DNA from: Tridacna crocea
Taxonomy: Eukaryota > Mollusca > Bivalvia > Cardiida > Cardiidae
Assembly: GCA_943736015.1 (NCBI GenBank)
Contig: OX031062.1
Location: 58,516,962-58,580,961, forward strand
Direction: 5' to 3'
Length of the DNA stretch: 64,000 nucleotides
Shown here: positions 1 to 64,000 of the stretch, one piece after another
Position numbering within the stretch: the first letter of the stretch is position 1
How the letters are laid out: each line of letters starts with the position of its first letter
Notes under the pieces: generated by a model
What the model saw: the letters and a program-made list of their open reading frames with translations, nothing else
Database searches by the model: none
Told to the model about the DNA's origin: nothing
Made by a program: the position numbers and the translations under genes

Positions 1-107
1 AAAAGGGCAATAACAATTTGTGCACTCAATAAAGTTTTCATATCTATGCATAGCATTTTCCAGCTTGAACGGGAAAATAGCTGTCAGACTCGGACGCCTC
101 CATTCCT

Positions 108-566
108 TCAAAATGAGCAAATGGTGGCTATGTTGGGTGTAAACAGTGCCTTTGGGTTAAATGCTGTGGTGTCAGGGGTTGAATTGAACTGGTTAGTCAC
201 TGAATCATCAGACTTTGAAAACATTTGACTTGGCTCAAGCTTGACAGATTCCATTACGACGTCAGGATTTAATGGATATATTCCTGCATCACAAAATCCT
301 TTCACTGCGGCATCGATAGTAGCACTCGCATACCATGCAGGTTTAAAAGCCTTGGCAAACGTTTGCTTTGTGATGAATTCACCAATGTTTTGGGCCTGCC
401 AGTCAGAAACAGATTGAGGCCACACAGACTTCAAAGATAAAAAAAAATGCAGGTCTAGAGGTTGTAAAACGTGCAACGAATGTTTTAACAGGCAGTAAAG
501 TTCAATCCCGTTTTCAATGCATGTACATGCATCTGAAACCTCCATAGTTACATGAGTACTGTGGCC
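108..566 (-). pseudogene. pogo/Tigger-type (DDE_1) transposase, C-terminal fragment
   Basis: The reverse strand encodes the second half of a pogo/Tigger-like transposase of the Tc1/mariner superfamily, which would cut and paste its own element in the nucleus. Visible motifs in order are GHSTHVT (normally preceded by the second catalytic Asp), LQPLDL (region of the third Asp), a KAFKPAWY stretch and GIYPLNPDVV, a typical end of the DDE_1 domain. The similarity begins abruptly at the Gly codon near 566: the catalytic Asp before it is replaced by Pro and the upstream residues are unrelated, so the N-terminal HTH domains and first Asp are absent. About 150 residues remain of a usual 400-550. The frame then runs to a stop at 108. 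Family assignment rests on remembered motifs; the fragment cannot be active. Confidence 0.7.
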
Positions 567-775
567 AGGGCTCCGGAAAACCGACAAAATGCCGGTCCAG
601 ACCGATTTTTGAGTAGTCGGACCGATTACAATTCCGAAAATATACCTATAAATCGGTCTGAGTTTTACATCTATATTCGCGTATAACATCAACTGCCAAT
701 AAAAATCCACAAAACACAGCTAAGATTCAGGGTTTTCACACATTACATCCACTTGACTATACAAGCGTGGAGAAT
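561..775. other. Unknown repeat that truncates the pogo fragment
   Basis: Exactly where pogo similarity stops, the sequence changes to CAGGGCTCCGGAAAACC and then to several ACCGAT/CGGTCTG motifs in both orientations. A CAGGG start is typical of hAT-like termini, but I found no matching opposite end or target duplication, so the class is open. Confidence 0.3.
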
Positions 776-1988
776 ATCCGATAATGAGTTATCCCCCAAG
801 GCACAGATTAGGTTTACCCGCACGTGGACTGCTGGTTCTTATGTCATATATTGTGTTCGCTGTTGGCCAATATTTTTGTTTCAGTTTCATGCTTGATCGA
901 GCGAACGATAGCGAGTTTGCATAATATACAATTTTTGCTTGTGAATGGGGTTTAGAACCGACAATAATTCTAAACATGTTTGAAGTTTGACGGCCGTGTC
1001 TTTAAAATAAAGGTCATCAAACATTGCGTCAATTTTAATTGCCGATACTCGTGAAATAAATTTGTATTACTCAAAAAAAGAGAAGCATATTTATAAAACG
1101 AGACGAGTATGGCTTTTAGTGGCGGGTCGATGATCGACTGTAGTCAAAAGTCAGTTGGATTTGGTTTCCGATTCCGATAATCGATTGAGAAATCCAGGAA
1201 TCGATTGTAGTCGGTTGCTAAGCTGGCTTGGTGCCAAAACTTGAATTCTGGTTTTTAGCGCTTGGTTTTGTGACTATTATTTATCACAATCTTGGATTAG
1301 GCTAAACATAGTGGATAACAAACACGAAAATTTGCTGAAAAATGAGAAGCAAATCTTTGTCCATGAATGTCTTGACAAAAGTTGACAACTCGGCAAGCTT
1401 CCCTGAGCCCGGTTTTTGACATTTGGAAATTTGAAATGACCTATCTGTGACGGTGAAAGATATCTGCCTAAATGTCAATCTGAGGCATGAAATTATCGTC
1501 TAGAAGGTCATATAAACTAGCTTGCGTGCATCTGGCAAAACACCTAGTGTAAAGTGACAGCTTTTTAAGTTACTTGCTATTTGAACTGACTAAATGATGT
1601 CAAATCATGTAGTAATACTTCTCCAGAAACTAACTGTCAAGAAAAAATAGATCGCCAAAAACGCTTGAAAACCCATGACACTACAATGAGCAGTGTGGCG
1701 TCGTCCGATCGAAGGGACTTCAAACTATCTTGAAGTATCTTCCTATCTTTAATAATGAATTTTGAAAGTGAATTTAGATAAATTTCCGAATAGAGCAATA
1801 AGTGGAAGCTAAAATTCTGTTCATGAGTAGAAATAATGATGTTATATGAAATGAAAATATAGTGAAGGGGGGGGGGAAGAGGGGTCGTCTGCAAATGTTC
1901 GAACTATTACAATCGGGGTGGGGTAGGTCAGAGACGTGAACATATACTTTATTTAATAGACCTATACCTCTGGAGACTGAGTAAGGGT
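776..1988. other. No gene recognised
   Basis: No coding similarity was found. Around 1128-1225 there are several direct and inverted CGATTG/CAATCGAT-type words (for example GATAATCGATTG), which suggests a decayed repeat. A run of ten G lies near 1866-1875. Confidence 0.3.
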
Positions 1989-1991
1989 ACA

Positions 1992-2018
1992 TTTTTTTTT
2001 TTTTTTGGGGGGGGGGGG
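1992..2018. repeat. T15/G12 homopolymer block
   Basis: Fifteen T followed directly by twelve G. Such a block is prone to slippage and sequencing error and sits at the decayed downstream edge of the Tc1 pseudogene. Confidence 0.8.
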
Positions 2019-2096
2019 TACAGCCTGGACCAATTCAGATCGAAAAATTTCCGGAACCCTGACTGTGGCCGTCTATAAGCAACAGAATGGTTTTCT

Positions 2097-2579
2097 TTAC
2101 TTGGCGCGCATTGATTCTTCCATAAAAGGGACATGGTTCCACCTCTGTCTAGCCCAGCGTATGTGTCCTCTCGACCAATTTAGCCTCAGCCTTCGATGAT
2201 GCGTCGTTAACGGAATGCTATCATATTGTCGGTGAGCTTTCAAACTAGCAGATCTAAGGTGGTTTCGGATGGTAGACAAGGATACATGAGTTACTGTAGC
2301 ATTCCTCAAAAGGCCTGCAAGCATTCTGCACGACCATAAGTGATATTTTCTAGAGGACGTAACGATGTACCGGTCTTCTCTGGGCGTTGTTTTACGTGGC
2401 TTACCAGAACACCGTCGTTCAGAAACCATCCCCATTTGTTGATGATGAACTCTAAGATGCTGGATGGTATGCTCTCAGTAGTGAAAGTGTTTAGCAACAT
2501 CTCTAATAGAGACACGTCCAATCAGAAACCCAATTTCGGTATGCTGCTGGTTTAAGGTCAGTCCAGGCTTTCGACCCAT
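2097..2579 (-). pseudogene. Tc1-like transposase, N-terminal part, broken
   Basis: The reverse strand, starting at the ATG at 2579-2577, reads as the N-terminal half of a Tc1 transposase. It opens MGRKPGLTLNQQ, followed by a first helix-turn-helix ending in IQHLRVHHQQ, a GKPRKTTPREDRYI linker, a second HTH with STIRNHLRSASLKA, and the RLNWSRGHIRW...F.EES segment, where EES replaces the family's DES with the first catalytic Asp. An in-frame TGA lies at codon 35 (2477-2475) and the frame ends at a TAA after EESMRAK. Recognisable words in another frame continue toward about 2000, indicating a frameshift. The second and third catalytic residues are missing. These transposases are normally about 340 residues. 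Confidence 0.8.
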
Positions 2580-2696
2580 AATGCAAAAGCAAAGATTTCT
2601 TTTTGTTTTTCTGTATGCTGTACTGACTAGATGGCAATACTAAAGGTCAATGTTTGAGCCCATTTCAGACTGGTCCATGTTGAAAGCACAATCATG

Positions 2697-2876
2697 TATA
2701 CAGATGACAAAATAAATGTTACTCAAAAACTGAAATTTGTTTCCAGCAGGGTAGAAAAACATTGTGGGAAAAGGAGAAAATACTGGTAACCAGCATTTTC
2801 TCCTTTTCCCAGAATGTTTTCAAAAGTTTTCTATCTTAGGGTGGTAAAAACCAGGGATTATTTTGGAAAAGGTTAA
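2697..2876 (-). mobile_element. P1 palindromic TTAA mini-element, 5'-truncated
   Basis: P1 is the name used here for a family of about 230 bp elements present in roughly 30 copies in this window. A complete copy runs from TTAACCCATTACCA to GGTAATGGGTTAA, so TTAA bounds both ends and a TIR of about 13 bp is visible. In the middle is a near-perfect 59 bp palindrome that starts ACATTGTGGGAAAAGG and has a one-base centre. TTAA targets are typical of piggyBac and Kolobok transposons, and P1 has no coding capacity, so it is best described as a MITE. '+' means the ACACAATCCC side comes first. This copy lacks about 50 bases at its left end and has a mismatch in the right palindrome arm. Confidence 0.75.
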
Positions 2877-2879
2877 AAA

Positions 2880-3646
2880 GAGAAATGCCTTCCTGTTCAA
2901 ACTACAGAATGGAAATACTCTGGGAAAGAAGGATGAGAACAACTGTTAAGGGTAAATTGGTCAAACAATTTGAAAGACTTCTAAAACCTTCAGCAAAAAA
3001 GGCAAAACTTGGGAACTATGAGAAAATCGTCCAAAAATGACAACTTGCATCGAATTCTGTCCTTTTTCCCCACAATAATTTGTAATCTAGTGAGCAAACA
3101 ATGGTTTTCCAAGTGAACAACTGGTAGACTGAAGCGGGAATGAAAAATTCAAAAGGTCATGTGATTGATTGGAGGGAAATGATCGATCAAGCAGAACACA
3201 GGTAAATACAGACTGACCGAATAGGCCTGTCATAAATAAAAAGTGACCTGACTACATACTTCCCTGGCCTGTAAAATGATGTCCCGTCATTGTCATGTCA
3301 AAAATAGTCATAATTATTGTTAATATGTTACTACGTTAGTACAAAATGCAAAAAAATCAACACTCTAGACAAATAATGGCATCAGCAACTCCAGAAGCTG
3401 CAAAATGATAAACTTTATACATTATTCATGTAAAAAAATACATCACAAACTGTCCCTCTTCCTCCCTGGTAAACATGTGTCCAAGCTACTGTCATATTTA
3501 CAGCAGCCAGTACATCTATCTGTATGTTCCATATGTCTCCCTATCAGATCCCTCCTTCTCGTAAAAAGTAATGCAATAAGTAATGGGAAAGCCTGTAAAT
3601 GAAAAATTATTTGATTATTGTGTGTTATAAACTGTAAGCGACACTT
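2880..3646. other. No feature recognised
   Basis: AT-rich sequence with no convincing coding frame, repeat or terminal structure. Confidence 0.3.
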
Positions 3647-3979
3647 CTATCTATTTTTTCTAACACCTGAAAACATAAGAATATTTAACGATTCCAATAT
3701 TGAGTATGGGGTCTCAAATACCACTTGGTTCATATGATATGAATCAAACCATGCAGACTGTTTTCTCTCCTGAGTAGATCGTCTGGGCTTTGGAGCTGGT
3801 GCCAATCTTTCTTGTAAGAGTACTCTTTGTTCACTTTCTAGTGTCCCTCTCTGTTCTTCATTTTCAGACTCATATCTGCGTACTTCATTCTGAAAGTTCT
3901 CTATTGGATCCTGTATCCAATTTTGGCCTCTTTCTTGTACTATTAAATCCTCTTCTGATCTTGTTCTTGTGGCAGTAGC
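3647..3979 (-). pseudogene. Retroelement-like ORF, C-terminal fragment (uncertain)
   Basis: The reverse strand stays open for 110 codons between a TAA at 3982-3980 and a TAG at 3649-3647. No ATG is needed for the similarity. The product is Glu/Arg-rich, with a segment reading SEEDLIVQERGQNW, then a basic proline-containing stretch PAPKPRRSTQERKQ and AWFDSYHMNQV. An 'RRSTRERRPPxWF' motif is common near the tails of invertebrate retroelement polyproteins (established pattern, recalled and not searched). I see no RT or integrase catalytic motif, LTR or poly(A). Upstream on the same strand, 4080-3985 encodes basic residues in other frames, so a longer frame-shifted gene or a spliced exon is possible. 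Confidence 0.4.
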
Positions 3980-4077
3980 TTAGTTTTCTTCAAATGTCTC
4001 TTATTCTTTGTCCTCTTGTTACATTTTCTGAATTCTGTCCGAGCCATCATTATTTCCGGACTCTTTTTCTATAGCGT

Positions 4078-4817
4078 AGCTGCTCTGTCAGTGGCAGGAG
4101 ACATGAACTTGGATGTGGATATTTCCCTTTTCAAAAATAACTTCACATTTTCACTTAAAATGGTTTTGGCCTTCTGATCAGCAACACACATTGATAGAAT
4201 CTGCAATCTCAGATTTGATTTCTTCACTTGTGTACAGTTTTGAGGTATCTTGTAGATGAAGACAATTACAGCTCTTTAACTGAAGTGCTAGTAGTCAAGA
4301 GTATTGGTTTAGGGCCTGACCTTCTTTGGTAGTGTAATACATAGTATGTATGTATCATATGGCGTTCTGACCTCATTGATGTCTGGCACCTAGACTATTT
4401 TGCTTGCCAATTATTACAGCTGCTCTGTCAGTGGCAGGAGACATGAACTTAGATGTGGACATTTCCCTTTTCGCAAATAACTTCACATTTTCGCTTACAA
4501 TGGTTTTGGCCTTCTGATCAGCAACACATGTACAAACAACAAAATGAATCACAGATTGGTTATCACTAATACACTTTACATGTATACACATTCAATTTCT
4601 TATGAATAGTAACATTGCTTCTGTTATTAATTATCAAACCAGTGGATTCAGAGTACCTTATTTCATGATCCACTCTTTCTATAGAGTGTCGTTGATAGAA
4701 TGTACAATATCAGATTTGATTTCTTCAATTGTGTACAGTTTTGAGGTATCTTGTAGATGAAGACAATTACAGCTCTTTAACTGACGTGCTAGTAGTCAAG
4801 AATATTGGTTTAGGGCC
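4078..4817. repeat. Local direct duplication with a 155 bp indel
   Basis: The block at 4078-4317 recurs at 4419-4817 with more than 90% identity by eye. Both copies start AGCTGCTCTGTCAGTGGCAG and end with TATTGGTTTAGGGCC. The second copy carries about 155 extra bases (about 4532-4690) at the point where the first reads GATCAGCAACACAC directly into TTGATAGAATC. The reverse strand of each first half is open and encodes the word KFMSPATDRAA, so the duplicated unit may be a piece of a former coding region related to the neighbouring fragment at 3647-3979. Confidence 0.7.
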
Positions 4818-4969
4818 GCACAGACCTATGTGATGTGTGATTCGTGTTTGGTATGCAGGCATAAAGCTGTCTTTCAATTTGATCTGTAATTAATTGTTTT
4901 CCTTCATAAGTTGCAAAATGCAACTACCATCACATCTGGTTAACTTAACCAGTGGTCATATCTTTCTTC

Positions 4970-5643
4970 CATGAAACTTGCAGAGTTTGTTTATCTTATC
5001 AATAGCTTCAACCCTATTGATTTTGAAAAAAATCCTACGAACAGTATGGGAAAAGAAGCCATTTCGGGTTAAAAACGGTCTTTTTTTGTTTACACGATAC
5101 AGTCTAGATTTGAGGTCAGATTTTCATGAAACTTGCAGAGCTTGTTTATATCATCAATAGCTTGAACCCCATTGATTTTGAAAAAAAAAGAAATCCAACA
5201 AAATAGCCATTTCAAATTGAACATTTTCATTGCTTGTTTACATGATAAAGTATTTATTTGTGATCAGATTTTTGTGAATTTTTCAGTTTGTATATCTCAT
5301 CAATAGCTTTAACCCTGTTGACTTTGAAAAAAATCCAACAAACAGTCATGGAAAAGTAGCCATTTTTAGTTGAAAATTTGGATTTCTAATTTACATGATG
5401 AAGTCAGCATTTTTGGTTGGATATTCATGAAACTTGCCCAGTTGCTTTGTCTCATCAGCAGCTGGAAGCCTATTGATTTTGAACAAAATCTTACAATCAG
5501 TCCTATGGGAAATGTAGTAATTCAGAGTTGAAAATTGCCGGTTTTCTTTTTGCATCATGAATTCATAATATCGACGTATGCTAGCATAAAAGCAAAATCC
5601 CTGCCAGTAGAGCGATTTCAAGCCCTTCATGGCCTTCTAGTTT
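4970..5643 (+). repeat. Family E repeat, truncated (about 4 monomers)
   Basis: Family E consists of tandem monomers of about 155 bp, recognisable by TTGTTTACGCGATAAAGTC, GGTCAGATTT and CTATTGATTTTGAAAAAAAT. Full copies start with a CAGCCAGCAGAGC hairpin plus GTCC repeats and end with a GCCCTTCAGGGCC hairpin and TTCTAGTTT. This copy lacks the start but keeps a mutated end (AAGCCCTTCATGGCC...TTCTAGTTT). It is probably a non-autonomous Helitron-like element. Confidence 0.65.
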
Positions 5644-5817
5644 AGAGAGTTATGTGGTTAAAAGGAGAAATTATTGATTATTACTAGTAATTTAACTCCT
5701 GTTCTGACAAATTTTTTGTTAATATATGACAATGGCATGATATATGACAATGGCATTTTTTTGTTTCTGTAGGTTTTTTGTATATGTTTCAAGGAACAAG
5801 GAAGTGGTAAAACCATG

Positions 5818-6038
5818 TAACTTTACCCAACAATCCCTGGTTTTCATGACCATGAGGAAGAAGATGTTTAAAAACATTGTGGGAAAAGGAGAAAATACTG
5901 GTGACCAGCATTTTATTCTTTTCCCACAATGGTTTCTTTCCTTCCCAAAACAAACTTCAATTTTTGAGTGACATTATGTTTTATGCAAATGCTTTAATTT
6001 TGACCAGTCTAAAATTTTGTCGTTCGATAAAGAGTTAA
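5818..6038 (+). mobile_element. P1 element, diverged
   Basis: Both ends are recognisable (TAACTTTACCC and AAAGAGTTAA). The palindrome is partly decayed in the right arm. Confidence 0.7.
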
Positions 6039-6166
6039 GTATGATAATTGGTTATTTAGTTACTTGTCTGAATACCAAGTGTCGGCCAACACTCAACTTT
6101 ACCGAGATGTTTCAAGATTTCAGTTTTGTAACAGGATCACTTAATGACAACACTTAGAAATCTGAA

Positions 6167-6395
6167 TTAACCCATTACCACTCAATCCCTACTTTTGACG
6201 CCCCTGAGAAAGAAGCCTTTTGAAAACACTGTGGGAAAAGGAGAAAATGCTGGTAACCAGCATTTTCTCCTTTTCCCACAGTGTTTTCTACCCTTTCCAG
6301 AACAAATTTCTATTTTTCAGTCACCTTTTTTTTGTCATCTGCAAATGCTTTCAATTTGGACCAGTCCAAAATTTTCTCGTGTGGTAATGAGTTAA
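6167..6395 (+). mobile_element. P1 element, intact
   Basis: Full length with TTAA at both ends. The central palindrome carries C for T at arm position 5 in one arm and the matching G in the other, so pairing is preserved. Its right TTAA is also the left TTAA of the next copy. Confidence 0.85.
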
Positions 6396-6620
6396 CTCAT
6401 TACCAAATGACAAAATTTTAGACTGGGCCAAATTGAGAGCACTTGCAGATAACAACATATATGTTACTCAAAAATTGAAATTAGTTTCAAGCAGGGTAAA
6501 AAACATTGTGGAAAAAGGAGAAAATGCTGGTTACCAGCATTTTCTCCTTTTCCCACAATGTTTTCACAAGGCTTCTATCTCAGGGTCGAAAAAAACAGGG
6601 ATTATTTGGTAAAGAGCTAA
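6392..6620 (-). mobile_element. P1 element, intact, butt-joined to the previous copy
   Basis: It starts at the shared TTAA (6392-6395) in opposite orientation. The right end has decayed to GCTAA. Confidence 0.8.
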
Positions 6621-6933
6621 CTCTTTATGAGACATGAGAATGACCTTATAGTAGCACTGAATAAATTGAAAGATTTTGCATATGACAGCTTAAATGTAAA
6701 AGAAATTTATTGTCTTTGAAAGGGTTGATAACATTATTGGAAGAAGAGAACATGTTAATGACCAATCACAGTTTTCGGAAGATTTCTTCTTCAAGCTTGT
6801 TACAACCCGGGATAGTGCGAGAATGGATTAGCCTTATGGACAGTTTTAGTATAAAAATAAGATGCAAATCATTGCTATAACAAGGCCACCTGACTGTCCA
6901 GAAAATCTCAGCAATAAAAGAGAGTGAATCAAA

Positions 6934-6976
6934 GGTCAGACTGCTTGTTCTTTGCAGTTTGATCTTGATCTACACT
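6934..6976. repeat. AGATCAGACTG hairpin motif, copy 1
   Basis: A short hairpin of the form GGTCAGACTGC ... GCAGTTTGATC followed by TTGATCTACAC. The same motif recurs at 19001 and 19428, so it is a dispersed short repeat. Confidence 0.5.
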
Positions 6977-7013
6977 GGGCACAAAGGCAGTTATGTTGTG
7001 AAAGTGGCTATAA

Positions 7014-8174
7014 CCCCCCGGTCTCACAGACCCCGATTTAATCCCGATTTCGAAAATTTCAAAATCGGCGTGAAATCGGCTAGCTTCGGGAGAGTCGTAG
7101 TGCCTCCTGCCTCAAATCGGCATCAATTCGGGATCAAAAATAAATCGGGACAAAAATTTCAACATGCGCAAATTTTTCTCCCGATTTGGAAAATCGTGCC
7201 GAAATCGGCGCACCTCGGTGTACCTCGTACTAAGTCGTCGTTGTTCGTAGTAAGCAAATCGGCGTTATTCGGCGTTAGTCGGTCCTATTTCGGCGTATCT
7301 TCCTCGGCGATGAACCCCGAATAACGCCGATGTACTACGAGTAACTACCGATTCTCGCCGATGAACTACGACGAGATACGCGACTAGCATCACGAGCTAC
7401 ACCGACCTACACCGAATAACTACGAACTGCTAAGATATCATCCCGTAGTACTACGAAGTACCCCGAATTCCGATTGGTATAAAAAGGCAAATCAACTTTG
7501 AAAACAATTCATTTGCAGATTTTTTCCAAACCTTTAGATGAGACGCTTCCCTATACTTCGATACAATGAAACCAAAAAGGGAGCTTTTGAAGAAAAAGCA
7601 GTCATCTACAACAGATATGCCTCCTCCATCGAGCACCTAAGCTCCACCATTAAGCACAGAGAACTAACCTGACCCTGATTTTATGCCGGATCAGCCAGTT
7701 GTCCTGCAAAATGAGTTTGAGGATGACGTCTTATGTCCATATGATAATTGATTTTTTTGTTGTTAATCACGGAATTTATATAACCAGTCTACGAAATCGG
7801 GGCATAATCCTGAAAAAAGACTTGAAACTCGTAGTCGATTCGGATCTGTCGGCGTATGTCGCAGTAAATCTTTGTGCATCGTAGTCCATCGTAGTAAGAA
7901 ATCGGGACAATCGGTCTACATCGTACTGTTTCGTAGTAACTCGGCTCCTAAACTCGGCGTACTTCGGAACAAAATCGGGGCAAAAGCGTAGTAAATCGTA
8001 TCGCATCGTAGTTTTTCGCAGCCCATCGGGAACACACCGATGTATGTCTAACAATACCCCTTGTCCAAGTATGATCGGAGAAAAACGGCTTGAATTCGTG
8101 GTAAAATCGGAGAAAATGCGCTCTCCCGAAGCACTACGATTATTTTGGAAATCGGGGTCTGTGAGACCGGGGGG
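7014..8174. mobile_element. 1.16 kb TIR element filled with TCGG/CGTAGT motifs
   Basis: The ends are exact 25 bp inverted repeats starting CCCCCCGGTCTCACAGACCC. TAA lies directly outside each end (7011-7013 and 8175-8177), a 3 bp target duplication of the PIF/Harbinger type. Just inside, a subterminal inverted pair (CTTCGGGAGAG at 7085 and its complement at 8121) is also present. The interior at 7030-7310 and 7785-8150 is packed with ATCGGCGTA, TCGTAGT and AATCGGGA words, whereas 7310-7465 carries them in reverse orientation. The base use is CpG-rich, unlike the AT-rich surroundings. No transposase is encoded, so it is a non-autonomous element. A possible captured gene piece is described separately. 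Confidence 0.75.
7478..7751 (+). pseudogene. Non-repetitive insert with TATA box and broken small ORF
   Basis: Between the CpG-rich arms of the 7014-8174 element lies ordinary AT-rich sequence. TATAAAAAGGC at about 7480 is followed 80 bases later by an ATG (7566). Its frame reads MKPKRELLKKKQSSTTDMPP..., is broken by TAA at 7638 and TAA at 7662, and continues in the same frame to FMPDQPVVLQNEFEDDVLC..., ending in TGA at 7749. That is about 61 codons with two stops. I do not recognise the protein. A captured exon with its promoter is one reading; chance is another. Confidence 0.3.
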
Positions 8175-8177
8175 TAA

Positions 8178-8795
8178 GGGATAACAGTTACCTTTTACAT
8201 CCTACTGAACTCTTTCTCATATGTTAATTTTTTTTAATTGTATAAATTAAAGGCATTTATAAACAACAATTCAATAATAAAAAAGACAAAATGCTAAGTA
8301 CCAACAATTGTTTAATTTTCCACAGTGTTTTCAAGTCTTTTTCTAGAGGGAAGCAAAAGTGGGGAATGTTAAGGCAATAGTTGAACTGATTTTGCAGGCT
8401 TTTTTGATATCCCAAAAACTATTGGTTAAGTGAAGGGCAACTGTTTATTTTGATAAAAAGGATTTTTTTTTAACAGGAAAAGTTAACAGGAAAGGTAGCA
8501 TTGCTAAAGCTGGGTTGGTATCAAATATCTATGAAACTTGCAACAAGGAAAATTTCATCCTTTATCAAACAGGAAGTAATTTGAAGTAGTATACAACAAA
8601 ATTCACATGATTGAATTTTCAACGAATTTCCGAGCTACCATTTTTATGTGGTACATTTGAATAGAGATTCTGTAGGATAGATCATGACTGGTTTGAAATA
8701 AGGTTATTTAGTAAACTTTTGGAAAAAAGGTTCTAAGTCTTGACAAAATGACCAAATGTTCACCGCTACAGATTAGAAGCATTGCAGACAATACA
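8178..8795. other. No gene recognised; one decayed palindrome remnant
   Basis: Only a weak P1-like tail is visible near 8309-8345 (TTTTCCACAGTGTTTTC). The rest shows no structure. Confidence 0.3.
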
Positions 8796-9027
8796 TTAAC
8801 CCTTTCCGAAACAATCCCTGGTTTTCACGCCTATGGAAAAGAAGCCTTTTGAAAACATTGTGGGAAAAAGAGAAAATGCTGGTAACCAGCTTTTTCTCTT
8901 TTTCCCACAATGCTTTCTGCCCTACTGGAAGCAAATTTCTTGTTCGAATTACATTTATTTTGGTGTCTGCAATTCCTTTCAATTTGGACTACGTAGTGCA
9001 AAATTTTGCTGTTTGGTAAAGAGTTAA
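8796..9027 (+). mobile_element. P1 element, intact
   Basis: TTAA at both ends and a palindrome with a few arm mismatches. Its right TTAA (9024-9027) is shared with the next copy. Confidence 0.8.
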
Positions 9028-9430
9028 TCCTTTGCTACATAATCTTGACTTTTAATGACCATGAGGAAAAAACTTTTCAAAATATTGATGTTTTCTATTC
9101 TATCAAAGAGAAAAACCATCATTTGAGCTAAATTCAAATTGTCTGTCAAGGCATTCAGTTTGGACAAGTCTTAACCCTTTACCCCATAAGGAATTTCTAT
9201 GGTATCTTTAACTGACCCTAAATACATGTAACAGCAAGGATGAAGCCATTTCTTATGTGTATATGACACCTTTTGATAGCACAGAAAACATTGTGGCAAA
9301 AGGTGAAATTGCTTGTGACAAGTAATTTCACCTTTTGCCACAATGTTTTCCAAAGGCTCCTACAAGCATTGCCTGGAAATGAGTATCGGTGGAGTAAAGG
9401 GTCAAGTTTTGTCATTTGGTAAAGAGTTAA
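9024..9430 (+). mobile_element. P1 element, degenerate, interrupted by P2
   Basis: The left part (9024-9170) and the right end (9406-9430, TTTTGTCATTTGGTAAAGAG) are one P1 copy split by a P2 element. The palindrome core of this copy is largely lost, which marks it as older than its guest. Confidence 0.7.
9171..9405 (+). mobile_element. P2 palindromic TTAA mini-element inside P1
   Basis: P2 is a second family with the same plan: TTAACCCTTTACYCCATA ends, 230-245 bp, and a central 59 bp palindrome starting ACATTGTGGCAAAAGG. The flanks (including AGCAAGGATGAAGC) are unrelated to those of P1. This copy sits at the TTAA of the P1 motif GTCTTAAATTTTG; the duplicate is TTAA on the left and TCAA on the right. 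Confidence 0.75.
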
Positions 9431-9540
9431 ATGTAGCTTAAAACAGAATGTTCTCTGAAAGGGTATAAAACATAATTATTAGGAATGGGGATATGGTGGC
9501 ATACTTTTGCCATAAGGTACAAGATAGCAATTGCTGTGAT

Positions 9541-9769
9541 TTAACCCATTACCACAGAATCCCTACTTTTGACGACCCTGAGAAAGATGCCTTTAGAAAA
9601 CATTGTGGGAAAAGAAGAAAATACTGGTAACCAGCATATTCTCCTTTTCCCACAATGTTTACTACCCTTCACGAAACAAATTTCAAATTTTCTGTCACTT
9701 TTATTTTGTCCTCTGCAAATGCTTTCGATTTGGACACGCCTAAATTATAGTCGTGTGGTAATGAGTTAA
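9541..9769 (+). mobile_element. P1 element, intact
   Basis: TTAA at both ends and full-length palindrome with three mismatches. Confidence 0.8.
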
Positions 9770-11543
9770 GAGAATAATCGTGATAATACAAAATTTCCTG
9801 AAAATATTGTCTACAAAATAAGAATTTTCACGATGAAAATAAGGAAATAATTCTTACTCTTGTCAAAAGTTTTTATGGTGTCATGCCCACAACATCACTG
9901 ACATTCATGGCATCTAAAATTAGATACAGTTTTGAAACATCTTCGTGTATGACATAATGAAATCGATATATATATATAGATATCGAGTCAGAGATAGAAC
10001 TCAACTATCATGCTAATTTTATCTGGAATGTCAGCTTCATGCAAGATTGAGAAAATTTGCGTTGAAGTATATTGTGATTTTTTTCAGGAAACTTTATTAT
10101 ATCTCAATAAAATTTTCAGGAAACTTTAATTTATTATGTTAATATTAACAAATTAGCATGAAAGAGATACATGTATATGCCACCATAGGGGTAGAATACT
10201 TGTTAATATTTATAGCTTCACCGGCCAAATGCAAATGAGTTTATGTCATGACCCTGTTTCTGTTGTTTTAGGTGTCTGGGTCCATCTTTGTGTGCATAAA
10301 ACCATCTTTGTGTGCATTCCACCACCCCCAGAAGTTAGAAGTTTTATATGGACTTATAAAGTAATTCTGTCGCGGTAATCTCCTAAGGTTCTAATTTCTA
10401 AACCATATGGTATAAGGATACCACATTCAATATGTAGCTTGAATCTAACACACCTTTAATAACATTCTTCAAATGATACCTACATTCTTCAAATGATAGC
10501 TAGCCCTGGAACAAAATTGACATCTCCCGAGAAGGATCAAAAGCAAGATTGGCCTTGTCCCAGCTCACAAAGAATCTTTACTAATCTTCTCATTCTTAAG
10601 CACAAGGCCTAGGACGACCAAGTTTGGTATATAGCTTGATCTGGTGGATCTCTTCTGACTTTGTCCAGACTTTAGCCCTAGAAATGAAATAAGCACCATC
10701 TCTTATGTTTTTTACAGAGAAAACTTTGAGATCCTTCCTTCTTATAACCATAAAGCCTTGAGCTGTATTATTTGGTATGTGGTTGGATCTTGTTGACCAC
10801 TTTAGGGATTCAAATAATTATAGCATTTGACAACCCACATTAGAAGGTTGTTTGAAGTGGGATGACTTATCTTGCAGTATGAAGGTACTGAAGCTAGTCT
10901 ATACTTTTTGCAGACTATGATACCTATATAGGATCTTACACGAGTTGGTGTTTGAGATGAAATTTTATCAAATGAGTCAAGAGAAAATGTACTTAACAGA
11001 GGCTTTGGCAAGAATAATAAAATTTTTTCTAGACGAGATAAATAAAATTGTATCTGAAACCACAATGAATATCAGATTCCTTTTATAAAATAACGGTACT
11101 TCACAAATCATGGGAAGATGCCTATGTAGGCGCACGCATGGTAATATGCATAAGACTCTGGTTTCACTTCTATGAAAAACATACAAAATATTGTCAAAAA
11201 TGATGTCACACAATTATGATATCATACATGTATAAAATATGGAAATTTGTATATATTGCACTGAAAACAAGGGAGGTTACGTGATAATTTTTGTCTTTTT
11301 TCAGATGACTGATTGTGCTTGTATAACACTGAATCTGATCTGATGTAGTGATCAACAGATTACTTTTTATCACAACAGATAAAGGGACCAGTTTTTGACT
11401 CCTTAGTCTGCTTTAGAGAGCACAAGTAAGCAATTCATATCAGTCCTTTTGACAGTTATTGTTGCTCTGCATCAGAGTACTACTACCTTTGATTATTTAG
11501 TGAGGGAACATAATTATGAAAAAAGATTTTTTGTGTGTGTTAA
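9770..11543. other. No gene recognised
   Basis: The longest stretch of the left half without a recognisable repeat. It contains only a TCGATATATATATATAGATATCGA-like self-complementary AT block near 9963-9986 and a 17-base ACCATCTTTGTGTGCAT direct repeat near 10272-10310. The reading frames are short and featureless. Confidence 0.3.
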
Positions 11544-11772
11544 TTAACCCTATACCAGATGACAAAATTTTAGCCTTGTCCAAATTGAAAGCATTTGCAG
11601 ACCACAATATTAGTGTAGCTCAAATGGTGCAAATTTTCTTTGATAGGGTAGAATACATTGTGGGAAAAGGAGAAAATGCTGGTTACCAGCATTTTCTCCT
11701 TTTCCCAAAATATTTTCAAAAGGCTTCTTTCCCGGGGTCGTTGAAAGTCGGCTTTGTGCGGTAATGGGTTAA
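11544..11772 (-). mobile_element. P1 element, intact
   Basis: TTAA at both ends, with a near-perfect palindrome. Confidence 0.8.
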
Positions 11773-11780
11773 AGTATATC

Positions 11781-11998
11781 TTAACCCATTACCAAGCAGT
11801 CCCAGGTTTTAACCACCCTGATGAAATAGCTTTTTGAGAATATTGTGGGAAAACAAGAAAATGCTGGTAACCCCTTTCCCCAAGTTTTTTTTTTCCCTTT
11901 CAGAAACAAATTCATTTATTTGAGGCACATTTAATGTTATCTTTCAATGCTTTTAATTTGAATTGGTCTAAAATCTTGTTGAATTGTTTAAGAGTTGA
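11781..11998 (+). mobile_element. P1 element with half its palindrome deleted
   Basis: It lies 8 bases after the previous copy in opposite orientation. The right arm of the palindrome is missing from its CAGCATTTTC part onward, leaving GGTAACCCCTTTCCCC. Confidence 0.65.
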
Positions 11999-12424
11999 AG
12001 TAGTCTAGCAATGGTGACTAATTTCAAACTGTAAAGGTATTTATGGTGATCTTTTTCTGTCCTGTATGTAAGGGCAACAAGAGGTTGTAGTCAGCAGGTC
12101 AGCAGGATATGTGTCTGTGCAGATAGCATTTGATTTTCAGATTGTTTCTGCCACTACCAATAATGCAACATTTTTATTTATGAAGTACAAAGGAACATTT
12201 TATATTAACACATGCATAGCTGATAATTTTCAAGGTGTGTAGGAATTAGATATTAAAGAGATAGCAAGAACCCACAATACACTAGTTGTTCTGCTTCCTG
12301 TCAAAAGTATTACTGGTATATTTTATTTTTGTTTTTAAATTTTGAAATATTTTTTAATTTTATTTGACCCTGTGCCAGATAAAAGCATTTTAGGTTTTGT
12401 CTATGTTGTGAGCATTTACAATGG

Positions 12425-12653
12425 TTAACCCATTACCAGACGACAATATTTTAGACTGGTCCAAATTGAAAGCATTTGCAGACGACAAAATAAAAGTGAC
12501 TGAAAACTTGAAATTTGTTTTGTGAAGGGTAGAAAACATTGTGGGAAAAGAAGAAAATGCTGGTTACCAGCATTTTCTCCTTTTCCCACAATGTTTTCAA
12601 AAGGCTTTTCTCTCAGGGGCGTCAAAAGTAGGGATTGTGTGGTAATGGGTTAA
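12425..12653 (-). mobile_element. P1 element, intact
   Basis: TTAA at both ends (GGTAATGGGTTAA on the right) and one palindrome mismatch. Confidence 0.85.
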
Positions 12654-12686
12654 TCAAATCGAGATTCAATGATTTGATTTTCTACA

Positions 12687-12955
12687 GAAGGGTTGAAAAT
12701 ATTGTTGGAAAAGGAGAAAATATTGATTACCAATGTTTTCTCCTTGTTCCATTATATTTTCAAAAGCTGTCTGGTGCAGTGTCATGAAATCATTGTCTGT
12801 ATTGAGAGCATTTGCAGAAGTCTTGTAAATTAGACATGGATCAGATATCAGGATTTGTGTTGGAAAAGATCTAGTAGAAAACATTGTTGGAAAAGGAGAA
12901 AGATGCTGGTTACCAGCATGTTTCCTCCTTTTGAAAATGTTCCAACTTAACAGCT
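12687..12955 (-). repeat. Two decayed P1 cores
   Basis: Degenerate palindromes at about 12695-12765 (starts AAATATTGTTGGAAAAGG) and 12872-12945 (starts AAACATTGTTGGAAAAGG). Flanks are only partly recognisable. Confidence 0.55.
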
Positions 12956-13334
12956 CTCTTGTTCAGGGCCATTAAAACAATGATATTGTGAAATTGGAAT
13001 TGTGCCATTTTATTAAATTTCCAGTCACTGTGGTTTATAAATTTGTATTGGGAGAGCTTTTTTGAATAAGATTAAAAAAAAAAAACATTTAGAAGATTGT
13101 ATTTCAAGATCACTGGAGCACAGCTTGCTGAGATGAACCTTTGTGATTGTTTAATATCTGAGGTCGGTGTTCCTGTAATATGTAGGCTGTAAGGCAGATA
13201 GTGTAGATCAAGATCAGCTATACCTAATCTGTACTGTTGGATACTTTGATAATTGTCCAGATCGAAGATTGCTTTAATTTTCTCACTTAGATTTATAGTC
13301 ATTAGCTGAAAATTTCTCCTTCATTTCATGAAGC

Positions 13335-13522
13335 CAGAGCTCCAGAGAGAGGGAGTGATATTGATTTCAAAATGAAAAACATAATTCTCAATTAAACCCT
13401 ATGTTGTGGGTACTCATTAGAATCGTCTCATCAAGACGATTCTAATGAGTACCCACAATATAGGGTTTGGAAGAGAAATAATAGATTTAGAGTACCATCA
13501 CTCCCTCTTATCTGGAGCCCTG
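13335..13522. mobile_element. 188 bp palindromic MITE with 6 bp target duplication
   Basis: The ends are CAGAGCTCCAGA...AGGGAGTGAT and the inverted match ending GGAGCCCTG. TGAAGC abuts both sides (13329-13334 and 13523-13528). The centre (13394-13468) is a 35 bp inverted repeat with a CATCA loop and a single G/A difference that still allows G-U pairing. CAGGG-type ends suggest a hAT-like element, although those normally duplicate 8 bp. Confidence 0.75.
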
Positions 13523-13574
13523 TGAAGCTGTATAATCTTTTTGCATAAAATGTATGTATGCTCTTGATTAAGAT

Positions 13575-13650
13575 GGCATTTGAAAGCATTGTGGAAAAAG
13601 GAGAAACTGCGGGTAATATGCATTTTCTCCATTTCCCACCATGTTTTTTT
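13575..13650. repeat. Decayed P1 core
   Basis: Recognisable as AGCATTGTGGAAAAAGG ... TTTCTCCATTTCCCACC. The flanks have been lost. Confidence 0.5.
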
Positions 13651-13918
13651 TTGACAAAAGATAAATCTAATTAGAGAGCCACACTGAATTAGTTTTCTGC
13701 CTTATGGTTTTAGTTTCACACAAAAAAAATCCTTTGTTTCAAACTTCCTTGCAAATAAATCCACCTAAAACATTGTTCATAACCAGCTTTTCTTCCTTTT
13801 GCTAGAATGTCTTACCTACCAAAGATATTTTAACGCTGTCCTTTGGGACATATTTAAAATTTTGTCTACCAATGCTTTCAATTGGACAGGTCTAATACAT
13901 GTATGCTTTGTTGCTCGC

Positions 13919-14116
13919 TTAACTCTACCACAAGACAAAATTTTGGACTGCTCCAAATTGAAAGCATTTGCAGACTAAGAAATAAATATGACTAAAAATT
14001 TCAAAAGGGTAGGAAACATTGTGGGAAAAGGAGAAAATTCTGGTTACCAGTATTTTCTCCTTTTCCCATAATGTTTTCAAGGTGGTTAATAGTCAGGATT
14101 GTGTGTAATGGGTTAA
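13919..14116 (-). mobile_element. P1 element, slightly shortened
   Basis: TTAA at both ends; about 30 bases shorter than full length through small deletions on both sides of the palindrome. Confidence 0.75.
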
Positions 14117-14226
14117 ATATTGAGGATTTTAAACTAGATGGTAGATATCTCAGCAGGTTTAACAGGTGTGCTTGTAGATCTGATCTTTCCAAGCATCTCT
14201 TTAATGCATTTTTGTGATTTCTTAGC

Positions 14227-15342
14227 TCTACTGGCTTTCAGCCAGCAGAGCTTATGTCATGGCGTGGTTTCCGTCGTCTGTCAGTCCGTCCGTCCGTCCG
14301 TCCGTTTGTCTTTTTCTTGTTTACGCGATAAAGTCTTCATTTCTGGTCAGATTTTCGTGAAACTTACACAGTTTGTTTATCTCATCGATAGCTTTAACCC
14401 TATTGATTTTGAAAAAATCTGACAAACAGTATGGGAGAAGTAGCCATTTCAAGTTTAAAATTTCCATTTCTTGTTTACGCGATTAAGTCTGTATTTTTGG
14501 TCAGATTTCCATGAAACTTGCAGAGTTTGTTTATCTCATCAAAATCTTCAACCCTATTGATTTTGAAAAAAAATCCAACAAACAGTATGGGAAAAGTAGC
14601 CATTTCAAGTTGAAAACTTTCATTTCTTGTTTACACAATAAAGTCTTCATTTTTGGTCAGATTTCTGTGAAACTTACCCAGTTTGTTTATCTCATCAATA
14701 GCTTTAACCCTATTAATTTTGAAAAAAATCCGACAAACAATATGGGAAAAGTAGCCATTTCAGGTTTAAAATTTCCATTTCTTGTTTACGCGATTAAGTC
14801 TATGTTTTTGGTCAGATCTCCATGAAACTTGCAGAATTTGTTTATCTTATCAACAGCTTCAATCCTATTGATTTTGAAAAAAATCCAACAAACTGTATGG
14901 GAAAAGTAGCCATTTCAAGTTGAAAATTTTCATTTCTCGTTTACGCGATAAAGTCTTCATTTTTGGTCAGATTTCTGTGAAACTTACACAGTTTGTTTAT
15001 CTCATGGATAGCTTAAAGCCTATTGATTTTGAAAAAAATCTGACAAACAGTATGGGAAAAGTAGCCATTTCAAATTGAACAATTTCATTGCCTGTTTGCA
15101 TGATAAAGTATTTATTTGTGATCAGATTTTTATGAATTTTTCAGCTTGTTTATCCCGTCAATAGCTTTTTAACCCTGTTGAGTTTGAAAAAATTCAACAA
15201 ACAGTAATGGAAAAGTAGCCATTTTGAGTTGAAAATGTCAACTTTTTTGTCTTTGTGCGTAATGAATTCCTATGTATGCTTTATTTAAAAGCAAACTCTC
15301 TGCCAGTAGAGCATATTCAGGCCCTTCAGGGCCTTCTAGTTT
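14227..15342 (+). mobile_element. Family E Helitron-like repeat, full length
   Basis: The start is a hairpin region GGCTTTCAGCCAGCAGAGC, then GTCCGTCC microsatellite (14282-14307), then about six tandem monomers of ~155 bp. The last two diverge. It ends AGGCCCTTCAGGGCCT plus TCTAGTTT. A 3' hairpin shortly before a fixed tail, central tandem repeats and no TIR or target duplication are the layout described for non-autonomous Helentron/Helitron elements in oysters. No Rep/helicase is present. Assignment is by structure only. Confidence 0.6.
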
Positions 15343-15379
15343 ATTCATACGTTTAACATGTTTTATCAAGTGATTTTTA

Positions 15380-16060
15380 TCAAAAATGTAATCAACGCAT
15401 CTGAGCACGGTGTGCTTATGGGGAGCTTTTAGGATCACCAGGTGTCCTTCGTGTATGTTTTTGATCTGTCAAGAAACAAGTTGTGAATGGGGGCACTATA
15501 TAGAAATTTAGGAATTCTTAAAAATTTGTCTTCTCTGAAACTGCTGGTCATATTTTGAAATAATTTCACAGAGATGTTCCTGGGATGACCCTTAGCAAAA
15601 ACTGTTCGCGAAATTTTGATCCATCATGAAACACGGCTATGGTGAATGGGGGCTTCTTGCTATATAGGGAAATGAAGAAATTCTTAAAAATTCTTCTTCT
15701 CTGAAACTGCAGATCAGATTTTGAAATAATTTTAGAGAAATGTTCCTTGGATGACCCTTTTTAAAACTTGTATGCGAAATTTTGATCCATCAAGAAACAT
15801 GGCTCTGATGAATTGGGGCTTCTTGCACTATGTATGGCCATGAAGAAATTCTTTAAAATTCTTCTTCTCTGAAACGGCTGATCAGATTTTGAAATAATTT
15901 CACAGAAATATTCCTTGGCTGACCCTTTTCAAAAACTGCTCAAGAAATTTTGATCCATCAAGAAACATGGTTCTGATGCCTGTGGGCTATTTACACTATA
16001 CAGACATGAAGAAATTTTTAAAAATTCTTCTCTGAAATGGCTGATAGATAAGGGTTTAAG
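15380..16060 (+). repeat. Family A repeat, decayed (about 4 monomers)
   Basis: Family A elements start with AGCTCACCTGAGCAC and a short hairpin, carry ~166 bp monomers (TTCACAGAGATGTTCCTTGG, GACCCTTTTCAAAAA, TTTTGATCCGTCAAGAAACA), and end CAGGTGAGCGATCCAGGGCC plus CTCTTGTTT. The start and end of family A contain AGCTCACCT and AGGTGAGC as subterminal inverted repeats. This copy has a worn start (CATCTGAGCACGGTGTGCT) and no recognisable 3' end. Confidence 0.6.
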
Positions 16061-16297
16061 AAGATTCCATGGACATTGTTGGCCTTTCCAGATTGTTTCC
16101 ATCTTGTTTTGACATGGTGTACTGACTTGTATTGAAATAGTCCTGTTATACTATTTAGACACACTTTTAAATATTTTTTTTTCTAGGTACCTAATTGAAA
16201 TACACACTAGTAGATTAAGAATCTTAAGGATAAAGTTGACTGGTTCCAGGTTGCCATCTCCACTAAGCTCTGCTACAAAAGCATCATCAAGGGACTA

Positions 16298-16447
16298 ACC
16301 TAGTGACTAGGTGAATTGATGACTTTTCTAAACAGAATTTGAATATAACCTAGTGACTAGGGGAATTGATGACTTTTCTAAACAGAATTTGAATATAACC
16401 TAGTGACTAGGGGAATTGATGACTTTTCTAAACAGAATTTGAATATA
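16298..16447 (+). repeat. Three tandem 50 bp units
   Basis: Units start at 16298, 16348 and 16398 with ACCTAGTGACTAGG. Units 2 and 3 are identical and unit 1 differs by one base. This is a recent local expansion or a slippage product. Confidence 0.9.
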
Positions 16448-16535
16448 ACCTGGGGACATTTAATATTGTTTCAAGCTTCAAAAAAACTTTGACAGTTGGC
16501 TGATAAAGAATGTCATCTGAGCCAGAGAAAGCACC

Positions 16536-17254
16536 CAGGGTTTTCCATGACGCACAAGTCCTGCGTCATTGACGCAATTTTAATTCAAATGACCCCCAAA
16601 ATAAATGACAGTGCGTCATCGGTGACGCAACTTTCCAAAATCTAAATAATGTACGTAGTTGAATGAAGCGTCATAATTCCAAGTCTGTTCTTACTTCAAT
16701 GTCAGACGTACACCGTTCTTTTTTTAACTACAGGGTTTATTTTAGATAAAAGTGGTTTTCCGGTAATTTATTTATAGAATAAGACTGGTTTACGCATTAT
16801 TGCCGAAATCTATATTGGACACGTGTCATAAATATGGGCCCAGTCAAAGTCGTGGTTGGGTTCTCTGTATTTCATAGCATATTTTACACTACTTCCGGAA
16901 TATAAAAGTACACATTACCTGTCTGTGCTGTTGGCGGAAAAATAATGGCATGACGAAGAAACATGTAGCCTTCTTCTATGGTCTGCTTCCTACAACTGCC
17001 TATCAAACCATGTCAAGCAGCGATTCAGACAAACATGTTTGGTCTGTCAAAAAATAACATCGGCCTTTCCGTCAGAAATGATCGACCGACTTTTCAATCT
17101 TGGAAGTTGGCGTTTAAAAGGTAAAATGCATTATAAATCATGTTTGAAGTTGATGGCGCGGAAATCCATATTTTTGACCCCCAAAATTAATGAAATGACC
17201 CGCAACTAATGAGGAACAATGACCCCCAATTTTCAAAGCCGAGGGAAAACCCTG
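16536..17254. mobile_element. 719 bp non-autonomous TIR element (hAT-like ends)
   Basis: Starts CAGGGTTTTCC and ends GGGAAAACCCTG. Inside both ends lie ATGACCCCCAA-type words (16588 direct; 17160-17235 direct), plus repeated GACGCA/TGCGTCA words near the left end. No convincing 8 bp duplication flanks it and no transposase frame is present. Confidence 0.5.
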
Positions 17255-17437
17255 CCACCCATGGTGGCTTATAGAAATTTGTCAATTGTTTATTCAGCAT
17301 AATATTTTAAGCTCACATCAGGATGTTTGACCCAAAGCTTTGAATTTTGACCTGAACTATTCAGGACAGGGGGTCAGAACGACCCTCAAAATTCTACATC
17401 TGGAGAAAGCAAAGTAGCTCATTCTTTATTCAACTTT

Positions 17438-17560
17438 TTAATCACACAACAAAATTTTAGACTTGTCCATATTGCAGGAATTTACAGGGCAAAATTACAG
17501 TGTTTTCAAATGATTGAATTTGGCCTTGAATAGGTTTAAAACGTTGTGGGAAAATAATGA
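17438..17560 (-). repeat. P1 fragment
   Basis: Left P1 end (TTAATCACACAACAAAATTT) running into GTTGTGGGAAAATAATG, where it breaks off within the palindrome. Confidence 0.5.
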
Positions 17561-17637
17561 GTGAATACAAGCAGGGTTGTTAAATCTGCGTATTTCCTTT
17601 AACAGAGGCTGAGTTAATATAATCAGGACTAAGAGAA

Positions 17638-17871
17638 TTAACTCTTTACAACATGAAAGAATGCTAGACAATTCCAAAGAATTTAAAGAATTCACAGACA
17701 ACAAATTACATGTTGCACATTAGATAGAACTTGTCTTTGATAGGGTAGAAAGCATCGTGGGGAAAGGAGAAAATGATGGTTATCAACATTTTCTCCTTTT
17801 CCCACATTGTTTTCAAAAGGCTTATGCATCATGGTCGTTAAAAGTGGAAATTGTGTGGTAAAGGGACTTAA
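17638..17871 (-). mobile_element. P1 element, diverged
   Basis: TTAA at both ends and full length. The palindrome has about five mismatches. Confidence 0.7.
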
Positions 17872-17885
17872 AGAAATACAATTTT

Positions 17886-18492
17886 TAGCTCACCTGAGCA
17901 CATTATGTACTCAAGGGATCTTTTAGGATCACCGGGTGTCCGTCGTCCCTTGTGCATTGTCTGTCGTCGGTCGTCAACAATTCTTTAAGCATCAGCTCCT
18001 CCTAAACAGCTGGGCCCATTTGGACCAAACTTGGCTGGAATGTTCCTTGGGAGGTCCTCTTAAAAAATTGTCCACAGAATTTGATTCCATCAAAAACTCT
18101 GGTTGCTATGGCAATCAAATGGAATTATCTAAGAAATTCTTTAAAAATCTTCTTCTGAAACCGCTGGCCAGATTTTAAAATAGTTTTACATAGATGTTCC
18201 TTGGGTGAACCTTTTCAAAAAGTGTTTGCGAAATTTTGATCTGTCAAGAAATATGGCTCTGTTGACTGGAGGCTAGTAGTCTTGCACTTTACTGAAATTA
18301 AGAAATTCTTAGAAATTCTTCTTTTCCGAAACTGATGGTCAGATTTTGAAGTGACTTTTACAGGTGACCTTTTTAAAATTGCTTAGCAAAATATGATTTT
18401 GTTTCCAATGTTTCAATACCTAAAAAAAAAAAGGCTATGGTCCTCTCAAAAATTGAAGTGAGCGATCCAGGGCCATCTTGGCCCTCTTGTTT
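17886..18492 (+). mobile_element. Family A repeat, short complete copy
   Basis: Begins TTTTTAGCTCACCTGAGCAC, has GGATCACCGGGTGTCCGTCG, about two and a half monomers, and ends GTGAGCGATCCAGGGCC...GGCCCTCTTGTTT. Both diagnostic ends are present, so this is a small complete element. Confidence 0.65.
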
Positions 18493-18590
18493 ACAGTATT
18501 ATTTTCCATGTCATAGAAATTTGAACTTTTGGAATGTTAAGTGGACATACAGGATTATTCTGAAAAATCACCATCCTTTTGTATGAACTT

Positions 18591-18817
18591 TTTAACAAAG
18601 ACAAAATTTTAGACTGGTGCAAATTGAAAGCACTTGCAGACAACCAGATAAACACAACTCAAAAGTTGAAATTGGTTCGCAGCATGGTAGAAAACATTGT
18701 GGGAAAAGGGGAAAATGCTGCATGGTTACCAGCATTTTCTCCTTTTTCCACAAGGTTTTCTAAACTCTTTTTTTCTCTGGGTCGTTAAAACTCGGGATAA
18801 TGTGAAGTAAAGGGTTA
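18591..18817 (-). mobile_element. P1 element
   Basis: Full length. A CATG insertion in the palindrome centre (ATGCTGCATGGTTACC) breaks its symmetry, and the ends are worn. Confidence 0.7.
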
Positions 18818-19000
18818 GATGGACATAGGAGATTATTTTGAAAAACCACCATCCTTTTGTAACAAGTAAAATTTAAAATTTCCTGTTTCCCTAAGGAAAT
18901 GAAATTCAGATTCTCAGCCATCACTATCAATGCAGTGAATGTGAAAGTCAAGCTGTTAGTTTCAGAATATCTGATAAAGAAGTGGACAGGTATAAATCCA

Positions 19001-19050
19001 AGATCAGACTGGATGTTCTGTGCAGTCTGATCTAGGTCTACATTGTCTGG
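19001..19050. repeat. AGATCAGACTG hairpin motif, copy 2
   Basis: AGATCAGACTG, an 11-base loop, then CAGTCTGATCT: an 11 bp exact stem. It is followed by the word GGTCTACATTGTCTG. Confidence 0.6.
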
Positions 19051-19077
19051 TTATCCTTTCACCACACAATCATGAGT

Positions 19078-19307
19078 TTAAACCTTCACCACACAAGCCC
19101 TACATTTAATGACCTTGTTAAAAAAGCTTTTTGAAAACATTGTGGGAAAAGGAGAAAATGCTGGTAGCCAGCATTTTCTGCTTTTCCCACCATGTTTTCA
19201 TCCCTTTCTAAAACAGTTTTGGATTTTAAGGCATGCTTATTTTGTCGTCTGCAAATGTTCTCAATTTGGACCAGTCTAGAATTTCATCATTAGGTATAAA
19301 GAGTTAA
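19078..19307 (+). mobile_element. P1 element
   Basis: TTAA at both ends and a well-preserved palindrome with G in place of A in the left part of its centre. Confidence 0.75.
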
Positions 19308-19414
19308 ACCATTATCCTGCTAAATAACTAAAATGAAATTTTCAATTTGATGGTAAAACTCCAAATATTGCTTTTTCGAAGGTATGACTTAGAATGATAT
19401 TGCCTTAGCCCACA

Positions 19415-19480
19415 GTGTAGATGAAAAATCAGACTGCATGTTCTGTGCCATCTGATCTTGATTTACACCGTCTGATAAAG
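19415..19480. repeat. AGATCAGACTG hairpin motif, copy 3
   Basis: GTGTAGATG...ATCAGACTGC paired with CATCTGATCTTGATTTACAC. Confidence 0.5.
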
Positions 19481-19484
19481 GTTT

Positions 19485-19942
19485 GTTAGTTGCACTTAGC
19501 AGCCTAAGGGTTAATGATCTTAACAGGGAAGGCTTTGAAAAGCATTTTGAGAAGAGGAGAAAACGCTGGAGACCAGCATTTTCAACTTTACCCACATTTA
19601 ACTCATTACCAAACGACAAAATCTTAGACTGGTCCAAATTGAAAGCATTTGCAGATGATAAAATGAACATAACTCAAAAATTGAAATTTGTGCTGGGAAG
19701 GGTAGAAAACATTGTGGGAAAAGGAGAAAATGCTGGTTACCAGCATTTTCTCCTTTTCCCACAATGTTTTCTAAAGGCTTCTTTCTCAGGGGCATCAAAA
19801 GTAGGGATTGTGTGGTAATGGGTTAATTGTTTTTGTGTCCTTTCACTCACAACTTCGATCATTTGAGCCATATTTAATTTGTTGTCTGCAAATGTTTTGA
19901 GTTTAAACCAGCCTTAAATTTTGCTGTTTGGTAAAAACTTAA
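19485..19942 (+). mobile_element. P1 element, degenerate outer copy
   Basis: Left part (19485-19597, ends TTACCCACATT) and right part (19827-19942, ends GGTAAAAACTTAA) belong to one P1 that was split by the next entry at its palindrome. Confidence 0.6.
19598..19826 (-). mobile_element. P1 element nested in P1
   Basis: Intact, with a perfect-looking palindrome and TTAA at both ends. It is much better preserved than its host, so it is younger. Confidence 0.85.
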
Positions 19943-20170
19943 GCAAGTAAATTCAAGTTCAATGCAACAAGGGTCAAAGTTTCAATTAAGTCCAAATGTA
20001 AAAGGCCTGTTTACAAAATAAATTGCATTTTTACAATGTGAAAATACAGTGAGTATTATGACTTAAACAGTATGTAAAATTGCAGTTCGTAAAAGTTCCA
20101 GTCAGTGGTAGAAAAAAGATTTTTGAAACTAGAACAGATCCTACCGTGCCGCATTATCAGTGTTTTCATT

Positions 20171-20323
20171 GATGATTGCGGACGATTGGACGACTTTTGG
20201 TCGTAAATCTCTGCAGTAACTGATGATTGCGGACGTTTGGACGACTTTTGGTCGTAAATCTCTGCAGTAACTGAGGACTGCGGACGATTGGCCGACTTTT
20301 GGTAGTAAATTACTGCAGTAAAG
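20171..20323. repeat. Three tandem 51 bp units
   Basis: Units start at 20171, 20222 and 20273. Each contains TTGCGGACG and the self-complementary ACGACTTTTGGTCGT. The third unit is the most diverged. Confidence 0.8.
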
Positions 20324-20803
20324 TAATAGTGATGTAAACACTGATTGTGATAATTCAGTGTGTTGAAACAAAACTCTCGTTCACTTGATCATTTTGTCCC
20401 CACTCTAGGCAAGAAAAACCAAGTTTATCAGCATTATAAACAGAAACGACACAGGCAGATTGTCGCTTATTTGTTTATCATCAATACAGGAAGAGGCTAT
20501 TACATTGAAATAAGAAAATAGGTTCAGAATGAGCAATTTCACTCTGACAACATAATATTTACAATAGTCCTGTGTATGACTCGTATCACAAATGAGATAC
20601 AATGTTATCATATGACATTCTCGAAGACCTAGACCGAATATACACAAAGATGACAAAGGTTATCTTGATCAGTGGTGTCTCTGAAATTGACAGGCTTGTC
20701 CATGTATTTTCACACACATATATCATGACAACCAGTGCAGTAACTGACATGTTCAGATTTTCTCCAATCTTTTATATAGAGGATATTTGTTTTTTTTCGG
20801 TGA

Positions 20804-20935
20804 AAGATGGAAATTTATTTCATCAAGTGGACACCATCGGTAATATTTTCACAAAGGGCAAAGCCATGAGTGAAAATATTACCAATGGTGTTCACGAGAT
20901 GAAAAAAATTTCCATCTTTTAACGAAAAAAATAAA
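20804..20935. repeat. Long hairpin, arms of about 55 bp
   Basis: GTGAAAGATGGAAATTTATT...GGTAATATTTTCAC, a 17-base loop, then GTGAAAATATTACC...AAATTTCCATCTTTTAAC. A few mismatches and a small indel are present. No flanking duplication was found. Confidence 0.65.
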
Positions 20936-21568
20936 TATTCTATTTATTTCATGCTTTTAACCCTTTCTAGGAGGAGGAGCTTTATCAAAATCTAGTACAA
21001 TTCTTTTCCATTATTCCCCCTGGCGTACCCCTTCCACATAGCAACACATTACAATATTACGTCAAGCATGAGAAAATGTAAGGTATATGACGTCATATTT
21101 CCCATCTGGTTGTTAGGCATGGCAATTTACCTAGGCAACAAGAACGTGAAAATTGGTATTTTCACTGGTGGTACCACTGTAAGATCGAAAAATATTTCCA
21201 CTGCTATTTCTCTATATCCTACCGGAAAGCATGAAATAAAATTTTTGTGTTATGTATGTTGTGATGGGTTATCTGTTACATTTTCAGATTGTAAACGGTG
21301 AAAATTACCTAACTTTCTGGACTTTACAAGAGCTTAAAGTAGTGAATAGATTAATGATTATGTTCGTGTGCTGTCATGTGCACAGTTTGACCAGTCTACA
21401 TAATACCTTATCAGTGTACCAAGATGACATTTTATCTGTTGATTATTAAGTTTAAAAGCATTGTGAAAAAAGGAGCAAGTGTTTGGAACAAGCATCATTG
21501 GTTGATTTCCTACAATGTTTTACATACTTGAAAAATGACAGTTCTGTTATTCTTTAAATGTGCGTCTA

Positions 21569-21794
21569 TTAACCATTTACCAAACAATTCCGGGTTTCAT
21601 GACCCTGAGAAAGAAGCCTTCTGAAAACGTTGTGGGAAAGGTAAAAAAGAGCAGGTAACTGGCATTTCTCCTTTTTCCACAATTTTTTCTATCCTTCCGA
21701 CTACCATTTCAAATTTTGAGTCGCATTAATAATGTTGTTGGCAAATACTTTCAACATGGACTAGTCTAAAATAATGTTGTTTGGTAAAGAGTAA
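21569..21794 (+). mobile_element. P1 element, diverged
   Basis: Full length. Its right end (AAAGAGTAA) coincides with the left end of the next copy. Confidence 0.7.
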
Positions 21795-22020
21795 CCTTCA
21801 CCACACAATACTAAGTTTTAAATACTTAGACGGATAAGGCATTGGTTATCACAATGGAAAAAGTATAAGCGGTGGTAAGCAGCATTTTCTTGTTCTACCA
21901 CTATGTTTTCTACAATTCTATAAAAATCCCTGATTTCAACCATATTTAAGTCAGTTTCATCTGGAATTGCTTCCAATTTGAAAAGTCCAAAATTTTGTTG
22001 CTGGTAAATTATCGAGTTAC
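21791..22020 (+). mobile_element. P1 element, strongly diverged
   Basis: Same orientation as, and end-to-end with, the previous copy. Flanking consensus is still clear, but the palindrome is mostly lost. Confidence 0.6.
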
Positions 22021-22237
22021 TTACAGCTTCAGAAAAGGGGTGTGATTTATATTTCAAAATTGAAAATATTAATTATTTTACACTAAACCTGGTCTGAAAG
22101 TTTTCGCTATTTGTGAATTTTCTGGATGCCCAAAGGACTGATCTATCTAATGATAAAATTAGACGTTATAAAAACTGGCTGTCATGGATTTATATTTATG
22201 TGATTGCTTGCTTGGTGTTATGCATTCTGGAGATGCA

Positions 22238-22355
22238 TTAACCCATTACCACACAATCCCCACTTTTGACAACCCTGAGAAAGCAGCCTCTATTTTGTCT
22301 TGAAATGCTTTCAATTTGGGCAAGCCAAAAATTTTGTAATTTGGTAATGGGTTAA
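22238..22355 (+). mobile_element. P1 deletion derivative without palindrome
   Basis: Only 118 bp: both TTAA ends and TIRs are intact, but everything from the left palindrome arm to the TATTTTGTC segment is gone. The outer sequence is well preserved. Confidence 0.75.
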
Positions 22356-22406
22356 GCCACCTTTTGCCAGAGCATCGATTATTTATTTTGTAGTTTCTAG
22401 GGGGTG

Positions 22407-22636
22407 TTAATGGACCTTTTGTCACACAGTCCCATGTTTGAACAACTGTGAAGAAGAAACCCTTTGAAAACATGGTGCGAGAAGGAGAAAATACTGGCAG
22501 CCAGCATTTTCTCTCTCTAACACAATGTTTTCTCCTGTTTTAGTAAAATTTCATCATGTGAGACAAATCTTGTTTGTTTTCTGCAGATGCTTTTAACTTT
22601 GTTTAGTCTAAAATCTTTTGTTTGGGTAAGAGTTGA
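22407..22636 (+). mobile_element. P1 element, diverged
   Basis: Left TTAA is intact; the right end reads AAGAGTTGA. Arms carry several mismatches. Confidence 0.65.
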
Positions 22637-23514
22637 CCGTTATCTCTTCAATTTTATGTAGCTGAAAAATGATATCAAACACACTAAGGAGGTAGGTTAT
22701 AGATTATGATAAATGGTTTAAAAAAATATCTAAAGGATCACACTGAGGAAGAGTCTGATATGGGAAAAAATATCCTGGGTTTCACCAGTTCTGGGCTAGG
22801 ACTGTGAAGTCTTATAGCAAAAGACAAATTCCATGAAAGATTACAAATCAGACACGTATTGTTCATTTATAAGAAAGTAAAAGTTTTGTTTTCCAGTAGT
22901 ACAGGAAGCAGTTCAGAAAAAGAAGTAATTGCTTGTTTTGTTTACAAATACTTCACACAATACTCAATATAAGCGAATTATAGCTATCTTCCCATTATGA
23001 ACATTCAAAACCATGCTCAGGGCATAGACAGGCTCAAATTCTTTCTCTATCAACATCCCATGGAATTAGATTATAGATGCAGCTGGGATTTAGCCTCAAA
23101 ACCTCATGGATGGCTAGGTCTGATCAGATGTCCACCAACCCTGGAGAACTGAAGATCTTATGTGTACAAAAGAGACCAGCAACATTAAATTCTCACAAAG
23201 AAAGATATTGTCTCTACATTTTTTACTATTTTCTCAACATGTCTGTAACTATAATTTTGGCCGTTTTTACATAGCACAGGTTATGTTGGTGAATAAATAC
23301 ATAAAATCATAATCTTAAGATGTCCATGAACAACTCAACCAGGAAGTTTAGATATAGAGAAAAATCAATCATACACTCTTTTGTTAATGTGCCAAATTTA
23401 TTGAACATTTGAAATTTAAAATATAAATTGATTTTTATTATAAAAATACATGTACTATTCTACATTAACTTATTTCAGAGAAAATGGTTTTCCATTATTA
23501 CAAATTCAGTTACA
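22637..23514. other. No feature recognised
   Basis: AT-rich, with no terminal repeats or coding similarity. Confidence 0.3.
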
Positions 23515-23662
23515 TTAACCCATTACCCCATAAGGTATTTCTTTGGCATCTCTAATTGACCCTAAATAACAGCAAGGATGAAGCTGTTTCTTATGTGTAT
23601 ATGACACATTTTGATAGCAATTTCACCTTTTGCCACAATGTTTTCCAAAGGCTAATACAAGC
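23515..23662 (+). mobile_element. P2 element, deleted
   Basis: The left half is intact from TTAACCCATTACCCC; the left palindrome arm is missing (TTTGATAGC joins AATTTCACC) and the right end is lost. Confidence 0.65.
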
Positions 23663-23898
23663 AGTAAGGTTAGGTATGAAGTTAGGCTTGTTGAAACTCG
23701 TTGCACAAATCATGAGGTTGGTCTTGGAAGCAGTAGTGTAAAGTGCAGAGGATATATACCAATCCTAATCAGAATCTCATTAGGTCAACACTGGACAAAC
23801 AAAATGTCATAAGAAAATAATATTCGATGAATGCTAAGCAAAATCAGTAGGTGAAGAATAGCAACTCCCATCCTTCTTCAACAAACAGCAGAAGATGA

Positions 23899-24127
23899 TT
23901 AACCCTTTACCAAACAACAAAATTGTAGACAGGTCCAAATTGAAAGCACTTGCAGACGACAAAATAAACATAACTCAAAAATTTAAATTTGTTTCCAGTA
24001 GGGTAGAAAACAGTGTGGGAAAACGAGAAAATGCTGGTCACCAGCATTTTCTCCTTTTCCCACAATGTTTTCAAAAGGCCTCCATCTCCGGGTGGTAAAA
24101 AGCAGGGATTGTTTGGGAAAGGGTTAA
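23899..24127 (-). mobile_element. P1 element, intact
   Basis: TTAA at both ends; GGTCACC instead of GGTAACC at the centre. Confidence 0.8.
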
Positions 24128-24243
24128 TGAAGATGACAGATTATTCCTACAGCATTAGTCAAATGAAGAAGTTCTAGTGTTCAAGTTGTGCAATGGTAGT
24201 ATGCCATTACAAAATGTGATGTAAATGTCACAAAAAAGTCTCC

Positions 24244-24472
24244 TTAACCCTTTACTCCATAAATACTCATTTCTACGCATTACTTGTAGAAGCCTTTGGA
24301 AAACATTGTGGCAAAAGGTGAAATTGCTCGTGACGAGCAATTTCACCTTTTGCCACAATGTTTTCTACACTATCAAAAGGTGTCATATACACATAAGAAA
24401 CGGCTTCATCCTTGCTGTTATCTTGGGTCAATTAGAGATACCATAGGAATGCCTTATGGGGTAAAGGGTTAT
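24244..24472 (-). mobile_element. P2 element, intact
   Basis: Complete palindrome centred on GCTCGTGACGAGC. The right boundary reads TTAT rather than TTAA. It is the best-preserved P2 in the window. Confidence 0.8.
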
Positions 24473-24574
24473 ATCACAAATAAAACAGACTGAGTAACTG
24501 TTTCCTAGAACTCCTTTTATGTGGTCCAGTTTTTCAAGACTATTTACAGTGCCATCAAAGTTAGTCGAAATTCC

Positions 24575-24712
24575 GTCCATTCCGTCTGTGTGTCCGTTTG
24601 TCCATCTGTCTGTCTGTCTGTCTGTGTACCAAATACTAATAATTGCCTGTTTCTGTCAAAGCGATGGCGGGGGTATGAAATCGCAATCAGTGACAGCTCT
24701 AGTTAGAAACTG
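24575..24712 (+). repeat. GTCC/GTCT-start short Helitron-like repeat
   Basis: A (GTCT)n tract at 24598-24625 follows CCGTCCATTCCGTC; the unit ends GACAGCTCTAGTT, resembling the CTCTTGTT and TTCTAGTT tails of families A and E. Confidence 0.4.
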
Positions 24713-24971
24713 TATTCATATGTGCAGTAAAGCAATGGTACATGTATTTTGTAAAAACTATTTTTCTTGTTTTAAGTAATTAATTTTTCTAGAAATTTTG
24801 GGAAAAAACAGGCTAAATTCCTCAGAAGTATTGTTTATAGCCATTTTTGCTGTAGCTGCTCTTCTAGTGGCAGAGTTTGGTTTACATACAGTGTATTTTT
24901 CTTGTACAGGTTAATGATGTGTCATATTTGACAGGTCTAATCTTCAGAGAATATGACATGCCCAGACAAAG

Positions 24972-25025
24972 CAGATTTTTGTTTCACCCAAAAAAACATG
25001 TCTGGCATGGTGAAACAAAAATCTG
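24972..25025. repeat. Hairpin with 17 bp perfect stem
   Basis: CAGATTTTTGTTTCACC, 20 bases, then GGTGAAACAAAAATCTG. Confidence 0.7.
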
Positions 25026-25451
25026 AAGATGTGAATAGTGAAACCGACTGACAGCTCTTGTATAATGTTGTCCTCAGAAGATAGGACATGTTAATCATTA
25101 CTTATGTCGAGAGTGCATAAAGATCATACTGTTTGTGATAAATTCATTACCCTGATGAACATCATTTTTTTTTTCCATTTGTTGGTCTGTCTGCAACAGT
25201 TAACTGTCAAAGAATGTGGCGAAATAATGATTTCTACATGATGTGACCAGTGCATGACCATAATACACCAAATACTTGTTAATTTTCCTTGTTTGAATAT
25301 ACATATTACAAAGATAGTCATGCACAAATACAAAAAAAGCTTTGTTGTAATAATTATAAGGCTTGTAGCTTATTTTACTACATGAAATGATTATGTTTAG
25401 GACAGAAACCATCCAAAAGTTTGGAAAATTTTAATTACAAGTGCACATAAA

Positions 25452-25672
25452 AAGTGACTTATCAAATGATCCCTGGTGTTACAGCCCAGAGGAATAAGTC
25501 TTCTGAAAACATTGTGGAAAAAGGAGAAAATGCTAGTCAGCAGCATTTTCTCCATTTTCCACAACTTGTTCTACTCCTCCTAAGTCAAATTTCAGTTTTT
25601 GAGTCAAGTTTATTTTATTGTCTGCTTTCAATTTGGACAAGTTTACTTTTTTGTTGTTTGGTAAAGAGATAA
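25452..25672 (+). mobile_element. P1 element, diverged
   Basis: Ends are worn (ACTTATCAAATGATCCC; GGTAAAGAGATAA). The palindrome is recognisable with several mismatches. Confidence 0.6.
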
Positions 25673-26550
25673 GTATGCTATATTTCAGGCCTAAATTAAA
25701 AAATTGTTTGTTTGTCCTTTACCTACCCAGTATTTCAGTCTTGGGTAGGTAGGTAGGGAAATTATTATATTATATCTTGCGTTCTGTAGAAAGCAGACAA
25801 ATAACATAAATAAAAGATTTTCAAGGATTTTAGCCACAGAACTTGCTGCTTGCATAGCCTTTTATTCTGCATTTGTTTTTCATTGAATGGGTTTTTTAAA
25901 TCATTTTTAACCTTGCTTTCTATGCCCCTGTATATACATATTAAGCTAAAGGTTGTAGTTTAGCTCTTTCATGATGAGCACTAGTAATATTAACCAAATA
26001 TCTGTAGCATGTGTATGTCTGACCTAACCACACCTCAGTAGAATAGAAGTAAACCTTTATGCTTTACCAACAGCTTGTAGATGAACCGCAAGATCATAAA
26101 TATTAGAACAAATGCAATCATGAGCAAATAGTCTAGACCTAGACATGACGTTTAATACTGCAATGACATTTGAACCTTACAAATGCTTGATTAGGATGTT
26201 AAAAAAATATTTGATCTTATTGTAGCATATGCTGAGTATGTTCCAAATTTTTAATGATTATGGTACTTCTTAAATTTGGCTTATATTTGGTTTCTGGGAA
26301 TGTAATTTTTGTGTCATCTTTTTTCATGATGTTTTCATAATGCTTTGCGCTGCACCTTCAACAAATGTTAAATACTAACAAGAAAACATTTGTCTTTATT
26401 ATTATCTACAAATAACCAGGAAAAAAAATTCACAGAGGCCAATCTAAGCATAGTAGCTGTTTTGCCTTGCTTGTGATTTCTGTTGTATTGTGAGGGTCCA
26501 AAGTCTCTAGAAAGTGGAAGGGTGTCAGGAAACAAGAGTATTATAAAAGT
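25673..26550. other. No feature recognised
   Basis: AT-rich. The only local structure is a short GGGTAGGTAGGTAGGG repeat near 25742. Confidence 0.3.
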
Positions 26551-27243
26551 CTGTGAACTCACTTTTCACTCTATTTGGTGATGGGGAGGGATCAAATGAT
26601 CATTGGAGAGGTTATCAGACCTCTCTCTCCAACAGTGGTGAGTTTAAAAGGCAGAGTGCCTCAGAAATTGCTGTCTAAATCCAGTCTTTGTAGGGGAATT
26701 GTTCTGATACACAGTCAGTTTTGTTATGATTTTATAAAAAAATCGAAGTCAAAAAAATGAAATAAGAAATAGACGTAGTTTGTTTTTATATGGCGAATTT
26801 CAACAAAATTGTAAATATTTGATAGCATTTTTTTTTTTCAGTTTTGTATTAAACATTTAAATCTAAACAAAAAGGAAAAAAGAACAAAAAAATTCTTAAA
26901 ATAAAAAGGAACACAGCCCAAAAAAATCATGTGACGTTAAAACGCGGGAAGAAGGTCTTGTGACTCACAAAAATTACAAGGACAGATGAATGTGTATTTA
27001 CAACTGAACAGATTTCAAAGACCCGTTTATTGCCTTGCTTGTTTCATTACATGTACCGAGATATATTTATTTTGAAAGCATAAAAAGTATTTGAAAAAAA
27101 TTGATGTCGACCTCTTCTGGCTTCTTTTTTTAAAGAAACAACTTGTTTTTTTATCAGTTTGATCTGTCAGATATTCTTTTATCTGAAGAAGGGGCCTTAA
27201 ATCACCAAAACATTTGGTTAGAAAAGAAGAATGAGTTCACAGC
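26551..27243. other. Possible TIR element (weak)
   Basis: CTGTGAACTCA at the left is matched by TGAGTTCACAG at the right, an 11 bp exact inverted repeat 690 bp apart. No target duplication or transposase was seen, so this could be chance. Confidence 0.25.
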
Positions 27244-27582
27244 TATTTAAATGAATTAAATCTCAAAGGATTGTCAGCAACAAGAACATTTTAATAGATT
27301 TTCTTTTTGATACAACCAACAAAAAAAATCAATTCTGCCATAAAACTTTGGATAAAATCTAAAATGTACCAATAAACTGAGTAGAACTTGGGAAGTCTTG
27401 TGTGCATACACAATGAAGAAACTGCTATGGCGATTTTATCCATATACAGAGACGCAACTCTTTTAACCAGTTACAACAGCAGGAGTCAACTAGCAAAGAA
27501 GAGAATCTGGATTTCAGGAACAGCTTTACATTTCAAATTGAAGTGCTTGGCATATAATATCACAATAAATTTGCACATCCTT

Positions 27583-27797
27583 ATCACTTTACCATATGAC
27601 ATATTACTAGACTGGTCCCAATTGAAAGGTTAGATGTGCATAATTAAAATGTTAATATTAATTCTCTTACAAAAGTAGAAAATCTGGTGGGAAAAAGAGA
27701 AAATTACTTGTTACCAGCATTTTCTCCTCTTCCCACGTTTTCGAAAGCCTACATTTCTTTAGTCAAGAAAACCAGGAATCGTTTGGTAAAGGGTTAA
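27583..27797 (-). mobile_element. P1 element, diverged
   Basis: The right end GGTAAAGGGTTAA is intact and the left end is worn. The palindrome is imperfect. Confidence 0.6.
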
Positions 27798-28063
27798 TAA
27801 CCTTTAACATTACAAAATATGTAGACTGAATTGCATACAAATGGATCTAAAGTTAATGTCCGATGGCTTAACGTGCATAACATCATGAATGAAGAGAATT
27901 TGCTGGTGGCCATTATGTTTCTTTTATCCTTAAATTCATTCTTTTTTTCATATCCCACAATAATAGTTAACTCTTCAGCCATATTAAATTGTCGACCCGA
28001 AATGTTTTGAAATTGACAAGTCCACATCTTTCTCCTGTCTACATTTGTCGTTTAAAGAAGTAA
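27794..28063 (+). mobile_element. P1 element, very degenerate, butt-joined
   Basis: Starts at the TTAA of the previous copy. Weak matches include AATTTGCTGGTGGCC at the palindrome and GAAATTGACAAGTCCACAT near the right end. Confidence 0.4.
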
Positions 28064-29100
28064 TAGGTGAAATCAGTGCATGTATTATTCAGTTACAGGA
28101 ATTTCACAACAAGAATACTTTCGCCATGGCCAAATAAAGTGCAAATAAAGTTCAAAACTGATTTTTTTTCGATGTCTCAGTAAAAACGTTCAAGAACAAA
28201 GAGGAAATTACACTCCTAAATTATTAAAGCAAACAAAACATACACACAATGATACAAAAACAAAATATGAAAACTGGACCAAGTTCCCTCTATTTCTGAA
28301 CGATTGGGCCGAATCTTCTCCAAAAAAGGGATGAGAAGTACGGTCCTGAGAAGTACACCACTAAAATCAACTAATAATGGCGTTAGCAAAACACGGTAAT
28401 GATCGTAACGTTCTGCAAAACCACATGTACGGTATTCACATGTACGATTAATCATTAAGATTACTTTTCAGAATGAATATTCCAATCAGGTAATTTTACT
28501 GATAAAATCAATCTATACTACCTGTGCCAAATCTTCTCACCCTCGGGGCCAAATCTTCTCACCTGCTGGGCCGAATCTTCTCAAAAATCGCTGGAAGGCC
28601 CTGAGCCGAATCTTTTTGGGTCCGAATCATGACTTCCGTTTTGACGAGTGAACCATATTATAGACGGGTTTTCGTGTTGTTTAATGGAAATTGTAATCTT
28701 TCTGTCTGAAAATTCTCCTAGCACAGTCTACCATCTGTCTTGAGCGTAAGGACGCTTGATTATGCCAATTGATGTGACAACAAAGCTTCGGACAGATCAA
28801 GAGGAACGAATGTCTATGTCTGGCATAGAACTACCAAGTTTGTTTGATATAACCGGATTCCTTCCAAATAACCGGATGTTTCGGCCGCGATCGATAAAAA
28901 TATTTTGTCCTCACGAGAATGCAATATAATTTTTTTAGTCGGGGGGTAAATTGTGGGTCGGGCGGTCGAGGACAAACAAACAAAATTTTACTTTCAGCCT
29001 CATGTACATGTATGTTAAAAATACTCTTCTGTATTTTAGGAGTTTCACCATCTACCTTACAATTACCAGTTTCAAATTGTTTTTCTCTCTTAAAGGGAAG
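28064..29100. other. Unassigned sequence with a repeated GGCCGAATCTTCTC motif
   Basis: GGGCCGAATCTTCTC at 28307 and 28567, close variants at 28527 and 28546, and a weaker one at 28603. The middle three are about 20 bases apart. Moderately CpG-rich compared with its neighbours. No gene recognised. Confidence 0.4.
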
Positions 29101-29111
29101 AAAGTAAAATC

Positions 29112-29215
29112 ATATTATGGAAAAAGGAAAAAATGATGGACACCAGCATTTCTACTTTTTATGCAATATTTCGCAAAGCAAAGTGGTTTAAACTTGGGAT
29201 TGTTTGGTTAAGAAT
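29112..29215. repeat. P1 remnant
   Basis: ATATTATGGAAAAAGG ... CACCAGCATTTCTAC and GGGATTGTTTGGTTAA. Flanks are mostly gone. Confidence 0.45.
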
Positions 29216-29392
29216 TTACAGGAAGGAAGTTGATTTTTCCTGGTTTGTAATCATTTACCTTTGAGGACACTTATAATTCAGTTCATGTTCTTGAAAATTC
29301 GCAGAAAAATCATATGATAATTTAGAATATTTTGGATTTACTGTGAGCATTCTTTCCTCGGACACAAGTACCGTATACATGTATTATATCAT

Positions 29393-30489
29393 TTAAAGGT
29401 GGTCCTTCAGATTTTGGGACAAAAATGTTACAAAAATTAAAAAAAAAAAAATCCTTATCCTCCCAAAGCCTTTTAATTTTGATTCATAAAACAGATTTTT
29501 TTTTTTTTTGAAAACCATCTGACAGCAAGAAATTAAGAATTTACTTCTGCCCAGGTTGACACCAACGGGAAACAAGGTCTGCTTTTACATGAGCAACTTG
29601 CACATTTACATATCAAAAATATACACAGGAAGCTTCAAACACAGCGTCCATAGATGATATTATAGAAAATAATTATGTGTCTGTTATGTTATGGAATTAA
29701 AGCATTATTTGTGACCTGCCTGCATGTCACTTGACATTCCCACTATGCTTTTTTTGATTTTTGGCACAAAATCTGAAAAATACCTCAAGAGGCTTTTAAG
29801 GGAACACCATCATTTTTTTGGGTAATTTTATGATTTTTAATTATTGATGAATTGTATTGTTTTTTCATATAAATTGCAGTGATATATATATTTTTTCAGT
29901 TGGTGAGATGTGAAAAATCTAAATACCCATCTTAAAGGTGGGTACTTAGAAATTTCACATCACACCAAATCAAAAACAAAAAAATATATATATCACTGAA
30001 ATTTATATGAAAAAACAATACAAATCATCAATGATTAAGAATCATAAAATTACCAAAAAAAAATTTTTTTTTTGATGGTATTCCCTTAAAAGGCTACATA
30101 GCCTCTTAAGCTATTTTTAGATTTCGTGCCAAAAACAAAAAAATGCATTGTGGGAATGTTAAGTGACTGGCACGTGACCAATGACGCTTAAAGTCCATTA
30201 CATAACATACATGTAATTATAAATCATAATATCTTCTTCGGACGCTATGTTTGAAGCTTCGTCTGTGTTTTTCTAGGATGTACATGAGCGAGGTATTCAT
30301 GTAAAAATAGAACGTGTTTCCTGTCGATTTCGACCTTGGCCGTAGTAAATCTCTAATTTCTCGTGTTGTCGGATGGTTTTTGACTACTGGGGTTTTATGA
30401 ATGACGATTATAAGGCTTTGGGAGTATAAGGATGATATTTTTGTATTTTTGTAAAATTTTCGTCCCAAATTCTGAAGGGCCACCTTTAT
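29393..30489. mobile_element. 1.1 kb fold-back: two 550 bp TTAA elements head to head
   Basis: One unit spans 29393-29935 and an inverted unit spans 29932-30489. They share the TTAA at 29932-29935. Each unit has short terminal repeats TTAAAGGTGG...CCACCTTTAA, so the compound is a large imperfect inverted repeat with arms of about 545 bp. The left unit is more diverged and has extra poly(A)/poly(T) runs. Single units occur at 42606-43153 and 63553-64000. The TTAA boundary suggests piggyBac/Kolobok-type mobility. A reading frame in the right unit (30217-30483, reverse) has no recognisable domain. Confidence 0.7.
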
Positions 30490-30499
30490 ACACTTCTAC

Positions 30500-30895
30500 A
30501 TACAACAAAAATTTAGACATGTTCAAATTGGAAGACATTTGCAGGTCTTAATTTGAATGTGACTGAAATGATGGATATGTCTGTGATTAAAGAGGAAACA
30601 TTGTGAGAGAAGGAGAAAATACTGGTTACCAACATTGTCTTCTTTTCCCACTACATCTTCAAAAGTCTTCTCTGTCAGGTTCACTAAAACTGGGGAAAGC
30701 GGTAAATTGCTGTCACATTTGGACTCTACCTTTCAATTTGCTATACAATTTTCTGACATTGTTTATGTTGAAGGATAGCCAATAGCTTTTAGTGATGTTG
30801 CCATCATCTTTCTTCTTTTCCCACAACATTATCAAAAGTATTCTTTCTCAGGGTCACTTAAACTGAGGATTTTGTGATGAAGTGTTAAGTATAAG
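30500..30895 (-). repeat. Two decayed P1 remnants
   Basis: One with palindrome (AACATTGTGAGAGAAGG) at about 30595-30660; a second retains only a right half (TTCTTTTCCCACAAC at about 30811 to GAAGTGTTAA at 30888). Confidence 0.5.
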
Positions 30896-30960
30896 TCATT
30901 GCTGTAGGACTCTACCTTTCACTCTGCCAAACATTACTCTGCAAATGTCTATGTTAAATG

Positions 30961-31071
30961 AAATGAAATTTAACTCAAATTTAAGACAATAGTTAACACA
31001 CATGAAAAAGATAAGAGAATTTTTTAATGTCTTCTCGAACATATGGGATGGATCTTCAATGTCCAAAAGGC
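30961..31071. repeat. 111 bp perfect inverted repeat, left arm
   Basis: Every base from 30961 to 31071 is matched in reverse complement at 31853-31963. It begins AAATGAAATTTAACTC and ends GTCCAAAAGGC. Confidence 0.9.
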
Positions 31072-31580
31072 ATTTTCTGACAAAGACAGCATTGAAGTTG
31101 CAATATCTGCATTATGCTCCACTGACTCTGCTCTACAAGTCAACACCAACACAATTAGTGTTGTAATTCATCTACTGAAGAAAGACTAACTTTTTTCTTT
31201 TGACAGTTTTGACAAAAAAAGTTGTCAAACATGTCAATGGGCTAATGAATTACACAATTAGTGTTTATAAAACATTTTTACAGTCTCAAGGATTCATTCG
31301 AACGATGGAGAGTTACAACATAATACTACACAAAACAGGTTTATTATTCTTCATATAATATTTATCATCAGGTCAACAAGACAAATTGGTTCATCCTAAT
31401 ACAGCAGATACCACTCTTTCCTTGAATCTCCATGAAATTTTGTGAGAGCTTTGATATCTGCAAGTTCATGTTTTAAAATTGTAAATCATTTGTTTGTAAA
31501 GGAGTTGAAAGCCATCTTGATTGCTTAGGTCACACCAAGGCAGTAGCTGCACTAACACAGTTGTTTCCTGTTTTACACAC

Positions 31581-32465
31581 CAGGGCTGACTTGAGGTGCA
31601 ACGATAGATTGATGTATCATGATTGTGACTCACTGTCCCAATAGCAATGCATTGATTGCTATGTCAGACGTCGATAACAATTACTGATATTTTGTTCAAC
31701 AATCGATAGTTTCGATAGTTAATAATAAAAATAATTGTTAGCTGATGTTTGGGGTTCTTATTGAAAGAATAAAATAGTGAATAAAGACCCATTGGACGCT
31801 GAGTATTTTCATTGTTACTTTAAAGCATGCTCGATTTTAGTCTTTTGTATAGGCCTTTTGGACATTGAAGATCCATCCCATATGTTCGAGAAGACATTAA
31901 AAAATTCTCTTATCTTTTTCATGTGTGTTAACTATTGTCTTAAATTTGAGTTAAATTTCATTTATATATTTGTACTCAATAGCTGGAATAATCTGCAAAT
32001 AATTGGAAATGTTATTTTTTGTCTTCAATTGATTTTGCAGGACTCTTTTGCACTTACTAATCGAGCATGACTACATACATGTTATGTCGTCTGTGTTGGC
32101 TACTAATTTTGAGATTGTTAAGTGGGAAAGGCCAATGTTTGAGCCCATTTCAGATTTCTTAAAGAGGGAGAGACTGCTGATAAAAAGCGAGTAACATGTA
32201 GATTATGTTATATGATACTGAAACATGATGGAAACATGACAACTTTGCATAGCAATCATCCGATATTTGCTGTCAAGCCCCGCGAACTGCTCGAGACAGG
32301 TATTAAGAAAGATCTTATATAACCCGATAGTATTGTGATGCATCACGATATGGTTGTTTCGATAGTGATAGTATCATGATATATTAATGCTGAGATAGTA
32401 AAAATATTGTGATAGTTATTTTTCAAGCTGATAGTCATTTTTCAAGCTGATAGTCAACCCTACTG
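31581..32465. mobile_element. Possible CAGGG-ended element with CGATA-rich interior
   Basis: Starts CAGGGCTGACTT and ends near CAACCCTACTG. The interior has many CGATAG and GATAGTAT words. The last 165 bases recur, diverged, at 62271-62411. hAT elements often have CAGGGYTG ends, but no duplication or transposase was found. Confidence 0.35.
31853..31963. repeat. 111 bp perfect inverted repeat, right arm
   Basis: The reverse complement of 30961-31071 with no mismatch, separated from it by 781 bases. The reverse strand of neither arm resembles a known protein. Confidence 0.9.
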
Positions 32466-32786
32466 CTGACACAACTTCCTTTCTAAGCCACTGACAACAT
32501 TTACATTAATCAGATGTTAAAGGGGAAAACTGGCTGGAAAGGAAATGGATGGGCTGCAACTGGATATTGAGCCTGCAACTATAGAGTCATGAGTCAGAGA
32601 CCCTAACCATTGAGCATAACCAGGCTTGGCAAATTTGTAAATCAAGTCAGTTTGATGACAGCTCTTTCTGAAGACCATAAAGGGCTAAGAAGACTTTATT
32701 TCATGGATCCTTTTTGCTGTCTGTCTGTTAATCTTTTTCTTGTCAAAAGAGGTCTGCACTGTAGTCAGACTTTCATTAAACTTGCC

Positions 32787-33592
32787 AAGCTTTCAGCCAG
32801 CAGAGCTTATGTCATGGTGTGGTTTCTGTCGTCTGTCTGTCCGTCCGTCCGTCCGTCCGTTAGTCTTTTTCTTGTTTACTCGATAAAGTCTTCATTTCTG
32901 GTCAGATTTTTGTGAAACTTACACAGTTTGTTTATCTCATCGATAGCTTTAACCCTATTGATTTTGAAAAAAATCCGACAAACAGTATGGGAAAAGTAGC
33001 CATTTCAAGTTTAAAATTTCCAGTTCTTGTTTACGCGATAAAGTCTGTATTTTTGGTCAGATTTCCATGAAACTTGCAGAGTTTGTTTATCTTATCAATA
33101 GCTTCAACCCTATTGATTTTGAAAAAAATCCAATGAACAGTATGGGAAAAGTAGCCATTTCAAGTTGAAAATTTTCATTTCTTGTTTACGCGATAATGTA
33201 TTAATTTTTGGTCAGATTTCTGTGAAACTTACACAGTTTGTTCATCTCATCAATAGCTTTAAGCCTATCGATTTTGAAAAATATTGGAAAAGTAGCCATT
33301 TCAAATTGAACAATTTCATTGCCTGTTTACATGATAAAGTATTCATTTGTGATCAGATTTTTATGAATTTTTCAGCTTGTTTATCCCATCAATAGCTTTT
33401 TAACCCTTTTGAGTTGGAAAAAATTCAACAAACAGTAATGGAAAAGTAGCCATTTTGAGTTGAAAATGTCAACTTTTTTGTCTTTTTGCGTAATGAATTC
33501 CTATGTATGCTTTGTTTAAAAGCAAACTCTCTGCCAGTAGAGCATATTCAGGCCTTGAGCATATTCAGGCCCTTCAGGGCCTTCTAGTTTGA
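32787..33592 (+). mobile_element. Family E Helitron-like repeat, full length
   Basis: Starts CTTTCAGCCAGCAGAGC, has a GTCC tract at 32840-32860, about four monomers, and ends CTTCAGGGCC plus TTCTAGTTT. The hairpin region before the end is duplicated (GAGCATATTCAGGCC twice). Confidence 0.6.
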
Positions 33593-33618
33593 TGTACTTA
33601 TTGCTAGAATCCCATGTT

Positions 33619-34888
33619 TCGCTCGCCTGAGCATGAAGAGCTCAAGGTGAGTTTTGTGATTGTGCGGTATCCGGTGTTCCTCATTTGTCAACCATTGTCA
33701 AGTTTACCTTGTGTAGGCTCTAGAGGCCACATTTTTAATTTAATACTCATGAAACTTGGTCAGAATATTTGGCTTAATAATATCTGAGGCAAGTTTGAAA
33801 CTGGGTCAGGTCGGGTAAAAAACTATGTCACTAGGTCAAATCTTAAACCTTGTTTACACTCTAGAGGCCAAATTTTCTGTCCAGTACTCCTGAAAAATGG
33901 TCAGAATCTTTTTCTTAATGATATCTCCGATGAGTTTAAAAATGGGTCATGTCATGCCATGTCAAAACTTGGTCACCAGATCAAATCTTTTACAAAAACT
34001 TTGTGCACACTTTGGCCACATTTTCAGTCCAATACACTTGAAAATAAGTCCGAATCTTTTGTTTGATGATATCTAGGATGAGTTGGAAAATGAGTCATGT
34101 CAGACCAAAAATCTAGGTCACTGAGACCAATATTTAAAAAAAAAAACATGTACGGTATATGCTCTAGAGGCTACATTTTAAGTCCAGTACTCTTGAAAGT
34201 AGGTCAGATGATTGTCTTGATAATATCATAGATTAGTTTGAAAACGCATGGGTCACTTCTGGTAAATAACTAGGTTGCTTGGTCAAATCTTTGGAAACCA
34301 CATTTCCAGTGTAATACTCATGAAACTGCCAGAATAATAGTCTTGATGATACTTGCATCTTGCACTTATTTACAAAAAGGGTCACATGGGTTCAGAAACT
34401 AAGTCTCCAGGTTTGATCTGAGAAAAACCTTGTGTTCACTCTAGAGGCCACATTTTTAGTGCAATACTCTTCAAAGTTGGTCATAATATTTTTGTTTTGA
34501 TGATTTTTCAGAGGAGTTGAAAATGCAGGCCCGTAGGAACAGGGGGGAGCTAGGGGGGGACTCAGCCCCCCCAATAATTTTGAAAATCACAGTAACTAAA
34601 ATATGAGTTTTTATCGCAATGCAACAAACACACAAAAAATCTCAGTATTTCGAAGTTAGCCCCCCCAATCTTGAAATGCTTCCTACGTGGCTGATTGGAT
34701 TACCATGTTACAAGAACTAGGTGACTGGGTAAAATTTTAGAAAAACCTTGTGTACCCTCAGGAGGCTTCATTTTCAGTCAAATAGTCATAAAATGTTTGT
34801 CATAATATCTCAAAAGAGATTCAAAATGGATCATGTTTGGTCAAAATCCTCAGGTGAGCAGCATCACAGCCATCATGGCCCTCTTGTG
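33619..34888 (+). mobile_element. Family C Helitron-like repeat
   Basis: Starts TTTCGCTCGCCTGAGC, with the same AGCTCACCTGAGC-like beginning as family A. The body is made of ~150 bp monomers with CTCTAGAGGCCACATTTT, GGTCAGAATGTTTG and AACTAGGTCACCAGGTC. It ends CTCAGGTGAGCAGCATCACAG...ATGGCCCTCTTGTG. The ends are like those of family A although the monomers differ. Confidence 0.6.
34528..34692. mobile_element. Small G/C-tract element inside family C
   Basis: CCCGTAGGAAC plus poly-G on the left, and CCCCCCC...TTCCTACGTGG on the right form an imperfect TIR. The interior contains AGCCCCCCCA twice. It splits a family C monomer. Confidence 0.45.
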
Positions 34889-35004
34889 TCATGTTTTATT
34901 TTCAGATAATTACAAGGTTGTTTAATGGCACCCATGTCAGATGAAGAGAAAAAGCAAACTGCAGTAACTTGCACATAGACAAAGGTAAGTGCTCATCGTA
35001 TTAC

Positions 35005-35233
35005 TTAACCCATTACCACATAATCCCTACTTTTGACGATCCTGAGAAAGAAGCCATTAGAAAACATTGTGGAAAAAGGAGAAAATGCTGGTAACCAGCA
35101 TTTTCTCCTTTTCCCACAATGTTTTCTACCTTTCACAAAACAAATTTCAAATTTTCAGTCACTTATATATTGTTGTATGCAAATGCTTTCAATTTGGACA
35201 AACCTAAAATTGTGATATTTTGTAGTGGGTTAA
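35005..35233 (+). mobile_element. P1 element, intact
   Basis: TTAA at both ends and one palindrome mismatch (GGAAAAAGG in the left arm). Confidence 0.85.
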
Positions 35234-35419
35234 GGGTTAAGATCCCCCAACTCAACAGTAAATTTAAACATTTTCATAAAGACCGTTCAGCCAAGCTCAG
35301 ACGCTGTCTTCGATTAATATAATAGGTACGGCAGTAAACTCACTAACTCGTATGTAAATATTGTGTAACATCAATATTTTCGTAAGGGCTGTTAGGCCCA
35401 TCTTGGTAGGTTCCGTCTT

Positions 35420-35664
35420 TTAACCCTTTACCCAATATGGCATTTCTATTCTATCTCTAATTGACCCAAAATATAATTGACCCAAAATAACAGCAAGGAT
35501 GATGCTGTTTCTTATGTGTATATGACACCTTATGATAGCAAGAAAAACATTGTGGTAAAAGGTGAAATTGCTCGTCACGAGCAATTTCACCTTTTGCCTC
35601 AATGTTTTCCAAAGGCTCCTACAAGCAATGCCCAGAAATGAGTATCTATGGAGTAAAGGGTTAA
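35420..35664 (+). mobile_element. P2 element, intact
   Basis: TTAA at both ends. A 15-base direct duplication (ATTGACCCAAAATA) lengthens the left flank. Confidence 0.8.
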
Positions 35665-35834
35665 GCTGAGTAAGTGGTAGTAGACCTAAAAGTTGGTATT
35701 ATGTGGCTTGTGTATAAATAAAGAATCCACAACAACAACACAGAATGGTATTATGAACTTCTAAATAAGCACATTATTACTTATACTGAATAAATAGTTT
35801 ATTTACATTTTTTAGCTGAACTGAGTAGCCTGTG

Positions 35835-36684
35835 GACCCATACATTCGTTACTCTAACACCATATTTTTGCGCATGCGAGTTATCACTTGGTAGCTGATT
35901 TGATCAAACTTTATAAAAATATGACATTGGACATATTTAAAGATCTCAAACGCGAAAAAATCTGGCAAAAACAACTTAACAACAACTTAAACTTTGTTTT
36001 TACTTGTGTATGTTTTGAGCTGAATCACTCGAGCGTAGGACTCATACATTCGTTCCCTCTGATTGGTCAGACTACAACATCAAACTGACATCATTTCGCG
36101 GGTAAATTTTCATGCTACAGTTAGGTTCATCAAATGTCTTCCACCTAATACAACTGAGAAAGTAGATGGAAACTTGGCATACGTTTATTTATACTGTTTT
36201 TCCAAAGTGGTAAGAAAAAAAAAGCAAACTCGGTCAGATCAAAGATACTTTATATAAAGATAGGGTTAAGCGAAACGTCAATCAGACATACACTCGCCAG
36301 ATTGATTTGTTGCGTGGTGGATCAAAACTGGTGAACTTAACCGTATTTTATTTCAGTATCTTTGGCCCGTGTGCAAAAGAATGTAGACGAGAGCATCTAA
36401 AATGGTTACGTCATGTTTTGGTATTGGCAAATGATCCATTTTACCATAAAATAGCACGTTTCTCAATGAAAAAAGAGAAATATTTAAATAAGGTACGATT
36501 TTAAAACCACACTGTATCTATTTTTTACGCATTTCAGCTTTTTTCTTCAATGTAAATACATATTCCATCATTTGGCAAAAACTGTATCGATACTCATATG
36601 GAAAGATAGTCGGGTGCGCAAAAAAATTCTATAAATATACGACGTAACGAATGTATGGGACGTAACGAATGTATGAGTCTTGGG
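35835..36684. other. Element-like block bounded by CATACATTCGTT motifs
   Basis: CATACATTCGTTAC at 35838 and its inverse twice at about 36643 and 36661, with TTTTTGCGCA inside the left end and TGCGCAAAAA inside the right end: an imperfect inverted arrangement. A third direct CATACATTCGTT lies at 36041. The plus strand has three short open frames (35888-36088, 36063-36257, 36307-36504) with no recognisable domain. Confidence 0.4.
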
Positions 36685-36689
36685 CATAC

Positions 36690-38640
36690 ATAAAGCTCCG
36701 GTGTCTGTCGTCAGTCATCTGTCATGAACTTTTACTTTTTGCACACCCTAGAGGCCACATTGTCAGTCCGAACCTTCTGAAAGTAGGTCAGAATGTTCAA
36801 TTTGATAATATTTCAGACATGTTTGAAAATTGGTCATTTTGGGTTTAAAACTTGGTCACAAGGTCTAATCTTAGAACAAGAGGGCCAAGATGGCCCTGGA
36901 TCGCTCACCTGAATTTTTGAGTGGACCATAGCCATTTTTTTTCGAGGTATTGAAACACTGGAAACAAAATCATTATTTTGCCAAGGAATTTTCAAATGGT
37001 CACCTGTTTCTTGATTTCCGTACAGTGCAAGTAGCCCCAATTCCCGAGAGCCATGTTTCTTGACCTATCAAAATTTTTCTAACAATTTTTGAAAAGAGTC
37101 ATTCAAGGAACATTTCTGTGAAATTGTTTTTAAATCTGACTAGCCCTTTCAGAGAAGAAGAATTTTCAAGAATTTCTTCATGTCCGTATAGTGCAAGTAG
37201 CCCCCATTCACCAGAGCCATGTTTCTTGACCTGTCAAAATTTTGTGAACAGTATTTGAAAAGAGTCATTCAAGGAACATTTCTATGAAATTGTTTTAAAA
37301 TCTGACCAGCAGTTTCAGAGAAGAAGAATTTTCAAGAATTTCTTCATGTCTGTATAGTGCAATTAGCCCCCATTCACCAGAGCCATGATTCTTGACGAAT
37401 CAAAATTTCACGAACATTTTTTGAAAAGGGTCACCCAAGGAACATCTCTGTGAAGTTATTTCAAAATCTGATCTGCCGTTCAAGAGATGAAGAATTTTCA
37501 AAAATGTTTCATTTCCCTATAGTGCAAGTAGCCCCCATTCACCAGAGCCATGTTTCTTGACGAATCAAAATTTCACGCACAATTTTTGAAAAGCGTCACC
37601 CAAGGAACATCTCTGTGAAATTATTTCAAAATCTGACCAGTGGTTTCAGAGAAGAAGAATTTTTAAGAATTTCTTCATTTCTGTATAGTGCAAGTAGCCC
37701 CCATTCACCAGAGCCATGTTTCTTGATGAATCAAGTTCGTGAACAAGTTTGAAAAGGGTCACCCAAGGCACATGTCTGTGAAATTATTTCAAAATCTGCC
37801 CAGTGGTTTCAGAGAAGAAGAATTTTTAAGAATTTCTTCATTTCTGTATAGTGCAAGTAGCTCCTATTCACCAGAGCCATGTTTCTTGATGAATCAAAAT
37901 TTCGCGAACAACTTTTGAAAAGAGTCACCCAAGGAACATCTCTATGAAATTATTTCAAAATCTGACCAGTGGTTTCAGAGAAGAAGAATTTTTAAGAATT
38001 TCTTCATTTCTGTGTAGTGCAAGTAGCCCCCATTCACCAGAGCCATGTTTCTTGACGGATCAAAATTTTGCGAACAATTTTTGGAAAGGGTCACCCAAGG
38101 AACATCTCTGTGAAATTATTTTAAAATCTGGCCTGCGGTTTCAGAGAAGAAGATTTATAAAGAATTTCCTAAAAAATTCCATTTGGTTGCCATAGCAACC
38201 AGAGTTTTTGACCGAATCAAATTCTGTGAACATTTTTTAAAGAGGACCTCCCAAGGAACATTCCAGCCAAGTGTGGTCCAAATTGGCCCAGCGGTTTAGG
38301 AGGAGTTGATGTTTAAAGAATTGTTGTGCATCTGCACGACGGACGACGCACGACGGGCGATGCACGAAGGATAACGGACACCGGGTGATCCTAAAAGCTC
38401 ACCTTAAGCACATTGCTCAGGTGAGCTAAAAACCTTGTGTACATTCTAGGGGCCACATTTTTCAGTCCAAAACTCTTGAAAGTTGGTAGAATGTTTGTGT
38501 TGATGATATCTTGATAAGTGTGGAAATGGGTCATGTTGTTTTAAAAACTTGGTCAGGAGGTCAGATCTTAAAAAAAAACCTTGTGTACTCCCTAGAAGCC
38601 ACATTTTCAGTGCAATGCATGTACCTAGGGTAGATTTGTA
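36690..38640 (+). repeat. Family C repeat, split by a family A element
   Basis: Left part 36690-36875 (GTGTCTGTCGTCAGTC, CTAGAGGCCACATTG) and right part 38429-38640 (AACCTTGTGTACATTCTAGG) are continuous family C once the insert is removed. Confidence 0.6.
36876..38428 (-). mobile_element. Family A Helitron-like repeat, full length, nested
   Basis: On the reverse strand it starts TTAGCTCACCTGAGCAATG, has the GGATCACCCGGTGTCCG start block, then about seven monomers of ~166 bp, and ends AATTCAGGTGAGCGATCC...GGCCCTCTTGTT. It is the most complete family A copy here. The host reads AATCTTAGA/AAAACCTTG around it, with no duplication. Confidence 0.65.
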
Positions 38641-40262
38641 GTAATTCCACTTTGATCTTCATTTTTACAGTATTTCTTGCTTGTCTGGAATGGAACTTTG
38701 TCACCTAACATCAAATTGCTTTGAGACTTGGTAAACCTGTTTGTTGCATTACCTGCCCATTATGATTGTTATACCCCCTCACCAACTGGCAGTGGGAGGG
38801 GCATATCTTGGTACAATTTGCTGCTCTTATTCTAGTTCTTCGAGAATTTATCAAAACAAGTTCTGACAACCTTTTATAAGTGTTGGACAGAAAATGTGAC
38901 CCCTGGAGTGTACTAAGTTTTTTCCAAGATTTAAGCTGGTGACCTTTTTTATGACCTATTGTGACTTGTTTTTGAATTTCATCTGATTCATTATCAAGAC
39001 ATACATTCTGACCAACTTTTGTATATATTAAAAAGAAAATGTGGCCTCAGGACTTAACATAAGGTTTTTCTAAGATTGAACAAGATGACCTAGTTTTTGA
39101 CCCAATGTGACTCATTTTCCACTGGATCCAAAATGTTATCAAGACAAACACTCTAACTGATTTCCACAAGTATTGGAATGATGATATGGCCTCAAAAGCA
39201 CACAAGCATTATTTAAAAAAAATGACCTGGTGACCCAGTTTTTCACCTGATGTGGTCTGTTTTCAAAATCCACAAAAATAACAAAAAAATTGAAAACTTT
39301 TCATGTGTATTAGACTGGTAAAATGTGATCTCTATAGCCTAAAAAAGGTCTTCTTAAAAATTGACCATATGACCTACTTTGGATTAGATGTAACCTATCT
39401 TCAAACTCACCTGAGATATCATCAGGACAGATACTCTGATCAATTTTATGGACTGAAAATATGGCCTATAGGGCATTCACTGAAAGTTTTGACCCGGTGG
39501 CTTAGTTTTTGGTCCAGCCTGAGTCATTTCCAGTTCCTGCTGAGCTATCATCAAGACAAGCATTCTATCTTTGAAGAGTGATAGACTGTAAATTTGGCCT
39601 CAAATGTCACATGTACCATTTTTTTTTAGCTTGGCGAGCTATTGTGGTTGAGCTGTGTACGCCGTCTGTTGTGCGTTGTCAACTTTTAACCTTGTGTACT
39701 CTCTACAGGCCATATTTTCATTTCCATACTCATGACACTTGGTCAGAATCATGAATGTTTGCCTGGATAATATCTCAGACCAGTTGAAATATAGGTCAAG
39801 TCTGATTAAAAACTAGGTCAAATCTTAGAAAAATCTTGTGTCCTCTCTAGAAGCCACATTTTTTGTCCAGTATTCCTGAAAATTGGTCAGAATATTTGTC
39901 TTGATGATATCTTAGATGACTATAAAAATTGGTCATGTTAGGTCAAAACTAGGTCACCAGGTTAAATCTTAGAAAAACCTTGTGTACGCTTTAGAGGCCA
40001 CGTTTTCTCTCCAATACTCTTGAAAGTTAAGTTGGTCAAAATATTGGTCTTGATGGTATCTTGGACAAGTTTGAAAATGGGCCATGTCAGGTAAAAAACT
40101 AGGTCACTACATCAAAGTTTAGAAAAGCCTTGTATACTCTCTAGTACACCACATTGTCATTCCATTACTATTGAAAGTTAGAATGTTTGTCTTGATGACA
40201 TGTGTGATAAGTCTGAAAATTGACTTGTGAAGTCAAAAAGTAGGTTATGAGGTCAAAACTTA
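38641..40262. repeat. Family C material in both orientations
   Basis: 38641-38840 matches 48870-49080 and ends GGTACAATTTGCTGCTCTTATT. 38845-39612 is reverse-oriented family C. 39613-40262 is a new forward copy starting TTTTAGCTTGGCGAGC with GTTGTGCGTTGTCAAC. Confidence 0.5.
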
Positions 40263-40851
40263 GAAACTTTTAGTCTTAAAAAGTCTTCATCTCTGAAACG
40301 GCTGGTCAGATTTGAAACGATGTCACAGAAATGTTCGTTGGGTGACCCTTTTCGCAAACTGTTCAAGAAATTTTGATCCATCAAGAAACATTGCTCTGAT
40401 GGCTGTGGCCCATTTACACTATACAGACATGAAGAAATTCTTAGAAATTTAACTTCTCTGAAACTGCTTGTCAGATTTTGAAATAATTTCACAGCAATGT
40501 TCCTTTGATGACTCATTTCAAAAACTGTTTACAAAATTAAGATATGTCAAGAAACATGGCTCTGGTGGTGGGGGCTATTTTATTAAGATTTGCTCTTCTT
40601 CAAGACATTGTCCTTGGGTGATCTATCTAAAAAATTTTTTGTCGGAATTCTGATTCATCAAAATCATTGCTGTGGTGGTGATATTAGGGTGATGACAGAT
40701 TCTGAAATGACATTTACAGGTGACCTGTACAAAATTGCTTGGTAAAATAATGATTTTGTTTCCAAAGTTTCAATACCTGAAAAAAATTGGCTATGGTCCT
40801 CTCAACAATTCAGGTGATCGATCCAGGGCCATCTTAGCTCCCTTGTTTTAA
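40263..40851 (+). repeat. Family A repeat, 5'-truncated
   Basis: Begins inside a monomer and ends TTCAGGTGATCGATCCAGGG...CTCCCTTGTTT. Fused directly to the preceding family C monomer. Confidence 0.55.
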
Positions 40852-40989
40852 AAAAACTGTTTTGACTTGATATTGACGTCTGTAAGTCAATCAAAAATCT
40901 TACAGTTAGAATAATTGAATACATATATATATTTTCAAAAATATTCTGACTAACAGATCTCGAGAAAGAAGACTTTGAATCATTGATAA

Positions 40990-42156
40990 CTCACTTGAGC
41001 AAAACATGCTCATTGGGAGCTTTAAGGGTGACACTTTGTCCATCGTGCAGGCTTCAACAATTCTTTAAACATCAACTCCTCCTAAACTGCTGGGCCAATT
41101 TGGACCAATGTTCCTTGGGAGGTCCTCTTTAAAATTTGTTCACAGAATTTGATTTCATCAAAAACTCATTGAGTTTTCCAAGATATTCTTTAAAAATCTC
41201 CTCCTCTGAAACGGCTGGTCAGATTTTGAAATTATTTCACAGAGATGTTTTTTGGTTGACCTTTTTCAAAAATTGTTCGGGAAATAATGCTCTAGTGAAT
41301 GGGTGCTATTTGCACTATACAGACATGAAGAAGTTCATAAAATTTCTTCTTCTCTGAAATGGCTCATCAGATTTTGAAGCATTTTCACAGAGATGTTCCT
41401 TGGATGACCCTTTTCAAAAATTGTTTAGGAAAATTTGATCGGTCAAGAAACATGGTTCTGGTTAATAGGGGCTACTTGCACTATATGGCAATGAAGAAAT
41501 TCTGAAGACTTTTTCTTCTCTGAAACAGCTGGTCAGATTTTGAAATTATTTAACAGCAATGTTCCTTGGATGACTCTTTTAAAAAATTGTTCACAAAATT
41601 GTGATCCGTCAAGGCTCTGGTGGTGGGGTTATTTGCACTACTGGGACATGAAGAGGAACTTCTTAATTCTTCTTCTCTTGAAGGCTGGCCAGACTATGAA
41701 ATAATTTCATGGAAATGTTCCTAGGGTGAAATAATTTCATGGAAATGTTCCTAGGGTGAAATAATTTCATGGAAATGTTCCTACGGTGACCCTTTTAAAA
41801 ATTTGTTAGGGAAATTTTTATCCATTAAAAAATAAGAGCCAATTGTTGGCACCTGCATGTGGTGCTCTTTTTCGATTAATTGTTTTAGTCACTATCAAGC
41901 ATATGCTCTTCTTCAAGAAATAGTCCTTGGGTGATCTATCCAAAATTTATTTGCAGAATTCTGATTCATCAAAATCATTGCTGTGGTGATGATTGTAGTG
42001 GTGATGACAGATTTTGAAATGACTTTTACAGGTGACATGTTTCAAAATTGCTTGGCAAAATAATGATTTTGTTTCCAGAGTTTCAATACCTCAAAAATGG
42101 CTGTGGTCCTCTAAAAAATTCAGGTGAGCGATCCAGGGCATCTTGGTCCTCTTGTT
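40990..42156 (+). mobile_element. Family A repeat, complete
   Basis: Starts AACTCACTTGAGCAAAAC and ends CAGGTGAGCGATCCAGGGC...GTCCTCTTGTT. About five monomers, plus a stretch (41826-41900) related to 62760-62880. Confidence 0.6.
41699..41788 (+). repeat. Three tandem 30 bp units
   Basis: AAATAATTTCATGG... repeated three times with one difference in the last unit. The unit is a piece of a family A monomer, so this is slippage inside the element. Confidence 0.9.
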
Positions 42157-43455
42157 AAATATCTTCTCCTCCTAAACTACTGGGCCAATCTTAATGAAAT
42201 GTAGCAGGAGTGTTCCTTGGGTGAGGCTCTGCCAAAGTGGTTCAAGACATTGAAATCCACCCATAACTCTGGTTGCCAGAGCAACCAAAAGGAAAGAAAA
42301 ATAAATCTTTGAAAGTCTTCTTCTTTGAAATCAGAAGGCATAGAGCTTTAATATTTATATCTCCCAGTGGACCTCTACCAAGCTAGTTCATATGATGCCC
42401 CTAGACTGGCCCTGCCCCCTAGGGGTCACAAGTTTGAACATAAAAACTAAGAAGAAAAAATTAAAAGTTCTTCTCCAATACTAAAAGGCGTAAAGCTTTG
42501 ATACTTGGAAGGCTAAGAGCTTTGATATTTGGTATGTAGTTTCTCCTAGTAAACCTTTTCCAAGTTTATTCAACTGATTCCCCTGAGATCAAAAATTGTC
42601 CTGCCTTAAAGGTGGGTATTTAAGTTTTTCACATCACACCGAATTAAAAAAGAAATATATCACTGAAATCTATATTAAAAAATCAATACAAATCATCAAT
42701 AATTAAGAATCATGATATTACAAAAATTGTTTTGGGGGTGGTATTCCCTTAAAAGGCTATGAAGCCTCTTAAGCTATTTTTAGATTTTCATGCCAAAAAT
42801 TAATGAAAAAGCATTGTGGGAATGTTAAGTGACTGGCATGTGACTTATGATGCTTAAATTCCATAACATAACAAACATGTAATTTTTTTCCATAATGTCT
42901 TCTTCAGATACTATGTTTGAAGCTTCGTCTGTGTATTTCTGGTATGTAAATGAGGAAGTTGGTCATGTAAAAGTAGCATGTGTTTCCCCTTCTGTGTTGA
43001 CCTGGGCTGTAGTAAATTGCTAATTTCTTTTGTTGTCGGATGGTTTTCGACTACTGGGGTTTTATGAATGAAAATTATAAGGGTTTGGGAGTATAAATAT
43101 TTCTTTTGTACTTTTGTAAAATTTTGTCCCAAAATCTGAAGGGCCACCTTTAAAGGTCACAAGTTTGAATATAGGAACAAAGAATGAAAACTGTAAAATT
43201 CTTTTTCTCCAAAACTGGAAGTTGAAGAGCTTTGATACTTGGTATGTAGAGCTTTGATACTTGGTATGTAGCATCTCCTAGTGTACCTCTAACATTTTAC
43301 TTCAAATGGTGCTGCTTGGTTCAAAACTGGACAAGCCTCGGGGGTTACGCATTCAAACATAAGGAAAAAAAAAAGGGAAAACTTGAAAAACTCTTCTTTT
43401 CTGAAATGGAAGGCATGGAACTTTGATATTTAGTATGTAGGGAACCTTTTCTAAA
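42157..43455 (+). repeat. Family B repeat, split by a TTAA element
   Basis: Family B monomers (~180 bp) carry GAGCTTTGATATTTGGTATG, CATCTCCTAGTGGACCTCTA and GGGGTCAAAACTGGCCC. No clear family B start is present. It is interrupted at 42606-43153 and carries a small duplication of AGCTTTGATACTTGGTATGT at 43221-43268. Confidence 0.55.
42606..43153. mobile_element. 550 bp TTAA element, single unit
   Basis: TTAAAGGTGGGTATTTA at the left and GGGCCACCTTTAA at the right, with TTAA on both edges inside family B. Matches one arm of the fold-back at 29393-30489. This is the clearest demonstration of the unit's own boundaries. Confidence 0.75.
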
Positions 43456-43943
43456 TTTGTTGGCCCACCTGAACACAGAGGTCATAAACTAGGTCACTAG
43501 ATCAAAGTAAAGAAATACATTGTGGGCACTCAAGAGGTCACATTTATTGCACAGATGTCCTGAAATTTGGTCAGAATGTTTGTCTTGATGATAGCTAAAA
43601 TGAGTTTGGATTTTGGTTACCTGGAATCATAATCTAGGTCACTAGCAGTTTCAATTGGTTTGAAAATTGTCTTCATAAAATGTCTCATGAATCTGAATTT
43701 GGGTCACCTGGGGGCATAAACCATAGCCCTGTTTAACAAAGGAAGTTATAAACAAAATTTGCATAAGTTTTAAGTAACTATAGTATAGTGACATTAATCG
43801 GCTACGAGATGATACATGGAAATGATCCTTTATTACTAAGTATTATTCATAACTACCGAACCAGGCCCAGGTCTTTAGGTCAGATTAAAGAAATACCTTT
43901 AGAGCACTCTACAGGCCACATAATTATATTGTTTAATCGTTTG

Positions 43944-44093
43944 AAATTGGTAGAAATGTTTCTCTTGATAAAATTAGAGTTGAGCTCAAAATTGGGTCAC
44001 CTTGGTCTTAATAAAGGTAAATTGGTAGAAATGTTTCTCTTGATAAAATTAGAGTTGAGCTCAAAATTGGGTCACCTTGGTCTTAATAAAGGT
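43944..44093 (+). repeat. 75 bp exact direct duplication
   Basis: Two copies starting AAATTGGTAGAAATG at 43944 and 44019 inside family C. Confidence 0.9.
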
Positions 44094-44119
44094 CACCAGG
44101 TCAAACTAAAGAAATATCT

Positions 44120-44331
44120 TTAACTCCTTATCAAACAGTAAAATTTTAGGTTTGTCCAAATCGAAAGCAATTGCAGACGACATTATAAAAGTGACTAAAG
44201 ATTTGAAATTTGTTTTGTGAAGGTTACGAAGGTTGTGAAGGTAACCAGCATTTTCTCCTTTTCCCACAATGTTTTCTAAAGGCTTCATTCTCAGTGTGTT
44301 CAAAAGTAGGGGTTGTGTGGTAATGGGTTAA
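44120..44331 (-). mobile_element. P1 element with left palindrome arm deleted
   Basis: TTAA at both ends. GAAGGTTACGAAGGTTGTGAAGG replaces the left arm and the right arm is intact. Confidence 0.75.
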
Positions 44332-45103
44332 GGCACTCTAAAGGCCAAATTTCGTGCTTGATTGACCTGAAAATTGGCCAGAATGTTGGTCTTTATGAAA
44401 TACCGTATGAATTTGAAATTTGGTCTCCTGGGGTCATAAACAAGGTTACTTAGTCAGATTAAAGAAATACCTTGTGAGGACTCTAGAGGCCACATTTACA
44501 AGTCAAATTACCTGAAATTTTGTCAGAATGTTTTTTATGAAATCTCAAATGAGTTTGGATTTATTAACTAGGTCACTAAATCAAATCAAAAGAAAAGCTT
44601 ACCTTTTTGGCACTCTAGAGGCCACATTTTTTGCTCATTGAAATTTGGTAGGAATGCTTGTCTTGTCTTGATTAAATATCACATTAGGATGAATTTTGGT
44701 CAAATTGGGTCATAAACTAGGGCACTTGATCAAAGTAAAGAAATACATTTAGGGCACTCTAGAGCCACATTTCTTGCTCAACTGCCTTGAAATTGGTCAA
44801 ACTAAAGAAATACCTGTAGGGCACTCTAGAGGAGGCATTTTTTAGCTCAACAGACTTGAAAATTAGTCAGAATGTTTGTCTTGTTACATTTTTTGATGAG
44901 CTTTAAACTGGGTCACATGGGGTGATAAACCAGGTCACCAGGTCAACTTATGAAAATACCTTGTGAATGCTTTTGGGGCTATATTTTAAGCTCATTTGAC
45001 CCGACAATGTCGGAAATACAATTATGAACATGGAATGAAATTTTGCCTGTTGACTCAGGTGAGCGATTCAGGGCCATCATGCTCCTCTTATTTTATATTT
45101 TGT

Positions 45104-45105
45104 AG
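45104..45105 (+). promoter_or_regulatory. Splice acceptor of the plexin-like exon (predicted)
   Basis: TTTTATATTTTGTAG/G follows a pyrimidine-rich stretch and precedes the ATG by 28 bases. Part of the pyrimidine tract (CTCCTCTTATTTT) is the tail of a family C repeat. The prediction fits an exon that begins in the 5' UTR, but transcription start in this region cannot be excluded. Confidence 0.5.
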
Positions 45106-45133
45106 GTTAAATTATATATAATAGAACAACAAG

Positions 45134-46126
45134 ATGGGTAATTGGACATTCGTTTGGCTCATTGTAATCCTCATTTACCAAACATTTGCAGCTGTAGACA
45201 GGACTTTCCCTACCAACAGAAATGGAGACAGATTCACATCAATGATTGTGAAACATGAAAACAGTAATATTTATGTGGCTGAAAATGGATTTATTCACAG
45301 ACTAGATATGGATTTCAAATTGGAAGAAAGTATCAGCACTTGTGATATTAAAGATTGTGAGAATATAAATAAGGTTATGACAATGGATAACAACTTTCTC
45401 ATAATTTGTGGTACTGGAAAAAATCATACTTGTCAAGCTGTAAATGATGGCATTGTAAAGTACATTAGCTCAGGTGACATTTCAGATGAAAATTATTTAG
45501 CAGTGTCTGCAGATGTGAACCGACCAGCTGTAGGTTTAGGCCTGAATGGCGATTTTTTTTTAGGGGTAACATATGGCACAGGACTGAGGATCACAAAAGA
45601 GAATACCTATGAGTATTTGATATCAAGAACAAATATCAGGGACAGTTTTAGCCCTCTTGGAACTGTCAAACTCCAGGGGCCCAACATCATTGATGACTAC
45701 ATTGTGTATTTCAGAAAAATCTTTTATCATAAGGGTTTTGTGTATTTTTTAACAAATCAGAGAGATGACATGAGTGTTGATGATTATACGTCAAAATTAG
45801 TTCGCATATGTGTAAATGAAACTCATATGCTGACTCCATTCCAGATCAGGTCATTCACTGATATAGTAATGACCTGTGTCGTGGATGGTGACAAATACAA
45901 TTTGCTACAGGATGCTGAATTTTTACCAGCCAAAGGTATTCTTGTTGCTTTTTTCTCAAGGGGAGATAATCCAGAAAATCCAACTTCTGAAAGTGCAGTT
46001 TGTGTTTATACCCTAGATGCTGTGAATGATACCATTGTTGAAGCTAAAAAAGACTTTATTACTTGTCCAGCCAAGAATAAGACTTTCTACCTTGAGACTC
46101 TGCTTAATAACTGTGTACCAGAAGAG
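45134..46126 (+). CDS. Plexin-like receptor, first coding exon (signal peptide and sema domain)
   Basis: This encodes the N-terminus of a plexin-like cell-surface receptor; plexins bind semaphorins and signal through a cytoplasmic GAP domain to steer axons and cells. Residues 1-20 are a signal peptide (short N-region, VWLIVILIY core, AA before the mature end). Residues 30-331 are the greater part of a sema beta-propeller: IYVAENGFIHRLD resembles blade 1, C70, C75, C92 and C100 match the usual early cysteines (LIICGT...HTCQ), VYFLTNQ at 203-209 and YTSKLVRIC at 218-226 are plexin-like, then DGDKYNLLQDAEFLPAKG and SAVCVYTLDAVND at 287-299. Five N-glycosylation sites are visible (N3, N97, N228, N298 and N315; N3 lies in the signal peptide). 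The ATG has A at -3 and G at +4. The exon ends in phase 0 at GAAGAG/GTGAG; the open frame then reads ten intronic codons to a TAA. The PSI and IPT repeats, membrane helix and GAP would lie outside the window. A semaphorin or Met-like protein is less likely. Confidence 0.8.
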
Positions 46127-46128
46127 GT
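46127..46128 (+). promoter_or_regulatory. Splice donor of the plexin-like exon (predicted)
   Basis: GAG/GTGAGA matches the metazoan donor consensus. It coincides with the last sema-like codon, after which the translation loses similarity. Confidence 0.7.
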
Positions 46129-46609
46129 GAGAAAATATTTTGTCTATAATCTGAAATAAACGTTATCCTTTTTCATTAGAACTTAAATTCATATAATAAT
46201 AGTTTCTTTGCAAGTGTGCTTTGTAAGATGTTAAACGCTGACTTTTTCAATTGCAACATAAACATTTTTTCCCACCAGCAGTATGAGACCGAGTTATGTA
46301 TCTAAATTGCATGGCTTTCACCACACTGAAATTTGGAAATTGAAATGGAAAAAAAGTCAAGAGTGGATTCATTCTTAAGAATGGAGATCAGCACTATTAC
46401 ACTTGACTTAAACAGTTTAGTGAATACTTTCAGAGACTAAGCTTGAGAAATTTATTCTTATTGACAAATGTTTGAAAAGTGAAATTAAGGTAAAATGTAA
46501 GGGTGAATTTAATACTACACCGGTGTAAAACTTTAGCTTGGTAAGCATAATATACACATATGGCACAAACATACAGGGCATTGTGGTATGAACTCCAAAG
46601 AAACCAAAG

Positions 46610-46821
46610 TTAACAATTGCTGGTTTTTACGATCCTGAGATAGAAACCTTTTGAAAACATTGTGGGAAAAGTAGAAAATGCTGGTAACCAGCATTTTCTC
46701 CTTTTCCCACAATGTTTTCTACCCAGCTGGAAACAAATTTCACTGAGTTCTATTTATTTTTTCATTTTCAAGTGCTTTCAATTTGGACCAGTCTTAAATT
46801 TTGCTGATTGGTAAAGAGTAA
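46610..46821 (+). mobile_element. P1 element in plexin intron 1
   Basis: The left end is shortened (TTAACAATTGCTGG). The palindrome is nearly perfect, with one arm mismatch (AAGTAG in place of AAGGAG). Confidence 0.75.
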
Positions 46822-47228
46822 AACACCACCCCTGTCTTTCCATAATTGAGCACTGATAGTGCAAGCAGGACAGGGCTTTGCAGAACAAAGCCTAACCTTG
46901 CCATATACTGTATCTGTGATGCCCATCTTTCCATGTTAAGCAGAGAGAAAGCAGTTCCTTAGGCTTAACAGACAAACAGCAACTTCAAGGAACAGACATG
47001 GACACCATCACCATGCCTCAATTATTCAAACAAACAAAAAAAGATTTTCAAGTTATACAAACAATGACACAATGAAAGAAATGCATTTTAATTCATATAT
47101 TAAAATCTGAGCTTAAAAAGTAAAAAACTGATATCTGCCCTGTAGAGATAAAATCATTTGGGTACTACATGTCCCAAATAAAATTGTTACTGACCTTGTC
47201 CTTTTGTAGTAAATAGTGTCAGCTATTT
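46822..47228. other. No feature recognised (intronic)
   Basis: AT-rich, with no repeat structure visible. Confidence 0.3.
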
Positions 47229-50200
47229 TTAGCTCACCTGAGCACAACGTGCTCAAGAGGAGCTTTTAGGATCACCCGGTGTCCGGCGTCAACGATTCTT
47301 TAAACATCAACTTTTCCTAAATCGCTGAGCCAGTTTGAACCAAACTTGGCTGGAATGTTCCTTGGGAGGTCCTCTTTAAAAATTGTTCACAGAATTTGAT
47401 TCTGTCAAAAACATGGCAACCAAATGGAATTTTCGAAGAAATTCTTTAAAAATTTTCCTCTCTGAAACCACTGGCCAGATTTTAAAATCATTTCACAGAG
47501 ATATTCCTTGGGTGACCCTTTTTAGCTCACCTGAACACGAAGTGCTCATGGTGAGCTTTTATGATCGCCAAATGTCCGTCGTGCGTTGGGCGTCATGCGT
47601 CGTCCACAATTTCTTTAAACATCTTGTCCTCCTAAACCACTGGGCCAATCTTGATGAAACTTGGCATGGATGTTCCATGGAAACCAAAAGGAAAAAAAAT
47701 GGCAAAATCTTTAAAAATCTTCTTCTCTGAAACTGGATGGTATGTAGCATCTCCTAGTGGATCTCTACCAAGATTGTTCATATGATGCCCCTGGGGTCAA
47801 AACTGGCCCCGCCACGGGGGTCACAGGTTTGAAACATAATAACAAAGAAGGAAAACTTTAAAATTCTTCTTCTCTAAAAATAGAAGGTGCAGGTTTTTGA
47901 TATTTGGTATATAGCATCTCCTTGTGGACCTCTACCAAGTTTGTTCATATGATGCCCCTGGGGTCCAAACTGGCCCTGCCACAGGGGTCACAGTTTGAAC
48001 ATAGGAACAAAGAAGGAAAATTTCAAAATTCTTCTTCTCTGAAGCTGGAAGGCTTAGAGCTTTGTTATTTTGTATGAAGCATCTCCTAGTAAACCTCTTC
48101 CAAGTTTGTTTATATTATGTCCCTGGGGTCCAAACTGGCCCTGCCCAAGGGGTCACAAGTTTGAACATGGGAAAAAAAGGAAAACTTTGAAAATCTTCTT
48201 CTTTGATACCAGAAGCTGTTGAGCTTTGATATTTGGTATAAAGCATCTCCTAGTGGATCTCTGCCAAGTTTATTCATATGATGCCCCAGGGGTCATAATT
48301 GGCCCTGCCCCGGGGGTCACAAGTTTAAACATTGGAACTAAAAAGGAAAAATTTAAGATTTTTCTTCTCTGAAACTAGAAGGTGAAGAGCTTTGATATTT
48401 GGTATGTAGCATCAACTAGTGGACCTCTAACAAGTTTGTTCATAAGATACCCCAGGGGTCAAAACTGGCCCTGCCCAGGGGGTCACAAGTTCTAAACATA
48501 GGAACAAACAAGGAAAACTTTAAAATTCATCTGAGAGTTTTGATATTTGGTATGTAGTGAACCTGTTCTAAGTTTGTTAGCCCCCCTGAGCACATGATGC
48601 TCAGTGAGGTCAAAATTGAGTCACCTTGGGTCATAAACTACGTCACCATGTTAAATTAAAGAAATACCTTGTGGGCACTGTAGAGGCCACATTTTCTTGC
48701 TCAGCTGACTTGAAAATTAGTCAGAATGTTTGTCTTGATAAAATCTTACATGAGATTGCATTTAGTCTTGAATATAACTTTGTCATCTCAAGTCATAACC
48801 ACTTTAAACTTGGTATGCATGTTTGTTGCAATATCACTGGGTACTGTGTGCAAGAACAGTAACTGTACATAGCTCTGATTTTTAGTAATTCCAATTTGAT
48901 ATTTATTTTTACAGTATTTCTTGCTTGTCCAGAATGGAACTATGAAGTCTCAAGTCAAATTGACTTGAGACTTGGTGAACATGTTTGTTGTATTGCATGC
49001 CCATTGCAACTATTATACCTCCCTGACAACTGCCGGTGGGATGGGCATATGTTGCAACAATTTGCCACTCTTGTTTCATTATCATTTGGCCTTGAACCTC
49101 AATATTTGGTATTTATCTTCATTGTAGACCTTTAGTGCTTAGTACTCAGGTGAGCGATATAGGACCATCATGGTCCTCTTGTTTAAAAAGTGTTCGCGAA
49201 ATTTGGATCCGTCAAGAAACACTGTTCTGGTAAATGGGGTCTACTTGCACTATACGGAAAAGAAGAAATTCTTAAAAATTCTTAAAAACTGCTGATCAGA
49301 TTTTGAAATAATTTCTCAGGGATGCTCTTTGGGTGACCCTTTTAAAAAATGATAGCGAAATTTTGATATGTCAAGAAACATGGCTCTGGGGAATGGGGGC
49401 TACTTGCACTGTACGGACATGAAGAAATTCTTGAAAATTCTTCTCTGGAACGGCTTGTCAGATTTTAAAATAATTTCACAGCAATGTTCCGTTGGTGACG
49501 CTTTTCAATAATTGTTCACGAAATTACGATCAGTAAAGAAAAATGGCTCTGGTGAATGGGGTCTACTTGCACTGTACGGGCATAAAGAAATTCTTGAAAA
49601 TTCTTCTCTGAAACAGCTGGTCAGATTTTGAAATAATTTTTCAGGGATGTTCCCTGGGTGACCCTTTTCAAAACTTGTTTGCAAAATTTTGATCCGTCAA
49701 GAAACATGGCTCTGGTGAATGGGGACTACTTGCACTGTACGGACATGAAGAAATTCTTAAAAATTATTCTTCTCTGAAATGGCTGATCAGGTTTTAAAAT
49801 AATTTCACAGCAATGGTCCGTTGGTGACCCTTTTCAATAATGCTCACAAAATTACTATCTATCAAGAAACATGGCTCTGGTGAATGAGGTCTAGTTGCAC
49901 TGTATGAACATGAAGAAATTCTTGAAAATTCTTTTTCTCTGAAATGTGTTGTCAGATTTTAAAATAATTTCACAGCAATGTTCCTTGAATGACCCTTTTC
50001 AAAAAAGTATTTGCAAAATTTTGATCCATCAAGAAACATGGCTCTGGTAAATGGGGGCGACTTGCACTATATGGAAATTTAGAAATTCTTAAAAAATTCT
50101 TCTTTTCTGAAACTGATGGTCAGATTTTGAAATGACTTTTACAGGTGACCTTTTGAAAATTGCTTGGCAAAATAATGATTTTGTTTCCAATAATTCAATT

Positions 50201-50276
50201 TCTCAAAAGAAAATAGGCTATGGTCCTCTAAAAAATTCAGGTGATAGATCCAGGGCTATCTTGGCCCTCTTGTTAA
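47229..50276 (+). mobile_element. Family A repeat, complete, split by a family B element
   Basis: The start (AGCTCACCTGAGCACAACG) and first monomer are at 47229-47520; monomers resume at 49184 with TTAAAAAGTGTTCGCG; the end is CAGGTGATAGATCCAGGGC...GGCCCTCTTGTT at about 50276. Six more monomers lie in the right part. Confidence 0.65.
47521..49183 (+). mobile_element. Family B Helitron-like repeat, full length, nested
   Basis: Starts AGCTCACCTGAACACGAAG with the hairpin GCACGAAGTGC-like block and ATGATCGCCAAATGTCC, then about six ~180 bp family B monomers, a family C monomer (48600-48760), a segment matching 38641-38840, and ends TCAGGTGAGCGATATAGGACC...GGTCCTCTTGTT. Its target is a family A monomer at GACCCTTTT. 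Confidence 0.65.
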
Positions 50277-50392
50277 ACTGCATAGATCATGTGCTGCACT
50301 AGTTAAAACACACAATTGAATGTAGTGATTTTTAAAAAGCTTGACCATAGCAATTACTGATAAAACTTTCTTTCGGAGCTTCTGGCTACTTT

Positions 50393-53165
50393 TTTAGCTA
50401 ACCTTAGCACAACATGCTCAAGAGGAGCTTGTAGGATCACCCGCTGTCGGTCGTCCGTCATGAGTTGTCTGTTGTGCATCGTCAACAATTCTTTAAACAT
50501 CCTCCTAAACCGCTGGGCCAATTTGGACCAAACTTGGCTTGAATGTTCCTTGGGAGGTCCTCTTTAAAAAGTATTCACAGAATTTGAATCCGTCAAAAAC
50601 TGTGGTTGCCGTGGCAACCAAATGGCATTTTCTAAGAAATTCTTTAAAAATCTTATTCTCTAAAACCATTGGTCAGATTTAAAAATAATTTCACAGAGAT
50701 GTTCCTTAGGTAACCCTTTTCAAAAAGAGTTGACAAAATTTTGATCCGTCAAGAAATATGGCTCTGGTGAATGGGGACTTCTTGCACTATACAGAAATGA
50801 AGAAATTATTAAAAATTCTACTTTTCTGAAACCGCTGATAAGATTTTAAAATAATTTCTCAAGGATATTCTTTGGGTGACTGTTTTCAAAACTTGGGTTA
50901 CTTGCACTATATGCAGATATATAAAGAAAATCTTAAAAATTCTTCTTCTCTCAAACGGATAGTCGGATTTTGAAATACCTTCACAGAGATGTTCCTTGGG
51001 TAACCCTTTTTATACGCCCGTCGAAGACGGGACGTATTATGGGATCACCTATGGCGGGTGGGCGGGCGGGCGGCGTCCAGTTCTTTGTCCGGAGCATATC
51101 TCCAAAACTATTCTAGCTAGGGTTACGAAATTTCATGGGTGGATAGATCTCATCGAGGGGGAGTGCAGTGCACAGGAACCATAACTCTTGATCGCTTTAT
51201 TTTTGAGTTATTGCCCTTTGTCGTTTTTGATACTTGAATTTTGTCCGGAGCATATCTCCAAAACTATACTAGCTAGGGTTACGAAATTTCATGGGTGGAT
51301 AGATCTCATTGAGGGAGAGTGCAGTGCACAGGAACCATAACTCTTGCTCGCTTTATTTTTGAGTTATTGCCCTTTGTCTTTTTTCAAACTTGAATTTTGT
51401 CCGGAGCATATCTCCATAACTATACTAGCTAGGGTTACGAAATTTCATGGGTGGATAGATCTCATCGAGGGGGAGTGCAGTGCACAGGAACCACAACTCT
51501 TGCTTGCTTAATTTTTGAGTTATTGCCCTTTGCCGTTTTTCATACCTGAATTTTGTCCGAAGCATATCTCCAAAACTATACTAGCTAGGGTTATGAAATT
51601 TCATGGGTGGATAGATCTCATCAAGGGGGAGTGCAGTGCACAGGGATCATAACTCTTGCTTGCTTTATTTTTGAGTTATTGCCCTTTGCCGTTTTTCATT
51701 ACTTTAATTTTGTCCGGTGAGTATCTCCAAAACTATACTAGGTAGAGTTATGAAATTTCATGGGTGGATAGATCTCATCAAGGGGGAGTGCAGTGCTCAG
51801 GAATCATAACTCTTGCTCGCTTAATTTTTGAGTTATTGCCCTTTGTCGTTTTTCATACCAGAATTTTGTCCGGAGCATATCTCCAAAACTATACTAGCTA
51901 GGGTTATGAAATTTCTTGGATGGATAGATCTAATCAAGGGGGAGTGCAGTGCACAGGAATGATAACTCTTGCTTGCTTTATTTTTGAGTTATTGCCCTTT
52001 GCCGTTTTTCATACTTGAATTTTGTCCGGTGAATATCTCCAAAACTATACTAGGTAGGGTTATGAAATTTCATGGGTGGATAGATCTCATCAAGGGGGAG
52101 TGCAGTGCTCAGGAATCATAACTCTTGCTCGCTTAATTTTTGAGTTATTGCCCTTTGTCGTTTTTCATACCTGAATTTTGTCCGGAGCATACCTCCAAAA
52201 CTATACTACCAAGGGTTATGAAATTTCATGGGTGGATAGATCTCATCAAGGGGGAGTGCAGTGCACAGGAACCTTAACTCTTGCTCGCTTAATTTTTGAG
52301 TTATTGCCCTTTGCCGTTTTTCATACTTGAATTTTGTCCGGTGAATATCTCCAAAACTATACTAGCTAGGGTTATGAAATTTCATGGGTGGATAGATCTC
52401 ATCAAGGGGGAGTGCAGTGCACAGGAATGATAACTCTTGCTTGCTTAATTTTTGAGTTATTGCCCTTTGTTGTTTTTGATACTTGAATTTTGTCCGGTGC
52501 ATGCCCCAGCTTTACAACTTGGGGTAAGACAGACGTATTTTGCGACAATTTGCCGCTCTTGTTAACAATTGTTCGTGAAATTTTGATTCGTCAAGAAACA
52601 TGGCACTTGTAATTGAGGACTTCTTGCACTATATGGGAATGAAGAAATTCTTGAAAATTCTTTTTCTCTGAATCCTGTGGTTCGATTTTAAAATAATTTT
52701 ATAGCAATGTTCCTTGAGTGATCATTTTCGAAAATTGTTTGCAAAATTTTGATCCGTCTTAAAAATGGCTCTGGTGAACGGGGGCTACTTGCACTATACG
52801 GATATGAAGAAATTCTTGAAAATTCTTGTTCTCTGAAATGGCTGGTCAGGTTTTAAAATAATTTCACAGAAATGCTCTTTGAATGACCCTTTTCAAACAT
52901 TGTTTGTGAAATTTTGATAGTTCAAGAAGCATGGCTCTGGTGAATGGGAACTATTTGCACTATAGGGAAATTAAGAAACTCTTAAAAACTCTTCTTTTCT
53001 GAAACTCCTGGTCAGATTTTTAAATGACTTTTACAGGTGACCTTTTGAAAATTCCTTGGCAAAATAATGATTTGTTTCCAGTGTTTCGGTACCTCATAAA
53101 AGAATTGGGTATGGTCCTCCCAAAAATTCAGGTGAGCGATCCAGGGCCATCTTGGCTTTTTTGTT
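50393..53165 (+). mobile_element. Family A repeat, complete, split by a family D element
   Basis: Starts TTTTTAGCTAACCTTAGCAC, includes GGATCACCCGCTGTCGG, is interrupted at 51011-52562, and ends CAGGTGAGCGATCCAGGGCC...GGCTTTTTTGTT. Confidence 0.6.
51011..52562 (+). mobile_element. Family D Helitron-like repeat with 9 x 156 bp array, nested
   Basis: Starts TATACGCCCGTCGAAGACGG (a short hairpin CCCGTC/GACGGG), then a GGCGGGTGGGCGGGCGG block, then nine monomers from 51085 with start-to-start spacing of 156 (one 157). Each has GTCCGGAGCATATCTCC, TTTCATGGGTGGATAGATC and GAGTGCAGTGCACAGGAA. The tail holds a CCCCAGCTTTACAACTTGGGG hairpin-like block and ends GACAATTTGCCGCTCTTGTT. Host sequence resumes as AACAATTGTTCGTG. 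Confidence 0.7.
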
Positions 53166-55115
53166 CAAATGTATTAGAGATGAATGCAAAAATTGCCCCT
53201 AGAAAGTTTGCCTCAAGCAGGCATAGAATACGCAACCAAGTCTGATACGCTAAACAATGAATTACCCAGCCAGGCTTTTTTTCAAATCTTTAGTTTACAG
53301 AACCTTTCAGACTCGAATAAAGAATACACAGGCTTTATTTAACAGGCAGTTAACAGACATAAATTGCTTATTAGCTCACCTTAGCACAAAGTGCTAAAGG
53401 TAAGCTATTGTGATCGCCCTATGTCCGGCATCCGTCATCCGTCAACAATTTCCTTAAACATCTTCTTCTCCTAAACCACTGGGCCTTGTTCCTTGGGTGA
53501 AGCTCTACCAAAATTGTTCAAAGAATTTCATTCCACCCCTAACTCTGATTGCCATTGCAACAAAAAAAAAATGAAAACTTTGAAAATCTTCTCCTCTGGA
53601 ACTAGAAGGCGTAGAGCTTTGATATTTGGTATCTAGCATCTCCTAATGGACCTCTACCAAGTTTATTCAGATTATGCCCATAGGGTCAAAACTGGCCCCA
53701 CTGCGGAGGATAACAAGTTTGAGCATAGGAACAAAGAAGGAAAACTTTAAAAATCTTCTTTTCTGAAACTCGAAGGCGTAAAGCTTTGATATTTAGTACG
53801 TGGCATCTCCTAGTGGACCTCTACCAAGTTTGTTCAAATTATGCCCCTGGGGTCAAAACTGGCCCCACCCCGGGGATCACAAGTTTGAGCATAGGAACAA
53901 AGAAGGAAAACTTTAAAAATCTTCTCCTCTCAAATTTGAAGGCGTAGAGCTTTGATGTTTGGTATGTGGCATCTCCTAGTGGACCTCTACCAAGTTTGTT
54001 CAAATTATGTCCCTATGGTCAAAACTGGCCTCACCCTGGGGGTCACAAATTTGAGCATAGGAACAAAGAAGGAAAACTTTAAAATTCTTTTCCTCAGAAA
54101 CTAGAAAGCGCAGAGCTTTGATATTTGGTCTGTTGCATCTCCTAGTGGACCTCTACTTTGTTTGTACAAATGATGTCCCTGGGGTCAAAACTGGCCCCAC
54201 CCCAGGGGTCACTAGTTTGAGCATAGGAATGAAGAATAAAAACTTTAAAATTCTTCTCCTCTGAAACTATATGGCGTAGAGCTTTGATATTTGGTATGTG
54301 GCATCGCCTAGTGGACCTCTACCAAGTTTGTTTAAATCATGTCCGTGGGGTCAAAACTGGCCCTGCCCCGGGGATCACAAGTTCGAACATAGGAACAAAG
54401 AAAGAAAATTTTAAAATTCTTCCTCTTTAAAACTATAGGGCATAGAGCTATGATATTTGGATTGTAGCAATTCCTAGTTGACCTCTAATAAGTTTGTTCA
54501 TATTATGCCCTTGGGGTCAAAAATGGCCCTGCCACGTGGGATCACAGGTTCGAACATGGCAATAAAGAAGGAAAACTTTAGAAATTTTCTTCTCTGAAAC
54601 TTGAAGGTGCAGAGCTTTGATATTTGGTATGCAGAATCTTCTAGTGGACCTCTATCAAGTTTGGTCATATAATGTCCCTGGCGTCAAAACTGGCCATGCC
54701 CCGGAGGTCATAGGTTGGAACATAGGAACAAAGAAGGAAAATTTTAAATATCTTTTTCTCTTAAACAGATGTAGAGCTTTGATATTTGGTATGTAGCAAT
54801 TTTGAGTGGACCTCTACCAAGAGCCTGGTTCACTAACCCCCAAAATTTGCCCAACCTCAGAATCTCACTATTTTTTGGAAATAATAGAAATGACGTGTGT
54901 ATAACCTGAGAATGACATTATTTAGTGAAAAAATTGAACAGAACATTGAAATTTAATAAGAAACAAGGCCCTCTGTAACGCAACAAAACGACGTCTTTAT
55001 TGACGTAGCCCATAAACAACGCGACGTTATGTGTGTGTGAAAAACAGAAAATCATATCCAAACGTACATTTTCTCACGGTGTATCCTTCCGTTTCAGTGA
55101 CAAACACTAACTTGA

Positions 55116-55345
55116 TTAAGCCTTTACAACACAATGCCGACTTTTCACGACCCTGAAGAAGAGGGCTTTTGAAAATATTGTGGAATAAGGAGAAAATGTT
55201 GGTAAACAGCATTCTCTTTTTTTCCTTCAATGCCTTCTACCCTGTCCAAATACAGAAATCATTTTTTCAGGCACATCTTTGTTGTTGCCTGCAAACGATT
55301 TAAGTTTGGTCTAGCCCAAAATTTTGTTGTATGGTAAAGGGTTAA
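55116..55345 (+). mobile_element. P1 element, diverged
   Basis: TTAA at both ends; the right palindrome arm is decayed (TTCTCTTTTTTTCCTTCAAT). Confidence 0.7.
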
Positions 55346-55464
55346 GAATCATGGTTACTTACTCGTCTGCAAAGTCCTCAAATTACTGTAACAATCTGTC
55401 GTTGACCAGTGGTCTTATTTGATTTCCCTGTTTCATTTCGATCATAATTAGTAGACATCAAATA

Positions 55465-55692
55465 TTAACCTTTACCAAACAATCTGGTTTTCACGACCCT
55501 GGGAGATATAGCTTTTGAAAACATTGTGGGAGAAGGAGAAAATGCTGGACACAAAACAGTTTTTGCTTTTCGCTCAGTATTTTCTATCCTTTCATAAATA
55601 ATTTTCAATTTTTGAGTCACATTTACTTTGTTGTCTGCAAATGCTTTTAATTTGGACCAGTCTGTAATTATGTTGTTTGATGAAAAAGTAAA
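55465..55692 (+). mobile_element. P1 element, diverged
   Basis: Left TTAACCTTTACC is good; the palindrome centre is replaced by GGACACAAAACAG and the right end is worn. Confidence 0.65.
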
Positions 55693-55959
55693 CATCAACA
55701 CATTAACAAAAACATTTTAGCCATTTCACACTGGCAGCAATAGTTTGTTACGTAAAATCGGCGATCTGGTGTATGAATTGTACGCGTTCATGTTACTACT
55801 ACTGACACTGAACGGTCTTCAAAAGGCAAAGATAAACATGTAATTCACTGATAAATATCACTACTTGAATCTGCGATTTGATTGGGAGTGGCATTTTCAA
55901 GATGGACACCCCAGTCACGTACACCAAATATCTCTCCATTTTCATACCTTGCTGCACAT

Positions 55960-56129
55960 AAATTCAGAGTTGGTACAGATAAGCTTTAGGTCTCTGATAG
56001 GGGAGAAAGCATTGTGGGAAAAGGAGAAATTGCTGATTACCAACATTTTCTTATTTTCCCACAAAGCTTTCAAAAGCCTGCTTTCCCTGGGTCGGAAAAA
56101 AACCTAGGGGTTGTTTGGTAAAGGGTTAA
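55960..56129 (-). mobile_element. P1 element, 5'-truncated, inside the DDE gene
   Basis: The right end GGTAAAGGGTTAA is intact at 56129. The TTAA overlaps the DDE pseudogene's FPRLT codons, so the insertion cut its reading frame near the C-terminus. Confidence 0.65.
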
Positions 56130-57165
56130 GCGAGGAAAGGCATTCATTTCAACTTCATCCACTGGCCGCCATATTTTGATTTTTCTTTCTATTCCTTTTT
56201 CCTCTACCATATCCTTCAATTCATTTCCTAATGCGTTCTAGCACCCTTTTTGCACGCTCCTGATCCCCAGATGTAGAACTAAAGGTTGGAAAATATTTGT
56301 TCGAAAGGGCACATGCTTATTCGAACAAAATTGACAATAAGTTTCTTCTGTAGACACCTGTCTGTGCTCTTTGGAAAAAATGCTTGGCATTTCATTCTGA
56401 ACACAAAGCTCCTCGAGTAATTTGAGTCTCGAAAGCCCCGGTCCACCACAAATACATTGCCATCCTTCAAAAAGCCTCTGACGTCTTCAATATTTGACAG
56501 AAGCATGTGGTTTAGTATTGAAGCATTATCATTTTTGCTTTCTGACAAATACTGTCCAACGATGGTTACGAAATAGCCAGTGGTTGTAACAACTACCATG
56601 GGTTTAACTAGCAGACGACCTTTGTGCATGCAGTATGTTCATCGTCGAAATTGAAAGCTGTTCGATTTGTCAGTGTAAGTCCCATCAAGGACAAGGAACA
56701 CATGGTCGTTAGCTGTACCAATCAAGGTCTTTGCTATGTCACGGGTATGGTCTCTGATAATAGATTCCCTGGTTAGGCTATCTATTCCGAGGTAGAGACA
56801 AGAGAGGCACAAAACCACGCATAAATACTTGTCTCACTTTGGATACTGCATGAGACACTAGACTTGGTGGTACCAAATATAGTACAGGGTATCCCGAAAG
56901 TAAGGTAACACTTTCGTATATTCAAAATATAGCTTTTAATTTCTGATAAGGAGATAAAAAAAAATATATACATGTTTATAAGATTTGTAAGTTTTTTTCC
57001 GGACACTTTTTCATTCAATTTTCATTACATTACACACTTTTACAGATTTCACATCAGAGACACTTTTTTGTCATTAGAGTCATTTTAGTTAGTAATGACG
57101 TTTTCATTGTGACAGCTTGTTTTGCTCTTTCCACGCTGAAACAACCAGATGCAATTGTTAATCAC

Positions 57166-57394
57166 TTAACTCATTACCACACAATCCCTACTTTTGACAC
57201 CCCTGAGAAAGAAGCCTTTTGAAAACACTGTGGGAAAAGGAGAAAATGCTGGTAACCAGCATTTTCTCCTTTTCCCACAGTGTTTCCTACCCTTCCAAGA
57301 ACAATTTTCTTTTTTTTAGTCAGCTTTATTTTGTCGTCTGCAAATGCTTTCAATTTGGACCAGTCTAAATTTTTCTCGTGTGGTAAAGAGTTAA
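57166..57394 (+). mobile_element. P1 element, intact, inside mariner
   Basis: TTAA at both ends and a perfect-looking palindrome with the CACTGTGGG variant also seen at 6167. It is one of the youngest-looking copies. Confidence 0.85.
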
Positions 57395-57689
57395 GCATTA
57401 AGTACAGTATTTATCTCCTTGATTCACGTTACATGCACTTTAGCAACATGTCAGTGCTGCCTAGCTATGGGATCGTATAGGTTGACTTGAAATAGCCCTA
57501 AAGGGAGCAATTTGAAAAACAATTTGTACCTAGGTTTGAAATAAATCTCCTTCATTGAAAAACACAAGGTTTATGCCGGATGTTGCTATGGCAAACTAAT
57601 TTCATACTGTGATGGACCTTTTATAATATATGACCCGTGATAAGTTAATATCGGGACGATATTCGGAGGTAAAAGATTAAAAAATATCG

Positions 57690-57905
57690 TGGCCTGCACA
57701 CAGTTTGGACCTCAATCGATGCAACATCTTCCTCTAGGGTTACTTAAAGTCAAATGTCTGCAATCCTGAACTAGACACAGACATATTTCAACAGAACATC
57801 ACACGTGGAGTTAAGAAGATTGAATGTAGAATGTGCTATTAAACTGATCGACAACATTATCATGAATATTTGGCATGGAAAGAGCATAAAAAAGCCATTT
57901 TAATG
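57690..57905 (+). pseudogene. Mariner transposase, C-terminal remnant
   Basis: From 57708 the forward strand reads DLNRCNIFL, then TAG in place of the expected Trp, then GYLKSNVCNPELDTDIFQQN, corresponding to the SPDLxPCDFFLWGYLK region that carries the final catalytic Asp in mariner transposases (here the residue aligned to that D is Asn). It continues ITRGVKKIECRMCY to a TAA, then weaker similarity to YLAWK. The rest of the transposase is not recognisable. The orientation fits the TIR element that contains it. Confidence 0.6.
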
Positions 57906-58329
57906 AAAACGTCAGTTAACTACTAAAATGATTTCATAGACCAAAAGATAATTCTGATATGAAATATGTATAAAAGTTCTTTATGTAATGAAAATAGAGT
58001 AAAAATATCATACAAAGAATTACACATTTTATACACATGTGTTTGAAATGAAAAGCCATACTACGAATGTACAAAGGTGTTATCTTACTTTCCGGAAACC
58101 CTGTAGATAATAGTCTAGTAGAGCGTAGCTATACTAGAAAATTTCTAATAATTGTTCTGGAAGACCGGCTTGGTGAGTTTTTAACCTTATCAGAAAGATG
58201 GCGACATACACAAATATCATGAAATTGTATATGGGTTTCAGTTTAAGCGGACTTTTGGTACTTTTGTAACACTGTACTCGAAAAGAACGGTAAACAACAT
58301 CTCTTTGAAACAAAGCAGGCAAAAGGTTC

Positions 58330-59970
58330 TACAGGTGTTTTCTCAGTTTGTCTGTTACAGGACAACGATCATTAAGTTTTTACCCGTTTGTGAGACACAA
58401 TACATTGATAGCTTTTCACCGTTCTGAAAAGTAAGTTGAAAATGGTCTAAATTGTTATTTAATTTTCTATACCGTATGCTGTACTCTAATCGTCATATGA
58501 TATCTGTTCTGTATTCTGTGTTAACTTCCTATAATAGGAACACCAAGACCTCCGATTTTATAGGCCTTGTAGAGTTACAGCAATCTTCATTAGTATTTTA
58601 AAACACAACTTATTTACATTTTACAATTTGTGTGTTAGCTAGGCGTGGTATTAAATTCTGATTTTTCAGTCATTAACTTTTTAAGTCTCTTCAAGTGTAT
58701 ACTATAGCACAAGTTCCTTGAAAGTTTTTCCAGTTCAAAGTGACACTTTGTGTGTAATTTCAGAGAATTTTCCACTGTCCATATGCAATTGTATTATTTA
58801 AGGGGCATCATCCCGGAAATGTTCCCAGTTGAATGTTTCATTTTGGTTTGACACTAATGACTTGATTTGGTTTAGAACAGTTTTTCTTTGATATCTTAAA
58901 AAAAAATTTAATGTAAGAAAAATTAATTAAAAAAATATATGTTTAAGCTACCAGTACGATTTGAACTTGGGTGCTCTTAGGCATGAGCGCTCGTCATACA
59001 CCATTAGACTGCACACCCAACCGGAGAATAGGTGGTTAAATAAAGTATCAGTATCTAAAGCTAAGGTCTAAAAATAGAACTGTATCCTGGCAGAAGAAAA
59101 AAATGAAAAATCTCAAATACCGCAAAAAAACCTCTGTAGACATCGATCTATCTAATTATTTTCTAAGTAATTGTGGCAAAAATATCGTAAAACGAAAGCG
59201 AAATACGACCTGCAATGTAGACTATCGTATTTAATTTTCATCTTTACGAGATAGATATTTCATCGACCGTCTTCGAATTGTGTCCCCGAAAAATCTATAA
59301 ATAGTTTGTCATGATAAAAGTTTTCTGGGCCCAATTTTTTAAAGAAAAAAGAAATGATAAATGATAAATAATACTTAGATCTACTTAGAAATGCTGGTGG
59401 ATCTGGTAGGCCTACCGATTGCATCGCTAAGAGCGTATCGTCTGCATTGTTTACATTGGAGACGGGCGAAAATCGTACTCGGTAAAGTTCTTACATCGCG
59501 TTAATATTTTCGTTTTTCATTGCTATAAATTACAATGTTATAGCGAAATGCATTGACTGAAGTAGCAATTGTTATTTCATTTAGCAATTGCACATATAAT
59601 GTATTCATAAAACAACAGTTTTGGACATATAAACCCGAAATGGCGTTCTCCGTTTGGAATATATAGGGGCTACTCATCGGCGTCGAGGCCTACGCCTCGT
59701 GTACAATTTTATTTGATTGGAACATGAGCGCATTTGAGTACCACAACAAAACATATATCATTTTGTTTGTATCTTAATTGTTAATACAAACATACTTGTT
59801 ATTTTGTGGTACTCGCCTGCGCTGATAGTTTATTTTTAATATAATTGGACAAAAATGGTATGATTTTCCCGTTTTTTGGAAAATAGGGGGTTTTAAAACG
59901 TGAAATTAATCACCCGCAAAATTATTTGAAATTAACAAAATAGCATTTTTATACAGTTTAGAAGTTGTTT
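58330..59970. other. Interior of the 5.2 kb transposon, no gene recognised
   Basis: AT-rich, probably the 5' region of the broken transposase and non-coding subterminal DNA. Contains the tRNA-like sequence described next. Confidence 0.3.
58950..59024 (-). other. tRNA-like sequence (tRNA pseudogene or SINE head)
   Basis: The reverse strand has GTGCAGTCTAATGGTGTATG, close to an A box with its D-arm, and AAGTTCAAATC, close to a B box, 34 bases apart. The acceptor ends pair poorly (CCGGT with ACTGG) and the anticodon arm (GCTC...GAGC) is irregular, so a working tRNA is unlikely. No SINE tail was identified. Confidence 0.4.
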
Positions 59971-60388
59971 TGAATGAATATTGATCAATTGATGATATTT
60001 CTCATAGTTTACTTTTTTGTATATTTTGGGCAAATTATGGGGGTTAGTGAACCAGGCCCTTTGTTTCAAGGTACTGCTTTGGTTAAAACTGACCAAGCCC
60101 CAGGGACCACAAGTTCAAACATAGGACAAAGAAGGAAAATTGAAAATTCTTCTTTGAAACTGGAAGGTTTAGAGCTTTGATATTTGATTGCCCTATGTCC
60201 GACGTCAGTCGCCCGTCGTCCGTCAACAATTTCTTTCAACATCTTCTCCTAACCCACTGGGCCAGTCTTGATGAAACTTGGCAGGGATGTTCTTTGAGTG
60301 AAGTTTTACCAAAGTTGTTCAAAGAATTGAATTTCACTCATAAGCTATAGACTAAGGTGAACGTTCCAGGGCCAATGGCCCTCTTGTT

Positions 60389-61060
60389 TTTCTGAGTTGA
60401 GTCTGATTCGTTGAACACGAGACCAAGTCAACAGAGAACTTTTTGGTTTTGCACACTATGAACTATGCTCTGTTACCATAGATAAACTTTACACTTTGAC
60501 TTTTTTTTCATTAAATGATGGTTTATGCCATTTTCAGTGTTACTATAGACATATAAAGGCCACTCTTCAGTTATTCATACAAATCAATGGCTTCACCAGC
60601 ACCAGGCTAGGGCTCCAAAGTGTCTCGCAAAAGGGCATTCCCCCGAATAACCCAGTGCATCTAGTGAAGCTCAAATCTTTGCTGTCCAGAATACACCTGA
60701 AACACTTAACCACTACTCTGAGAACATCATAATTAAACCATAGTATTTAAAAAGGCCAAATGAGAGCATCAGCAAGCCTGAAATGGTGGTCATAGAATAT
60801 TTTCTTTATCTTCCATTGAAGGCAAGGGGATAAATTTCTGGTGTAGTCTGTCATTCTGTCTGAATATATATCCTCGACAAAATATGATGAAACTTCACAC
60901 ATGGGTTCCTTTTTATATATGTATATATATATAAAAAGTGATTAAAGAATAGTAAAGAACATCAACGAATTTCCTTTAAGACAACTGGATCCAGAGGATA
61001 CATGAGCGCAAATGTTTGATTAAATTTAAATGAGAAATATAATGTGCTTCAACAGTTGAA
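60389..61060. other. No gene recognised
   Basis: Contains only a TATATATGTATATATATATA microsatellite at about 60914-60933. Confidence 0.3.
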
Positions 61061-61070
61061 ATAGTAATTT

Positions 61071-61106
61071 TACTCGAGCGCTTTCGGCATACTGCCTTCA
61101 TCAGGG
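61071..61106 (-). ncRNA. Hammerhead-ribozyme-like motif in the Penelope 3' region
   Basis: The reverse strand reads CTGATGA, a 4 bp stem GGCA-GTA-TGCC (plus one extra A) and GAAA, followed by GCGCTCGAGTAAAAT. CUGAUGA-stem II-GAAA is the hammerhead core, and hammerheads are known in Penelope-like retroelements. Helix III and helix I with the cleavage triplet are not clear to me, so this may be a decayed or partial ribozyme. Confidence 0.4.
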
Positions 61107-61317
61107 GTTTTGAATTTACTGATAAGCCAAATTGGCGTTACCATGTTAGCGTATTTATCTAAGAATAGCTTTGTTTCAAAATAGGATAGACAGCTGATTT
61201 AATCGGATAAGCTACAGTGTTATGAAAATGAAAATGTAGCATTTTGTCAGAAAAAATATTTCTACATAAATTTCGAAAATTGGTTGAAGTTATGACAGGG
61301 ATCTAATATTTGTTGTA

Positions 61318-62223
61318 TTAAACATCGTTTTTGTTGATTCCCGACGGTTGAACTGTACATAGTCTCCTTATCCAATAGGTTTCACGTTCCTTTCTCTGTG
61401 AGTCAGACCATGTCTCTTTGGCCTCAATTACGCATAGTTCTACGTCCTCAAAAGAGCGTCCTGCTGCGCTAAAGTGTTCTGCCACAGGAGATCTGTGAAA
61501 TTTGCGGGTCTTCCAGTCTGAGCGGTGCAGATTCATCCGCTTATTCAATGCCTGTCTAGTTTCACCTACATATTGCTTTTTACATGCCTTGCAGGTGATT
61601 AGGTAAACAGCATTCATTGTTTTGCAACTGAAAGTGCCTTTGATAGAAGACGTAGCCCCAAGCATAGATTTGAATGTTTGCAAAGGACGCATAATTTTGC
61701 AAGTCTGACAGCGTGATGTATTGCACGGACCTGAATACCCGACAGTATTTGGATTGGCTTGGGAGTTTAGTTTTGCTCGCACAAGAATGTCCTTCAGGCT
61801 TTTTGGTCTCCTGTAAGCCACCAATGGTTTTTCTGCGAAAATTCTTTTTAATTTACTCGAGGATTCAATTTTTGGCCAGTGTTGTTCAAGTATTTAGTGT
61901 ATTTTTGGCATGTCAGGATGGTAGGTGACAACAAAGGGAATTCTGTCAATTTGACTTGGTTTTGTTTTATACTTGAGAAGTTCTTTCCTTTGGGCAGCGT
62001 TTGCCTTTGAAATGGCACTGGTGATAGATGTGATACTATATCCTCTGCTCTGGAGCTGTTTTGACAATTCGTTGGCACGTACTTGGAAATCACATTCTCT
62101 AGAACATATTCTTCTTATCCGAAGAGCCAGACTATAGGGTATGTTTTCAATACAATGTTTTGGATGGCAACTAGAGTGTAAAAGATATTGATGTTTGTCA
62201 TGATAAATTTGCGGGGCAAACAT
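61318..62223 (-). pseudogene. Penelope-like retroelement ORF, RT tail and GIY-YIG endonuclease
   Basis: A single reverse frame of 302 codons, counted from an internal Met, encodes the C-terminal part of a Penelope-like polyprotein, which reverse transcribes the element RNA and nicks target DNA. First comes an RT-thumb-like stretch: DKHQYLLHSSCHPKHC, RIRRIC, RANELSKQLQSRGYS and RIPFVVTYHPDMP. Then one in-frame TAA (61896-61894), a linker ending AYRRPKSLKDILVRAKL, a Cys-rich CNTSRCQTCKIM, and the GIY-YIG domain: VYLITCKACKKQYVGET (the GIY/YIG-equivalent residues), RMNLHRSDWK, PVAEHF and RKERETYWI with the conserved Glu. It ends INKNDV and TAA. The RT palm and finger motifs are absent upstream, where a repeat junction lies at about 62270: a 5'-truncated, mostly recent copy with one nonsense codon. 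Confidence 0.8.
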
Positions 62224-62270
62224 TCGACATAATTTTGCTGTAGAGTCCCCACAAACAACTACTGAACATT

Positions 62271-62411
62271 TAATACCGTGTATTTAAGGAAAACCTTACA
62301 CAACCCAGTAGTACGGTTCTCGGGATAGTGATAGTATCATGATTTTAATCCAGCAATAGTGAAAATTTTGTGATGTGATAGTCATTTTTTTGGGCCGATA
62401 TTCAGCCCTAG
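62271..62411 (+). repeat. GATAGTATCATGAT-rich repeat end, second copy
   Basis: Matches 32297-32462 (ATAGTGATAGTATCATGAT; GTGATAGTCATTTTT) and ends ATATTCAGCCCTA. It abuts the truncated Penelope element. Confidence 0.5.
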
Positions 62412-62635
62412 ACATTAAAATTATGCCCCTTTTTTAACTTGGATATTTACGAAGAAAAAATTGAGGTATTGTCATAGCCCTGTTGTCGTCATCTGCATTG
62501 TTGTTTTAGTGCAAAAACCTACATTTTGTTATATCATGGCTACCACTCAACACATGTACTTGAAACTTGGAATAATTGTTCCATGTAAAAGAGAAATGCA
62601 TACAAGGACAGATAACTCTGAAATGATTGTGACCA

Positions 62636-62886
62636 AATTTTACCCAGTTTTGACTTAGAATTTAAACTTACTATTCAGTTCCCAACAGCTCATCTTTGGC
62701 ACATGTCGTTTGCTCTTGTTCAACTCAATACATTTAGCCACTATAGGCATGTGCTCTTGTGTCCAAATTATGCCCAGTTTTGACTAACAATTTTAAGTAA
62801 CTTTCCAGCACCAAACAGCTTATTGTTGGCACCTATCATTTGCTCTTGTTCAGTTCAATATATTCAGCCACTATTGGCATATGCTG
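62636..62886 (+). repeat. Two tandem ~125 bp units
   Basis: Each unit has CCCAGTTTTGACT, CAACAGCT/CAAACAGCT, TTTGCTCTTGTTCA and AGCCACTAT. Related to the insert at 41826-41900 in family A. Confidence 0.6.
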
Positions 62887-63090
62887 TCATTAGAGAACTG
62901 GTCCATGGATGACCTATCCCATATTTTATTCACAGAATTCTTATTTATCAAAAACATGGCCATGTTGATGATTGTAGGGTTTGTTACAGATTTTGAAATA
63001 ATGTTTACAGGTGACCTGTTCAAAATTATTTGGCAAAATTTTTTTTTTTCCTCCAAAATTTCAATACTTCACAAAGAAATAAGCTATGAA
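62887..63090 (+). repeat. Family A monomer fragment
   Basis: CAGATTTTGAAATAATGTTTACAGGTGACCTG and the following AATTTCAATACTTC match the penultimate part of family A elements; the tail is missing. Confidence 0.45.
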
Positions 63091-63096
63091 AACCAG

Positions 63097-63123
63097 CATA
63101 GATAGATAGATAGATAGATAGAT
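63097..63123 (+). repeat. GATA microsatellite
   Basis: Six to seven perfect GATA repeats. Confidence 0.9.
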
Positions 63124-63227
63124 TCCATGTATTTAGGTCAGTGACCCATTTTTCATTCATAAAATGTTTACAACATACAAACAATAGTTGTTAAATAGGT
63201 ACAGCATACACTATCTATTTTGTTTTT

Positions 63228-63552
63228 GCTCACCTGAGCACAACATACTCAATGGGAGCTTTTAGGATCACCCTGTGTCTGTCGAGTGTCATCCATCGTG
63301 CGTTGAGCTTAGTGCATCTGCAATTTTGTAAACACCTGTCCTCCCAGAGTGCTGGGCCAGTTAGGACCAAACTTGGCTGGATTGTTCCTCGGAAGGTCTT
63401 CTTTAGAAAGTGCCACAGATATTTTGATTCCATCAAAAACTGTGGTTGCCATAATGTGGTTGCCATGGCAACCAAATGGAATTTTCTAAGAACTTTTTTG
63501 AAAATCTTCTCCTCTGAATTTGCAGGTCAGAAATGTTCCTTTGGTGCCTCTA
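63228..63552 (+). repeat. Family A repeat, 5' part
   Basis: Starts TTTTTGCTCACCTGAGCACA, with GGATCACCCTGTGTCTGTCG, a duplicated GTGGTTGCCAT, and stops where the TTAA element enters. Confidence 0.6.
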
Positions 63553-64000
63553 TTAAAGGTGGCCCTTCAGAATTGGGGATGAAAATTTTACAAAAATGCA
63601 AAAAAAATCATCCTTATACTCCCAAAGCCTTTTAATTTGCATTCATAAAACCCCAGTAGTTGAAAACCATCCGACAACACGAGAAATTAGAGATTTACTA
63701 CGGCCCAGGTTGACACCAATGGGAGACACGTTCTATTTTTAGATTATCAGTTCTTTCATTTACATACAGGAATACACAGACGAAGTTTCAAACATAGCGT
63801 CCGAAGAAGACATTATGGAAAATAATTAATACATGTTTGTTACGTAATTGAATTTAAGCGTTATTTGTCACCTGCCAGTCACTTGATATTCCAACAATGC
63901 TTTATTGATTTTTGGCGCGAAATCTAAAAATAGCTTAAGAGGCTACGTAGCCTTTTAAGGGAACGCCATCGAAAAAAAGTTTTTTGGGTAATTTTGTGAG
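63553..64000. mobile_element. 550 bp TTAA element, cut by the window end
   Basis: TTAAAGGTGGCCCTTCAG and about 445 further bases match the outer end of the units at 29393-30489. It is inserted in a family A repeat; the other end is outside the window. Confidence 0.7.

Follow-up and report, generated by a model that had tools for sequence, protein, structure and literature searches.

MITEs are usually held to need little beyond their ends. The closest precedent for the elements described here is the CMITE group of Acropora corals, piggyBac-like MITEs with TTAA sites and CCCTTTCCC-type ends, whose internal region is reported to be better conserved between families than the ends, the authors suggesting a role in transposition (PMC2872659). 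Two other TTAA systems are relevant: piggyBac and piggyBat, in which paired transposase C-terminal domains bind palindromic motifs (PMC11707139), and Kolobok, which is present in molluscs, has a 4-bp TTAA target site duplication and carries 5′-RR..YY-3′ ends (PMC9587614).

The window, that is, the whole stretch of 64,000 nucleotides of Tridacna crocea DNA that was analysed, contains the following elements and palindromic cores:

19598–19826, + strand: P1 element of 229 bp that holds the best core and has TTAA tips; palindrome centre 141 from the left and 89 from the right
19705–19771, no strand assigned: P1 core, 67-bp palindrome, reference copy (67/67)
24244–24472, − strand: P2 element that holds the best core; its distal tip has decayed to TTAT, and its end is placed by the 107 + 67 + 55 architecture
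24299–24365, no strand assigned: P2 core, 67-bp palindrome, reference copy (67/67)
9171–9405, + strand: P2 element with a left flank 6 bp longer and a decayed right tip; core 9284–9350, right end placed 55 bp from the core
35420–35664, + strand: P2 element of 245 bp, the third in the window; core 35543–35609
12425–12653, + strand: P1 element, 229 bp; core 12532–12598
9541–9769, − strand: P1 element, 229 bp; core 9596–9662
11544–11772, + strand: P1 element, 229 bp; core 11651–11717
23899–24127, + strand: P1 element, 229 bp; core 24006–24072
6167–6395, − strand: P1 element carrying T8C, a mirrored transition; core 6222–6288
57166–57394, − strand: P1 element, the second in the window to carry mirrored T8C; core 57221–57287
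44120–44331, no strand assigned: decayed family member inside an unrelated repeat, with an empty TTAA site on joining the flanks

One TTAA layout of 229 bp (107 + 67 + 55 bp) is common to P1, P2 and PM, a third subfamily, and the best explanation is that they are subfamilies of a single miniature non-coding TTAA transposon of that length. The length mode is 229 bp (46 of 121 elements), in keeping with the short, uniform and non-coding nature of piggyBac-type MITEs. The family occupies 22% of 30 sampled genome stretches and 12% of the window; should the sampled stretches represent the genome as a whole, its clusters would number of the order of a million. A DNA search of the genome with the 71-bp P1 core gave no hit, but that search passes over very frequent words, and its blank outcome does not point to rarity. 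All four consensuses have CTC or CCC..GGG ends, one P1 consensus having CTC at the left, so that the CC[C/T] termini and short terminal inverted repeats of piggyBac-type MITEs are present; the left and right tips of elements also covary. Because TTAA at both ends was demanded, together with the end sequences, when elements were selected, its presence is no test of the target site, the test being the empty site. When the flanks of the element at 44120–44331 were joined, 8 of the 11 matches listed ran across with a single TTAA and no gap, as expected for a TTAA target site duplication, and a second case, at 19598–19826, showed a 6-base gap beside the join. The TTAA sites and CCC..GGG ends therefore place the family, on structural grounds, with the piggyBac-type MITEs.

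The sequence outside the palindromes had been described as unrelated between P1 and P2 apart from the tips. This does not hold, since the distances between tips and core are equal (107 and 55 bp, with equal lengths on each side of the core across the subfamilies), a common AAAGGCTNCT block adjoins the core at the right in both P1 and P2, and flank identity exceeds that of shuffled controls for all subfamily pairs except the PM–P2 left flank. For P1 and P2, it reaches 39% versus 28% in shuffled sequences on the left (p = 0.0066) and 48% versus 25% on the right (p = 0.0008). An absence of indels in the diverged flanks is unsupported, as gapped alignments of pairs that involve PM or P2 introduce between 4 and 10 gap events. 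Between subfamilies, identity is 0.87–0.91 in the core and 0.32–0.64 in the flanks. Gapped cores and cores with fewer than 52 of 67 matches (fewer than 58 for the T8C linkage count) were discarded ahead of the counts, and clusters of fewer than three members, which made up 17 of the 21 and held 19 of the 95 elements, did not enter the subfamily consensuses.

The best P1 and P2 cores are perfect palindromes, as the original prediction had it, with arms longer than the 29 bp then proposed: 35 bp in P1 (centre 19738) and 33 bp in P2 (centre 24332). The four reported differences between them were confirmed as complement swaps (G/C, A/T, A/T and G/C), each mirrored in the other arm, at positions 14, 21, 26 and 31 counted along the 33-bp arm (10, 17, 22 and 27 in the earlier numbering); the centre base differs too. 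PM is an intermediate subfamily with only the two inner flips. That the two cores differ by strand flips only is true of the best P1 against the best P2 copy but not in general, as T8C, found twice within the window, is a mirrored transition. Four of the five subfamily-level changes are strand flips, compared with 22% among ordinary ones, which is only a weak over-representation (post hoc p = 0.010). The four flank-defined consensuses each keep pairing at 33 of 33 positions and differ by mirrored changes and the centre only. Mirroring extends to all five arm differences found among all subfamilies; for these five, the probability that the left-arm and right-arm differences coincide by chance is 4.2e-6, or 1.7e-8 with matching bases. 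Both arms belong to one class in 149 of 225 copies (125 of 192 in another count), and none of the 225 is of mixed class.

Individual copies behave differently from the consensuses. Resident copies carry 879 single-arm changes and 42 matched double changes, compared with 40.2 ± 6.4 expected, i.e. single-arm changes are about 20 times commoner and the arms decay independently of each other. Arm-to-arm conversion, which had been proposed to maintain the palindrome, therefore finds no support in resident copies, and was rejected at that level: with pair 8 dropped and the right arms permuted inside divergence strata, no excess was left. Two cruder controls, both of which ignore copy age or site rates, gave 51 matched changes versus 23.6 expected under independence (170 copies, pair 8 included) and a rate for the same change of 0.0065 per cell at mirror pairs versus 0.0035 in mock pairs of equal base. 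It had also been proposed that single-arm changes as common as paired ones, with a core as diverged as its flanks, would speak against maintenance. The former was observed among copies, while the latter was not: in 82 P1 elements selected by their tips only (elements outside 217–241 bp being left out), divergence was 0.092 in the core and 0.233 in the outer flanks. The inner 15-bp flanks reached 0.260 within P1, meaning that there is no conservation directly outside the core.

The frequency at which changes are shared separates the two levels. The core carries private changes as often as the flanks do (0.92 per site in the arms; 0.60 and 0.54 in the outer flanks), whereas variants present in at least four copies are depleted in the core (0.27 per site in the arms versus 0.96 and 0.85 in the outer flanks; Fisher p = 1.9e-8), a depletion that is modest within the main cluster of 52 (p = 0.028). 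Together with the independent decay and the mirrored subfamily differences, this indicates that the palindrome is kept in source copies and left unrepaired in residents. That is, the claim that the palindrome itself is maintained is borne out for the lineages of copies that multiplied. Of 18 arm variants found in at least 4 of the 82 copies, 16 are unmirrored, with 3 mirrored cases among their 82 carriers; the other two are T8C (mirrored in 12 of 14) and its partner A60G (12 of 15). We interpret the 16 as sites hit repeatedly, chiefly by G>A or C>T, although variants that source copies carried in one arm may be among them and would weaken the case for strict symmetry. C56T, a variant of one arm only, is associated with T8C (6 of 18; p = 0.0014 without correction).

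The best explanation, to which we give about an even chance, is a piggyBac-type MITE whose palindrome is a candidate cis module for mobilisation. The palindrome probably helps the element to multiply: flanked by 107 bp on one side and 55 bp on the other, it would be a cis-acting module needed for multiplication. Copies losing it would leave fewer offspring, so that source lineages would keep both sequence and symmetry while residents decay neutrally; this contrast is observed, and the shortage of offspring is the cause that we infer. Most likely it would offer transposase dimers a symmetric platform or draw both ends together, because the C-terminal domains of piggyBac and piggyBat transposases bind palindromes as pairs. 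A tolerated one-arm change in a source copy could then gain its counterpart in the opposite arm through selection or occasional copying between arms. Of the flips, the inner pair probably arose first and the outer pair later, in the P2 lineage. Pairing at all 33 positions is, however, more than a dimer site needs, and the short, near-terminal palindromes known from piggyBac-type elements, the unmirrored arm variants, C56T, the unconserved sequence just outside the core and the modest within-cluster depletion also count against a module.

Alternatively, and with perhaps half that likelihood, the fold itself may be kept rather than a protein site, as DNA (a cruciform in replication or transposition) or as RNA. 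The intact pairs of the four consensuses would fit, as would the nearly equal stem energies of P1, PM and P2 (RNA: −53.2, −54.9 and −52.2; DNA: −37.2, −38.2 and −38.3), complement swaps leaving pairing strength alike. Yet a fold alone permits paired drift, and only 5 of 33 core pairs changed while the P1 and P2 consensus flanks differ at 0.52–0.55 of sites; moreover, no Rfam model matched the window at gathering score. We consider it unlikely that template switching or hairpin copying merely equalises the arms, giving symmetry without use. Copying across the palindrome has happened, as three elements (L026, L009 and L016) are half-element snap-backs with the right-hand flank on both sides, and these may be linked to the arm-copying route suggested above. 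However, the lack of a matched excess in residents means that such a process would need to be confined to source copies, and conservation of the core sequence would be left unexplained; it may instead be the route by which symmetric alleles arise. Slightly more doubtful still is a version of the fold hypothesis in which the source copy needs the hairpin and complement swaps are the favoured route, since they change the sequence seen by small RNAs or a strand-specific binder but not stem stability, P1, the inner flips and P2 being successive escape variants.

A protein-coding constraint is very improbable: a single 118-aa open frame crosses the element (19462–19818), but it had no Pfam match, most P1–P2 swaps would alter a residue (judged by eye), and mirroring is unexpected for a coding frame. 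Presumably, peptides similar to this frame exist in public databases. A peptide search of viral contigs returned 6 pattern matches, none of them confirmed, and the exact core pattern was absent from the viral contigs; a literature text search for sequence words retrieved three papers that were unrelated, judging by title and abstract. Coincidence, or the picking of best-looking copies, could be suspected as the original prediction compared two hand-picked copies, but can hardly be credited given the unmixed arm classes, the mirrored consensuses and the conservation that persists with tip-only selection.

This family is a natural experiment, in which residents decay freely while multiplied lineages preserved the palindrome inside the element, the place where it lies and the overall length. 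Whether the success of a MITE depends on something internal, as has been suspected for the coral CMITEs, thereby becomes testable, and comparing private with shared changes is a general method for finding such modules.

Compared with Kolobok, the family has the same 4-bp TTAA target site duplication, but CC..GG rather than 5′-RR..YY-3′ ends (PMC9587614). Like piggyBac and piggyBat, its elements use TTAA and contain a palindrome; theirs are short (19 and 14 bp) and near the ends (PMC11707139), whereas the present one is 67 bp long and internal. It resembles the CMITEs in its TTAA sites, in its CCCTTTCCC-type ends and in having an internal region that is more conserved between families than the rest (PMC2872659). 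A CMITE measures about 100 bp and has an internal region of 75 bp, one coral holds about 1600 copies, and no word starting with "palindrom" occurs in the text of that paper (PMC2872659); the present elements are longer, may form on the order of a million clusters and have a perfect internal palindrome with mirrored changes, the comparison being one of descriptions rather than sequences.

Both palindromes of the original prediction, P1 and P2, were found in the window, with perfect arms longer than had been claimed (35 bp in the best P1, core at 19705-19771; 33 bp in the best P2, core at 24299-24365). As predicted, their alignment revealed four arm differences (positions 14, 21, 26 and 31 of a 33-bp arm), every one of which is a complement swap mirrored in the other arm; the centre base differs too. 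The DNA has a eukaryotic look, and its repeats and genes would suit a bivalve. The copies studied came from a 364-kb sample of the 1.049-Gb genome (31 contigs), made up of the window (C7:58,516,962-58,580,961) and 30 further 10-kb stretches, of which 20 were spread along contig C7 and 10 came from ten other contigs. In it, 225 cores were free of gaps and matched at 52 or more of the 67 positions; they were nearest to P1 in 202 cases, to P2 in 14, and in nine to PM, a third core type carrying the two inner flips only. Using the three consensuses, the family covered 21.9% of the 30 stretches (300 kb; range by stretch 7% to 39%) and 12.3% of the window, and formed 408 merged clusters in the 364 kb. 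If the sample is representative, the genome-wide number would be of the order of a million clusters, fragments included, a rough figure since a single chromosome supplied the window and 20 of the 30 stretches. Other features of the window were as follows.

2097-2474, Tc3-like transposase helix-turn-helix (Pfam)
13394-13468, palindrome, arms 37 bp with 3 mismatches, by eye unrelated to P1/P2
14313-15299, tandem array, unit spacing about 155 bp
15499-16031, tandem array, unit spacing about 167 bp
29900-29968, palindrome, arms 34 bp with 5 mismatches, by eye unrelated to P1/P2
45125-46159, weak Sema-domain match, below the Pfam cut-off
61318-61893, GIY-YIG nuclease domain (Pfam)

Judging by sequence, P1, P2 and PM are one family and not separate repeats. 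The exact left tip lies 107 bp from the core in 6 P1, 5 P2 and 1 PM copies, the exact right tip 55 bp from it in 47 P1 and 8 P2 copies, and the commonest distance from tip to tip is 229 bp (46 of 121). By the strict pattern, PM right tips lie 54 and 90 bp from the core; the PM cluster consensus (five elements) conforms to 107 + 67 + 55. Ungapped flank identity exceeded that of shuffles for P1 and P2 (left p = 0.0066, right p = 0.0008), for P1 and PM (matched by 0 of 5000 shuffles on either side) and for the right flanks of PM and P2 (p = 0.0004), with no excess for the left flanks of PM and P2 (p = 0.21). Over most of the element, therefore, the statement that the sequence outside the palindrome is unrelated does not hold. 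Moreover, left and right tips covary at positions 8 (A or T; p = 3.9e-8) and 11 (A or C; p = 1.2e-4).

The consensus termini are TTAA-C(C/T)C..GGG-TTAA, and such CC..GG ends fit piggyBac. An empty-site search (125 queries) gave at least 945 spanning hits, and three cases were inspected. For a decayed member at 44120-44331, the flanks were joined with one TTAA and aligned to copies of the repeat around it; of the 11 rows among the matches listed, 8 had no gap at the join. For 19598-19826, a 6-base gap lay beside the join. Kolobok, as far as its termini are described as RR..YY in PMC9587614, was excluded because the element ends in CC..GG.

For divergence, elements were picked by their tips only (n = 95, 82 of them P1). 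Mean pairwise divergence among the 82 P1 elements was 0.092 for the core as against 0.233 for the outer flanks (0.054 versus 0.080 for the closest pairs), and at a flank divergence of 0.43 the P1 core had reached only 0.135. Within P1, the 15-bp segments directly flanking the core showed no conservation (divergence 0.260). Private changes per site came to 0.92 for the arms and to 0.60 and 0.54 for the outer flanks, whereas for variants in at least four copies the corresponding values were 0.27 for the arms and 0.96 and 0.85 for the flanks. In a 2x2 test, this private/shared contrast gave an odds ratio of 5.4 for the 82 P1 (p = 1.9e-8) and of 2.9 in the main cluster of 52 (p = 0.028); subfamily structure supplies part of the stronger figure. 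Thus, mutation after insertion is alike in core and flank, and it is the lineages that multiplied which lack changes in the core. Accumulated decay was seen as 879 single-arm changes among the 202 P1 copies. Arm-to-arm gene conversion, as had been proposed, was not borne out in these resident copies: with right arms shuffled among copies of similar divergence, 40.2 +/- 6.4 matched doubles were expected and 42 observed (T8C pair omitted; p = 0.41), so there is no sign of arm-to-arm repair in them. Cruder controls gave an apparent excess of matched changes. The proposal that the palindrome is maintained is supported for source lineages, in which shared core variants are depleted and subfamily arm differences mirrored.

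Subfamilies were defined from flank clusters, with consensuses of at least three members: P1a (52), P1b (13), P2 (6) and PM (5). All four consensuses pair at 33/33 positions, and their five arm differences (8, 14, 21, 26 and 31) are all mirrored. Both arms were of one class in 149 of the 225 copies (130 P1, 11 P2, 8 PM), and none of the 225 joined arms of two classes. One element, L013:4973-5201, has the inner flips only and P2-like flanks (a weak match, 79/136), suggesting that the outer flips came later, within the P2 lineage. The flip at position 31 makes a CG dinucleotide in each arm of the P2 and PM cores; by eye, several P2 copies have CA or TG there, as decay of methylated CG would give.

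Complement swaps account for four of the five subfamily-level changes versus 22% of the 879 ordinary single-arm changes (probability of at least four of five, 0.010; 0.025 for four of six, counting G13A, a transition present in both arms of 3 of 14 P2 copies and in one arm of two). This over-representation of strand flips is suggestive, being post hoc and based on few events. That the differences are only strand flips is true of the best P1 and P2 arms and fails for the family, because T8C is a transition, mirrored in 15 copies (18 left-arm and 23 right-arm carriers among 163 P1 copies). Six of the 18 T8C carriers also have C56T, which is single-arm in most of its carriers (uncorrected p = 0.0014 for the association). 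Five of these six copies (L003:1571, L006:9012, L012:2806, L019:9470, L025:5204 and L026:3838) keep the left-arm G12, so that one strand is left with a pair of the G-U type; L003:1571 has G12A as well. Among arm variants present in at least 4 of 82 copies, 16 of 18 were unmirrored; we take these 16 as recurrent hits, although with more copies some of them might prove to mark single-arm subfamilies. Together with C56T, they tell against strict symmetry.

In piggyBac and piggyBat, two C-terminal transposase domains are described as binding palindromic motifs near the transposon ends (PMC11707139). Most likely, the core would serve the transposase as a symmetric platform inside the element, a fixed distance away from each tip, which would account for its sequence conservation and symmetry, the covarying tips, the constant length and the confinement of constraint to multiplying lineages. 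Pairing at all 33 positions fits a platform less well and points to a hairpin or to repeated copying. The near-equal computed stem energies of P1, PM and P2 would also suit a hairpin. Copying across the palindrome has happened: in three snap-back elements, the right-hand flank stands on either side of the core, in L026:953-1129 (50 and 54 matches of 55), L009:9617-9798 (37 and 46) and one in L016 with its core at 4739 (41 and 42). The converse, a snap-back made of two left-hand halves, was seen in none of the 225 copies.

Among the open-licence papers searched, we recognised no earlier report of the element. The coral CMITEs, piggyBac-like TTAA MITEs, are described as better conserved in an internal region than at their ends, and the authors propose that this region has a role in transposition (PMC2872659). 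The present family likewise has an interior more conserved than its ends, in larger numbers. Its features beyond the CMITE pattern as described there are the perfect palindrome, the mirrored changes and the contrast between private and shared variants.
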